A stretch of DNA of 64,000 nt, taken from positions 946,685 through 1,010,684 of the forward strand of contig NW_006917099.1 in assembly GCF_000516985.1 (NCBI RefSeq). Direction: 5' to 3'. Position 1 is the first letter of the stretch. The number at the start of each line of letters is the position of its first letter. Below are positions 1 to 64,000 of this stretch, piece by piece. A program made the translations under genes and the position numbers. The stretch is from Pestalotiopsis fici W106-1. Lineage: Eukaryota > Ascomycota > Sordariomycetes > Amphisphaeriales > Sporocadaceae. The notes under the pieces were generated by a model. The model saw only the letters and a list, made by a program, of their open reading frames with translations. It was not told the origin of the DNA and searched no databases.

Positions 1-851
1 TACGTAGTGGGCAAGGGCAGATCTGAGTGGCAGATCGCCAAGCGAAGAACAACTCCAGGTTTGGATCTCTTGTGGCTCCAATCCTGTGACTTGTGGCCCC
101 CAAAGCATTGACTCTTCTTTACTTACAGATTTGGCGCAACACATCCATACTACATACACTATTTTGTACTATTCCCAAACGCGCCGCCAGCGCAAGGGGC
201 CAAAGATTATTATCTGAGCTTGACTCCTTTGTTCTACATTTTACACTCCCACCTGGGCCTTACAAGAGGCACGCCGCCAGGCTGGAGACAGCTCTGGGTT
301 CCCGCTAAACATCAGATCTCTCCAGATCCCCACAGTGAGTGCATCTTTATTTTTCTTAGTGCACTCGGCGGCGACCATTTTTGACAGCTCCCGCCAGCCC
401 GCGTTTCCCCCCATCCAGGGCCCCTCTTCTTTTAATGTATTTCACCCCCCCACCTCTAGCGTGATCCAGTCGCGTCCTGCGTCACTGCTTGATTCACCAC
501 CAAAAAGTTAAGCTAGAGAGAGCTCCCCTTGATCATCGCTGCAGCTTCAGCCTAGTCTACTTCTACTTGTCACTACTAAGGTAGTAGCCCGCAGCTTTCA
601 AGACGCTTCTGGCACTATCTCTGGTTCAACAAGCATCAAACTATCTGCGAGATTCCCTTCTGCCCGTCTCGATCACCTTGTATCTTTTTTTTCCTTGCAA
701 GCAATCCTCATCGATACTCCAGTTTCACCCCGCACATTCCAGTCAACCCACATGCTAATTCTGGAGCCTGCAAGCCGCCGAGCCTTCTCGCGCGAACGCC
801 TCAAGCTTCGACGGCAACGACGCTCATCCCTTCCTCCCCGTTGCCAGCCAG
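1..851. other. Upstream non-coding region with pyrimidine-rich leader
   Basis: No convincing coding exon is seen. The last 300 bases before the ATG at 852 are C/T-rich, as is usual for promoters and 5' leaders of filamentous fungi. Short open frames here are uninformative. The 3' end of a gene lying further upstream cannot be excluded for the first 100 bases or so. Confidence 0.5.
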
Positions 852-3800
852 ATGGAACAAGACTCAAGAACAGAGGAGTCGCGAGAACGAGCCGTCTCCT
901 CTGAGCCCAGCTCTACGCGACCTTATCCTTTTGTCGGCGACGGCAACGATTCTGCACGAAAGCGTCGCCGCACCTCCATGGCTGGATCGAGAAGCAGATC
1001 CCTAGAGTCACTGCCGTCGCAGCCTCGCACTCGACTGCCGGCCATGTCTGCCAACGATTCCAACATGGCCATAGATACCCCAGAGCAGCCTCCCCCAAGC
1101 ACGCCGCCCCAATCCGACCTCCCTGCTGAGACACCCCCTGCCGAACCTCACTCTAGTAAGGTTACCATCAACTTACGGAATATTAACAATGTGGACGAGG
1201 GGGAACAAGCTCCTCCATCGCCGACCCCTGGACACCTTGATACCGAACATGTCAAGCTCAGCGTGGAACCGTCCGAAATGGAGTCTAGGCATCCATTGCC
1301 CACCGGGGCAGAGGTTCAATCCGTGCCTTCTTCCCCATCACCTAGCACAAGCTCAGAAGATCCGGAAATCAATCTGATACAAGATGAAGAGGAGATGGAA
1401 GATGAAGGAGAAGAAGAAGACGACGACGATGATGATGTGGAGCTCATTCATGTCCAACCTGTCTCAAACCCGGCAGATATCGGCGGCACATTCATGACGT
1501 TTCCCTATCATGATACAAAGGAAAGTCTATGTCAAACTGTCCGCCAGATCACTATCTTCTTTCAACAACCGCATCCACTTGATGAAGTTGTTCAGAAGCT
1601 CAGAGACTGGTTCAGGCAGTATTTGGATAACACCACTTCTGACGATCACGTTGCTGAGGGCGCTGCCGTGATTGTTAAGTCGGCAGACGATGTTCGCATG
1701 TTCTGGCAACAAATGCCCGAGCTCTTTTTGAATGTCTATTCGCGCAGGTATGTGATCAACAAATCATAACGACTTGCATGTCTTACCTGTGTCACGAGCT
1801 AACAACTTCCAGAAATGTCCTTTCCAAGAATGCCACCATTCGGGACCTTGGCACAACTTTCTTCTTACAACTACCACGGCTTTGTGCTCATTTGATCAAG
1901 TTGGACCTGCTCCTGCTTGCAGATTCCACCTCGGGCGCGTTCGAGCTGCTTTCACCAGGCCTACTTCACGCCCTTGCTACCATCACCTCTCGCCCGAGTG
2001 AGAAATACCAGATACAGAATGGGTACCACGTAGATGCTATACCTGATAGAATTAGGCTTTTGTGCTTGTTCCAGGATGAAATAGCCCGGCAGCATGGCCC
2101 TGACTTCAACGATGCAGCCATGGCCGGACTAGTCGCACTGGCCAATATGGCTGCAAACCACCCAAGCGTCCAGCCGAGAAAATTGATGGAGTACTTCAAT
2201 CAGATTTGTGCTCTCGGCGATTGCATTGTACGGGAATCCGAACACCAACGATATCCGACAATGGCCGCAGCAAGCGGTTCGGAGCTGCGATTGCGGTCCC
2301 CGCAAAACACTACCATGGCCTTGACATTGTTTAGAACTGTCTCAACTGCTTTGAGCAATGTGGTTGATAATTCTGCTAATCACTTCGCGGCGGATCTGGC
2401 CATGACGACCATGACGTACCTGGCTAATTTGTCAATGGCCGGATTACTGGGATCCCACAAGGCCGCCACAGATGCAATTCTGAATTACCGAAAGGACAAC
2501 CCAACATTGCCAGGCCTCTACACTGTTGACGCCATTGTGAACAGATGGCGGTTTCAACAACTCAGCAAGATGATCAAGTCTAGTCAAATGCAGTTGCGCG
2601 TTGTATCCCTAGGCTTCTTGAGCACTCACCTCGTTTCGGAATGGCAGAGGAGCCAGGAGCCATATCGCGAAGGTGCCATGCCGGACTATTTGCGGCACCT
2701 TTCCAAGCTGCTGAGAGATACTGGGCTTATCGAATATCTGCTGGGCCCTACATGTCATCCCGAAATTATTGTGGAAGCATACAACATCATTGGCTTTTTA
2801 GCCGTCACCGAGACGTACGAAGCGCGCCACACGGATTTGTTCTGGCAGACTATCACCACCGCTCAGGATCCCAGGATCTTGGAGGCGCTCGTCAAGATGA
2901 TGACAAGAACCGCGAGCCATTTCGGACGAGAGCCTCTGGCACATCTCATAGGAAAGATGCAGGGACTCCCTGTCGAGGCCTTCAATTCACACATGCGAGA
3001 ACTTTTGGAGACCATTATCAAGACAGCCACACAAAAATCAACCGATGCCATCTCCAGCATTACCAAATGGTGTTTGCGGTTGATCCAAGAGTCCTCGGTT
3101 CTCAACTCGCAAGGAATCTCGGAGCATATGGACGTGTTCGACTTTGCTTCCATGAAGCTAATGGAACTTGTGCAGCTCAGTCCAGCCTCAGATCTTCTGC
3201 GACAGGATTTGCGAACAGAGTGTCTTCGCGATATCTCATCGAGGAGCTCTAGCACTGCCGGAAGTCTAAATGTCCTATTCCGCCTCATCCGACCCGGTCT
3301 CGATCGCGAGCTTGCTAATCTTGTTGCGGAGCACGAGTTCCCGCGGTTGCTTGCAGAAGATCTGGAAACTACTATTTCCATCGCACGTGCGCATGGCACC
3401 AATTCGGTTTATGCTACCGTCTTGGGTAATGCGCGCCGCTACTTGATTGAGCAAGTTATTGCGAGACATGGCAGTGCAATTGACCGCATATACGTGGAAC
3501 AGTTTTGGCATCTGCTCGTTGGTGAGAAAGCGTTATCTCACAATGACAGGGTGGTGGGCTGGCAGTCTCTGAACGTTGCGCAGGGATCAATCACCTCTGA
3601 AAACGCTTTTCTGAAGCAGTGTTTGAAAGAGCATCTTCCGCGTCTATCTCCTCTTTTGTACTGTCCTGGCACGCTACAATTTTTGCGCGGGATCCTGGTC
3701 CCAATCGCAGAAAATGCGACAGATACAGCTCTGGAGAAGGAACTCAGTGACAACGCCGGCGCCGTCGGACTTTTGTGGCAAATGATTCTTACTGCTTTGC

Positions 3801-6800
3801 CCCAGACGATCGAAGCGGACGCAATTCATGTCCTCGTAAACGATATTTATGTCAAGGGCAAGGGAATCAACTCGTTCCCATTGGATCGAGCACGCAAAGT
3901 ACACCTTGCGCTCGTAGAAAGATGCTTCAACCAGATGGAAGACGCTGCCAAGGAACTACTCTCAAGCGATGCAGCAAACGCCAAGGACCATGATGACATG
4001 ACTGTGTCTAATGATGACCATAGCTTATACATTCAGGAGCTCAAATTTACAAGGTCGCTTCTCGTCCTTCGCGAGTTTGTCGCAGTCCTGCAGAACGGGT
4101 CTCATCATTTCGCAGCCCCGGACCTTCGACCGCTGATGCTGCAATCTCCCAGTATTGTTGAGGGCGCATCTGCAGAACTCAAGGTCCAATCGTTTGATGG
4201 AACTCGACAGACAGACATGAAGCCCCTTGCAATTGGCAAACAGAATACAGCTGCTTCTTTACTTGCCAGCATACGGGAGGTCACTGGCTTCAGTAACTAC
4301 CGCATCTTCTACCGCGGAAAGTTACTGACGCCGACGGAAGATCAGATCTGCAAGTCTCTCGAAGACCTCAACATCCACCACGGTCTTCTCTTGGTGAAGA
4401 AAGAGTCCGATAATGCGTCCACACCTACCAATATCAAACCAGGTGCTTCTCCATTGGAGATCGAGATTTTGGGCCATTTCCGGGCCTTGTGGAACTATTT
4501 GAGCATGGAGGAGAAGATCGCCAAAGAGGTGAGCTTGTCCTCCATTCCTACCACTATGTTTCATTACTGACTAGCGTTCCTTAGATTTACCATTTTCTGG
4601 TCAAGCTTCCGGCAGATGGGTCGGTTCTAGAGGCTTTGGAGGATCCAGCTACATCGCATTTGGATGTTTTCCCCCTGGGAGAGCCTTTCAAGTGCTTATA
4701 CACAATCCATGCCTTGCGTGAATACCTGAACACGCGGCGTCTAAGGTCTCTGGCGATTCACGCAAAAGGTACAGAGAATGACAGCAGTGAGATACCAGGC
4801 CAAAAGGAAAGTCTTTTGAAGACAATGTCACTGGTTGTTGCCGCGATTGAGGACCCTCAAGTCATCAATGGCTGTCCAAATGAATCGCTGCGATGCGAGT
4901 TGAATTTTCGTCTCCTGGATACTTTTGTCCAGCTATTGACTGGTATGTTTTCCCTTGACGCGTTACCTGTGATCATTTCTCACACAGCCACAGGCTTGGA
5001 TGATGTGCGCATGGTTGAACATTTCCTTACAAGGAAACTTCATGACCGGCTGGCGGCCCTGCTATCCGAGGCTTCCGCAGCGCAACATGCTCAGTATGCT
5101 GTAGAAGCCATCAATCGCGCGCTGAATGCTTTGCTTCAATGCTGTTCGCTCAGCGAGTCATTCTGGGGATTGTTTTGTGAAAGTTCAACAAGCAAAAAAC
5201 TCATCCAGGACCTTCTTCTTCGCGATGTTCGACCAGTCGTACGGAAGGGCACAGAAAAGGTCATCAGGGCTAAGTGCTCCTTCACTCGGGCAGGCTCTAG
5301 CACCTCGGCGCTGGAATTTACCGAAATATTCTGGCCTTTCATATTCGAACTGCTGCCTCAGGCCGCGCTTCAGCCAACCCAATCCGAAGAAGTTTTTTCT
5401 CTTCTGTCATTGCTGGTCGACATACTGTTCCAGGCTAAATCTGCGGTGCTAAACATCGAGGCATACTTGACACAATGCATCCAGCTAATCTTTGCCCATT
5501 CAAGCACCGAGGTCATCACAAATCCAGATAGAGTGGACATGGTCGCTTATGGAATATTGAAGTTGTTGCATTACGGCGTCAAATGCTTTGACCAGAGTGG
5601 GAGCATAGCATTCCCTCCCACTTTCGCCCGCAAGCTTCTCACGGTGCATATTTTCCCCGGCCTACGCTCGAAAGACACCAAAGCTCCCCGAGTCTTCTTG
5701 ACACAGGAAAATCGAATATTGCTATTCGAAATTCTCTATCAACTTGTCAAAGATAGCAGGGAGCAACAGCGTATCATGCTTCAAACATTGGGCATGTTGG
5801 TGGAATACAACCCAGAAGAGCCTAGTAATCCTTACTTGTACGATCTCCCACAAGGATTTGATCGGATGAGGGCTATCAGGACTCCAGGTGGCCATGCAGG
5901 ACTCAGAAACCTGTCTAACACTTGCTACCTGAACTCATTGTTCACGCAGCTATTCATGAACGTACATTTCAGACGATTCATGTTGCAAGTGCCATGTACA
6001 GGCCGCGATCATCATCTTCTGCAATATACGCAGACGCTGTTCGCAGAACTTCAAGACAGCATACGTAGATCGATTGATCCCACAATGTGTGTTCAGCAAA
6101 TCATGAACTACGACGACACACCCATCGATATTCACACCCAAATGGACGTTGATGAGTTCTACAACCTCTTATTTGACAGATGGGAGTCGCAGATGCCAAC
6201 AGACCGCGCCAAAGCGGACCTACGATCAATATATGGTGGTCAACTCGTGCAACAAGTCAAATCCAAGGAATGCGAACACATCTCGGAGCGAACCGAACCA
6301 TTCTCTGCAATTCAATGCGATGTCAAAGGCATATCCAGTCTACAGGAAAGTCTGCAGGCCTATGTGGATGGCGAAGTTATGGAAGGGGACAACAAGTATA
6401 AGTGTGGGAGTTGCGATCGCCACGTTGATGCTGTGAAACGAGCTTGCCTCAAAGAAATTCCTGACCATTTGATCTTCCACTTGAAGAGGTTCGGTTTCGA
6501 TCTCAGAACTCTGCAGCGCAGCAAGATTAACGATCACTTTGAATTTCCCACCGAGATCGATTTGAGCCCTTTCACGGTTGAGCATCTGAATGACACTTCC
6601 AGCGAAACCACGCCTGATGTTTTCGAACTTGTCGGTGTTTTGGTTCATTCGGGAACTGCCGAGTCTGGCCACTATTATTCCTACATTCGCGAGCGACCAA
6701 CCTCTGATGGCACACAGCCGTGGTTTGAGTTCAACGACGACAACGTGACTGCCTGGGACCCGGTGAATCTCGCAAATTCATGCTTTGGCGGCAGAGATAA

Positions 6801-8875
6801 CTCTTCTCGATTTGACGGCGGACTCGGATTCGAGAAGGGATACAGTGCATACATGCTCTTCTACCAAAGGGCTTCTACCCTCATGAAAGACCACGCAGAC
6901 CTTCAAAACAGTGGTCAAAGCCACCCCGTTCGGATCGAGCCTCGGAATCCCATCGCAGATCTAATCAATGAAGACAACCGGGACATCATTCACCGCTATT
7001 GTACCAATGATAACTCCACAATCAAGTTTGCGCAGATGCTACTCGATCGTACATGGGAGCATACCTGTTCCCGTGACCACAAGACCGAAGATCTGGCAAT
7101 GCAAGTGGCATTGGGTCACCTGGATCAGATTGCAGCTCGCGCTCAGGACACTCCAGATTTCCTGCCACTTTTCTCACAGATACGCCAGGCGTGCGAGAAA
7201 TGTGTCAGCTGTTGTCTTGCTTTCTTTGATTTCTTCAAGGTCAGAACAGAGGCACTTCGTATGCTCCTCGTGAAGAATGCCTCCCCCATTGTCCGGCAAT
7301 CCACTGGGGATCTCTTCATATACGTTTTGAAGACAATCAAAGATGCGTGCTCCGAGGAGTATAACCCGCCGGACGCAGATACCGAGGATGAAGACCTGGC
7401 TATACACGAAGCCCGACCATGCATCCTCACAGACGCTGTGAGTATTTTCAATACTCTTTGGGATTCATTCCACACGAGTCTTCGCGCGTGGCCCGAGTTC
7501 TTTGGAACCATGGCCAGATTTGCGTCAATGTCGAAACTGGAGGGGGCTGCTCTTCTCGAAGAAGGCTATCTTGCCAAACTTTTCTTCATCATCATCGCAG
7601 ATGCCACAGAGCAAGAGCTTGCTGCACAGTATATGCGGCTAGCTTCGACTTTGGGTCGGAGACCGCGGCCACCCAACTACGAAGCCATTATCAGTCTCAT
7701 TGACATTCTCATGAACCTTTTGGACAGTGATTTGGCAAATCAGATCATCATGGAGACTTCAAGCGGCCGCTTGCAAGTGGCTCTGGACGAGCAGCCGCTT
7801 CCGTACACGGTCGAGGAGGTTAATCAACTCCACAGAGAAAAGCCGGACACTCGTACGCGTAACAGCCTCTTGGTCGATAAACTTGTACTATTGAACCAGA
7901 ATCCCGTGTCTACAGAATCCATACTCCGCAAAATCCTGGAGCTTGGCCACGAGATGGACGAAAAGGTCTTCATGACTCTCGTAGAAGGCTTCAACAACAG
8001 TTGGCAGCAGCAAGACCCACCAACGACTCCAACGACTCCCCTTTATCTTCAAGGTATCCTATTCTACTTGCGATGGAGCCAAAGTGAAGACCGTGCCCAA
8101 GGGTTGATCAGGCATGTCTGCGACCAGTGTCGGACACTGGCCCCTGCTACCGATGGAATGGCCTTTTTCAACTTCTTTAGACTGGTCTTTCAAGTACCGA
8201 GACGACCGGGAGAGGACACCAATTTCAGTCCGGTGCAAACCTCCGCCCTGAATCTCTTGCAGTCTTGGGCACCGACCCTTCTTGGGTTTGCCGATCTGAA
8301 TGTACGTTTGGAAACGGACCTGATGTTGAAGCATATGCTTTGGTCATGGTTGGACAACTATAATGACCACAACAGCGAAGGCGGTATTTCTGAGGCAGCC
8401 CGCGCTCGTGTCAAATTCTGCAAGATGCTCACGGTTTCATGTTTGACCTATCTGAACAACAGGTATGTTTCAAGCAGTCTGCAGGCGCCTAGGGGAGCGA
8501 TTGCCACTCTGCTAGAGCATATTGATCGGGGCGAGGGCTATTTTACGCCGACCTATAATGGAATTGCCACTCGATGCAACGCGGATTACGAGAGGCTGAA
8601 GCCAGGTATGTCACCCTCCCCCATTAAGATAAAATGACTGCTAATGCTTGGGATAGTGCGAATGGAACTTGACCGTCTGGCGGTTGATGAGATCGAGGAG
8701 GAGGCTTCTGGTGAGTAAACTGAGTCCGTCTGACACCCTGGAAGGAGTGCTTGACTGACAAGATCAAGATTGGGAGAATTCAGTCGGATCGTCGGAGCCG
8801 ATGGACGTGGCAGATATGCAAATAGCTGCCGAGCCCAACGGCACTGGAGGATCGACAGGGCACCTGGTACTCTGA
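852..8875 (+). CDS. Large ubiquitin-specific protease (USP/UBP family, about 2,599 aa)
   Basis: This is a cysteine protease that removes ubiquitin from substrate proteins, of the very large fungal USP class related to USP9X/USP34. Five exons fit: 852-1747, 1813-4528, 4585-8605, 8657-8710 and 8763-8875, all with GT-AG ends and matching phase. The Cys box (GLRNLSNTCYLNS) puts the nucleophile near residue 1651. The His box (SGTAESGHYYSYIRERP) puts the catalytic His near residue 1900. A CxxC pair (YKCGSCDRH) lies between them, as in USP finger domains. A ubiquitin-like stretch (SNYRIFYRGKLL...) lies at roughly residues 1105-1165. The N-terminus is disordered and contains a long Glu/Asp run near residues 175-195. 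The remainder is helical-repeat-like. The start has good context and no better upstream ATG in frame. The last exon is the least certain part. Confidence 0.93.
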
Positions 8876-10061
8876 TTGAGGCCAAGATAGCCGTCTGGGG
8901 TCACTCGAAAGCGTGTCCATTACAAACAATTTGTGCTTGCCTGGACGAGCACGCGGCGTGTTCTTTTTGTTTTACTGATGCGAGCGGGCGAGAAAAGATG
9001 ATTTCAATTCTTCTTTCAGCATGGTTCAATGCATAGCATAGGCGTGAGAGGCGTCGGACATGGAAATGGAAGATACTCCGCAAAGGTTGGGTTCTTGATT
9101 CCCCACGTCTTTACTGTTTCAGTTCATCTGAACGAGAAAAGACTAGTATGATTTTGAATTGCATTCGTTTGTGTCATGGCATGGGAAGAATTACGAAATT
9201 ATGATTTGGAGGGAGAGGGTGATGACGAGATCTGCTGAATCAGTCAGGCCTAGTGTCCGCCCGCGCTTGGTACAAGTTAGAGTAAGATCCAGCAATAGAC
9301 TCGATCGCGACCACCTTGAGAGTAGTCTAATAATGTAAGACTTTGTGTTTATGCTGAACGGTATTGGGTGGCAAAAAAACTTGCCTATCCTCATGAGCAA
9401 AGTCGACTAATTGACTACCTGCTAGATGGGCAATTGGGTGAAATTACCCATTCGCAAAGGAAGAATGTTCACATTACAAGACTCGTCGGTTTTTCGGCAT
9501 GTCTAGCCAAGATGATAACGATGCTTTGATCATTGTGTGATGAATCTATTCTTGGGGTAGATAGAACTGACTTTGAGAGGACATAGGCGTCCATGACGGG
9601 GCCGGGCATTATCACATCTTGGCAAAGGTAGTTGGCAAGTGTGTATTTGTCCAATCACCGACCCTGCGCGTGTACTAGCGACAAGGAGTCCTTCTCTTGG
9701 ACGAGAAATTCGTCATGTCGGTCGGGTCTTTTCAGCTTGTCCGAGTTTCATGGTCTTGCTGTTCTTTTTCTTTCTTTCTATTTTAATCACTATTTCCTTT
9801 GGGTCTTCGTTGCGGTAAAAAAAGGGAGAGAAAATGTACAAACACAGACCCGTGAGGAATGCAGCGTTATAAAAATATCCAGCTGCATGCCGGTAGTGGG
9901 ATACGACGAGATCTGACTGGAGTAGAGGGTGACAAGACCAACATGCAGGGACGGGACGGGGAAAAATGTGATTGTATGGTTGCGTTGAAATGTTGTTGGT
10001 GTGCCTCGCGCTTATAGGGAGGGGGTGGAACGGCACGAGGGATGGGGATAGTGGATCAGCC

Positions 10062-10081
10062 TTTTTTTTTTTTTTTTTTTT
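10062..10081. repeat. Poly-T homopolymer (20 T)
   Basis: An uninterrupted run of 20 thymines lies in the intergenic region. The length could be affected by sequencing error. Confidence 0.9.
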
Positions 10082-11017
10082 AGGAAAGTTTTGTTTGTTC
10101 CTTGGCCGACTCTTTGGCCTACCAAGTACTTGGGAGTATCAAGCGAACCCAAAGTAGATCTCGACGTCTTCCGGAAAGAGTGTAGCGAGTGATTACACAG
10201 TATGTGTGTGTGAATGTGACGAGATTTGTCTGCCGGGCGCTCGGTAGATCTATTACTTGGTATCTATATCAAAAGTGGGTTGGAACGAGCGAGTTCCTAC
10301 CGTGTAATATCCAGAGTAGCAGAGCAGATATGTATTAGCAGGGGTAGTCATGCCGGTTCCCAAGGTGTGATGCTGCTATTCTTGGGACCTCTAACCGCCG
10401 AGACCAATGCGGGGTGGCTGGCCAAACAGAGCTTACGCAGTGAGCAAGGATGGTTTCGGTGGAGAGGCTCTTGGACTCTGTCCATGGTCATTCGTTGATC
10501 GAATGGAAAAACACAAAAAGTAGTAAGATGCGGAAAGAAAAAAGGGGGGGAATGATACTTGAGGTTGCATTTTGTTTGTGAGGGTGAAGGAATTGAGGAG
10601 AGTGGCCTTGTCATCATTATCGTGGCTGATGTAATGCAGTGTGTCAAGGTCTTGATGCTGTGGCTACTACTGCTACTACTGACAGCAAGGAGAACCCGAT
10701 CAAGACAGACTGGATTTGACATGGACAGCCAAGCAATCAAGATGACGACATTTTGACATTCTGTCTGCATGATTCCTCTGTGTGTAGTGGTTGATATGAG
10801 ACGTATACAATAAAGACGTCACTCGAGTATAAATTGGGAATGTTCTGCAGTAATGGCACGCCAACGCTATGTCTTTTCCAGTGATGTATAACGGTCGCGT
10901 TATCGGTCATTGGTCTACTACTTTGGAATCTCGAGTGTGTGATTTGTTTAAAAGGTTTAAAGCATAAAGTGTAATAAAAGGAGAGGAATTAAGACGACCG
11001 TTACAGCATGTCAACGA

Positions 11018-11048
11018 TAGAGAGAGAGAGAAGAGAGACACACACACA
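11018..11048. repeat. GA/CA microsatellite
   Basis: A GA dinucleotide tract passes directly into a CA tract. It is non-coding. Confidence 0.85.
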
Positions 11049-12509
11049 TGGCGGAGAAATCCGATGCAATCAATCAACAACAACTCTAAGAATCAAGACG
11101 CCAAGCCCAACTAGGGCCAAGCCACCCAACCCTGTTTTGGCCAACCCAAGCCACGCACGCACTCATTTGGCCCCTGTCACACATCATGGCTAGACCCGCA
11201 GGAACCCGCAGCCACTGGAACGCAGCTACGAGAGACGTTCGTCACCAAAGATTTCATGAAACATGGCTTAGTTGGGGACAACATCCATAGCGCCCAGAGG
11301 AGGAGGAGCCCGGCCGGAGCTAGGCGGATCAACCGAGGTGAAGAGCTAATCTATAGTCTATTTTCTTTTACCGACTCTTTTACAGAGAAAACACTAGAAC
11401 CCACGCATTTGGTTGGTGGTCAGATAATCATCCTCTACACGTCCCAACTCCACATTCCCATCCCACCCCCACAGACAGGAACAGACCAGCAAGTCTGAAT
11501 CAAACCACTGCTTTGGTTAGCATCCTTGTTGGATAATGATGAGCCAGTCGGTCCGCCCTTTCTTCCTTCTCTTGCTTTCCTTGGCCTCGTTTTCCCGTTT
11601 CACGTCACGGGTTTCTACTGCTCTTGTGTGGAATAAAGTTGGTACAGTTTTGAGTTTGCATGCAAAAGAACAGACGATGGGGTTTACATGCGACTTCTTG
11701 CACTCTACCTAGTAGTGTCTTTTTTTCATTTCGGGCATAGTTGAGACCGTGTTGCATACATAGCCGCCCATGAATGTTATAATGCACATCCTATGGTCTA
11801 ATCTGTAGTCCCCTTCCGTCTTTTGGAGCAGAAGCCCTGGATAGCACTCTGGAGAGTCCCCACCAAATATACACGCAGCTTGCCCGTTTCCAATGCATCT
11901 GGATTAGATTAGCACATCCTCAAAACCCCCTGCATGATTCCTGAAAGGGAAAGATGCCCTGTCGCCCGATTAATCTATCTCTGTCATTGTTTCGAAAAAA
12001 AGTTCAGACGACACATCCAGGCTCCCCCCCTGGCCACTTTGTCGATCTGAAACATTCCGTTTTTGGTCATGCAGGTCGGTGATCATTTGGCTGTCTCTCT
12101 GCAGGTGGTTCGGTCCCGCTTGCTTCTGTATGGGTAGGATATATTTATATTGCCTGCATGCATCATCATCACAATGCTACCCTTTGCACAGCTTCTTCTA
12201 TATCTATTCTGCAAATCGGCCCCCGTTTTCTCTTCTATATTTTCTCATCTAATAAACTTTTCTTGTTGTTGTTTAGACTTACTTTTCTCTTCTCGATATA
12301 GTAGATCTATACTCAGCCTCAATCGTCAACACACTCTTTGCATATTCCAACGTTCCAATTCGGGGCACTGAGTCGCCGAGGACTGATTCACTTCTGTTCT
12401 CTTTCTGCATTGTCACTTGCCTTGCATTACTTCGCCTTCTTTCTATTCTCGTCCTGGTGACACACAAACGCGGGGGGCATTGCAAAGAAAAATCAAAACC
12501 ACAGCAACA

Positions 12510-13987
12510 ATGTCTTCACTCCTGAAGCAGCGGATATCGTCGCCACTCGAGGCTGGCCCCTCTATTCTAGACTCGCAAAGCATTCCGACACACCTCACCG
12601 AAGCCCTCGAGTATGCCTCCAAGAGGCTGTCACGCAAGGCCATTCACATCACTCTCATTGTTGTCCGCAAGGACCACCAGCTCCCATCATCGACGCTGCC
12701 ATGTGCTACACCACCGGCCTCGCCCGAGTTCTCCTGGTCGTCTGGTCCCCTGTCGCCCACACGCCTCACATCGCAAGTAGCTGGACTCAAGCAGCTGGTG
12801 CGCCGCGGAACGGGTGGATCTGTCAGCTCGACCTCTACAGCTTCTTCTTCCAATACATCTGAGGCCTCTTTCACAAGGGGCGCAGTCACATCGCCGAGTT
12901 TTGCTTCAACACCCGCGACTCCATGCACACCCGCCACGCCCTACTCGGCGACCACTTGTACATCCACCTCGTCGTCATCGTCGGCATCATCGACGGCATC
13001 CGCTGGTGGCCCAAACCCTTTTGGTGTCCGTCTCATCCACGCAACACCCCTCTCATCCAGAGAGGAATACCACCTACGCCGCGCCATCACCAAGGCCGAG
13101 CGCAAGTTCCAAACCGGCACGGGCTTTCTTCCCCCGCCTTCTTCGGCGTCATCATGTGGCCTGAACCGCGACCTGGTCCGACGGTGTCTGCGCCAGAACG
13201 AGGTCCTCTTCTCCGCCGAGGGCCTGACCCTACTGGGTCTTGACCGTTTGTACGCCTTCAAGTCGGCCTTGGCGGCATACGCGCGCACGACGCTGCTGAG
13301 ACGAGGCGTGGCTCCTACGGCCCAGCAAAAGGCAGAACGCGAGGCCCGCATTGAAGACGCCGTCGACGAGCTGCGCCGTCTGGTGCTGTCCCGCGGCGGC
13401 CGCCGGCTGGAGCGCAGCGAGCTGTACAGCTGCTACGCGTGGATCGGCGTCAGCGCCGGTGCCCTCGGCGACGTCGAACGCATGTACCGCCGAGCGTATG
13501 GAGGTGTGCAGCAGATTGGGGCCTTTGACGAGGACGTCATGCCGCCGCCCGCTACACCTGCGCACAAGATTACAGTTCACCTCGACAACAGCAGCAGCAG
13601 CAGTCACGAGGATGACAACCGCACCGAGTGGCCGCTCAAGATGAGCGTGGCCAAGCCCCAGAGCATCCCCGTCGGAGTCGTCAAGATTGGCAAGCCGCCG
13701 ACACCCAAGGCCCATACCCCGGTCCTGAAGCTCAAGACCTCGTTTGACACTTCGTCATCGGCAACCATGCAAAAGCCAAGCGTCGTGATCCGACCCATTG
13801 CTGTCAAGGCCAACAAGGAAAAGTCCATGGCTGGAGTTACCGAGCTCGCCATTAAGATTGACGCACTCTCCGACGACGAAGGCGACAACGATGACAAGGA
13901 CCGCCACAACAACGAAGGAGACGTGACTGCCCGACCTATAGCTTCGGGCATATCTTTCTGGAACGGCATTGACGAGCTGCTTGCGCC

Positions 13988-14047
<60 letters not shown>

Positions 14048-14258
14048 CGGTCATGGCTCAGGAGGACACCAGGCCGCCTCAGAGTCGGTCGCCATGTCAC
14101 CCGTCATTCAGAGGCTGCGCGCCAGCCAACAGCGCATCGGACCCGCCACGCCCAATGGCTACGATGACATTTCGCCCATCACCCGCGGCGAGTGGGGATT
14201 CCTCTTCACCGGCAAGGGCTGGACTGGTGGTCGGACGGCTGCCGTGGAGACTTGTTAG
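12510..14258 (+). CDS. Ser- and Gln-rich conserved fungal protein (582 aa, DUF7582-like)
   Basis: A single-exon gene. I start at ATG 12510 (MSSLLKQR) because its context is CAACAATG; an ATG 31 codons upstream is in frame but lies in the leader. The N-terminal conserved block (ALEYASKRLSRKAIHITLIVVR) and the middle block around residues 190-350, with many Arg and Ala, resemble a conserved Pezizomycotina family that I recall as DUF7582. I am not certain of that label. Residues about 110-180 are Ser/Thr-rich. A pure CAG run encodes 19 glutamines near residues 494-512. No catalytic motif, signal peptide or membrane segment is visible. The C-terminus (ITRGEWGFLFTG) looks conserved. GC content and codon use are strongly biased, which produces long antisense open frames that are not real genes. 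Function unknown. Confidence 0.8.
13989..14045 (+). repeat. Pure CAG tract encoding 19 Gln
   Basis: Nineteen uninterrupted CAG codons lie in frame within the 582-aa protein. An uninterrupted codon repeat is prone to length change by replication slippage. Confidence 0.95.
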
Positions 14259-14718
14259 AGAAACGAATGTTATGCCACCATAAAAAAAAAAAATTCATAC
14301 ACATATGGAACGACACTTGTATATATATATGATCATGGAGTCAAAACGGAGCGAAACCAAGAGCAATCTTGTCCCTTGTTTGTTTGGTCTTTTTCTGTTT
14401 TAGCATTTTCAGGAGCGAAACTGTATTTTAGTATACCACTTTTTAGCATGAGACAGCGTTTGAAAAGAAATCCTTGATAACTCATTATATTCTGAAATCT
14501 CTCTTCTATGCTTTCCGTGCCGTTTTCCTTCGGGCCCGCGAGTTCACATGTCTCAGTGAGGCCGCGGTTTCTTGCAGCAGGGCACTGAACCCATACGGTA
14601 AACAACGGCCAAGCCAGGCACTAGCATTTGACTCAACAGTATACAAGAGTACAGGGCTGAGGATTGGGGTGCCTTGAATCCTTATTCTCTATACAAAGAA
14701 CTCGACATGAGTTAGGCT
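14259..14718. other. Convergent 3' intergenic region
   Basis: This lies between two genes that end towards each other. It is A/T-rich just after 14258 (an A run at 14282-14293, TATATATAT at about 14320). Nothing else is recognised. Confidence 0.5.
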
Positions 14719-15432
14719 TCATCTCTTCCCCCTACAGTCGGTTGGTGTCATCCCAATCCCATTCCATATTGGCAGCGTTCTCTCATCTGTGCTCGGTGGT
14801 GCAAATGACCACAGATACTTGCCCTCTTGTGCCGACCACAGTTGGAAAAAGCTATCAGTAGACACCTTCATCCACCCAAAGTAGTATTGAGGGCCGACGC
14901 GTATGTTTCCCTTGTGCTTCTCTGGTTCGTAGTCGAGCTCCACCATCTTGATCCACGGAGCAGCAGCACAAGAGCCGCCAGTTGGAGTTGGAGTCTGGGC
15001 CGCCGCCGCCGCCGCCACTGACTCCAGCACCTCGTCGTCGACGTACAGGAAGACGCCTTGCCGTGTCGTCAAGGTGCCGTCGAGGAGCCACTCGTCCTCG
15101 GTCGGCAGCGGGTCGGTTTCTTTGATTATTTCCCGTACGCGGTCCATGGACGCGCCTTGCAGAGTGCTCTGGTCCTCCTTGGTATCAAGTGTGAGCAGCG
15201 ACAAGAATTCTTCGCATCTCTGCGTCTCCTCGTCCGAGTAGCGGGACGGGTTCCCCCCGCGGGGGATCCGGAGGCTGAGCACGTCTCTCCGAACCTCGGT
15301 ACGGATGGCCTCGAGAAGTAGCCGCCAGGGCTCGTCGGTCGCCGCGCCGTAGGCGGTCCTGTAAACGGCATAGCCCCAGGCTGGAGGATCGTGCACCTCT
15401 GCTCTGATAATGTACCCGTTGAGCTCAGACAT
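14719..15432 (-). CDS. Conserved fungal protein of unknown function (237 aa)
   Basis: Single exon on the minus strand. I start at ATG 15432 (MSELNGYIIRAEVHDPPAWG). The open frame extends 75 codons further, but that extension looks non-coding, while the chosen N-terminus resembles the start of a widespread uncharacterised ascomycete family with an N-terminal block like GYIIR...W.Y.VYRTAYG and a C-terminal block like FGWMKVSTDSFFQLW. An alanine run and Pro/Thr stretch (near residues 135-150) interrupts the middle and is probably a variable loop. No signal peptide or membrane segment is seen. Confidence 0.72.
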   Translation of the reverse strand: MSELNGYIIRAEVHDPPAWGYAVYRTAYGAATDEPWRLLLEAIRTEVRRDVLSLRIPRGGNPSRYSDEETQRCEEFLSLLTLDTKEDQSTLQGASMDRVREIIKETDPLPTEDEWLLDGTLTTRQGVFLYVDDEVLESVAAAAAAQTPTPTGGSCAAAPWIKMVELDYEPEKHKGNIRVGPQYYFGWMKVSTDSFFQLWSAQEGKYLWSFAPPSTDERTLPIWNGIGMTPTDCRGKR

Positions 15433-16017
15433 TGTATTGTCCGTTTCGTGCCGCTTACCACAACGCGCGCAAAAGCTGGATTGGCACGATGGGGAAATGT
15501 TTATGAGTTGAGCACCAGATTGATAGAATTGGACGGTGGGAATTGCAAATAATTCATGCAAGAGCTCTTGTAGTAATAAACTCGAGCACCGCCGCAGATG
15601 CACATGAAGGGCAACACAGTGCGGAAAATGAGAACGCGGTATGGACTTGTAGCGCATCCATGGATGTGCCTTGCCATTGATGGCTCACTTGATACGACTG
15701 TAAGATACAGACACTTCAAAAAATCGTCTGTATAATTATTGAAGCTTGCTTATCTTGCGAGATGCGCAGGTTCAGCCTCTTTTTACGACATGAATTTATG
15801 GCTGCACAATTGAAAGCGTTGGATATGCATGTGGTGTCGTGATAAGATCATGATATCATTATCCCTGCCAACGTTGTTGGATGCCTGCTGGATGCCCGTT
15901 GGTTCCTGCTGGTTTGCGTTGGTCAAAAAGCAGTTTACGCGCCCTTGTGCAGTAATTCTTTGCTGAGATTGACTCATCTCCTATCAAAAACTGCATGACT
16001 TCAAGTATCGCATTTCA
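15433..16017. other. Divergent intergenic region
   Basis: Shared upstream region of the minus-strand 237-aa gene and the plus-strand DUF7730-type gene. It holds several imperfect GTTGGNTGC-type units at about 15870-15925. No coding exon is seen. Confidence 0.4.
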
Positions 16018-16821
16018 ATGACGGTGCTTAATTATGTTCCTTACCGGAAGCGACAAAGATGGTCGCCAGCAAGGAAGAGTACCCCCATAGCAGAGTCTCT
16101 GCTCAGGCGCCTGAAGCACCTCCGCCACCAGTCTTCCTCTGCGAAATCTATCCATCCACAGACTCAATCTCCGCTTTTCGCCTTGCTGCCAACCGAGTTG
16201 CGCCTAGAAATCTTCAGCCTCGTGTTAGTTCATCCACAAGAGATAGAACTTGGAAGGCTGTTTGAGTTAGAACCCAGCTTGGAACCCCCGAGCCGCCGCA
16301 TCAGTCTGCTCTTGACCTGTTCCCGTACACATGCCGAGGCCCTTCCCATTCTGTACAGCATCAACGAATTCGTTGTGTGTCAACCAGACTACGTTTCGAT
16401 GCTTGCTGCCACCGAGGGAGCGCCGTTCATCAGGAAAATAAAGTACACACACTATACACCCGGGACTGATCGGCCACCATGCCGAGATGAGGATGAGAGG
16501 AGGGGGTTGTGGCGGCGATATGTACCCAGGAGAGGCAAGACGGAGCTCGAGGATTGGTTCGAAATGTGGGAATCGTTCAAAAAGATGGAGCAGCTGGAAT
16601 GGGTGCGTGTCGAAATATACACGCATCCGCTTCGAGGGGATAACTGGCAGAAGCGGGAGAAGGAACTCCTGATGCCGGCGGGCTCTGTACTGAAAGATGG
16701 AGCCCACGGCGAGCTTTTCGTGACCTGGCAACAAGATGACACCCCGGGCATGACGTTGGAAGATATGCTAAAGGGGTGGGTGATCACACGTGAAGTAACA
16801 GACTGGCGCACGTACTTGTAA
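16018..16821 (+). CDS. DUF7730 / F-box-like protein (267 aa)
   Basis: Single-exon gene. A basic N-terminal tail of about 45 residues is followed by SPLFALLPTELRLEIFSLVL, the leucine/proline pattern that opens F-box and DUF7730 domains in fungi. It continues with LLLTCSRTHAEALPILYSINEF, a typical second block of this family. The C-terminal half describes a charged alpha/beta region ending in WVITREVTDWRTYL. F-box-like members of this class are presumed adaptors, but no Skp1-binding residues can be confirmed here. Function is inferred only at family level. Confidence 0.7.
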   Translation: MTVLNYVPYRKRQRWSPARKSTPIAESLLRRLKHLRHQSSSAKSIHPQTQSPLFALLPTELRLEIFSLVLVHPQEIELGRLFELEPSLEPPSRRISLLLTCSRTHAEALPILYSINEFVVCQPDYVSMLAATEGAPFIRKIKYTHYTPGTDRPPCRDEDERRGLWRRYVPRRGKTELEDWFEMWESFKKMEQLEWVRVEIYTHPLRGDNWQKREKELLMPAGSVLKDGAHGELFVTWQQDDTPGMTLEDMLKGWVITREVTDWRTYL

Positions 16822-17213
16822 GAATAACGCTCGCGTAGGGAGTAATTTTGTCAAAACAACGGTCCATCGGTTCGTATCATATCATCTACTAAACTGTTTC
16901 CATCCTTTCTTTGGGATTGAAAATGGTGTAATAAGTGTGTTATGTGTCGTACCAGACCACTGTACTAGCTGAACAAAATGTGAAGCTCCACACTAGGAAC
17001 TAGCCTAATAGTGGTTATATGGTACGGCGCAATATTATGCTATCAGAGTTTCTGTATCCTCATGTTGCCTTCAAGACCTCACCTAAGCCGATATGTAAAG
17101 GAGGAATTCAAAACGAAATAATCGAAAAGATATCCAAAGATATTTAAGTTAAATTTTGATTTATAAGAAAAAGGTTCTAAAAAGCGAATTATATACCTAC
17201 GCAAGTGATCTGC

Positions 17214-17237
17214 GGTGGGTACTAACTACGTCAGTAC
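17214..17237 (+). repeat. 24-bp dispersed repeat, copy 1
   Basis: This matches the reverse complement of 39773-39796 at 22 of 24 positions. Both differences are G-to-A when this copy is compared with the other. It may be a fragment of a shared transposon end. Confidence 0.6.
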
Positions 17238-17377
17238 GATTCTATAGGACAGAAAGGGTCGTACTCCCAAGAGTTATTAGACCCGCAATTCGGCTAAAAG
17301 TTCATTAATCGAAAATCAATAATAGTTATGTCCCTTTGAATAACGTACACATATCCAACGAAGACTGTAGCCGGAGT

Positions 17378-17480
17378 CGAAAGTTACGGGTGCCGCGGGC
17401 CTTGGCAAACCACAACCGAAAGTTGCGGGTGCCGCGGGCCCTGGCAAATCACAACCGAAAGTCGCGGGTGCCGCGGCGCG
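17378..17480. repeat. 39-bp tandem repeat, about 2.6 copies
   Basis: Units start at 17378, 17417 and 17456, each with CGAAAGT.(A/G/C)GGGTGCCGCGG. The few differences between units are mostly transitions. The GC-rich units stand out from A/T-rich surroundings. Confidence 0.9.
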
Positions 17481-17773
17481 TAAATCGTTGACACTGACCA
17501 AGGGGCTTGTTATTGGCGAATTCTCTTCCGTATTGTTACCGTTACCGATTCGTACACGATAGCGTCGATAGTATGCAATTGATTGCGAAGATTCCGAAGA
17601 GCCAAAGTCGTCTTTCCCGAGGTTTGACGCTTTCGAAGACGTCTCCTCACCAGGACTTCTTTCTAGATTCACTCTCGCCTTGAGCTTTCGTCCTGTGATT
17701 GAGAAAATTACCCCACAAGATTTGCTAGAATTCCATTAGAAACTGAAAGGGGAACGACACAGAATTGAGCCCA

Positions 17774-18991
17774 TTACCATTCTGTCCTTTGATTCCAAGA
17801 TAGGGAGGCTTCCTTGCCGCACAGCGGGCACATTTCACCTCTTAAGGTATCAAGGATCACTGCGCTCATCTCTACTTTCTGTCCAGGTCGAAAGCATTGT
17901 TCCCACGGGCGACTCAGATCAATATCATGACATCTGGCTGTGTCAGTGAATACAAACGACTGGTCGCTACGTGGAATGCCTGATCGATCCATATTTGACC
18001 GTATGACGTAAAAGAACAACTGTTATATCGTGATATCAATAATGCGCGAACATAGCCTTCTTTTATGGTGTGGCAAGTAGGTAGTGACCTTACACTGAGC
18101 GAGGTTATGGTCTCAAGATGGAAGGGCCGTTGGAATCCCAAAGCGTCTACCAAGTACACTGGTTGTTGATTGAGTACTTGGCCGGGAATCTGTCGAACGA
18201 TATGCTGAAGTTCCATAACAGCAGCAAATATCCTGAAATCCATACGCCTGAGAAATATTGTTAGTAACAAAACTCCTTATGCTAAGAGGGAGTAACGAAG
18301 GGAAGACTTACATAGCACATGTGACTTTCTCCAGTATCCTGCAGAATGTTAGCTCCGACTTGAAAGACTATCTATATCAGACTTACCCTTCCATTTGTGT
18401 GAACATCGTCCTAAGATGCCCCATGTATTGATTCGAGACGCGCTGAATGAGTGACACAAGGGTTTGGTGTTTTGTGTCGCGGCTCTGATTCTCAATCTGT
18501 TCGCTTTTTCTACAAAGGCGAGTCAGCTACTTGCTCGTTACTTCTGAAATGGCCAAGAATAGTCACAATTTGACCGCCGACATGATGATATTCAAAGCTT
18601 GGGTGTGACCCAGCAAGTCAATCTTCAACCTGTCGATGTCATTCTGTTTGCAAAGGGCCCACTTGATCTTCATCCAAGTTTCTCTTGCTTTCAACGTCGA
18701 GGGCCTAGTGATGTGCGGCTGGTAGTTGCGCGCCGTGGCCCAAAAGTCATCAATGGTTCTTTGACATTCAAGCGCGGTGCGAGCGAGAGCAGTATGCTCG
18801 GCATACATGGACTCGTGCAGCTGAATGTCTTTGACTTGTATCAAGGCCGTCTCAAGGGAGAATAGCAGCCGTATCAAGTCACGAAACCTCTGACTCGTTT
18901 GACCGCTCGCTTGAACCGCGTCAATCACTGTCCCCACGAGCTCAATTGCCGCGACAAAATCGCCAACTGAAAACCCAAACGGGACCGTCAT
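17774..18991 (-). CDS. Fungal ubiquitin-like domain (ULD) protein with helical N-terminus (324 aa)
   Basis: Five exons on the minus strand fit in phase: 18991-18567, 18509-18387, 18338-18312 (27 nt), 18247-18094 and 18019-17774. The N-terminus (MTVPFGFSVGDFVAAIELVG, then a long alpha-helical segment) is the fungal helical domain often found at the front of NLR-like and ULD proteins. After the micro-exon, MELQHIVRQIPGQ...PVYLVDALGFQRPFHLETITS matches the fungal ubiquitin-like domain (ULD_2 type). It ends with DIDLSRPWEQCFRPGQKVEMS and a CPLC pair. No enzyme motif is seen. It is the first gene of the NLR/HET island, and such proteins are thought to be signalling or scaffolding parts, but no partner is known. 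The last open frame begins at an intron acceptor, not at a start codon. Confidence 0.82.
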
Positions 18992-19765
18992 GTTGATGGT
19001 CTTTGTCAGGGGCGCATCGATCCGAGTTGAAGTTAGACAATGAAAATAAACCCATTAGGAATTCTTGGGGTACCTTGGGAGCTTTCATCCGTATGCAAAG
19101 CGGGGTTTCTACCATTGAAAGCATTCAGCCCAGCAGCGTCGTATGAGTGGCAGTGTCAGTATTTCTCACCAATCATGTTGGAGCTTGGGCAATACTTCAT
19201 TTGTCATGCAGGAGAACTCCGCCGCCCCAACACAGAGACTTGTGCTTGGAAGTATTTGTCTTGGTGCTCAGCCTCTTTTGCGAGAAGTCTTGCGATCACC
19301 TGCACATGTATCTTGTGATACCTTTCCAACAGCCTGCGGATTAGATCCAGTGAGGGTGCATTGTCATCGATGCAGATTAGTATGTGGACAGGGAGCTCGT
19401 GCCAAGGCATACATTCGAAAGCCGCTGTCCGCACATCTTTCAGTAATTGGACGCGATTGCACTTCCAACACCAAAGGGTAGCAAATTGCGGATTGTTTAG
19501 AAGTCTAGGATTTTATAACAATGATTTCATGAAACACACTCTTTATGATATAAATACTGGCTTATCACCATAGATAACCATCGACGAATATTCCAGTTAA
19601 ATAACAATAAGTTTCGAGCCGCTCATAAGATGCCCAAAGAAAACATCCACCTGCGAGGATAAGACGGGCTTAAACCGAAGTGCCTTGAAATTGAAAGTGA
19701 TTGCAGCATTTATGTCTATCTTTATAATCATTTGGCCCAATCACGCTTGCGTAATAAGGGGGACG
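18992..19765. other. Intergenic region between ULD gene and NLR
   Basis: No gene is called. A 76-residue minus-strand open frame (19204-19434) has a coding-like helical composition (LLERYHKIHVQVIARLLAKEA) but no start, splice partner or family that I recognise. It may be a relic exon. The part near 19500-19700 is A/T-rich. Confidence 0.4.
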
Positions 19766-22700
19766 TTACCCCTTCCCCTTATAAAGCTCTACAAACTTCA
19801 GGTCGCCATTATTCTTGTTGTATCCGGCAAACGTGTGCTGACTGCACACAGAAAACCCGGAGTGTTCCAGAACAGCCAAGCAATCTAAATATTTACGATG
19901 ACGCCTCCCATTCGCGATGAAGGAGTCTCTACTCGCAACAAGTCTGGGCCATCTATCGGCGTCAGGATTGCCGGCTGATAACCCAAAGCTTTCGATGATT
20001 CCCATAACGAACTCGTCACCCATGTCGATATTCCCATGAAATCTGAACCAGCCCTGAGAAACATGGATGGACTTAGTTGCGTTGTCTATCCAGAACGGCT
20101 CTGGCTTCAACCACTCGTTACCCAATTCTTGGTCATGCCTCAGGACTGCTACGGTCGTTCTATCTCTGTGAACAGGGTTGAGACGGCAGAACTCAACAAT
20201 ATTGACGGGCTCTTCGAACGCATCACCTTCCCATAGAATTGCAATCTCGTCTTCGCCCCAGAATGTGATATTCAAACACAGCATGTCTGGCGGAATACCC
20301 TGCGAATCGAAGAATTGTGAATCAAGCTCATTCCCGAGAATGCGGTGCAGCGCATATTTTCCGGTCGCAGTGTCCCACGTCTGGAAGATGAGAATTCTGT
20401 CGCCATCATCATCTTTCTGATGTGAGAATGAAAAGATTGCCAGTCGCTCGCCACTTGGTGAAAATGCGATGCCGCCTAGAATGTCTCCCTTTGGTTCAAA
20501 GGTCCGACTGATACAGTAGGATGGCAAGACACGGGTAAGAGATGGGAAATACGACACTAGCGTCTCCCATGCAGAAGTGAAAACATTGACAATCGGTGAA
20601 AGAAAAAATGGAACGCCCCGGGGATTGCTGACATCAGAGACATTCCACGTCACGGCCCGGGCTGCTCCGCGCTTGTCGGGGTCGTAGCAAGCCGCCAACC
20701 GAGATCCATCCTCCGAAATTGCCAAGAACCGGTTCTTTGACATAGAAAGATGGGGAAGAAGGCGGCTGTGAGAAGACTGCGTGTTCCATACCTCTACACC
20801 AGTCATCGTGTTGTATGCAATAACAGATCCATTCGCGGAAAGCGTCGTGGTTTCATGTTCTCGTGGGCTTGGCACTGGAAAACCGCGAGTACATCTGCAA
20901 ATGGAACTGAAGTTCCATCGGAGGCCAACCTCGCCAGGGCCACGATTCCAGCGACGAATCGATTTATCGGAGAATAATCCGACGAAGATCGCGGCATCTC
21001 GCGAGAAATGGAAAGATACCGGAGAAAGGGCCTCTTCCTCAGTGGAGTCTCGCAGCGTGTATGTTTGCACGCTTGCTTGGGGGTCTTGCCAAAATCGACT
21101 GTTCTGTGGATGAGAGTGGCTTGTGGAACCGAAGATGAGGGCACTCTGATAGCTCTCAAATAACCACAGACCGTCTTGGAAGCGAACCATGTCCATGATA
21201 AAAGTGGTAGCCTCTTTCAGGTTCGCCCTCAGCGACGGACTTTGCTGTGTCTGAGAAGCTTGTTAGAATAGCTCGGGCATTGATTCAAATTTATGGTGTA
21301 AGTCAGAGGATTGCAATAAGTAGGAAGAAATCGGATGGTTCACCAGCATATTGGTGCAAGGAATAGAATACTTTGGAGAGGGAATTTGTGTACCTCTGCA
21401 AGACGTGGCAGCTGTTTGACTAGGTCTAGGCCAACTCCGTAATCGAAGATGTCATTAACGTAACCGACTCTGAAAACAGTGTGGAAATCGCACGTCAAGA
21501 AGTCTTGAAGTAGGTGCATCGCGCGGGATCCTTCAGAAAGTTGGCCGTTATAGGAGGTGAGGAATTCTGCCCACTTTCTGTAGGCAAACTCCGCGACTTT
21601 CTTGTCGCACTTGTCAATCTCGAGCCCATCTTGGCGTTCTTTGCGAACCAGCTCTGATATCAGGGTCAAGCACTTTTCGCCCAGTTCGAGACCAGACAGA
21701 CTATCATTGTACGGGTAGAAAATGCAATCTTCAGCTTCCGACTGCTTGAGAAAATCAAGGAGTGACTTGTGATATATCTTCACGGGTGAATCCAGGTCGT
21801 CGCCACGAGGGATGTCCAGGATCGACTGCATGTTCCTTCGCAGCAGCAAGAGATCATGATCCATATCGGCAGATTCGAGTAAGCGTAATAGGTCTGCCGT
21901 GGAAAGCTCAACTGTAATAGCACATACGCTGTGGACAATAAGCCTCAAGCGTTGGACGTCTGCATCGTGCAAACCTCGGTCTACTATTTCGCGGAAGATG
22001 TTCCGATACATTGAAAACAGTTGGCCATTATTCCCAATCGGCACATGGGTGGAAGAGTCGTTGTCTTGATTCGTCTCCAGCCACTGCTTTAACATGTAGC
22101 AAGGGTCGGCCCACTGGTTTTCAACAAAGCGGCACATGGTGACGGCGTAGATAAAAAGAGGCTTTGGATTGGTGGCAAGGTAAACGGCGCGATTGAAGTC
22201 TTTCTCCGAGGGCCATTGGCCACCCTTTCTTGTGGCTGGCGTTTGCATCCCCTGGAACTTCTTCCTCAAGAAGAGGGATATGTCCTCCCGCGATTCTGTG
22301 ACGATGCCATCATCATCAAGGTCCACCATGAATTCTGGCTTGAGCTGAAACTGTTCGCCAATATTTTCAAGCATTGGTAAAGGACGGCTTGTAAAGACAA
22401 CTCGGGCACGTATAGATGGAAGATCCCGAAAGTTTGACAGTATTTCGAGAACTTTAGATACCGACGTCGTACATTCGTCCAGCGCATCGACAATGATAGC
22501 AATGCTAGGCTTCGACAATCGTTTGGATGGGTCCACAATGAGCTTTTTGAATAGCTCCTCTGAGTTCATCTCGCTAAGTTGCTTTGAATTGTAGTCCGGG
22601 ATACAGGACCGGAAGCCTTCAATCTTTTCGGCGAACTGGTCAGCAATTGTAATGATGAACTTGTTTATGTTACTTCGTTCAGGATCGATTCTCCTGAAAA

Positions 22701-23199
22701 AGTAGCTCCCCCCAAGCTGGAATTCCGGCGACGATGATCCTGAACCTTCAGTGCGAGGGATAGGTTGATCCAATCGAAGGCAAAGCGTCTTGGCAACTGC
22801 AGATTTGCCAAAGCCAGCTGGCCCTTTGAGCCAAATCATGTCTCCAGCTCCAGGAGCGGTGACCTTTCTCATGAGATTATCCAGCAGTTCTGATCTCGTT
22901 CCATCATAGCAATAGTCTTGATCTTCGTTGGCCTTGCTCTTGTAATGGGCTTGCCAGAGAGTGAGAGGAGGCCCTGGTGACTTGAAAATTTGAGTCCTGC
23001 TGTTGTCAAAGACGTTTCCGATGAATTGATGCGCGTTGCCACTGGCGCTAGCCTGCTCGACTTCGACGCTCACAGGGGTCACGTTGTGGTCGCTGGCAGT
23101 TGTCTCGGGCATCTTGGACCGATCAAGAAAACGATGATGAAAAGACTGCTCAATGGGCTTTCTGGCCATACTATCGTCAGTGCCCATTTGGACGCACAA
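19766..23199 (-). CDS. NACHT-WD40 NOD-like receptor with N-terminal HET-s-type amyloid motif (about 1,096 aa)
   Basis: A STAND-class signal-transducing ATPase. Two exons fit in phase 0: 23199-21394 and 21250-19766 (143-nt intron; junction LPRLAE/TQQSPSLR). The NACHT P-loop GPAGFGKS is at residues 126-133 and Walker B IAIIVDALDECT at 232-243. An NWD2-like helical region follows and then a degenerate WD40 region (for example FSRDAAIFVGLFSDKSIRRW) in the second exon. No PNP, HET or lipase effector domain precedes NACHT. Instead, residues 47-62 form VEQASASGNAHQFIGN, matching two C-terminal repeats in the divergent neighbour at 23768-24712. An alternative start at Met-30 (23112) would place the motif at residues 18-33, closer to the extreme N-terminus. 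I infer a sensor that, once oligomerised by a ligand bound to the WD40 part, templates the effector. Confidence 0.88.
23014..23061 (-). other. Receptor copy of the 16-residue HET-s-type motif (R0-like)
   Basis: This encodes VEQASASGNAHQFIGN. It aligns without gaps to the two motifs in the HeLo-like effector, sharing the first Val, Gln at position 12 and Ile-Gly-Asn at positions 14-16. Small residues (Ala/Ser) precede the conserved basic position. It is followed by an Asp/Asn/Ser turn-like segment. Confidence 0.65.
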
Positions 23200-23767
23200 A
23201 GAAGCATGAAATGAAACTTTTCGTTGGGAGTGAGGATTGTTGCTTGTGGGGGCTTCTGCATGTTACAAGGCTGTACAGATAGGGTGTCCCTCAATTGGTG
23301 CAGAATCCATCGAAGGTCTGGCAGCTGATGGTCATTCGCGAAAGCGACATGTCAAATAATACCTGCTAAGAGAAAAGTCGCACAGCACGTGCACGCAGAC
23401 TTTTGCCGTAATGGTAAAAGTGCGCAGCATGACACACTTCTGGGTCACAGTGGACCTCGCTCAGACGTGGCAACTGCACCTGCAGATGGGTCGTGGGTCA
23501 ACACAACACGTATTTGGCGCGCTCTGCAGATCCGTAAATATTGAAGACTTTGCCTTTGATTATCTTGGTTAAGGTACCTACCCATACTATTGACGCACCG
23601 CTGTCAATTTGGTTCATCGCAACACTTGGATTCTTCAAAATCACGAATCCTGCTTAGCGGCCAGCTGTTCAGCCAGCGTATTCGTCTACCCGTCGCCCAC
23701 TTATGGTAGATTTTGTTTTCTTGCTCGAACTGTTACTGGTATCTTCATTGTCCCAACAAATTTGGAG
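23200..23767. promoter_or_regulatory. Shared divergent promoter of the NLR/effector pair
   Basis: The 568 bases separate two start codons that point away from each other. No other gene is seen. A shared promoter would allow joint expression of receptor and effector; that is inference from geometry. An E-box-like CACGTG lies at about 23387. Specific regulators cannot be assigned. Confidence 0.45.
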
Positions 23768-24712
23768 ATGGCAGACCCCCTAAGCATCACTGCCAGCGCG
23801 ATTGGTGTGATAACCGCGGCTTTCCAAAGCTGTCAGGCTCTGAATGGGCTCGTTTCCAGCTGGGCCAATGCTCCAAAAACCTTGAAGGACCTTCGGGGCG
23901 ATCTCAGCGCCCTCCAAAATTTGATCCAATCCTTGCAACGTGAGGTTGCTACTTCAGATGACCTGTCCGCTGAGCAGAGGACATGCATTCTCGAGCTCGT
24001 GCCTGCGATAGAAAGCTGCAGAGATGCGTGCGAAGGATTCTCGGCGAGGGTATCCCGGGCAACCTCTCACTCGAAGGATGATCAAGTCGCCTTCCTTGAC
24101 AGGGCACGGCTGTATCTGGGCGAGAAGGACATCCAGACTTTCAAGTCACGCCTTGGGGACTGTAAGCAAACTCTGAATGTCGCTTTGGGAGTGGTCACAC
24201 TGTAAGATTGAGCAATACACAACCTTCAATCCGACCATGATGCACCGAAAACATAAATTCTCTATACTGAAATATCTCTCCTGCTCAGCAACACAATGTC
24301 CAAGACCCGAGAACAGATCAACGAGATGGAGACACAAACTGTCATGACGTTGAGCAGTCTCACGGGGAAACTGCAAGGCATCGAGCTCGCTCTCCAAGCT
24401 TTCCAATCAACCGAAGTTGCGATCGGCAGCAACGACGTAACACAAGTGCTCCAGGTGTTGAATGATCATGACCGTATGCTTAGGCAGTGCCTGAAGGTTT
24501 GCACAAGCGGACTGGGAGAGACAGCAAAGACGACGGGGACAACTGTGAAATATGCTGAGACGTTGGATCAGGCTCGCCAATTTATTGGAAATATTGGCGA
24601 CGTTGGGAATGGCGGGCCAGAGACCAACGTGGAGCATGGCCAGGCAAAAAATGAATCGAGGCAGGTGATTGGCAATATTGATGCGAGCTTTGCACGCGAT
24701 TACTTGTGTTAG
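23768..24712 (+). CDS. HeLo-like domain effector with two C-terminal HET-s-type amyloid motifs (285 aa)
   Basis: Two exons: 23768-24201 and 24289-24712, with a clean phase-2 junction (VVTL/NTMSK). I start at 23768 (MADPLSITASAIGVITAAF), the usual opening of the PF17111 class (PigL_N, earlier Helo_like_N); the open frame extends upstream without conservation. The N-terminal 200 residues are alpha-helical with a hydrophobic first helix. The C-terminal tail carries VKYAETLDQARQFIGN (231-246) and VEHGQAKNESRQVIGN (259-274), 28 residues apart. In known HET-s-type proteins two such repeats stack as a beta-solenoid amyloid and switch an N-terminal helical domain into a membrane-disrupting form. The divergent NLR carries one matching motif. 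Amyloid behaviour and toxicity to the host cell are inferred. The alternative, a chance resemblance, seems unlikely given three ungapped matches in adjacent genes. Confidence 0.85.
24545..24592 (+). repeat. Effector amyloid motif copy 1
   Basis: Encodes VKYAETLDQARQFIGN. It aligns over all 16 positions with copy 2 and with the receptor motif at 23014-23061. Confidence 0.65.
24629..24676 (+). repeat. Effector amyloid motif copy 2
   Basis: Encodes VEHGQAKNESRQVIGN and lies 11 residues before the C-terminus. Of the three copies it is closest in pattern to the classical HET-s-type repeat (basic, Glu-Ser-Arg, two residues, Ile-Gly-Asn). Confidence 0.68.
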
Positions 24713-25136
24713 CGTCGTTAGGACGCGCTGAGTGAAGAATTGTTTCCAGGGCGAGGGAAGGAGAAGAAACAAAAATATACAACACCGGAGACTCCCCGGT
24801 CGTCATCGATCTGAGGATTGACCCAGCGGTAATAGGACATGCCTATCTTGTGGAGAGGGGCCGCTTTCGTAAAAGCTTGTGACACGGCAGCATGGTCGAC
24901 TGATTACCATGATGTTGGACGTATCTATATCCACGATTAGGCTAGTTCTTTGTGTGAATCAGCAAATGCGATTCCTCCCTGCCGCGTCCTATAAGATTGC
25001 TACCCCGAAAAAGAGTTTGCAGGCTCATCGGGAAATCTTTTTAAGAGACACACAAAAGAAAGGATACTCTCGTTTTTTGTCTATTTTCCTTCACTTCGCG
25101 TCACAAGGTGTATGACGGTGCGTTCTATGGGGGCTG
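24713..25136. other. Intergenic region after the effector gene
   Basis: This holds the 3' ends of the effector and of the possible minus-strand small gene. No exon or structured element is recognised. Confidence 0.4.
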
Positions 25137-25469
25137 TCACAAGTCCTGGTCATGCAGTGACCGGTTCGGATGCCTTGTTGTCGGGCGACCCAACAGACAC
25201 ATGAGAGCCACTGCGATGGCCAGAATGGTTACACCACCGATAGTTATTCCAGCTACGACACCTCGAGATAATTGTTTTCCACCATTAATTGGGGATTCTG
25301 AGTTATCCCCAGCGGAAACATACCCAGTTGGTGTCGATGGCGCTGGAGTTGCTGTGGAGATGGGTGTCACTGGATCCTCACTGAGTAAATATTATTTCGA
25401 GCACAATTGTCGGGACTCACTGTAGGCATCAGTGATCATCACTGTGTGTGTTTCAATAGCGGCTGTCAT
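25137..25469 (-). CDS. Possible small single-pass membrane protein (93 aa)
   Basis: Two minus-strand exons, 25469-25421 and 25369-25137, join in phase across a 51-nt GT-AG intron. The product has a Ser/Thr/Pro-rich N-terminal part (STATPAPSTPTGY), one hydrophobic span near residues 53-75 (GVVAGITIGGVTILAIAVALMCLL) and a short basic tail. This is the layout of small fungal type-I or Mid2/WSC-like membrane remnants. There is no signal peptide at this start, so an upstream exon may be missing or the gene may be a truncated relic. Family and function are unknown. Confidence 0.38.
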
Positions 25470-26559
25470 TTTGAAAGAACGTATTATGAATGGGGTGGTT
25501 GTTGGTCGGGTTTTCGCTTTTAGAGGCCGGGGAGAGTGGTATGTCCGTCAGCAAATGGATCAAAACATTTTCATGTCAACCACAACAAGATCTGATTGCG
25601 AAGATGGCGGTCATACTAAAATTTTGAGAAGAGAGCAAAAGAGAAGGAAGAGAGGTAGCCAGGTGATGAAAAGTATTTTCAATGCCTCTTGCCAGCTAGG
25701 CAAGGGGCAAGTCCTCGGAGTGTGCAAGCCCGGCCGATCGCACACACAATGTGCGCATAAGCCCAAAGGCGCTCGAATTATCTATCCAGAACTCTTCAAT
25801 TGGAGTTGAAGTCAAAACGAGTAGTCAAAGTCTTCTTCGTGAGCCTTGAAGAACTTTCTACTTATCTACCCGGGTACTATCTACATAGGGAGTGTCACCT
25901 GAAAGCCCAACCAGCCAAGTATTCTTTAGGCCGAGCAACCACCCCACCATCATCCATTGTACGCTGGGCGTATGCAGGGGGCCAAATCAACAAGACAGCC
26001 CCAAGAAGGAGATTGCATGCATCGGGAGATGGGGTTACCGACACCCACGAGCTACGTCGGGGCAGAAAAAGTCTTTGAAGTGCGTTAGGCAAGTCCAGAT
26101 GCAGATAGTGAGTACGTATCATCATATACAGGAATCAGATCCATTTGCCTAGGATCTTGGTGGTCACTTCTACGAATTTTGATTGGGTGTGCCTAGGTAG
26201 TATTCAGCGCCCACTAGGTGATTCAGCCACCCATTTGCCATGTACAGCCCCATCATTCACGGAGATTGAATATTTTACAGCCTGTGACAGCAAGGCTCCC
26301 CCCAATATATAGGTAATCGCCTGCAGCTGCATAGAACTTTACCGACACGAAATACGCAGTCCGCTAGTTTCGCAAGGGCTGTGCCACGAGGCGGAGCGAG
26401 CATACTTGATTTGAATCTGCCCATCAAATGAATCTAATGCTTGAAACATTCAAGGACGACCATCAAAATTTCGTCACTCAATCTCCCAGCACTTGACATC
26501 GTATTCACCGAGCAGTGAGGACTAACTACTGAATCAATAAGGACTCCCTGTTTGCGAAG
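25470..26559. other. Intergenic region
   Basis: About 1.1 kb with no supported gene. Short open frames overlap one another on both strands and show no family pattern. The segment ends in the promoter of the DUF3176 gene. Confidence 0.45.
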
Positions 26560-28518
26560 ATGCCTGACACCGAGTCTGGGCCACAAGACAAGCAATTTCT
26601 GGTTGGCGACGATGCATTGACGAATGAACAAATCGACGCAGTAAACCTCCAAATGCCAGAGAAAACGGCGATCCAAAGCACACAGAAGGAGAGTAATGAA
26701 AGGGCGACACTGCTCCAGAGAGCCCAAAGACTTTACAACAGGGTCACCACATTTGGATTTGGGAGAAGCCCCTGGCTGTTCCAGTCGCTATCATGTCTCC
26801 TTTCCGTCACGCTCTTGTATTGTTTGATCACGATAGCGCTCACATATGGGAATCGACCCTTGAACCAATGGAGGACCACCATGTTTTCAATGAGTGCCCT
26901 TGTCTCTGTGCTTTCTACAGTTATGAAGGGGGCATTAATGGTACCACTCGCAGATACAATTAGCCAGCAAAAGTGGTCATGGTTTCGTCAGCCACTAGAA
27001 GGAAAACCTTTCAAGGATGTCGAGCGAATTGACAGAGTGTCAAGAGGAACATGGGGCAGCTTCCAATGGCTACTCAACTCCCCAATGGCGTCCAAGATAA
27101 TCAGTTTAGGGGCTTTCCTTACGATTTTGACACTTGCTTTCGATGTGTTTTCACAACAATTCATAAGCATTGATATTCGAACAGTCCCAGACCAGCTTGG
27201 GACAGCGTACTTTCCGTGGGTTTACAACAAGACAGAGTACGATCGACTCGCTTGGCTTGGAGCGATGTATAGTGGCTTCTTTAGCCATGAAGTGCGGGAT
27301 CTTGCGGCGACATGCTCATCCAGTAACTGCACCTGGTCAGCCATCTCTTCCGTTGGTATATGTGGTGCCTGCCACGACGTGACACATACGATGCCAACGA
27401 ATTGGAAGCAGTGTGATGATCATCAATGTCAATACACTGGCACATTTGTCTACAACGAGTCGGACCATATCGATGGATCAGGAGGCCGGAATATCTGGAT
27501 AGCGACAAATTTGACCCTCAATCACGAGTTCAACGTTACCGAGCCTTACAAATGCCAAGAGTTGACGCAGCTCAACAATGCAGCGTCATTCGCAGTCGGC
27601 AGAGGCGATGACAGGCTATGGAAACTACTGGGAGTGTACCCCTACATGAATGGGTCCATTGCTGATGGCGATACTATGGAACCCAAATCGAATAGCTTCC
27701 TAAAATCGGTGGAAGTGATCGAGGTGCCGCGACTTGGAAGTGATGATGAGGGCAATTGTCTTCTCAGCCATGGCACAGCAGCAACCGTCACCCAATGTGG
27801 CCTGTGGTATTGCAGACATGATTTTGACGCTCAAGTAACTCTGGGCATACAGAATCAGACCATGAGAGAAGGACCGCCAGCTTATAGTCCCGACGGCAGC
27901 AATGTAGAGTGGCTTATCCCCGGTCCGGCCAATACAACCCATCTCCATGTCGCGCGCATCGGATCAGAATTGGATCTGAGCCATTATCTGACAGGCAATG
28001 GAAGCACATGGTCCGTGAGCACAAATATGGGTGCACAGGTCTGGCAATCTAATCGCGAGGATAGGGACGCATGGATTTCTAGAGTGGCAAAGAGTTTGTC
28101 CAACGAATTACGTTCTCAGAACAAAGTTTCTATGAGTAATGGGACAGGGCAAACTCTGTTGGAAGAGGCGTATATCAAGGTTTCTTGGCCTTGGATCGCA
28201 TTTCCCACTGCCACTGTAGTTGCCGTGGTAATCTTATTTGTGGTGAATGTTGTTCACACTTCGCGATCAGGAGTACCAGTATGGACAAGTGGCTCGATTG
28301 CTCTTGCACTGGCAGGAATGGATGGAGGCATCAGAGACTTGGCGAAAGGCACTTATGATTCATACCATCAAATGATCGCCACGGTTGGTGATTGTATGGT
28401 ATCACTCAGGGAGGATGCATCCGGATATACTTTTATACGTGTCAGCAGTCCTAAGAAATCTTCCACGAAAGTACATGGAAATAGTCGATATAGCATACAC
28501 AACTCTGACGCTCAATGA
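26560..28518 (+). CDS. DUF3176 fungal membrane protein (652 aa)
   Basis: Single-exon gene. Hydrophobic segments lie at about residues 75-98 (SLLSVTLLYCLITIAL) and 106-130, the latter inside the DUF3176 block LNQWRTTMFSMSALVSVLSTVMKG. Another lies near 183-207, and one near the C-terminus at about 548-568 (FPTATVVAVVILFVVNVVH). The large loop between them is rich in N-glycosylation sequons (NKT, NCT, NES, NLT, NVT, NGS) and cysteines, consistent with a luminal or extracellular domain. Members are widespread in Pezizomycotina and uncharacterised. The stop codon overlaps, as ATGA, the first ATG of the broken TPP-enzyme fragment that follows. Confidence 0.85.
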   Translation: MPDTESGPQDKQFLVGDDALTNEQIDAVNLQMPEKTAIQSTQKESNERATLLQRAQRLYNRVTTFGFGRSPWLFQSLSCLLSVTLLYCLITIALTYGNRPLNQWRTTMFSMSALVSVLSTVMKGALMVPLADTISQQKWSWFRQPLEGKPFKDVERIDRVSRGTWGSFQWLLNSPMASKIISLGAFLTILTLAFDVFSQQFISIDIRTVPDQLGTAYFPWVYNKTEYDRLAWLGAMYSGFFSHEVRDLAATCSSSNCTWSAISSVGICGACHDVTHTMPTNWKQCDDHQCQYTGTFVYNESDHIDGSGGRNIWIATNLTLNHEFNVTEPYKCQELTQLNNAASFAVGRGDDRLWKLLGVYPYMNGSIADGDTMEPKSNSFLKSVEVIEVPRLGSDDEGNCLLSHGTAATVTQCGLWYCRHDFDAQVTLGIQNQTMREGPPAYSPDGSNVEWLIPGPANTTHLHVARIGSELDLSHYLTGNGSTWSVSTNMGAQVWQSNREDRDAWISRVAKSLSNELRSQNKVSMSNGTGQTLLEEAYIKVSWPWIAFPTATVVAVVILFVVNVVHTSRSGVPVWTSGSIALALAGMDGGIRDLAKGTYDSYHQMIATVGDCMVSLREDASGYTFIRVSSPKKSSTKVHGNSRYSIHNSDAQ

Positions 28519-29155
28519 GGACCCCCAAATTTTCTCCCGCAGTGCACTGGTTGCAAGAAGCCCCAGATCAGAAGACATTTGTCCCCCAATATTGCAGATA
28601 CTCCGGAGAGATCCGCAAAGACCTAAACATCAAACAGACAGTCGGCCGCGCGCTTCAATTCGCTAACAGCTCGCCCAAAGGCCCTGTATATGTTGCTGGA
28701 GCACGAGAGGCTATGGCCGAGCTCATTCAGCCATATGCCTTGGACCAAAACCAATGGGGCCCCATCGGTCCCGGCGCCCTCCCTGAAGAGGCTATTCGTG
28801 ACATTTCTCATGCGCTTGTTTGTGCCGACTCTCCTCTGATCATAACGGGGTACTCTGGTCGCGATCGACAAACACCAAAACTTCTCGTGGCTCTCGCGGA
28901 CCTTTTCCCCGGTATACGCGTGCAGGATGCGGGAGGTAGTCATATGTGCTTCCTTTCTCCCACATTGCTTCAGAGGGCTTCTGTCTTGCGTCAAGTGATT
29001 CCGTCCAACGCGCAGACACAATCCTTCTACTTGATTGCGATGTTCCGTGGATACCATCTCGCAATCCACCTCAGAAGCACGCCAAAATCTACCATAGAGA
29101 TAGCGGTCCTTTTAATTATCAAATGCCGTCATTGCAGAAAACAGGGGAATACTGA
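28515..29155 (+). pseudogene. Truncated, frameshifted thiamine-diphosphate enzyme (acetolactate synthase-like)
   Basis: Only the middle region of a TPP-dependent enzyme is present. One frame gives QTVGRALQFANSSPKGPVYV and then SPLIITGYSGRD...DAGGSHMCF. After about 28950 the similarity moves to another frame, giving SVQRADTILLLDCDVPWIPS and HAKIYHRD, which match the start of the C-terminal pyrophosphate-binding half. The N-terminal PYR domain and most of the C-terminal domain are absent, and the upstream sequence belongs to the DUF3176 gene. With both ends missing and an internal frameshift, no functional enzyme is expected. A very unusual splice could not repair the missing ends. Confidence 0.75.
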
Positions 29156-29731
29156 TCGAGGTACTGATAGATGGGTAGATCCAATCAATAGAGCTGCATT
29201 GAAACGAGGACTTTATAACATTCGAGGATCATGTCAATCTCGATTGATAGATTTGCATGTTCTATTCCGGAGCCCAAAGAGATGGCACGCAGGGGGGAAA
29301 ACATATAACACTAGGGGTTGATTGCCTTCGCAGCTTCTGTGCCACTAGCGACTGTTGGTGGGAGGCACTTAGTGGGTGAGGCGGGGCACACATATACCCT
29401 TTCCCAGCATCCATTCACTCATATTACCATATGTTGGGATCCATCTTCCAGGCTGCTTCTTGCTTTATGTTGGCTCTAACTTGGTCGTAAGTATGCTCGC
29501 TGCATGCCCCAAGGGATGCCGCGGGGCCTGACTCATCACTGGAACCTGTGTCCATGAACCACACCCGAGGCAAGTTGTGTAAAGGTGTCAAATACCTTGG
29601 CGTAAGCAAGGACATTTGGACCAGGTAGCTTCTGGTATTATAGCAGACAATTTTTCCCCACTTTCACTTTCGACCCAAACTCCAAAAGAATTATCCCTTT
29701 GAACGTTATTTTGTCGACTAATTTAGATGCC
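29156..29731. other. Intergenic region
   Basis: No gene is recognised. The region includes the upstream sequence of the HET gene. Confidence 0.4.
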
Positions 29732-32161
29732 ATGGACGGAGTAACAGACCCGGACATTCCCAAGTTCGTTCGGGGGTATGGACGACGGGCTTGTGACTGC
29801 TGTCATTGGCCCAGAATGACGGAATATTTGCATCTTTGCTTGAACTGCGACTTCACCATGTGCGAGGATTGCTTTCATATACAGCACGTCCGGAATCCGG
29901 GACATCAGATAGGTCGAACAGTCCGGACGGCGCGAGACACGTCACCTACAGCATCGCCGCGTTCTGTCGAGTCCATTGAACATGACAGGAGCCTCGTCTT
30001 AAACGCTTCGCCACCTTCACGCGATAATTGGCGCTGTTGTACCACCTGCTTCAATTTCACTCCAGACTTCATCACTCCCACCTGGGAAGGGGCTTATTAC
30101 GATTGCTGGTGGTCGCATCGGGAATTGCGCATGTCTCACTTCAAAGCCTCGGCGGCCAAGGGCTGCGAATTGTGCTCGATCGTTTACCGCGGGGCATTGA
30201 AGGCGTTTGCAGACGTCGTGGCAGCCAACTCAAAGGTCATGTTGTGGGTATCAAAGCAGAAGCTTTCGGTCAAGGCCACCACCCGTGGAACGTGGCAACA
30301 TGTAGACTTCCATACCATGCCCGGCTTCCAGCCAAGATGGAATACACTTGAGCCAAAAGAGTATCTAAGCAGGAGCCTTCAGGATTCGCAATGTTTCGAC
30401 AAAATAAGAAAGTGGTTGAGAGTCTGCGAGACCACCCATAAACACCCGAAATGTCGTCAAAGAGCAGAGTCTCCCCTGCCTCGTCGGGTTATTACCATTC
30501 AGCCTACCGATGAGCCTCCAAAGTTGTGTCTCTATGAAACAGATGGCGCGACGGAGAAATACATTGCCCTCAGCCATTGCTGGGGCGGCTTCAAAGGATG
30601 CCAATCCACCACCAGCAACTATACCGATCGCATCAAGGGTATCGAGTTCGCAAGTTTACCGCGAACCTTTCGAGAGGCCGTCATTTTTGCACTGGAAATT
30701 GGCGTCTTCAATATATGGATCGATTCTCTCTGCATCGTACAGGATGACAAAGACGACTGGGAACGCGAATCCGCCAAAATGGCAGATATATACTCGAATG
30801 CCTACCTGGTCCTTGCCGCCGCATCGGCAGAGGCAGACGACAAGGGCTTCTTCACGGTTCCGGATATCATCTGCCGAGGAATCGGCTTGGAATCACAGGA
30901 GGGTAGTGCTCGAGATGACCTGGTGATGCACACCAGACTGGAGCACGACCTTTACACTGACGATATGCTTTCGCCGACTCCACTGAGCCCGATCAGTCGC
31001 GGGCCCTTGGGCACCCGGGCCTGGACCTTGCAGGAAACGCTGCTCGCTCGCAGGTGCATTGGTTTCAACGAGAATGAAATTGCCTGGGAATGCTTCAGCG
31101 CTGTTGACTGCGAGTGTGGTGAGAGCAGAGAGACCTCCGCCAGCGATCATGCGTCAAAGAACAATACATCCCAAATCAGGCACAGTGACTGGGTATATAA
31201 AGTCGGTGCCCGTCTAGAACTCGATTATGACAGTGTCAGTCTGCGATACCATTGTCGACCTCTTAGCCGGTTCGATGATATATCAACCACATATCTGGAA
31301 TGGCGAATGATGATCATCCCAATCTATACAAGGCGGCGACTCACAGTCCCTGGTGATAAACTACCGGCTCTCTCAGCACTTGCTTGTAGCGTGGGTAAGT
31401 TCTCGGGGGATCAGTATCTCGCTGGTATCTGGTTGGCTGATATCAGGCTTGGTCTGGCATGGCGGGTGGGAGGAGAATCGCAGAGAAGCCCATCCCCAGC
31501 TCCATCTACTTGGGTGGGCCCGTCATTCTCTTGGGCCTCTGTTGACGGGGAGATTGACTACTTGTTTTCAGCCCGAATCTTGGAAGATGGCGGTAGCTCG
31601 CCATTTGGATTCGTCGATGTCAATGTCCTCGATTACGGTATGGAATTATCGGGCTTGAACCCTTATGGCGCTGTCAAAAGCGGCTGGATAAAGCTCTCCG
31701 CGCTCTCTCAGACATTCAAACTCGAATGGGACTCGACAGAGGAGAGGTTTAAACTAATCAACGAGTCGGAGTATGATTTGGAGAGTCTTCACTTCCAACC
31801 TGACACAGTGCTCTGCAAATCTCACATCAGCGGGCCCGAGAATGAAGAGTATGTATCTGTGCTACGCTCGACCTCTAGGAACGGCATCGAATCATCTTTG
31901 AATGCTTCTGTTCAAGGGGCATTCGTTCTAGATGGGCCCGTGGAATCAGGTGGAAGTGGGAGTTCTGAAAGATCAGGCGGAAGTTCTACGGACAGTGTTG
32001 GGTCGCACTTGTCTCATGATATTGTAATGGTGGTACTCAGTTTATTTTCCACATGTCCAGACAAATACCAGCGAATCGGTTTGGCGACGGCATCTTTGGA
32101 ACCTGAGTCTGTTGGAAAATGGTTGGAAAGCGCGACACGCAAGGAATTCATCATCATCTAA
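29732..32161 (+). CDS. HET-domain protein with N-terminal ZZ zinc finger (809 aa)
   Basis: Single-exon gene. The start is ATG 29732 (MDGVTDPDIP); the open frame before it lacks an ATG. Residues 21-58 hold a ZZ-type zinc finger (CDCCHWP...CLNCDFTMCEDC...H). Further cysteines (CCTTC, CELC) precede the HET domain, which opens at about residue 275 with YIALSHCWGG and contains FNIWIDSLCIVQDDKDDWERESAKMADIY (read in pieces) and GTRAWTLQE. HET proteins trigger cell death on heterokaryon incompatibility. Within the island this gene may be another recognition or execution factor. The C-terminal third is variable, with a Ser/Gly-rich stretch near residues 745-770. No intron is needed. Which alleles it opposes is unknown. 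Confidence 0.9.
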   Translation: MDGVTDPDIPKFVRGYGRRACDCCHWPRMTEYLHLCLNCDFTMCEDCFHIQHVRNPGHQIGRTVRTARDTSPTASPRSVESIEHDRSLVLNASPPSRDNWRCCTTCFNFTPDFITPTWEGAYYDCWWSHRELRMSHFKASAAKGCELCSIVYRGALKAFADVVAANSKVMLWVSKQKLSVKATTRGTWQHVDFHTMPGFQPRWNTLEPKEYLSRSLQDSQCFDKIRKWLRVCETTHKHPKCRQRAESPLPRRVITIQPTDEPPKLCLYETDGATEKYIALSHCWGGFKGCQSTTSNYTDRIKGIEFASLPRTFREAVIFALEIGVFNIWIDSLCIVQDDKDDWERESAKMADIYSNAYLVLAAASAEADDKGFFTVPDIICRGIGLESQEGSARDDLVMHTRLEHDLYTDDMLSPTPLSPISRGPLGTRAWTLQETLLARRCIGFNENEIAWECFSAVDCECGESRETSASDHASKNNTSQIRHSDWVYKVGARLELDYDSVSLRYHCRPLSRFDDISTTYLEWRMMIIPIYTRRRLTVPGDKLPALSALACSVGKFSGDQYLAGIWLADIRLGLAWRVGGESQRSPSPAPSTWVGPSFSWASVDGEIDYLFSARILEDGGSSPFGFVDVNVLDYGMELSGLNPYGAVKSGWIKLSALSQTFKLEWDSTEERFKLINESEYDLESLHFQPDTVLCKSHISGPENEEYVSVLRSTSRNGIESSLNASVQGAFVLDGPVESGGSGSSERSGGSSTDSVGSHLSHDIVMVVLSLFSTCPDKYQRIGLATASLEPESVGKWLESATRKEFIII

Positions 32162-33269
32162 GAAGAACCCGGGGCATTGATAGGCGGGAGTATATAAATA
32201 AGCACCCAGCTTGGATGCAAGCTGTCTGGCTTGATTGAGTGGAATGCAACAGCCACTTATATTTACATGATGCCATAGGCCGCGTTCAACACTTGGCGTA
32301 TTCATAATCGTGGGTAGATTGATACAATCGACTAACCCGCAACTCAACTTAGAAGCGATATTGGCGTGGGTTAGAATTAGCTAGTGAATAAGATATTGTC
32401 ATTGGTATTTGAATCACATGGATATATTGACCCAATAACTGGAATAGTGGTAGAATCTGTTTGTGGCTTCGATTTTGCTTTGCACCAATGGAATGGCGCT
32501 GCCGCTGAAACTGAGAGCTATTTCAAGTAAATATAGTCTAAAGGGCCGCTCGGAGTTGCTAAAGAATCAAGAATTCACGGGCCGTTTGCCAATTGGATCT
32601 TATTGGATTCCGGTAAAGAGAAGAACAGGGGTTTGATGGGAATATGAGTCCGGCATGAGCGGACCAGTAACGCCTCGCGACAGAATGGCTGGTTACCAAA
32701 AGGCGCGGCTTCGGTGTTGATCACACCACTCCGCCGCGGCAGGAGGCATCAGATTATCACAGCGCTCGCACAAGGCGGTCTAGTTGATTACCAGATCCAC
32801 CAGAGTTCGACGGACCATCAGTGTCTGAGGAGTTAATCGAACGGCTTTTACAGCACAATACATCATTGCACAAATCGGTAACAATCAAAGAGTTCGTAAA
32901 AAGGGCTGCTAGTCTTTCTGCCACCATATTATGGTATCAGGCCAAAAAAGAAAAGAAAAAAACGCAGTGGGTCTGGTTCTTCGTCTGGGGAGGTACCATA
33001 GTACAAAGCTGCCCGCTAACCGACCAACCGGAAAAACCCCCCTCCAATGAATTCGGTACCTGCCCCTGTGCCTTTTTACCACCCATCACACCATAGTACA
33101 TATGCCAACTAGATCGCAATTTGGCGGATACGAGAAAATCCAGAAAACCCATGCACAAGTAATACGAGTTTGATAGAACCGAGTTGGCAGGTGAATATAT
33201 GCCTGTGACTATTTAATCGATGAATGCTCCCGCACAGATTATACTTTAGCTTCCAGGGAGTCTGCCATC
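32162..33269. other. Intergenic region
   Basis: About 1.1 kb with no supported gene on either strand. It ends in the promoter of the tyrosinase gene. Confidence 0.45.
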
Positions 33270-34352
33270 ATGCGCTGCACGATCATACTGCTACCCTTTA
33301 TTGTAAGCTGCGCCGCTGTGGCCACGAGCTTAGCACAATCTTGCGTCGCACCAGCCGAACGAAAGGAATGGAGGTCTTTACCGGACACAGAGAAAGCGAA
33401 CTACATTAGCGCTGTCAAATGTCTCTCGACCAGACCGTCCAAGATTGGACTATCAACAAGTCTTTATGAAGACTTTCCATGGGTGCATGCGAAGCTAAAC
33501 TCATACGGTTGGTACTCCCCTTTGGACATCACGATGCATGTCTGCATTACTTATACGGTGCAGTCCATTTCGTTGCCTCGTTCCTCCCTTGGCATCGTTG
33601 GTTCGTCCATCTCTATGAAACTGCTCTCCGCGACGAGTGTAACTACACGGGTTCAATGCCATATTGGGATTGGACACAGGATTCTGGCGCGCTTCCCTCA
33701 TCACCAGTCTTCTCGGAGTCTACAGAGACCGGGTTTGGAAGTGGAGGACTTTATTCGGGGTTCAGCTCGCCTTCTCGTCCAAACCCATTGACTTCATGTG
33801 TTACGACTGGAGCATTCGCCAATTACAGCTTGACATACTACGTCAACAATGTGAATCCACATTGTCTGAATAGGCAATTCAACAATGGGACTGGCACTTT
33901 ATCCACAGACCCTTTGTGGCAAGCAGTTTTCTATTCGCCAGCCACAGTTGCGAATATAACTGACAACTCTACCACCTACGAGACATTTTGGCAGGCCCTG
34001 GAGAACACACCACATGGAGCTATTCATAACGTGATTGGCGGCGACATGGTTCCGTCGACATCACCAAATGGTATGGCAACGTTCACCAATCTAAATGATC
34101 AATAACTAACACATCTTCCTAGACCCTTTGTTTTTTCTCCACCACTCACAGATTGATCGTCTCTGGTGGATTTGGCAGCAGAAGGATCCTGCAAGGCGTT
34201 TGCTTGATTACTCAGGAAACAAATATGAGTCTCCTAATCAGGAAGCAGCGTCTTTAAATGATACTTTGTCATACGAAGGGCTCGGGGCCAATATTACAAT
34301 TATGGACGTTATGTCTACAGTCGGCAAGAATCTATGCTATATTTATTCATAA
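33270..34352 (+). CDS. Secreted tyrosinase (type-3 copper oxidase, 324 aa)
   Basis: It oxidises phenols and o-diphenols to quinones. Three exons: 33270-33507, 33564-34070 and 34123-34352, all in phase. A signal peptide (MRCTIILLPFIVSCAAVATS) is followed by the mature enzyme. The CuA ligands fit His73 (WVHAKLNS), His81 (VHFVASFLPW) and His90 (LPWHRWF). The CuB ligands fit His230 and His234 (PHGAIHN) and His255/His256 (DPLFFLHHSQIDRLWW). The C-terminus (GKNLCYIY) resembles the usual LCY.Y end of short fungal tyrosinases, so the gene looks complete. The first donor, GTTGGT, is unusual but restores phase and all ligands. Several NxT/S sequons suit secretion. The neighbouring FAD enzymes may act on the same phenolic chemistry; that link is inference. 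Confidence 0.88.
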
Positions 34353-35734
34353 AAGATCAAGCGTCAGGCCTTCAACTTTACCGATCTTAACGGCAGGCTA
34401 TCGATGCGCGTACAGAGGAATACACTGCTTAAGAGCGACTATAAGTTATGCAAGGCCGTGCCTGGATGGTCAGTAGCAGTGACTTCACGCAAACAACGGG
34501 AAACGAGGGTTTGAATGGAAACGATTATATAAGCCAGCTACAGGCCACGAGACTAATGATTATCAGGCGTTGATGATCTTCTCCGACATACCTATGACAC
34601 CTACTAATACTACAATCTCTAGTCGTAGTCGAGAGCTTATGTCAATCCGAATGCACGCCCGTTCCTAGCCTGAAAAAGCTGCTTTCGATGGCTTAATCCA
34701 CATGGCCTCTTAGAGAGTGAGGATCTGACCAAAAGTTATAGCAAGCTGAAAGGACATCTCATTGAATGGTCGGCATTTGATATAGGGCTTATCCACTATC
34801 CATGCGCAGGCCACACGGTCTCGAATTTTGTTGGAATAAAGAACTCGGATGAACATGAATCGTCTTGGATCTGCTAAAGCACCGTCAATCGCCTCCGCAT
34901 CCCTTCACCCTTCCCCCAAACACACACACACACACGCACAAACAGGTCCTTTATAAGATGGCATTTCAGATTATTGATTATGTTTAAAGTGATTGATCGT
35001 ATTTGCAGAATTATTGTATTTAGAGTGTAGCGGTGCTTTATCATTCCGAATACCCGCTGACTCAGCGGGTATAATCCCGACAATGTTTTTAGTGGAGTGT
35101 CAATCCCCAAAGATGGAAGCAATCTTACGTATCAGGCGTCCCGCCCAGGGAGTTGGGAAGGATTTGGGGTCATTACCGAAATGGGCACTGCATCGGTGAA
35201 GCGTATGATCTGTCTTTAGCTCTTGAGTACGGCTTTGTGACAATTTTTGCCTTGATATCAGGCATGACTCTACAGCTTTTGCATCAAGTTGCATTAACTT
35301 GCAGGTTTTTATAATCCGGCGCAAGAAAGATTTTCGTGCCGTCTGGTTGTCTTTCTCTCCATGCATCTACCCTAAGAGTGGAAACAAGCTACGAGTGCAG
35401 GCCGATTGACGAAGATTACCATGGTTCGCAAATGTCGTGATGATCAACTTTTAACCTATTCAAATGACGTGCGCTAGTCCAGGCTGCCAGGCATCGTCCA
35501 GTATCTCTATTCATCCGGCAAGGGTGATGATGCCGTACGAACCTATATTCCCGCAGAGATCATCAGTGGGCCTTTGCATGGCGCACCATCCTCGTAGATC
35601 CACAGTAGTTCCGATCCTCCGCGGAACGCTCCTTGACGCTGTTGCGGTTGGTATCAAATGTAAGTACCGCAGTCTCAGTAATACAGCTACCTTGTTTCTG
35701 ATTGAGACACTCAGACTTATGAGACTTTGCCACT
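34353..35734. other. Intergenic region with a coding-like relic
   Basis: A short stretch at about 34359-34494 reads as coding-like peptide (NFTDLNGRLSMRVQ...LCKAVPGW) with no start or family that I recognise, perhaps a relic exon. A CA microsatellite follows. The last 250 bases are the promoter of the monooxygenase gene. Confidence 0.4.
34921..34940. repeat. CA microsatellite
   Basis: CA dinucleotide tract with one CG interruption, in non-coding sequence. Confidence 0.85.
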
Positions 35735-37475
35735 ATGGACCTGAAGAGAAAGATTTGCCTTGAACCAACACATGAGAATGTGGTGGTTGATGGCATTTTG
35801 AGATATCCTGACACTGGCCTGAAAGTTCTAGTGGTGGGCGCAGGGCCAGGTGGGCTCATGACCGCCCTTGAATTTTGGAGAAAAGGTCATACTGTCGAAA
35901 TTCTGGAAAAAGCAAATGACATATCGCCGATCGGTACGCGTTCGTTGTCAAATTTCACCTCATAATGCCAGACGCTGATTTCAAGACTTAGGTGATGCTA
36001 TATTCTTGAGTCCTTCTGGGGTATGTGGACTTCATAAATACCCAAAACTGATGGAAGCCTACCCCGCTATCTCAAGGGATATCGTCCTTACGATCCGTCA
36101 ATGGACTGGGGAGTGTATTGTACCACCGTACGAATGGGAGTGGAACAGGCACGATGTGCCCCAGCACGTGGCGTGGCCAATGAGAATTCGAACAATGGTA
36201 GAGAGGGCACCATTTTCACTGATGCTGTACAAACAATGCGAGCGACTTGGCATCAAGACTACATTCGGTGTCAATATTGTGGATTATGTGGAATCGACAG
36301 ACGCGGAGCCAGCCACAGTAATTAGTGAGAATGGCATTGAGTATATTGGGGACATAGTGGTTGCTGCTGACGGGCTAGGCACCAAGTCTCACAATGTTGT
36401 ACTTGGGAAAGTCTCGCGGGCTTATCCGACCGGATTCCAGATTGCCCGTGTCATGTATCACATAGATGAGACTCATGATGCCCCAATGCTGAATCAGCTC
36501 AAGGGGTCACGATCAGATATGAGGATATACTCAGGGTATGGCGAGTCTTCTCCGTTTTTAGTCACTGATTCCAGGACATCTTGCTCACAACTTTATACAG
36601 GCGCAACTTTCATTGCATCGCTGCTGTAGCAGATGATATTGTTGTGATTGGTCTTACTACTCCGGTAGGCTCGCTCGACTCTTGCTTCAACTACCGCTCT
36701 TCCATGACTGATCAAGACATTATAGGACAATGGAATAGCAGCGGAGTCTTGGGCCCAAGGTATCTCGGCTGAAGAGATGCTATCTAGACTACCCGCTCAA
36801 GAAGATCTAGACCCTATCCTGCCCGAGATTATCCGCAGTATCCCCCACGACAAAAAGGTCGTGAGCTGGAAACTATGTTGGCGTGATCCTCAGTCGTCAT
36901 GGACTTCTCCAGGTGGCCGCATTGTCCAGCTTGGTGACAGTGCTCATGCTTTTATTCCTTCGTCCACAATGGGTGCGGTTGCCGCGCTTGAAGACGCCAT
37001 GTCCCTTGCAGAATGTTTACGGCTTGCTGGTAGGGGCAACCCAACAGTCGGGACGAAGGTTCACGAGTTGCTACGGTATGTGCTAACACCATATTCTGCT
37101 GATGTTTTCTTTGTACTTATTCGACTGGGACCCTCTAGTCTGCAACGTGTGGCAATCCTGCAGCGTACTGGCTTCGCAAACAGGCGAGAAGCTCACCAGG
37201 ATACCGGAATGGAGGGCGCTATTAATGACGCGATCGACAACGATCCTTTGCGAATTGGCAAGTGGGTGTGGACCCATCATGCTGAAAAGTATGTAAGCGA
37301 AAAGTTTGCAGAAGCCAAGGCGCATCTCATGATTGGCGCACCTTTTCAGAACTCAAACATCCCGGAGGGCTTCGTATGGGATAGTGATTGGTCTATGGAG
37401 AAGGAATTAGAAGCTGAGAGGCAACGAATTCCTATGGAGAATATTAAACGGAATGGAGATTGGGGCATTTATTAA
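35735..37475 (+). CDS. FAD-dependent monooxygenase (salicylate hydroxylase-like, 497 aa)
   Basis: A class A flavoprotein hydroxylase expected to use FAD and NAD(P)H to hydroxylate an aromatic or polyketide-type substrate. Five exons fit in phase: 35735-35933, 35992-36535, 36601-36664, 36726-37075 and 37139-37475. The dinucleotide-binding motif VLVVGAGPGG is at residues 31-40. The middle has VVAADGLGTKS (the DG motif). GDSAHAFIPSSTMGA at about 339-353 binds the FAD ribityl and pyrophosphate. The C-terminus (GKWVWTHHAEKY) resembles the tail of salicylate-hydroxylase-like enzymes. It lies between a tyrosinase and a decayed FAD oxidase, suggesting a small accessory oxidation locus. No biosynthetic backbone enzyme is in the window, so the substrate is unknown. 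Confidence 0.88.
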
Positions 37476-37750
37476 CAGTATGACGAGGCGGAGGGACACA
37501 CCTAGTACCAGTAATCTTGGAACATGTGTGCTCTTATGTAGAGAGTATTTGTCAATAAATCTGAATAGTATACACGTCGTATCATGGACCCAAGTGTACG
37601 AACCCAGTGACGGTGCGAACACCAAGTCTTTCATATAGGATGAGCTTCGCTGACTTTAAGTTGAAAAACAGCCTTTTCTCTTCTTCTTTTCTTTCCTTTT
37701 TGATATCCTCTTTACGTAGGGAGTAACGCAAGGTCATTCATCTGAATTTC

Positions 37751-39225
37751 CTAAGCATGAAGTTTGAAACCTCCCGGAAAAAGTTGTTGAAAAACTCGCT
37801 TGGGATCATACGTCGCTGCGACTCCTTTCATAAAATTGACATTCTCAATACCATAGCTTCCCAGAGGATCGTAGCTTTGATCTGCGTAGTTGAGGTAGAC
37901 CCAGTCGAGGAGACCCCCTTCGATAGTTGCAGCAAACTCCTTGATGGCTTGCACGCCAGAGTTTACCTTTTGGTAGGCAAAGTTGTTCTGCTCGGATGTG
38001 TTGACCATGGTGTCCAGCTGAAAGAGCAAACCATCGGACTTGTTCCGTTCGATTCCCAAGACGTTACCACCCACTGCCACAGGGCGTTGGGCAAAATTCA
38101 TGGGCAGGGGTTGAAACAGGCATTGTGTTAGGAATTCTCCGTCTGAAATGAAAGACTTTAGGTCGTTGACGAGTCCTTCGTGAACTTCGACAGCTTTTTC
38201 CATGATGCGGACATCATTCTTGACGGTCGAGGTGAACCACGTATCGCTGTGCTTTCGTGTCATCACTTTGTTCCACAATAGATAATTGGGCAGGGTAGTC
38301 AAACTTACAACATGTTATAGGGCAGGGCAGTCTCAAGTCCCATGGCCAAGATCAACTTCTTTTGAAGAATGCTTACCATTTTCGGTAGTTTCTCCCACCT
38401 CGCGAACGCAAGAGCATCTTCCACTCCGCGTGTTTCCACTATGGCTGCTCCGACACCAATGTCTTTGAATTGGGGAATGTAGTTGACGGCACCGATCAGG
38501 CTGCTATGCGGATTCTCTGGGAAATTCGTGGTTAACTCAGAAATAGCCCTAATCGCTTCCGGAATATATTCTTTCGACGACAGGGTGGTACCTCCCCAGA
38601 TGTCATTGGACGGAAAGGTCATCATGGTGAAGCCAACGACGATGCCGAAATTGTTGGACCCGCCCTTGAGGACACGGAAGAGATCCTTGTGAGATCCATT
38701 CTGCTTTACCGTGATGATTTATCCGTCGACCAGAACTATCTTGTAGGAGACGACATTGTCGCAGCCAAAGCCCTTGTGTGCAGTGTACCAGGTATTGCCT
38801 CCGCCCAGCAGGAACCCTGCAACCCCAGTATCATCCTCACGACCGCCTGCACCGATGCGTCCGTGTTGCTGAAGTGCTTGGTATACATCCTTCCAGCAAA
38901 CACCAGGACCAAAAGTGGCGAGGTCGGTGTTCGCATCGTAGCGAATTCCATTCAAGCTGCCGAAGTCCAAAGTGACGCCGCCGTTGATATTGTTCGACTC
39001 GCGTAGAGGCGCATGGCCACCACTTCGCACAGCAAATTTCTGCTGGGCGGAGACCAAAGTCTTGACTACCTCGGAGACCTGCCCGGCAGACTCTGGGCGG
39101 ATGATGCAAGCTGGCTTCACCTTTGTAGTGTTGGAGAAGTAGGAAGTGATACTGGTATGGTATGTTGCGTCCTCATCAGTAAGAATGGGGGATTGCAGTC
39201 CAGCTGCTTTGGGGCTACCAATCAA
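37751..39225 (-). pseudogene. Decayed FAD-linked oxidase of the berberine-bridge (BBE) type
   Basis: Minus strand. The reading frame from 39225 shows the FAD_binding_4 domain (ACIIRPESAGQVSEVV, FAVRSGGHAPL, GPGVCWKDVY, LLGGGNTWYT). A TAA at 38719-38721 interrupts the frame just after IVLVDG. The same frame then continues with KQNGSHKDLFRVLKGGSNNFG and onward. A normal intron joins 38309 to 38246, and the BBE domain follows (YLNYADQSYDPLGSYG). The frame at the 5' end has no ATG before a stop at 39235-39237, so the start is also missing or lies in an unseen exon. The TAA would need only CAA-to-TAA, the change RIP favours, but AAA-to-TAA is equally possible. A mutated partial copy lies at 44735-45040. 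Confidence 0.72.
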
Positions 39226-40168
39226 AGATTCGTGCTACCGCTTTTCCATGGTGAAAGTAACAAAGGGGCTTGTAATAGAATGAGACCAAGACTGCGAATG
39301 AACGATTTCAGCTCAAAAAGAGAGGGAGGAGGGGAAGAGGAAAAAATTGGGTGCGAAACCACGCGCGAAAAGGAGAGAGCCCAATGCCATGCTAGGGTCA
39401 TTGCGCCGCTGCGGGCGTGCAGATCGCAATGGCCCGCGCTGCCTTGTTGGGGGAAGCTGTGACGGAGAGGCAATGGGAAGATGAACATAACAGCTATTGG
39501 TGTTGCGATGGATCAAATGGATTGTGCTTAATTAAAAGGCTGATCCACCCATAATGTTTGATGTCGACAGTATGCGATAGATGAGTCAGCAATTTGGGAT
39601 GCTACAGCATGGTCCGTGATTATCCAAAAATCACTCGCATTTTGGTCAGTTGAGTCGAGTTGATCAAGTCCTTACCCCTTGAAGCTAGTAGAGAGTAGGT
39701 AGAAGTATCTTATGAATCTATAAATGCCTGTTAGTGGCGTACTTGGCGCCGGTAGAAGGGTCTTCATCTGTTGCACTGACGTAGTCAGTACCCACCACCG
39801 ATACTTACTCGAGTATGGTAGATAGCTCTTCATCAGCTCTATTTTGTAGCCCTTCAGGATTAGCCCAGGCTTTCTTCTGAGCTCCTTAATCTTCTCCCCC
39901 CTTCATAATCTGGCGAACGTGAGACTTGACTATTGGAAAAACGTTCACATATACACATGGTCTGGTAGACGCAGAGCAATGAGATCAGGCCAGATCCTCT
40001 TGCATGTTTTCGTCTGGTTGCTGCTGCATATCTGCTTACAAGTTCATGGTCAACGATAACGACGAGACCGTGAGCAACGAAAGCCTGCATCCCCCCACGA
40101 CCTAGCTCCTCCTTTTCAATATCCAATCAATATTAAGAACACACAGAACTTTTTCGACAGCTCCCATA
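39226..40168. other. Intergenic region with transposon-like fragment
   Basis: No gene is recognised. The region carries a 24-bp dispersed repeat also present at 17214-17237. A G/A-rich stretch lies at about 39310-39375. Confidence 0.45.
39773..39796 (-). repeat. 24-bp dispersed repeat, copy 2
   Basis: Its reverse complement matches 17214-17237 at 22 of 24 positions. The surrounding sequence is not similar over a longer range as far as I could see. Confidence 0.6.
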
Positions 40169-40494
40169 TCACTGCTCATCGCCGTCAAACTGACTTCCCA
40201 TGTACAGCAAGAAATAGTCCTGATCACTGCGAGTCTCAGTCTCGTCGTGGAACGTGTTGTAGCCGCTTGCAGGCTCGGTAACGTCGGAGTTGTCTTCATT
40301 TGCTAGGCGCTCAGAGGTAGAGGAATGTTCGACTGCGGTACTCGAGGGGTTCCTGGCTTTGCTCTTTCTTTTCAGAAGTTAGTGGAACGGAAAGGGTGTT
40401 GTAATGGTAAGAGACAGAGACAGGTGACTTACTTGGGGTGGCGTCGGCTTCCTTTCGAGCCTTTCTTGGGTGAGGATTCGGCTTGGTTGGGCAT
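40169..40494 (-). CDS. Small basic-to-acidic protein of unknown function (86 aa)
   Basis: Two minus-strand exons, 40494-40433 and 40367-40169, join in phase over a 65-nt intron with a GTAAGT donor. The N-terminal 30 residues are Lys/Arg/Ser/Pro-rich (MPNQAESSPKKGSKGSRRHP). The rest is acidic and ends in DYFLLYMGSQFDGDEQ. No signal peptide, membrane span or family is recognised. Support is the clean donor, the joined open frame and the charge pattern. It could be a chance open frame. Confidence 0.42.
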
Positions 40495-41640
40495 GATATA
40501 TGCTGAGTTAAAGATGAACATGTATAATGGTCAATGGCTTGTGTTTCTCGAGAGTGCTGGTAGACAAAAGTGCCGGATGATTTATATACGTCTTTCAGGC
40601 TTAGTGACACCGAAAAGCACGGGGGATTTCACGGCAACATTGTGAGTCTCTGTCAGGTGGTTGAGCATCATGACTAGAGCCGCGAGGTTGAATCCGCCCG
40701 TATGTTCCATGGCTGCCATATAGATTAGACTTTCGCGAGAACTTTGATCGAAAGAAGTAGTAGTAACATCGCTTTACTAGTTGTCTGAACATGAAGTCCT
40801 TGTAGTTCACACAGGGTTCACACATGACACGTCGACGTGGCCAGGCCACGACAGAATGGTCAATCTATCTGATTATCCCATGTCAAGAAGATAGCTTTGC
40901 TTGTAATTGGAGATTGTCCTTTTGTCGGCTCCTAATGTAGACCTTATGGCTCAGCTCTCCCGACTTATACCACACCTTTAGCTCGCCTCTTAGGATCGCT
41001 ACTGAATTTGCATGTCTCCTAGTGGTCCTTGTCCTTTTGTAGACTCCACAGGGACACAATCTCGGATGGTGGGACAACAGGGATGGGCCGGGACACTTGT
41101 GGCCATGCGCTTATCATTGTCAAGTCCTGGCTGCAAGTCGCTCTCATTGGCTGCTGTTCTTTTGTTCTGCAAGGGGGCACTAAGCTAGTAATCGCATTCT
41201 ATGCATGAGCCCTTTGCCTACATACGGAGACTGCCAAGACTGCCCCTCCCCCAACGTCCAAGACAGCAGAATTGTATGCGACTTTGCTCACCGAACTTTT
41301 CATCTCCCGTCGGCTTGATCCAGGCCACCCCAACGCCATGCACCATGTAATAGTACATACCTAGCTCAAGCTTGTGAGACACCAAGCATGATCTCACTGG
41401 CCAGTGTCTTTTTGCTTGCATTTCCTTGGCCGTGTGAGCCGACATCCTGTAGCATAACCAAGGCCATGCACCAGAAATTTTCGGTTACGCCCGACTAACA
41501 TGGTTTTTCTGCCTGAGACTACATGATGTCAATTCTGCACATACAGTACCAAGAAAATGAACATATAAGCTGAGCTATTCCAGCCTTGAAAGCTGCTTTG
41601 GCATCAGCACACCACGCAATCCTCATAACACACGTTCATT
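40495..41640. other. Divergent intergenic region
   Basis: About 1.1 kb between the possible small gene and the Clr5-domain gene. No coding exon or repeat is recognised. Confidence 0.45.
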
Positions 41641-44410
41641 ATGGATGCAGGGAGTTCCAGTCACGATCCATACTTCCTTCATGTCAAATTTGACCAAAGA
41701 TGGGAGTGTCACAAAGACACCATCATTCGACTCTACCTCGACGAAAAAATGTCATTCGTGAAACTGGCGGAAACGATGAAAATGCAGTACCGTTTTGATG
41801 CAAAGTAGGTACCAGTTGCTCGCTGTAAAGCTTACCAAGCTTTGACAACCTCGACTGCAATCGTCCGTTGATCCAGGGGGCTGACGTATCTGCTCATAGT
41901 GTTCGACAATACAAGTATCACCTCAAGAAGTGGAATGCGACGAAGAACCTGAAGTCGAGCGACAAAGAAAAAGTCATTACAGTTCTCGGGAAGAGAGCGC
42001 GAGACGGCCATGAGACAGGGATAGTTCGTCACAGTGGTATGGAGGTTGATAAGAAACGTCTACGGAGACACTTGCAGTCCTCAGCGCGGCAACAGCCTGG
42101 CTTGCATCTGCAAGGCATTGTGTACGTCTTACTCAGAATCCTTTCTACACGAACGTGTACATAACTGATCGCCGTCTTGTAGATTTGGCCGATGGAATCT
42201 ACCCCACGAAGCCTTACGAACGACGTTGATACAGCAACTCAATCCTCCTTCTCCCTTTCGAGTAAACGTCTCGACACCAAGCGACGTCAGTGTTCTGAGC
42301 CCACCAGCAACGACTCCACAACAGGGAAATGCAGCCAATGTACCAACCCCAACAACAACAGCCATTATCCACAGAACGTATGTCAATAGAGCGAGATACC
42401 TCGTGGAAGGAAGACTTCAAGATCTTTTCAATGATATGACTGCTGCTGAGTCAAGGTCAGAACGCATTTTCACCAAAATGTCGAATGAGATCATAAGCTA
42501 ATTCTACCATCAGAACTACCACCAATTGGCTCCATCACTTCTGGCTCTTTTCATTCATGTCAGCGAAGTATTGGGGAAAGGGCCCAACCCAATGGTCCTG
42601 GGAGCTTCTCAACTTCATGACACTGGCAGATATCACTTCGTCGCCGAATACCCCGGGCTGCATTGGCGCATCGCCGCCTCATCTTGCTGAAACAGCGCAC
42701 GCTCATACAGATCGGTCCTCGGCTCGCACCGTTATTGCCCCTACGCCACTTTGTCGCTGGTCAATTCATTACCAGACACCAAATTATGAGAGAATACCTT
42801 CTCCAACACGTAACATTCAGGACGAATTTCCCAGAAATGCACCAGATACATGGCCAGCTTGGCAGCGGGGCTCAGTCCGTGAAAGTTTGGCAGATCGCCT
42901 GAAGGAAGCCATTGAGCAGAATTCGTTCAGTGACATTGAACGAGAGTCTCTACCAATCTCGACTACACAAATCGTCGAAGCTGTCGCCAGATCACCAGAG
43001 GAACTCCGGGTTGAGTCAATAGGTTTTGCTATTATGGCTCAAAATGTCGAAGTTCTCTCTGACCAAGATTGGAACGTCATCAGTAGGGATCTCGATTTGT
43101 CTACACTACATCCATTTCACCTCGCAGCAAGCTATCTGAGTGGGGGCAAGACTTGTTGCAACGTGCTTACATTTCTCGCCTTGAATCTCGGCCCCACCAG
43201 TTCCAATTCCATCAAGAAACTGTATATTAATGACCTGGGCTATACAGTTCTAGATTGTTTGATGTTGTTGATTCTGAAGGGCCATACCTCTTGCACAATA
43301 GCAGTCGCGGACAGTCAGGTACCACGATCCCAGGCGTTTGTTGGAGAAGAGATTGACCTGTGCGGGCGTTGGGATGCAGATTCAACTTGTGTCATTGCCT
43401 TGCATAGGGAAGGTGTCGCACGTGCCCCTTTCTGTTGGAAGCATGTTTTCTGCCATACCTCAGTGCAGGCGATTTGTCATTCGATAAATGCCATCTTTCG
43501 CATGCCTTGGTCACCAGACATTGACACACCCAGTGGCTTGTTCATCAAGTACTGCCAGAACCAGAGCTGCAAACAGAAGCTGTCACTACTTCCTTTACAC
43601 ACACTAGTACTTGTGGCTTTCCACCTCGGTAACAGCGGCACTGAGGGAGAGACATTATTTGGTATGGTTGCCTGTCTGCTATGCCTATTGATGAACGGCG
43701 CAAATCCACTCGAGCGGGCTGAGATATCGCTCAATTCTCTGCTTGACATTGACGAAGAGGGCTGCAGTCACATCTTCATGACTCCAGCGGAGCTAGCTAA
43801 ACGTGTTCCTTATGAACTGTTAAGAACATGGAGCAAAGAAGCCCAGCTTGGCTGGAATGTCTTTGCGGAGACCTTGCAATTTGCTGTGAATGAGCGAAGA
43901 AGCTCTATGCAAGCAGAGGCTCCATCCGCAAGCTCCAGCTCTTTTGGTCTGGAAGACGATACCAACCCTGATGGACCGAGAGCAAGATTTTGGTGGTCAG
44001 AAAGCGTTAAGAAAAAGGATAAAGTTGGACACGATGAAAGCTGCGACCACGAATACGACTGTCTAGTCGAAGGAGAGCGAAGGAATTTCTATGGAAAGAG
44101 CCCGGAACTTGGCAAGCTTTGGGGGATGATACAGGCGGAATTACTGACGTACCGTCGCGTCCAGGAAGGAGATCGTTGGCTGTCTTCCAATTTCAACATG
44201 CATGCCGTGCTGCAGGCTCTGAGTCGTCATCAAGACATAGATACACTCCCCATGTTCACAAGCTCGCTGACAATGCCGCTATGTGTATGCGGAAAGTACA
44301 TGGACGCATATGATGATCTCTGCCCAACAGTTCAAGAGGCATGTGCCGTATACTTCAGCAACATGGATGACTGGTCGAGATCCATATTTATAGAGATGCC
44401 CATATCATGA
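41641..44410 (+). CDS. Clr5-domain protein (851 aa)
   Basis: Four exons fit in phase: 41641-41804, 41900-42121, 42183-42455 and 42514-44410. The N-terminal Clr5 domain (about residues 18-66) reads W-E-C-H-K-D-T-I-I-R-L-Y and then VRQYKYHLKKWN across the first intron. The domain is named from fission yeast Clr5, a silencing factor, and is very common in Pezizomycotina, where it is presumed to bind DNA. A Pro/Thr-rich linker follows, then NWLHHFWLFSFM and a long C-terminal region with leucine-rich helices and no catalytic motif. The downstream edge runs into the assembly gap only 42 bases after the stop, so the 3' UTR is incomplete. A role in silencing nearby repeat DNA is speculation. Confidence 0.82.
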
Positions 44411-44437
44411 GCGCCATTCATTAGAACAGTTGATAGT

Positions 44438-44552
44438 GGGGGGGGGGGGGGGNNNNNNNNNNNNNNNNNNNNNNNNNNNNNNNNNNNNNNNNNNNNNNNN
44501 NNNNNNNNNNNNNNNNNNNNNNNNNNNNNNNNNNNNNNNNNNNNNNNNNNNN
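44438..44552. other. Assembly gap (100 N) with poly-G edge
   Basis: Fifteen G residues (44438-44452) run directly into exactly 100 N (44453-44552). A round 100-N gap is a scaffold placeholder, and the poly-G is probably a sequencing artefact. True length and content are unknown, so neighbouring order should be treated with care. Confidence 0.97.
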
Positions 44553-44734
44553 CGATGAGATAAACAAGGGTGGTTATAAAAATATGAGGGACTGTCCGAT
44601 AGCGAGGTTCCATTCTACGCAATACACCTGTAATTCGTCTCAACCGGTTTATAGAATTTTTACCTTATTAATTCCTTAAATCTAGCTGTCGTCTGCAGAA
44701 TAAGATATCGATTAGCCTAATAAGATTTATTCCA

Positions 44735-45040
44735 GTTTCCTAGGCATGAAGTTTGAAACCTCTCGAGGAGGTCCCCTTCGATAGTTGCTGTAAACTCTTT
44801 AATAGCTTATACGCCAGATTTTACCTTTTAGTAGGCAAAATCGTTCTGCTCGGAAATATTAACTATAGTGTTTAGCTGAAAGAGCAGATTATCGGCTTTG
44901 TTCCGCTCGATGCCTATAATGTTACTACCTATTGCCACAGAGAGTTGGACAAAATTTATAGGCAGAGGCTGGAACAGGCATTATATCAGGCGTCTGATAT
45001 GAAAGCCTTTAGGTCGTTGACGAGTTCTTCGAAAGAACTT
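44735..45040 (-). pseudogene. Mutated partial copy of the BBE oxidase 3' end
   Basis: This aligns with 37745-38185 in the same orientation, with an internal deletion of about 125 bases (the part matching 37779-37904). Most differences are G-to-A and C-to-T, concentrated at CpA/TpG (for example CAGCAAACTCC to CTGTAAACTCT, CTTGATGGC to TTTAATAGC, TTGCACGCC to TTATACGCC). This is the pattern left by RIP on a duplicated sequence. The open frame is destroyed. Flanking DNA on both sides (44573-44730, 45045-45200) is A/T-rich and looks equally decayed. Confidence 0.85.
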
Positions 45041-45236
45041 TTTATAAGTCATATCCTTAGAAATCATCAATCGACATAATTAGCAGCTTCTCGACGATTT
45101 TGCGATTGTTTTTGTTACTATATAATTACTTCGATCCTTGGACCCTCCTTTGCAAAGATATGAAAAATAAAAGATAAGTCTAGTAGTATCCGAAACCGCG
45201 GTTAGACAAACTAAGTCTAAATCCTATTGCCGGTAC

Positions 45237-48200
45237 TTATAACAGCATTAAAGCACCCGCCTTTTCCAGCCTCTTTACGATCTCCTGGTGTCCTTCGTAT
45301 AAAGCAGCATAAAGAGCGTTACCGTAATCTCCGCCTTGGGCATTAACGTCGGCTTTGTTATCGATTAGAATTTGCACGATCTCCTGGTGTCCTTCGGCTG
45401 AAGCAGCCTGCAAAGCGTTGCCGTATGTTCCGCCCTGGGCATTAACGTCGGCGCCGTTGTTAATTAGCAGCTGCACGGTCTCCTGGTGTCCTCCCTCTGA
45501 AGCAGCCTGCAGAGCGTTGCCGTAACTTCCGCCCTGGGCATTAATATCTACTTCCTTCGTCTTGAGAAGCAGTTGGACCACTTCAGTATGTCCATTCTCG
45601 GCTGCCCGCAATAGCGGTGTCCCACCTGTACTATCTTTTGCATTTTGGTTCCTTTTATTCCATACTGCAGGTAAAACTTTTGCAAGCCCAAAAATGGCTG
45701 CAAGGTGTGTTGCTACCATTCTGCTAGGTGCCCTTTGACTGTATCCCGGATAGTGCCAGAGCCTACCAGTAAAATATGCTTGGACTGATGCATCGATCTG
45801 CGCAGGTTTCCTAAGAAATCCAAGCACTTCCTCACATCCAGGGGTTGCTCGTGCGTGGTGACCCCAATGAGAAGCCGCATATTCAAAGAATGGATGTCCC
45901 TTGAGACGGTCCTCATACTCCTGATCGCTCTGGCAGCGCCCGTTTGCAAAAGCGTCGAATGAAAGATATGTAGTGCAAGTCGCTGCTAATGCCGAATGCG
46001 CTGTAGGAAACCATGTGTCTCGCGTGCTTTCGAAGTAATGTTGTGTCGTGTAATGCACCAATCGGACAATGCTGCTCGCTTCATCGATTGTTACTAATCC
46101 TGCACAGACGGAAACCACGTCACGGATTTCTGTAATGTTATCATTATCGAGCTTTGTTTCACCGATTTCAACGGCAAGAGCATGCTGCAATTCTGTCTTG
46201 GTGAGTGGCCGTTGTGCGCATGTGATCCATGCTAGCACTTGCTTCGCACGCTTGGCTTGCCCTTCGAGCTGGCCTTCGATTCGTTTCATCGCACCATAAT
46301 ACGCTGCCTCATAACTTTTCGAGCCGTTTACCAAATCCTGCAATGCGTTCCGCAAGACCTTAGGATTATCTTTGTCCATGAGAGTATCGCAATAGAGCTG
46401 AGCAAGCAGAAACCTGGTCAATTAGCATAGCTCGGTTGGACGTGTTTACAACAGACCTACATTCCGTCCACTGTCCGACTAATGGTCTGCGTGATCTCGT
46501 CTTGCAAGTCGCTTCTCTCGGCAACAAACTTGGGAAGGCGTGATACGGCGCCTTTCAGATATCTTTCGATATCTTCTTCACTAGCTCGTATCTCAATTGT
46601 CAAGCCATTCGAGAATTCCTTCTCAATGTCAGGCATATGCCGAGACGTCGCGAAGACGCTAATGCTTTGATGAGTCTGGAGGCTGAAGAGTTGGTGGAGG
46701 AATCGTGCTCTGCAATTGTCTGCCACCTGGCATTCGTCTAGTGCATCAACGACGATGAATATCCTGGCAAAAGTTGCAGCCACAGCCTGAAGTGCCGTTG
46801 CGATCTCTTCCAAAGTCGGTCTGGTTTGTTTCCTCGCATGTTCCCCGTGGAGCTTATATAGAACAGGCGGTAAGAAGGGACCGTTGCAGGCCAGTTGTTT
46901 CAGCAGGCTAGACATGAGATGCTCAAGTTTCTGCTCCACTTGGCGGTTGAAATTGCAGTAGACGTAGACCACCGCAGTGGTGAGACCGGCAGAAAAACGA
47001 GTTTCGAGGTTGTCGATGACGATGGATGAGAGAATTGTCTTGCCAGCTCCAGGTATGCCAGGACAAAATAGTCTTTGTCCAGGCTCTTCTACCCACCTTT
47101 GGTATGTTTCGCAATCAAGAAGCCACTGTCCTGTGCCAGGCTGTCGTCTTCGCAAATAGTCGGAATGCTGCGGGCCGAAATCGACAGGAGTGAGCCAATT
47201 CAGCACTTTGAGATCCTCTTCTCTTTCAAGGATGAGTCTAGTCTGCGCAACTTGAGATTTCGTTTCAGACAGCTCACTGGACACTATTTTTCAACGTTAA
47301 AACCTTTGCTGCAGCACACAGAAATTGCTTGGAATTACTCACCTCTAGCTAATACATCCTTTACCGTTTCCTCTTGATCGACATCCTGTGGCTGGATATA
47401 TCCCAGAAGCTCTTTCGCAAATGCTGCTGCAACGGCAGCAGCATGTTCCTGCCACGCTTTGTTTTTGTGCGAGTCGGCGTAGTCACAGATGCCTCGAATC
47501 ACAATGCACGGGAAGTTGTCCATCAGTCCCGCAGCCTCCATTTCGACACAAAGGGCGTGCTTATCCATGTGTTTCGACAACTGATCCCTAACGCTGGCAT
47601 CCTTGACCACCTGGTTACCCGATGCGATCAGCCCATAGTGCACGCGCATGTCTCTCGGTTTCCTTTTTACTATCTGGGCCTTGTCGCAGTGCTGGCAGTC
47701 ATCTTGAACGTCATCCTCTGATTCATCCTCCCCATCCCCTGAGGAATCTTGATGCTGCTTCTCCACATGACAATAGCTTGCTTTAAAGAGGACATCTCGT
47801 AGAGAATCAGATCGCAGGTATTTCGGTACTAATAGTGGCCAGTCTTGCCGAATCTGATCCAGGTATTCTGGAATCCTTGTGCCCTTCATAGCAATATCCG
47901 ACTCCAGCGTCGTCAAGGCAGATAGAAGCAGATTTGGTGGATTGTTCAGCGCACCCGTTCGTCGGAATGTCCCGCCTTGCTCGGCCTTGCCCATGTCCCA
48001 CTGCACGACGCCAGGAAACTGATCAACAGGTACGCTGACAACGACGTCTCCAAGCCGTACTTTAGGCGGGATGCCGCCACCAATACCGACCATCAGCCCG
48101 AATCGGACGGCTGGAAAGGCGCGAATCAAGTGGGTGGCAACAGTCGCAGCTGAACTGGTGCCGATCTTGCCCTTTGGCAAACAGGCAATCACGACATTAT

Positions 48201-48363
48201 GGCCACAGATTGAGCCGAGCGTGTAGGAGTTGGGGTCGTTGGGAGATTTTGAGAGGCTCGGGTGTCGCTCCTCGAGCATAGCGAATGCGGCCGTCTGCTC
48301 CTTAGGCAGGGCGCAGACCCAGCCGACTGTGTAGGCATCGTGCGTGCGCGGGCGCGTTGCCAT
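45237..48363 (-). CDS. PNP-NACHT-ankyrin NOD-like receptor (1,006 aa)
   Basis: Three exons fit in phase: 48363-47343, 47283-46461 and 46413-45237. Residues about 12-325 form a nucleoside-phosphorylase-like domain (YTVGWVCALPKEQTAAFAML, GLMVGIGGGIP, VEMEAAGLMDNFPCIVIRG), here used as an N-terminal effector. The NACHT P-loop GIPGAGKT is at 416-423 and Walker B IFIVVDALDEC at 515-525. A winged-helix-like region and then ankyrin repeats follow from about residue 878. The final three repeats (911-1006) are nearly identical 33-residue units sharing YGNAL.AA...GHQE.V, and the C-terminus stops inside the last one. An acidic insert (Asp/Glu/Ser-rich) interrupts the PNP domain near residues 215-235. 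PNP-type NLRs are thought to act in non-self recognition. The ligand is unknown. Confidence 0.9.
45240..45527 (-). repeat. 99-bp coding repeats (ankyrin units)
   Basis: Units at 45429-45527, 45330-45428 and 45240-45329 (the last one truncated) encode near-identical 33-residue ankyrin repeats with high nucleotide identity. Such recent duplication within a repeat domain suggests rapid unit turnover. Confidence 0.9.
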
Positions 48364-49073
48364 CGCGAGTCCCTCGGTGAGAGTGCTCTCGGCAGTTGTT
48401 GATGGATACGCAATGACTCAGTTAAGAGTTCGGTGCCATGACCAGGCGGGCAGGCAGGTGAGGAGTTGAGGAAAGTCCTACGCAGCCTCGCGGGCTGACT
48501 CGACAGCGCTTAATGCATGTCGCATTGCTGCGACTATGGCGGTGATTGGCCAGCAGTGTGCATGATCATTATGTGCGGGGTCGCATAGCCGCGACGATTT
48601 CTATCCTGTTCTATGCGATAGTAACAATTGAAACAAAGTCCTAATCAACATGCATGACTGCGCAATTATAAGTATTTTGTGTTTTCAAAGGCATGTTCTA
48701 GGATGCACATTAGCGTTGACCTACAGTGGGCGACTGATCATGAGTTAGTACCTGGTAATTTAGGGTGTACGCACTGAGCGGCTAGCAGGGTGTAGCGCTA
48801 CTTAGGGCAGAGCGGATGGGAAGCTGGGTTTTCTAAGAGCTATGATCGTATTTGATAAACATGATGGAGAAATACATACACACTGGCTAAGACTACAATC
48901 TCAGACTTCCAGCATTGGGTAGTTTGTACGCTCTAATGCTCCGACCGTCCTTTTTTTCAAACTTACAAAAGTCTCGTCTATACACTGGCCCGACACAGCA
49001 TGGAAAACTGTACAAGTTACGTTTCAACACAAAACAAAGGGCAGAAATAGTTTGATCGCTTATATAAAGTGTA
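48364..49073. other. Intergenic region
   Basis: Upstream region of the PNP-NACHT-ankyrin gene, followed by the 3' flank of the next minus-strand gene. No exon is recognised. Confidence 0.4.
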
Positions 49074-51040
49074 TCAGACGATATACACGGGGATGCGACT
49101 GCCGTACACATCGCTCTTGCTGACCTGAATATCCATCTTATGGAAAGTGTGCAGCTGTAACCAGCATAGCATGCGGAATACGAGGGTGCACCACACCTCA
49201 TCGACGTCTTCCGCACCGCTATTGCTTGGCTCGAGACTCGGATCTGTAGTTTCGCCCGAGACGTTGATTGACCCAGAATTGTCCTGGCTAGCTCCATTTT
49301 GGCTGCTTGCAGGAGCTTGCTCGCGCACGATTCGGACAACCTCTGGCCGTATACGATCGAAATACATGTCAATCAATAGAGACTCCTTCTCCGCGGATGC
49401 GGAATCAATGTCATGGATCGTAATAGCGTTACTATTCGAACCTTGGTCGGTTTCTTTCTTTTCCTCGTGAAGGATACGCATGATCTCTTGGATATGCACA
49501 CGAACAATCTGCTTCACCATGGACGGGCTGCGTGCTTCGATCTTTCCAAGGTAATCATCGCACAGCTCGACTCCATCGCGTAGGTGGCTGAGATTGTCGA
49601 TGAGAGAGGCACCAGGTGGATCCTCGCGAAAGAAGTCTGGCGTGCTTTCCTGAGCCCGAAGTAGCGAGAACTCTGGGACGTTTTCCGCCCAATTGATAAT
49701 GTTGTTCAAATGCTCGCTCTCTTCCGAGGATCGGCCGTGAAGCAGCTTTAACGAGATGATGTATTTGTTTAGAAGTCTCGGTAGAGAAAAGGTGCTAGGA
49801 TCCCAATGAAAGCCTGTGGGGTTTGGAAGTACCCGGAACACGGTGTCTTTTACGTGTAGCATCTCGCCTACCATGCCGAGGAGTTCGAATGCAACTATGC
49901 AGAATTAGATGAGCCGCCTTTCTTGATTCATTTAGGGGTCGTCTTACCAGCAAATAAATGACTGTGACGAGACTGGTCGAGGTTCTTCCGGAAATAATTG
50001 ACAGTCCTGTTATTGCAGCCAAACACCACAAGGGTATTGGCAATCGCCGCGGGATCCTCCAGCTGGAGACTTTCGACCCCTTTGGCCTCATCGGCGTAAA
50101 CCACTCGGTCTTGTTTGAAGATGGTAGGGACGATGCCAAAGCATAGCTTCTTGATATTATAGTTGGGAACTACGCGGTTCTTTTGAAACCACGTTGGTCC
50201 TTGTTTCTGGAAATTGAACGTAATACCCAGGCTCTGTATGGACGAGCCGTCAATGACAAAGCCGTTGCCCTGGGCACGATATCGGTGATTGTTTACATCA
50301 AAGATCCTCCAGTGGATACCTAGGATGGCAGCAATCTCAATTATGTGAGATATAGTAGTAGTAGCATAGGGCTTTGCAAAGTCCTTGGGCATGCTGTCCC
50401 AAGTTCGCCGCTTTCTTTGCATGCACACTACCAGGGAGTGGTGGTGGTGAGGCGCGTCGGGAGGCGTCGGATTCATAGGAGGGGGGCGAGGACCGATGGT
50501 GCTGCGCCGCTCCGCTGACTTCTTCGCTTGCCACTCTCGAGATTCCGTCTCCATTCGACAAACGGCCATAAGGAGACCATACCAGGTGGCCTTTTCGTTG
50601 TCGGCTGTATGAATGGCCTGGCGCGTGCTTTTCTTGGATTTCTTGATGTCAAACTCCTCGACGCTGTCAGTATATTCAAAATTGTCGGGGCTCCCGTCCA
50701 TCCGAACGATGCGCGCGTCAATTGGGGCGAAGGCCTCGTCTCCTAGAGGACCCTTGGTGTTTTTCGGCCTAGCGACGAAAATGACTGGGACCTCGAATTG
50801 GACCTCGAAACGGAACTCGGTCCAAATCATGTGGCGCCTGGCAAACTTGGCCCATTTCCCTATAACAGCCTCACTGCAGGAAGAGAAGCCGGTGGCGGTA
50901 GCCAGGTACTGCTGGAGGGCCTGGAGGATGGCGATTGCAAAGGCTAATACAGAGATGACCAAAGCGACGACAGCAACAATGAGCTCGACGTAGTCGTCCC
51001 CCCCTTCGCTGCTCGAGGAGCTCTGGTCATTTGAAGACAT
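49074..51040 (-). CDS. Fungal membrane-anchored protein, modin-like (637 aa)
   Basis: Two exons, 51040-49948 and 49894-49074, join in phase (HLFA/VAFELLG). An N-terminal Ser-rich stub precedes one hydrophobic span (about residues 18-42, YVELIVAVVALVISVLAFAI) and the block QALQQYLATATGFSSC. That arrangement marks a family often labelled modin in fungal annotations; I use the label only as a pointer. A disordered Pro/His-rich loop (PPPMNPTPPDAPHHHH) lies near residues 190-205. The C-terminal half contains conserved Trp-rich segments (HWRIFDVNNHRYRAQGNGF) and a helical region. No catalytic motif is visible. It sits directly upstream of an NLR and may belong to the same recognition island. Confidence 0.75.
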
Positions 51041-52813
51041 GGCTATTGAAACGCGATTTAGTATTCATCCCGTCATGAGGTGAAGAGTCACGGCCAACCT
51101 TGGTAGTTTCAACGTGATAAAATTCGACATACGGATTTTGTTGTCTTGGTAGAGATGTTGTCAGCTAAGATTTGTTGTCATTATTTTTTTCACCGTGGGA
51201 ATTGATCCTACAGGATCGACCAAAATTCAGCTCTTATACAGGGTCCAGGACCACATGTGCTTATGGGGCCGCCACGTAAACCTTGAACTCACAGCTGACA
51301 GTAGCCTAAAAGCGGGTGAGCAACTGGGTTACTCCACTAACTAGGCGGATTGAGGGGGTTCGGATCATACCTAGGGCACAAAATTGGCTTGGCTGCAACG
51401 GGCTCTGCCCCTACTAGCGCGGACGTTGCCCTATCAGACAGTATACCTAGTAGTAGCCAGAACAGCCCGTCCACTTTCGCTAGGTGGATATATCCTTTGA
51501 ACGGTCAAGCCGGCAAAGCATAATGTTTCGCCATGTTCTTCGGTGAACTGCGCAAGGCTTGCGCCTTCAGCCTCCTTGATAATCACTATTTCTGGCATGC
51601 CAATGTCTCGGCGATACAGTTTATCCGCCTTGTGAATGAAACGAGCCTTTCGGTAGGGTTCATTCCCGAATAGAAGCAATCTTTAATTAATGACTGGGAA
51701 AGATCTGGTGCTGGCAACCAAAGCACGAGAAACCAAGTTGGCCTGGCGAACAGAACAAGAAGAAGTTCAAAGCACTCTTTATCCTTTAATAGCCATGAAG
51801 GTCACATGAAAATTCATCTAATCACATGTAGCCGTGGCCAAATACTCATCTATGTGATTCAATCTCATTCCCTGCATAATATCACCTCAGCACTCTGCGT
51901 GGACATGATTCTCGCAAAACTGCATCGCACGTAGCAAATTCATGCGGTGAAATATATTTGCAAACGTTCTGTGGCTTGCACTTTTGGAAAGGCTTATTGC
52001 TGAAGAGAATCGATTGACTCAGCCACGTGCCAATAGCTGTTGGTGAAGGTACCGGGGGCGCAGGCGCTAGTATCCGCCCAGTTAAATCTTAAAATAAAAT
52101 TAAGCTCCGAAAGCCTCGAGTCAAACGACACTGAAAGTACATATGTATATGATTTATGATATAAGTCAGGTCAGTGCTGAAAAGTAGTTGCATAGTATCG
52201 TAAAAATAGCAGAATGAGTGCTTGGCAGTCAGAATTTCAGCTCGAAGTAATTCGGATAGCAAGCCATAGATCGGTGCGTGACTTTGATTCGTACATTTTG
52301 TGCGTTCACAAGTTGCTCGATAGCGTGCATACTCACAACTGTTTCCTTGGTTACCTCACGTTGTGCTGCGCCTCTAGAATACTTTGAGTGTCGGAGAATC
52401 TCCTTCCGGCCAATAGGTCGGATTAGCTGCCGTCCCAAGTGCACTGAGTGTAGCCGGCCCCGTGATCTCAGCCTTGTCTACCAGATGCCACACGTGGGAT
52501 TCCTCCCCAAGATGCCCGTTATAGAATTATCTTGATGGAGGCTTGGATTGGTGTGGTTCGCGTTATATTAGCTCTCAGCAACAATGCAAAAATGATGTTT
52601 TGAAGCTTATAGAAAGTATATAAGCGTTTGCCATCTTGTGCTTGAACGATTTTCTTTTTTACCACTCATCATTGCAATTATTGAATTGTAACCAGCAGAA
52701 AGAATATTGTTACTCTCCACAGTGTTTTTTTTTTTCACCCCTCTTCTTCTTTTATATTCTCTTGCGTCTCCTGAATCCATCGGGTATTCTCTGTTCATTC
52801 CATACATGTAGCC
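51041..52813. other. Long intergenic region
   Basis: About 1.8 kb. An 80-residue minus-strand open frame (51434-51679) lacks an ATG start and any family match, so it is not called. The final 200 bases are T/C-rich and form the promoter and leader of the secreted-protein gene. Confidence 0.45.
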
Positions 52814-54243
52814 ATGTTACTCCTCGGCCATGCCAACGTCGCATCGTTGTTGCTCCTTTCTGCAACAACGAGTTCAGTCCTCGGTGCCCCTGTCAACGAG
52901 GTCGACTTGGCTCATTCATCTCTTGTTCCTCGTCGAACTCGCGATGTTGACGACCTCTCCAAACTGGACGAGATCTGCGGCCATGACATCAACAAAGAAA
53001 GTTTGAAGGATATATGGGAAATGACGCGCGTGGGAGGCTTCCTCGACATCATTGTGAACGGCACCTCTATAGGGGCGTACCCCAACTGGGTTCAGAACCT
53101 CGACAAGGCCACCTGGGATAAGCAGCAGTCCGACGCGTGGGACTGCACCAGCTTCCCTGGGAAATGTGGCCCCGCGGCTGACTGCAAAGAGTTCTTCCTC
53201 ATCAGAGATCGGCCCCAGGAATACTGGATCTTCAAATCCATAGACGGTGCGCACAAGGTCATGAACAGGCTGCACGAGGAGCTCCAGAACGACGCCAACG
53301 TGGTCCAATTTGACTTGGACGGCATCATCTCCGACTTTCAAGGCGGGATCAAGGACCTCACCGACATCTACGGGAAAATGGCTGCGGCTTTCACCATTGG
53401 GGCTGGGGCCGTGAGCGTGGTGCCTGGCCCAGGAAAGCTCGCCAGCGCCGCGTTCAATGTCGTGGCCGGTGTCTTTAGCTTGGCCGCTCTGGACAAGCCT
53501 CCCGACTCGAAGCCGACTGCGCAGGAGTATCTCAAGAACTATTTCGAACAGTCCCAGAATGCTCTCAAAGACACGGCCCGCAATCTGTTCGGTACTGGTG
53601 ATCAGAAGAAGCTTCCCAACCTTTCGAATCCTCACCACTGGCTAACGGAAGTGGCTCAATTTTTCGATGATGGCAAGTTCTTGATTGAGAATGTCGATGA
53701 AGCCACAGATACCACAGTCAAGACGGCCAGGATACATCTGGTATGTGTGCACTTATAGCTGCCCTTTTTTCTCGCTCTTTGTTGCTAAACGTGACCTAGC
53801 GACAAGCCATTGGTATGTCCGTTCTCGACTCACAGGGGTGGAAACTCTTCATCGATCCAGGTATCAAGGATGAGGCACGGTGCAAGAAGGATGGGAGCTC
53901 CCACATCTGGAGGAGCGAAAGCAACGAGTGCTGGGGCCTTCTCAAGTGGGAAAAGATCCCTTCTGGCGACCCCTTCTCCAAGGACAGGATCAAGGTCACC
54001 CAGTTGCCCGAGAAAACTGTCCAGAAGATGACAAAAGACTACGAGATGGATTTGAAAACAGTCTACGATAACGCCGTCGCTTGCAAGCTAGCGCATCCGG
54101 ATGGCAGTGCTCGCGCCATCAAAGTCCAGGAATTGAGCCCAGATGGCAGCAACCTTCCGCAGTGCTTCTTCAGCATAGACGTTGCCAAGGGTACATTTAC
54201 CGCCAATGAATACAAACCGCAGGATCTTTGGGGCAAATGGTAG
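52814..54243 (+). CDS. Secreted protein with Ala/Gly-rich hydrophobic hairpin (456 aa)
   Basis: Two exons, 52814-53740 and 53800-54243, join in phase 0 (ARIHL/RQAIG). A signal peptide of about 24 residues ends at VLGA. The N-terminal mature part has a four-cysteine cluster (DICGHD, WDCTSFPGKCGPAADCKEF) and the phrase EYWIFKSIDGAHKVMNRLHEEL, reminiscent of uncharacterised fungal secreted families such as DUF7872; this is a weak resemblance. A hydrophobic segment at about residues 190-228 (AAAFTIGAGAVSVVPGPGK, then LASAAFNVVAGVFSLAAL) could form a membrane hairpin. The C-terminal exon adds a domain with CKKDGSSHIW and NECWGLLKW. Function is unknown. Secretion is well supported; membrane insertion is conjecture. 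Confidence 0.72.
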
Positions 54244-55404
54244 AGACCATAGGTAATTAGATCATGTGCGGGTTAATATGCTGTTGGCTATATCTCCTTT
54301 AAGGGTCTGGGCTGCGCTATTCCAATCTACTTTTGCTTTTACGAGCGCAGGGGCAAATCCAAGCTCGGCTGATTCTGAAATCTATTTTGAAAAAAGAAAA
54401 AAATAGTCATTTAGCATTTAATGAAATCATTATCTGTGGGACATCGGTGTTGGATGGTAAAGAACATACCATTTTGCATAATCCTCCAAGACTTGATGGG
54501 TAAGATTCCGCCATCCGCATAGATAATCGAATGGCCGTCTCCGAAGCCCATGGGCCCAAGCTCGGCAATGTGGTCCTGGTCTTGGGCGGTGCAATCAGTC
54601 GTCGCATAGCCACACAACCAAGAGTCCCCGTTCGATTGGCCAGTGGGCTTATGATCAGTGGCTTAACCTGTTCGCGGCATGGGCGAATGAGCCCAATCTC
54701 TAGATTTCACCACTGGCCCTCGAGCTCGCGGACACTGTCGTCGTGCTTGCGCTTGACCTCCGCGAGCTCCGGTTTTCCGGCACCCGTCTCGGACCGGAGC
54801 TTTTACGCGCTGCTCTGTCCCTCCTCCTCCTCCTCTCTGCACCAAGGTCTCCAATTCGGTAACGTTGCGCGCACGTCATTGGCTTACAAAAGGAAGGCCT
54901 GGCTTGCTGTCCTTCGTCTCGAGAAATCCCGCTAAATAACTTAGAACTTTTTTTATAACTATTATATACCTGTAATTATATCCATTCCGTGTAAAATGAT
55001 ATATCCGGCGACAATCAGGTTCAGATATATTCAACGTGGTTGTACCTGCATGGTTAGGGGGCGTCGCGCCCTCCGCTAGGCGCTAGCAGGACAGGACAGC
55101 ACTCTGTATGTAGGTTTATCCAGGTAGGTACCCGCTGGAGATTTCGGTCGCACTTTTAACATCATCCCCCCCAAGCTTAAGGACAGCGACCGAAAGCAGT
55201 ACCCCGCTTTGTGCTGACCTTCTATAACCCCGGACTTGTCTACCTCCCTTGGTACCTAGTTACCCATCCTTCCGAAGTGAGGTTCAGGACATGTCTCATG
55301 TTTGTTATAAGTTGAATTTGCTGCACTGCTTCGATATTCAATATGCGTTTTTGATCCATCTGCCCATCTTGACATTGATAACCCAAAGCCGGTTCATCGA
55401 GAAA
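54244..55404. other. Intergenic region with gene relic and inverted repeats
   Basis: A minus-strand fragment at about 54410-54650 (CGYATTDCTAQDQDHIAELG) reads like a piece of a Cys-containing secreted protein, but it has stops before any start. Near 54950-55000 the DNA is A/T-rich. A perfect 10-bp inverted repeat (55142-55151 and 55186-55195) flanks a C-rich loop, and GC-rich palindromic bits lie near 55065-55090. It may hold transposon end remnants. Confidence 0.42.
55142..55195. repeat. 10-bp perfect inverted repeat with 34-nt loop
   Basis: Arms TTTCGGTCGC and GCGACCGAAA. The loop contains a run of seven C and AAGCTTAAGG. It lies about 210 bases upstream of the GST-like start codon. Confidence 0.7.
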
Positions 55405-56302
55405 ATGGCCAGCGACTGTACGACAGAATACACTCTCTACTCTTCCCCTTTCTCCCTCTATTCCATGATGGCCCGTCACACAATCCAGCTTGGTCCCACA
55501 ACGCAGGACGCAAAAAGTCCCCCCAAGATTGACCTCGTGTTCATCAACCATCGGAAAAATGAGGCTTTGAAACAGGATTATCTTCTCAAGGTGAATCCCA
55601 AAGGACAGGTCCCCTCAATGACTGGAGCAAGCCTCAAGAAGTCACTGAATGACAGCCGCTCCATCTCCCTTTTCCTTGCTGAAAACCACTATCCTGCGAT
55701 GCTACCGCCGCAACACGGTGCAATCATTCGGGGCCTTCTCGAGAGACTCCACGCCGTTCCTGGTCCCTCGTTCTCCAACAAGAACCCGACGGTCGAAATG
55801 AAGCAGCATAACCCTTCACCCGCGGAAGAGATTCTCAAGAGGGACGGCGCTAGAGGCCAAAGTTCAATTGTACGTCCATGCTACGCCCTCTACTGCTTTT
55901 TGAGATTCGCTCTCCTCACCGAAACTTTTCCATCATACAAGTCACAACGCCAACTATGGCGTCGCTTTCCAGCCGGCCATTGTGGCCCAAGCACACGCCG
56001 ATCTGCATGCTATTTTTGCAGAGATCGTAGAACACCGCAAGGAGAGCGAGGCGTTCGGCAACCCGGCTGCATGGACTTTTGGCGATCAGGTTGGTCCGAC
56101 CGTGCTCGACAGTCACCTCCTTCCCTTTGTATTGCGTTGCATGGAGGCTGGTTACGAGAGCCTCATTCCAGAGGAACTCCGGCATTGGGCTGTACACAAG
56201 TCGCAAAGTCCTACATGGTTCAAAGTCATGCGCGGCAGGCCAACACAGTGGCATCCCTCGATGGGACCTGTGGAGGATATGCAGGACATGATGGTTTTGT
56301 AA
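55405..56302 (+). pseudogene. GST-like gene with apparent internal frameshift
   Basis: Residues from ATG 55405 (MASDCTTEYTLYSSPFSLYSMM) form the thioredoxin-like N-terminal domain of a glutathione transferase (VNPKGQVPSMTG, DSRSISLFLAENHYP). The frame stays open through EEILKRDG, but the expected helix (ALEAKVQ, then F/HNANYGVAFQPAIVAQ after a GTACGT...CAAG intron, 55870-55941) lies in another frame. The shift falls at about 55841-55850, and roughly seven family residues seem to be missing there. The second exon continues to a normal end at 56302 (VEDMQDMMVL). Either the gene is broken or the assembly has an error at this point. Read intact, it would be a cytosolic detoxification or biosynthetic GST next to an exporter and P450s. 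Confidence 0.68.
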
Positions 56303-57118
56303 ATACTCATGATTGACTGACACATACATTTATCGCTGCTAATCACACCTGGGCCCTTGTGAATTTGTGATTGAGGGGCGGAATCAGGGTCTCTTAGTCG
56401 ATTTTATCAATCTACGAAATAGAAGTGCTGAACAGCTGTATGACACACCTGACCATGTGATAGTCTCAATATATCTGTACAAGATTTCACTCTTCATCCT
56501 AGATTCAGACGCTATTAATAGAATGTTATGTCGCCGCCATAAGAAACAAACATCAGGTAGAAATATTCAGCTCCATGACACCCACACCCCTGAGAATCAC
56601 AATGAATTGGAGCGTACTGCTTATGACGCTTGTATATTTTATCACAATCTGCAGGGTCAGATAACTACGGCTGGAGGATCGCATCCTACAGGAAGGACTA
56701 TTGACTACGATGAAGTGGCATGGTACAGGATTCTTGACAGGATATGAGCCTCAGCGGCACAATATAGGCAGATGCCAAGCATAAATACTTGGCAAATCCC
56801 ACCTATATCGCAGCCTCCGCATTGTAATCAATCCGGGCCATCAAGAAATGCATGTATCTGACATCTGCGCCAATTCGCCCTCGCGAACTCCATACAAGGC
56901 AGTAAAACGGTCCCCTTGGGCTAGGGAGCTTCAGCACATTGGAATGAAGGCTGTGGTGGCGAAAGTCACAGGGACACTTGGTGGTGAAAGACCAGTCCAC
57001 GATTAAAAAACGCCCCAAGTGTCTCGGACATTCATGGCTCCGGATACGATCTGATTATCTATTCAACTTGGCTTGGTGTTTCTAAGAATAAAGCCTAGGC
57101 TACGGTCGAGATTAGATT
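56303..57118. other. Convergent 3' intergenic region
   Basis: No gene is called. A 126-codon plus-strand open frame (56367-56747) lacks an ATG start and any recognised family. Confidence 0.45.
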
Positions 57119-59001
57119 CTAGATCATTTGTATCAATATTATGCTTCCATCGTCATCGTCATCAGTAAGGCCATTATCGTCGACACGAGGCAGCGGATCT
57201 TTCTCTGATGGTAAGTCGACGTCCAAGCTGAAATGCTTGATACCCAAAGTCACAAGCAAGGCCGCCCCGCACAGGGCCGACATATAGATCCAAAGCTTGC
57301 CAACTGCGGAGGACACGGCAGCGATGATGGCACTTTTGGTGGATGAGTCGTTCATGTTGCGGAGTTGTGCGACCAGAACCAAGCTGAAAGATGGCTGGAA
57401 AAACTTATCTGTCGCGTTGCTGGGAAGTTGAATCAGTAACTCGGTCTTGAGTTCGTTCGTAAAAATAACACCCCCAATGGGCACTCCCAAAGCCGTCCCC
57501 AAAGAGCGAAAGAAGATGGTGAGAGTGACGGCGATCGCAAGCAAGTCATGTGAAACCGCTGCTTGAACGGCGAAACCCATGGCTCCAAAGATCATGCCCA
57601 GCCCAAAGCCGACCAAGAGATTCTGAGGAACCCACTGTCCAGCGGGGGAGTTCACGCCGAGGAAATACAGCGTGCCAACCGAAACTGTGGTTGCAACCCA
57701 AGCACTCCAGATAGCCCAGCGGTACCTCCCAGTGTGGCTGATTGAAACGCCGGACACAATAGATCCCAAAGAAATGGTCATCGTTTCCGGTAGCACAGCC
57801 ACGCCCGTCTGTATGGACGAATAGCCCTTCACCCCCTCATAGTAGATTGGTAAGTAGTAGAGCAGACACCAGAGGACAAGGCCGTGTACCAAGCAGGCTA
57901 TGAAAGTTGCAACACACGACAGGTTCCGGAACAGCTCGGGGGGAATCATGGGGTTCGCAGGCACAAACATTTCGTAAAGGATAAATGCAACGAGCGATAC
58001 TGAACCGAAACAAAGCGGAATGATAGTCCTTCTATCTGTCCATGAATAAAGGGAACCTCCCTAAGCACGCATTTGGGTTAATGAGATTCCGGTATTCCCA
58101 ATTTCTTATTTTAGCAAATGGAGGGCTTGTGCGGACTGACCTGTGTGAGAGGAACGAGTATCAGGAGAATAGCTGTGCAAAATATGCATAGACCAGCCCA
58201 GTCTGAATCTCGAAGATTTTTGAGGATGTCTCCTTGACGCGGCTTTGGATTGATTGCAGTATATGTCAGGAGTAGCGACAAAATAGTCATACCAGCATTG
58301 AGCACAAATATCATCCTCTTCATATTTGAAATTAGCCCGACGGATTCAAAGATTCCCGACTGATAGGTATTTTTTGACTTACCCAAGACCAATCATTGAC
58401 CTGTGAGAGGAGTCCGCCCAGCAATGGTCCTGACACCGTCCCAATAGCGGAGGCAACGCAGATCCAGGCCAGCCACTTGCCCCGCAACCTCAGGGGCACC
58501 ATCTCGGTGACCATGATCTCAATGATTCCAACGGAACCCCCCTCCCCAATGCCTTGTAAACTGCGCGCGACAAACAGCAGTGGAGCATCACTGGCCACAG
58601 CGCCGAGTATAGACCCAACGAGGAGAAAGGCCAGTCCTCCGGCCAACGATTCTCGTCGACCAAACGCGTTAGCCCATGATGCGCAACTAGGCTGAATGAC
58701 GGTTGCCGTGATAGATGTTAGGCTTCCCACGAGGAAAGCATCAGAGTCAGTCAGCTTCAAGTGTTTTGCAAGGTCCTGCCGGCATCAAAATCAGCATCCT
58801 AAAAGAGCATGTCAACATGAGTACAGATTGAACAAGACTGACCGTTAAAGCGACACTCATTGACGTTGCACTGATTGTAGCCGCTAGGACCACGAAGAAC
58901 AAAGATGCAAACGACAAGTAGAAGCTATTCGTAGGTCTCCATTGTTTGATCTGATTATGCTCTTCGACCAAGGAGGTGCTGGAGCTGGAGCCTTTGGCCA
59001 T
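57119..59001 (-). CDS. MFS transporter, DHA2-like drug or metabolite exporter (556 aa)
   Basis: A proton-coupled exporter of the plasma membrane. Four minus-strand exons fit in phase 0: 59001-58843, 58775-58383, 58317-58141 and 58060-57119. The hydrophobic segments and length suit a 14-span DHA2 protein. The loop 2-3 motif A region reads NAFGRRESLAGG. Motif C-like GKWLAWICVASAIGTVSGPLLGG follows; the antiporter motif sits at residues near 155-165. The C-terminal tail is acidic (DDNGLTDDDDDGS). It lies between a GST-like gene, a HET fragment and two P450s, which suggests a detoxification or secondary-metabolite locus. Substrate unknown. Confidence 0.9.
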
Positions 59002-59682
59002 GTCTGAAGGTATTTCAAGCAGAAATGTGATTATGAATTTTCAAAAACTTGTAGGTTTTAGAACTAGATCGCCTACCTCTTTGGAAATGTAGCCAGTCAT
59101 CTTTCGTTATATTGATACGAGAGATTTTTCATATCATGCCACTGCCCATACGTAGCGCATCACGTTGCTGACAAAAATTGAAGACTTCAGAAACGGACTC
59201 GGGCGTGGCGTCAAGTGGGGCGCGTAATACTTGCCAAGGACAAACTGTGTCAGGGTTCAGGATTACTTAAAGTAAAGACCAGATCCTTCCTAGGCGTTAG
59301 TAGCATATAACTCCACACTTTTTTTTCTTAAGACATATTGTAAATGATAAGGCAGGAGCAGATCAGGGGCCGAGTCAAAGGATCGAGAAGGGTCTCGCTA
59401 CCCTCGTCGAATGCTTACTTCCTTGTAGTTATTAAATTAGAATAGTCATTCCCTGAGGTTCGTTTCATATCCACTAATTCATTGTCCTCTAGAGGTATCT
59501 CCAGTATAGTAATGTGTAAAGTGAATGGCTCGTATCCCGTGATGGTATCCACCTCATCATGACCGACTCTATCACAATGCTGTCCAGTTTATAGTCAATA
59601 TCTATATTTGTAACCAAACAGCGAATCCCAATTTCTTGGACACCTAGGGACTCATTCCGTGCCCAAGTCCGTAGTTCGCGCC
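59002..59682. other. Intergenic region
   Basis: Upstream of the MFS gene. Includes a T-run near 59320 and A/T-rich sequence. No gene is recognised. Confidence 0.4.
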
Positions 59683-60171
59683 TCATTCCAGTGTGATCGA
59701 TTCCCACTTCGCACCTGAATTCACGGCCTCGCCAAGCATGATGCCATGGACATAAGCCTCTCCAATGACTTGGAATCTCCCACCGGACCCTTGCCGTAAG
59801 ACAACGGGAACGTGGGATCCGCCAAGTGTCTTTTCGAATTCCTCTTTTGCCGACTCTATAACGTTACATGAGAGTGACAGAAATGCCGCTTTGCCCAAAA
59901 GGTTGGGCGGCAGTATCAGCCTTCTCGTCGTCTCAATTCGAAGGAATCCATACATGGCCTCGAGAGTGGGCTCGTTAGGTTTCCCGGCATCATCAAATAT
60001 CCCTCTGTCAGCTTGCCTGTAGTATTCGATGATGGTACTTATCCTAGCTGATAATTCGAAAGCCACGCCGACGTCGGAGTTATTGGAGTTGAGTACACCT
60101 GGGTTAGGATTTATTGAGTTGGAGGGGCAAGTGGCATCAGAACATATCGCGACATGCCACTTCGCCGCCAT
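59683..60171 (-). pseudogene. C-terminal fragment of a HET-family protein (162 codons)
   Basis: The open frame ends with VPVVLRQGSGGRFQVIGEAYVHGIMLGEAV, the characteristic tail of HET proteins (read in pieces). The HET catalytic-type core (SHCWG, WTLQE) is absent, and nothing upstream on this strand supplies it. It is best explained as a 5'-truncated relic. A short free-standing protein starting at 60171 cannot be ruled out. Confidence 0.65.
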
Positions 60172-60761
60172 ATCGCAAAATATGGAGATTTACGCGAAGG
60201 TGGATCTTGAATCACTTCAAGCTGGTCTGCATGAAGGAAGACGTCAATTCAAGAGTGTTACTGAAGACTGCGGCGGGGTAATTTTCAAAGAAGTGGACTA
60301 CCTCTTTCGTTAAAGATATCGGGAACCTCGCTTGCAATGAAGTGGTACAAAGAAATTGAAGAAATGGGGTAAGACACCTCCCACATCTTGATTGTTTGTA
60401 TGCAAGCAATGTACCTGGTACAAGGATTACTCGGCTACGGGTATAAGTAACCCTTATGCCCAGTATAGTACGTAAGGTAGCCTTAATACCTAAGCCACTG
60501 TACACACACACTCAACACCACAAAGGAGGGGTATCGTCTGAAGCAATGTGAAACTTGATCTGGGTTACGATTCTACCATTGCGGAATCTATCGTGAATAG
60601 AGGCTCCAAGCTCTTGATCACTTCTTCTTCTGCATACTAGCCATTCTTTTCTTAAGGGGATAACTGTCAGATACCGATGTTCGATCAAATACAAAATAAA
60701 TAAATGAATCCCCCCGTCTGCGACTCACAAACGCATCGTATGTCGTCATTTTGTTAACCAT
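60172..60761. other. Intergenic region
   Basis: No gene is recognised. This is the 3' flank of the P450 gene on the minus strand. Confidence 0.4.
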
Positions 60762-62614
60762 TTACACAACCGAAACCTTGACTTTTAATCCTTGCGCCTT
60801 GAGAGTGGTGTCCTTTTGGAATGGAGGATGAAATCCGGGCACAACTTCCTCGAAGCAAAATCGCTCTACTAAGACCACAAGTAGCACCTTGATGGAAATC
60901 AAAGCAAGATCCTTCCCAACACAAATTCTAGGACCCCCAGAGAAGGTGTAGAGAGCTTGCGCTGACTTTGCGCCTCCAGTGGGAGATGCCTCCCACCGTC
61001 CAACATCGAATTCATGAGCATCCTCGCCCCAGAGGTCTTTCTGGCGGTTGATTGCATAAGGACTTACCAGGACCCCTTGGCCTTTAGCAATGACCACGCC
61101 ACCAACCGTCGTGGAACTGGCCGCCACGCGTCCTATCAGCGGGACAGCGGGGTAGAAGCGGAGGACTTCCATGACGAACGCGCGGAGATATGGCATCGAG
61201 TTGATGGCATCTAGGCTGGGAATCGTGTCAAGGCTTTGATCGGCTCGCAAGATCTGGATCTCTGCTCGGAGACGATCTTGCACCTCGGGGTGTCTGGATA
61301 GTCTGTATATGGCCCAGTCTAGTGTCACAGCCGTAGTATCATGTCTAATGTCCAAAACTGATTAGGTACGGTCATGCCAAGCACGGCCTCTTCTTGCGTA
61401 GACTTACCCTGCTGCCATGGTTGTTAAGACGTGGCTGAGCAACTCTTTATCGTCTTTCAGGCCCGATGCAATCAGAGCAGAAAGAATGTCTCAAGAGGAC
61501 AGTCAGCCCCTAATCCCTAACTATCCGAAGGAATGAGGAAAATTGGTACCTTTCTCTCTAGGTTCTGTATCATCGAAGCTAGTATTTTCAATCTCTTTTC
61601 TCTTCTGCCGAATTTGGGTTAGGTAAAAGCTTCGCAGCATCCTCATCCCTTTATGGTATTGTCGAATTGAACGTAGTGGCAATTTGAATAACAGTCTAGG
61701 TGGAACTAGGGTGGCGAAGATAATTCCAACAACTTGGTCGATTAGACTTGGATTGTCAGGAGATGGATAGACCATTTCATATGCCTGAAGAATCGAGTCG
61801 GATGGATTCCTGATTGAATCAAAGTTCACGCCAAGAGTCGTGATACCTACGATATCGAGTGTTGTAGCCATGGTCAGAGAATGAACGTCAAGCACTACTG
61901 AGCCTCTCGACTTCTTTACAAGGTCTTCTATCTTCTCGCGCAGGATCAATGCTATAGGCCAGACTTGTGGTACCAAGCGTCGATTGCGATTCAAGCCGAA
62001 TATTGGGTTGAATATCCTCCTTTGAAACTGTAACAAACCATGAGAGATGTGATCTGTGTTGAATATGTATAGGGGGGAAAGGATGCACTTACGCGGTGGA
62101 CATCACCTTCTGCCACAACAAGTCCAACTCCAAGACTTCTGACAAGACCTTCGCGATTGAGTGCAGGCTTTTCAAATGCGTACTGACTCATGATTTCAAC
62201 GATTGCCTGTGGTGTCTTGGGAATGACACAGTCGAAAGGCCCCAGGAAAACGCGGTAGAGGCCAGAGGGTGTCGCACCAACCACGTGCTGCCATTTGGCC
62301 ATGGGAATACCCCAAGGCTCGCGCAAAAAAGGTAGCAGATTACCAAGTACAAATGGCGTATTCTACATAAGGTTAATTGTCTGGCTGGCAATAGTTTCGT
62401 GCGGGAAGTGGATCACCTCGGGATGTGGTAGACCTCTGGTTGGGGCAACCAACCAGCGGTGAATCAGACAGTGGTAGGTAAGATATAGCATCATCTGGAT
62501 TGAAAATGACATGAAAAACATTAATGTAACCAAAACATACGATGCACCTGAAAGTCTAGCTTGAATAGCGACGACGGCAGCAACGCAAGCCCAGGCTCGT
62601 GATTTGAAACCCAT
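60762..62614 (-). CDS. Cytochrome P450 monooxygenase (536 aa)
   Basis: A haem-thiolate monooxygenase anchored in the ER membrane. Five exons fit in phase: 62614-62417, 62362-62093, 62027-61550, 61489-61408 and 61344-60762. An N-terminal membrane anchor (about residues 24-48) is followed by a Pro-rich hinge. The I-helix motif AGHDTTA spans residues 342-348 across the last intron. The K-helix ExxR is at 402-405 (EVLRFYP). The haem loop FSGGPRICVG places the ligand Cys at 484. All P450 signatures are intact, so the gene appears functional. The arrangement resembles fungal P450s of the CYP3/4-like clans, but no family can be fixed by eye. It faces a second P450 divergently, with an exporter nearby. 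Confidence 0.92.
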
Positions 62615-62804
62615 ATTGAAAGGTAACTTCGCTATGTGCGATCAAGATGAAATGGTTTACACGCAAAATAGTTCGAACAGAGAGATAGGTTGAGTAATTA
62701 TCGTGATGCATACGATTGAAGTTATCTGACTTCAAGTTCGAATATCGCCAAGCGTGCCAAGAATGGCGGCCTTCTCAGCTCTTGGCGTTTCCGACACGCA
62801 TGGG

Positions 62805-62874
62805 ATCATTATCTAAGGATCAATCCTACGAACTCACCCATGCAAGGAAGGATTGAATATTTTTTAGGCATCCT
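62805..62874 (+). repeat. Promoter direct repeat, copy 1
   Basis: Contains AGGATCAATCCT, itself an AGGAT/ATCCT inverted pair with a 2-nt spacer, followed by CACCCATGCA and GGATTGAATAT. Confidence 0.6.
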
Positions 62875-62994
62875 CACAGTCGCTTCTCTTGTAGTATTAA
62901 TTGTATCGTACGATATAATTTCAATATAGCGACTTTGTCAGCCCTCCGCAGTTGATTAACACTGCTCGGACTGTGGTTGCCATACAGCTAAGTA

Positions 62995-63060
62995 ATCATT
63001 CAGGATCAATCCTCCATGACTAGGCACCCATACCAAAAAGGATGAAGTATACATTTAGCA
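62995..63060 (+). repeat. Promoter direct repeat, copy 2
   Basis: Contains the same 12-mer AGGATCAATCCT, followed by GCACCCATACCA and AAGGATGAAGTAT, matching copy 1 with small gaps. Confidence 0.6.
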
Positions 63061-63520
63061 TGGTTTCCCATCCTTTTTGTGGCTGTTCCATATGATACCT
63101 TAAATAATACCATTCTTTACTATCGAATGAATATTCATTTCATGTTATATCATCTCAACGGATACAACTATACCATGCTTTGATGCATATTCGTTTCTTC
63201 ACTGCCTTGACCCTGAGTTGAGGTCTCATCTGTACTGACAGCCAGTGGGAGTGAGCCAAAATTGTGGTAAAAAGTTGTTCTATCAAGAAGTACGCCATAC
63301 TGTGACCTCTCACGGGGCGTAGGTACGTGTTCCTATGGACAACCTCAGGTTCTTCCGTCAAGCTGGGGCCCACTCCGTTTGTATAAATCTTTCCACAGGT
63401 CCTGCTTTGACAACTGTTACACATACCTCGGACTCTTGCCATATACTTACATCCTCTTCTTTCCTGAAAGGAAAAAAAAAAAGTCACATTTCAAAGAGCA
63501 TTTGAAAGAACTCAATCATC

Positions 63521-64000
63521 ATGAATGTCACAAGCATTTTGCTCGAAAATGGCACATTGCCATTTTTGGACATGAATGATGGTTCATCCCCCATCATTAC
63601 CATGGTTTCATCGTCCCCACCTCTCAGAATTGTCTCGCTGGTTGTCTTTAGCTTGGGATTTGTCCTCCTAAAGATTCTTTCGACGAGATCCAGCTTACTG
63701 GTTGAAGCAGACAAGCCTCAAAAGCTTCGTACTGCTGTGGCACCAAGAGCATACCCTCATTGGGAGCCCTTCATTGGAATTGATCTCATGGCAATATTTA
63801 CCCGGGGCCTGCTGAGCAACAACTTCCTACCGATGGTACTTGACCTTGTTCAGAAATACGGAGGACCTTTCTACACTTTGGCATACCGATTTGTCGGGAA
63901 ACCAGCTATCGTTACCTTTGAGCCGCTTAACATCAAGGAGCTCTTGTCGCCTAGCTTTCGAGACTATACGCATGGAGAAGACCGTCTTAATGTACTGAGA
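63521..64000 (+). CDS. Cytochrome P450, N-terminal part (cut by window end)
   Basis: An open frame from ATG 63521 runs 160 codons to the window edge. A hydrophobic anchor (IVSLVVFSLGFVLLKIL, near residues 40-58) is followed by the proline-rich hinge and PHWEPFIGIDLMAIF, VQKYGGPFYTL and GKPAIVTFEPLNIKELL, a pattern typical of CYP52-like or related clan-52 fungal P450s. The haem and ExxR regions lie outside the window. The start fits a good context, and the upstream ATG-poor leader supports it. Confidence 0.85.
   Translation, partial: MNVTSILLENGTLPFLDMNDGSSPIITMVSSSPPLRIVSLVVFSLGFVLLKILSTRSSLLVEADKPQKLRTAVAPRAYPHWEPFIGIDLMAIFTRGLLSNNFLPMVLDLVQKYGGPFYTLAYRFVGKPAIVTFEPLNIKELLSPSFRDYTHGEDRLNVLR

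Follow-up and report, generated by a model that had tools for sequence, protein, structure and literature searches.

The closest described systems to the gene pair analysed here are those of the HET-s-related amyloid motif (HRAM) families surveyed by Daskalov et al. 2015 (PMC4518210), in which the effector is a protein of at most 310 residues with a HeLo, HeLo-like or SesA head and two imperfect C-terminal copies of a motif of about 21 residues, the copies being separated by a loop of 6 to 18 residues that is usually glycine-rich, and in which an adjacent NLR gene carries a single motif, r0, of the same class. In the motif, G19 is invariant, positions 5, 8, 10, 16 and 18 are in general hydrophobic and position 15 favours R or K, and opposite facing charges between the stacked repeats have already been published (PMC4518210). 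The class with glutamine at position 16 (Q16) is HRAM5 in that survey; the labels HRAM5 and HRAM4 were apparently swapped in later papers. The best-known arrangements are those of Podospora anserina, namely HET-S/NWD2 and HELLF/FNT1, and for the latter prion behaviour, relocation to the membrane and cell death are reported in the accessible parts of PMC7885112 and PMC7889193.

The window analysed in this work is a stretch of 64,000 nucleotides of Pestalotiopsis fici W106-1 DNA, and the two genes of interest in it, the effector gene PFICI_11712 (+, 285 residues) and the NLR gene PFICI_11711 (-, 1067 residues), are transcribed divergently in a head-to-head arrangement with their outer ATG codons 580 bp apart. 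The effector gene consists of exon 1 (23768..24201, +), which encodes the N-terminal part of the HeLo-like domain, a GT...AG intron (24202..24288, +), and exon 2 including the stop codon (24289..24712, +), which encodes the end of that domain followed by r1 and r2, and the translated splice model is a 100% match to the deposited 285-residue protein (P0001). The NLR gene consists of exon 1 (21394..23187, -) with r0 and the NACHT-type NTPase, an intron (21251..21393, -) and exon 2 including the stop codon (19766..21250, -), which encodes the C-terminal region; its spliced model agrees with the deposited 1067-residue protein (P0013), whose start is Met26, at 23112, of a 1092-residue frame. The HeLo-like domain PF17111 covers effector residues 2-217 and is split by the intron (23771..24505, +; E 7.5e-36, 123.9 bits in comparison to a cut-off of 27.2), which bears out the sequence-only reading that the head is of this type and not canonical HeLo. 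In the nucleotide-binding region of the NLR (residues 110-268; 22384..22860, -), NPHP3_N was above the Pfam cut-off (PF24883, E 3.4e-21) and NACHT below it. A second HeLo-like match at 18563-18991 was considered as the NLR partner and rejected, since its score fell below the cut-off and the motif was not seen in frame.

Three 16-residue segments had been claimed for the two adjacent genes, and all of them are present, ungapped and in frame, at the expected places: r0 at 23014-23061 (-), residues 43-58 of the 1092-residue NLR frame; r1 at 24545-24592 (+), effector residues 231-246; and r2 at 24629-24676 (+), effector residues 259-274. The segments are real, but they do not represent the motif unit, being positions 5-20 of the 21-residue HRAM. 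The full motifs are r0 near the NLR N-terminus (23011..23073, -), r1 (24533..24595, +; residues 227-247, G19 being residue 245) and r2 (24617..24679, +; residues 255-275, G19 being residue 273). V5, Q16, I18 and G19 occur in all three motifs, the Q16 being the class-defining exception to the hydrophobic preference. Position 15 is H, R and R in r0, r1 and r2, respectively, and the repeat core is weak at position 8 (A, A and G) and position 10 (A, T and A). The loop between r1 and r2 has seven residues, four of them glycine, which lies within the published range, the 285-residue effector with its HeLo-like head is of HRAM size, and the adjacent NLR has one r0, whose class is that of r1 and r2. 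In terms of Q16 and G19 in three motifs, R15 in r1 and r2, an effector below 310 residues, the double repeat and the adjacent NLR with a single r0, the pair resembles the HRAM5 class of PMC4518210, and no differences were found.

The comparison with the Podospora systems places the pair close to, and distinguishes it from, each of them. With HELLF/FNT1 it shares the HeLo-like head, two C-terminal repeats and the neighbouring NLR with r0, whereas the HELLF motif (PDB 6eka) belongs to the Q18 class, and FNT1 combines NB-ARC with TPR in comparison to the NPHP3_N/NACHT of PFICI_11711, for whose C-terminus no repeat or propeller match above the Pfam cut-off was found. I18 is present in all three window motifs and 6eka was not matched by the PFICI_11712 tail, both at odds with the HELLF class; the tail of L045, a different P. 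fici effector and one of the Q18 class, did match 6eka (E 3.3e-20), and the tail of the Q18 effector L044 is a near-copy of the L045 tail. With HET-S/NWD2 it has in common one NLR motif and two effector motifs in neighbouring genes, but the HET-S head is HeLo. An NWD2-type NLR is NACHT with a WD-repeat C-terminus; the one match from the PFICI_11711 C-terminus was PD40 at E 0.0093, below the cut-off. The HET-s prion-forming domain PF11558 was not among the Pfam families of the effector at E up to 1, and a genome search with it gave 0 matches, with controls also silent; PF11558 is matched by only 38 of 155 double-motif proteins (PMC4518210). HELLP/PNT1 likewise has a HeLo-like head and a neighbouring NLR, but it uses a single pseudo-palindromic (PP) motif, and its P. 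fici counterpart is a separate HELL/NLR pair at C2:5074k, where a PP motif is common to both genes. The PP pattern NxGxQxGxN, given in the available part of PMC9815663 as a central Q with G two residues to either side, was rejected for the window by reading, as the core Q-[FV]-I-G-N has no G two before Q, and the sigma motif, described as having about 40 residues, was also rejected. Overall, the domain, splice-model and profile results agree with the arrangement suggested at the outset, that is, one receptor motif and two effector motifs, head-to-head, following the HET-s/NWD2 logic.

To show how these similarities compare with chance, the two stretches were shuffled with their composition preserved and scored again. 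The score of r0 against the tail, 36, was matched in 7 of 5000 shuffles, that of r1 against r2, also 36, in 0 of 5000, and the two scores jointly in 0 of 5000. The Q-x-I-G-N DNA pattern occurred at 77 sites per 51.7 Mb in comparison to 38 for the reversed-pattern control, and three of the 77 sites fall within the 4,947 bp of the pair (Poisson P ~7e-8, for a pattern picked post hoc from the motifs). Among 7,048 translated segments, a profile made only from the effector repeats of four relatives (P0002-P0005, 8 rows) placed r1, r2 and r0 of the window at the top in that order, with 39.5, 25.8 and 13.0 bits, respectively, the next segment reaching 6.9 bits; r0 alone was of no more than modest significance against the foreign profile (E 0.032). 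The same r1, r2 and r0 were also the top three of a second profile, made from the two foreign r0 motifs of P0014 and P0015.

The effector tail is kept in Annulohypoxylon truncatum, Fusarium decemcellulare and F. albosuccineum with 53-65% identity, overall identity being 46-48%, and an r0-like motif is kept in the two foreign NLRs (P0014, P0015). Q16 was found in all eight r1 and r2 motifs of the four relatives' effectors and in one of the two foreign r0 motifs, P0014 having A16. Between r1 and r2, opposite charges were observed at position 6 in four of five effectors, and at positions 9 and 13 in three of five each, with the signs at position 13 swapped in P0004, in comparison to like charges at position 12 in two and at position 15 in three of the five; PFICI_11712 itself has one opposite-charge pair only (position 6) and P0005 has none. 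The effector alignment search returned seven proteins, three of them new (P0031-P0033). By eye, P0032 (Fusarium globosum), and perhaps P0031, seemingly has two tail repeats of another type.

The pair is very probably a two-gene HRAM amyloid signalosome of the Q16 class, in which r0 of the NLR would template r1 and r2 of the effector toward cell death. By analogy with NWD2/HET-S and FNT1/HELLF, a ligand would cause PFICI_11711 to oligomerise, the clustered r0 segments would nucleate a beta-solenoid amyloid, this amyloid would convert r1 and r2 of the effector, and the HeLo-like domain may then refold, reach the plasma membrane and kill the cell. Speaking for this reading are the two domain heads, the shuffles, the profile ranks, the tail conservation, the opposite charges between r1 and r2, and the Q18 and PP pairs elsewhere in the genome. 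Speaking against it are the weak positions 8 and 10, the modest significance of r0 alone, A16 in P0014, the sparse opposite charges in PFICI_11712 and P0005 together with the like charges at positions 12 and 15, the low-confidence tail model, the lack of a sequence match to the HELLF or HET-s structures, and the score of r0 against an unlinked HeLo tail.

Another possible recipient of the signal is an unlinked canonical HeLo protein at C4:1307k (HeLo E 4.2e-26), whose tail has a double KQ-x-NGN repeat and within 5 kb of which no NPHP3_N or NB-ARC match is listed. Against this tail r0 scored 35, a value that shuffles attained 3 times in 1000 when 14 residues were compared and 4 times in 1000 when 18 were. 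Over 14 residues this equals the score against the partner tail (35 and 35), and over 18 it is slightly lower (35 and 38). The foreign r0 profile puts the C4 tail fourth, directly after the three window motifs, and trans pairs are discussed in the available part of PMC9815663. However, that profile gave 7.4 bits for C4 in comparison to 12.7 for the window r0, the foreign r1/r2 profile scored the C4 repeats at just 5.1 bits, and core position 18 is N instead of I in these repeats; we regard it as improbable that this protein is an additional, or even the main, target of the NLR.

Still less probable is that receptor and effector make a homotypic contact through the motif that is not amyloid, such as short peptide docking or a coiled assembly. 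In its favour, AlphaFold2 did not model the tail as a solenoid: the effector model (five sequences) had a mean pLDDT of 59, with residues 226-275 below 50 and just two three-residue strands there. Furthermore, a solved structure, fibril data or a functional test of the Q16 class was not found in the accessible literature, nor was a fibril, seeding or cell-death test of PFICI_11711/PFICI_11712. Against it, G19, I18, R15 in r1 and r2, the charge complementarity and the two-plus-one copies form the HRAM pattern, whose members HET-s and HELLF are reported, in the parts of the literature available, as beta-solenoids. Counting against the HRAM reading, PDB sequence searches with the whole effector, the tail and the four-species tail profile gave chance-like matches only (best E 0.04, 0.68 and 0.093, respectively), and the HELLF or HET-s structures were not found by effector or tail sequence. 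Fold searches with the low-confidence effector model returned helical proteins that are unrelated and of which none had a Foldseek E <0.001, and the lack of a HeLo or MLKL entry among the matches listed excludes nothing. The NLR C-terminus model, made from one sequence, had a pLDDT of 37 and its fold search is not interpretable.

It is just as doubtful that the pair has turned to allorecognition, or that its effector is, like het-s as opposed to het-S, a prion-like allele that does not kill; HET-s in Podospora is the precedent (available part of PMC7885112), but the frame and the complete HeLo-like domain of PFICI_11712 are intact in the splice model and Pfam search, the comparison covering one genome only. 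That neighbouring low-complexity tails merely resemble each other by chance, as might be feared for a short motif with sites chosen by eye, is scarcely credible in view of the shuffles, the foreign-profile ranks and the cross-genus conservation.

The neighbourhoods of such genes in the P. fici genome were examined using 150 NPHP3_N, 29 HeLo-like, 9 HeLo, 26 NB-ARC and 24 DUF3176 matches. Besides the PP pair, two further HELL/NLR pairs (C9:1050.7k and C7:3539k) have a common motif of the Q18 class. A DUF3176 gene lies just 3' of the HeLo-like gene, on the same strand, both in the window (26560..28518, +; PF11374 E 1.7e-26) and at C9:1048976, the latter belonging to the Q18-class pair about 80 kb away on the same contig, although no more than 24 DUF3176 matches are listed for the genome. 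One may speculate, although we consider it unlikely, that DUF3176 is a third signalosome gene, whose product could be a surface sensor or could dock the executor at the membrane, and that a duplication retained it while the motif class switched and so uncoupled the pathways. Judged by eye, the DUF3176 protein has several hydrophobic stretches and is a membrane protein.

The suggestion that the pairing and its variant of the motif might be new to the literature could not be upheld, as the HELLF/FNT1 arrangement is known (available part of PMC7885112) and the Q16 class has been named and counted in P. fici (PMC4518210). Table 1 of Daskalov et al. 2015 gives two HRAM4 effectors and one HRAM5 effector for P. 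fici (PMC4518210), in agreement with the two Q18 effectors and one Q16 effector (PFICI_11712) in the genome analysed here. Since PFICI_11712 is the sole Q16 effector beside the two of Q18, it is by elimination probably the HRAM5 effector of that table, so the pair is probably among those already catalogued, and it is probably also the P. fici example pair in a 2017 review figure. The gene pair is real and belongs to a known family of fungal amyloid cell-death switches, not a novel one.

In general, the pair represents a clean, intact example of a known principle, that of immune-type receptors thought to kill the fungal cell via amyloid templating. Because no Q16-class motif with a solved structure or a functional test was found in the literature available, the Q16 pair, the two Q18 pairs and the PP pair, all in one genome, would make a good set for testing insulation between amyloid channels.

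The pair of divergent genes that share amyloid motifs in the window (positions 946685-1010684 of contig C9, in a 51.7-Mb fungal assembly) is a real and well supported observation. The splice model of the effector comprises exon 1 at 23768-24201, an intron at 24202-24288 and exon 2 at 24289-24712, all on the plus strand, and the spliced product is identical over 285 aa to the hypothetical protein PFICI_11712 of Pestalotiopsis fici W106-1. The NLR is modelled on the minus strand with exon 1 at 23187-21394, an intron at 21393-21251 and exon 2 at 21250-19766; after splicing it is identical to PFICI_11711, whose deposited start is Met26 of the frame used here. The two genes lie head to head, with their outer ATG codons 580 bp apart. 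The sequence-only reading had assigned the effector head to the HeLo-like PF17111 type, and this was borne out by Pfam, in which residues 2-217 matched PF17111 (HeLo-like, PigL_N) with an E value of 7.5e-36, while SesA also matched under its cut-off. For the NLR, NPHP3_N was matched at E 3.4e-21 and NACHT under its cut-off; its C-terminus has no Pfam match above cut-off, the sole match there being PD40 (E 0.0093, under cut-off), and a WD-repeat propeller is therefore not established. Other genes and open frames were observed in the window: a second HeLo-like open frame at 18563-18991 (minus strand), past the NLR 3' end, which scores 25.8 bits for PF17111, slightly under the cut-off of 27.2, and may have further exons; an 851-aa open frame with a heterokaryon incompatibility (HET) domain at 29606-32161 (plus strand; E 6.4e-28); and a further NLR-type gene at 45237-48417 (minus strand) with a PNP_UDP_1 head, an NPHP3_N NTPase and ankyrin repeats that appear closely similar to one another.

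The three 16-mers of the window, one in the NLR (r0) and two at the effector C-terminus (r1 and r2), correspond to positions 5-20 of the 21-residue HET-s-related amyloid motif (HRAM) defined by Daskalov, Dyrka and Saupe in 2015, in the numbering found in the available text of that paper (PMC4518210). V5, Q16, I18, G19 and N20 are common to all three copies, position 15 is R in r1 and r2 and H in r0, and hydrophobicity is weak at positions 8 (A/A/G) and 10 (A/T/A, in the order r0/r1/r2). The motif r0 occupies residues 14-34 of the deposited NLR; positions 5-9 are given for most HRAMs in excerpts of PMC9815663. The loop between r1 and r2 is seven residues long and includes four glycines, and r2 is followed by aromatic residues. 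Both features agree with the HRAM family as described in PMC4518210; the diglycine that the paper also mentions after r2 is missing from the window effector. Among five effectors compared, opposite charges at the same position of r1 and r2 were found at position 6 in four, position 9 in three and position 13 in three, with the sign at position 13 reversed in the foreign relative P0004; the window effector has such a pair at position 6 only, and the relative P0005 has none. Like charges were found at position 12 in two of the five and at position 15 in three, the latter being the conserved-R exception named in PMC4518210 itself.

Of 5000 shuffles, seven attained the r0-tail score, none the r1-r2 score and none both together. 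The DNA pattern for Q-x-I-G-N has 77 genome sites, in comparison to 38 for the reversed pattern, and three of the 77 are r0, r1 and r2 of the window; three sites within 4,947 bp have a Poisson probability of 7e-8, a post hoc figure. When the other sites were compared with the listed 150 NPHP3_N and 29 HeLo-like matches, just two lay at a distance of 5 kb or less from one of them, and in neither case was a HeLo-like match close by.

The effector search returned 11 proteins including the effector, and three from other species covered its full length, namely those of Annulohypoxylon truncatum (48% identity), Fusarium decemcellulare (47%) and F. albosuccineum (46%), whose tails are 53-65% identical; P0005 is a fourth relative with 96% coverage and 30% identity. 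Both tail repeats are present in all four. The NLR search returned 18 proteins including the NLR, with P0014 (48%) and P0015 (41%) aligned over about half the length; among the six inspected, an r0-like motif is carried by P0014, P0015 and the window NLR and is absent from the other three. Profile scans covered 56 sequences (the window and 55 loci; 7,048 segments, 443,791 residues). A profile of eight foreign effector repeats alone ranked r1, r2 and r0 first to third (39.5, 25.8 and 13.0 bits; next segment 6.9), and a profile of two foreign r0 motifs placed r0, r1 and r2 at the top (12.7, 12.0 and 10.1 bits), the next being the tail of a HeLo protein at C4:1307k (7.4 bits). By itself r0 reached a modest E value of 0.032. 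The sequence-only reading had linked its pairing to motif co-variation in relatives, and this was upheld in part: both foreign profiles retrieve all three window motifs, with effector and NLR relatives as separate sets in which no single relative is represented by both genes. Tail segments were also seen in other HeLo-like proteins. Inspected by eye, the last 80 residues of P0032 (Fusarium globosum) seem to contain two HRAM-like repeats that belong to a different class, and longer HeLo-like proteins (P0008 and P0033, about 440 aa, and locus L042 of the P. fici genome at 1367-2702, plus strand) carry a C-terminal AQL[VI]GSM segment, which in P0008 aligns to r2 in MAFFT; L042 is not among the best 12 of the HRAM profile scan.

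Surroundings were inspected, with tails read by eye, for 23 of the 29 HeLo-like genome matches (the window and 17 regions), the other six lying within about 1 kb of a same-strand NPHP3_N match and resembling NLR heads. Three more head-to-head pairs with a common motif were found: C9:1050.7k and C7:3539k (L044), both with Q at position 18 (Q18), and C2:5074k, with a PP motif, a HeLo-like effector at L043 870-1879 (minus strand) and an NB-ARC/TPR NLR at 1880-4344 (plus strand). Scored as the best ungapped 18-residue match between NLR N-terminus and effector tail, the window NLR reached 38 and the C2 NLR 65 on their own tails; the C9:1050.7k NLR scored 36 on its own tail and 40 on the C7 tail, and the C7 NLR 42 on the C9:1050.7k tail and 36 on its own. 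The between-class maximum was 35, for window r0 against the C4 tail, and the next was 26. These scores indicate, at sequence level and for four pairs only, that r0 class tracks the tail class of its neighbour within the P. fici genome, the two Q18 pairs being indistinguishable from one another. With 14 residues the picture is weaker, as the C9:1050.7k NLR scored 25 on its own tail, equalled in 127 of 1000 shuffles, and window r0 scored 35 on both its own tail and the C4 tail; a four-repeat Q18 effector profile gave C7 r0 only 5.7 bits. The C4 protein (L058 4174-5372, minus strand) is of canonical HeLo type; its C-terminus bears a double KQ-x-NGN repeat, also with Q at position 16, which resembles r0 of the window NLR; no NLR match lies within 5 kb among those listed, and its two frames sum to more than 310 aa, over the size limit in the PMC4518210 text.

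Downstream of the window effector, at a distance of 1.8 kb and on the same strand, is a DUF3176 gene (26560-28518, plus). A DUF3176 match also lies directly downstream of the C9:1050.7k effector, likewise on its strand (L045 1490-3735, minus), with an internal stop in the genome search that would mark either an intron or a break. The two contig C9 pairs (Q16 and Q18) share this neighbour; of the 24 DUF3176 matches listed for the genome, theirs are the only two with a HeLo-like or NPHP3_N match no more than 6 kb away, one further has an NB-ARC match at up to that distance, and none of the 24 is near the C7 or C2 pair. The chance of DUF3176 beside two of four pairs is about 5e-5, a figure which ignores that any neighbour family might catch the eye. 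Between the two cassettes, corresponding members share only 24-36% identity where they align, so that an ancient local duplication and a shared function account for the co-occurrence equally well. The literature search for fungal DUF3176 yielded one paper, on membrane-bound regulators.

The Q18 tail of the C9:1050.7k effector (L045) matches PDB 6eka (Podospora, listed as a chromosome 3 product) with an E value of 3.3e-20. We take 6eka to be the HELLF prion domain, and HELLF would therefore be Q18. In the available text of PMC4518210, Q is at position 18 in HRAM4 and at position 16 in HRAM5, and the effectors of its Table 1 include two HRAM4 and one HRAM5 for Pestalotiopsis fici and one HRAM4 for Podospora anserina; the two Q18 and one Q16 HeLo-like effectors found here agree with that table. 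Yet HELLF is called HRAM5 in excerpts of PMC7885112 and PMC7889193, which suggests that the HRAM4 and HRAM5 labels were swapped after 2015 (PMC4518210 in comparison to PMC5485727, PMC7885112 and PMC7889193). In the Figure 3 legend of the 2017 review PMC5485727, HRAM4 is exemplified by P. fici W3WR35 and W3WR59 and HRAM5 by Podospora; if the labels were exchanged, the P. fici example would be the Q16 pair, i.e., the present one, identified through its class label. The literature search found no paper for the locus tags PFICI_11711 and PFICI_11712, and W3WR35 in the PMC5485727 excerpts alone. Pairs of this kind have been described before, and in all likelihood this particular one is in the literature too.

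The proposed mechanism is modelled on HET-S/NWD2 and FNT1/HELLF; for this pair the genes alone are known, and all steps past gene structure we infer. A ligand would induce the NLR to oligomerize, the oligomer would bring r0 into the amyloid state, and the r0 amyloid would convert r1 and r2 of the effector, which may then relocate to the membrane and lead to death.
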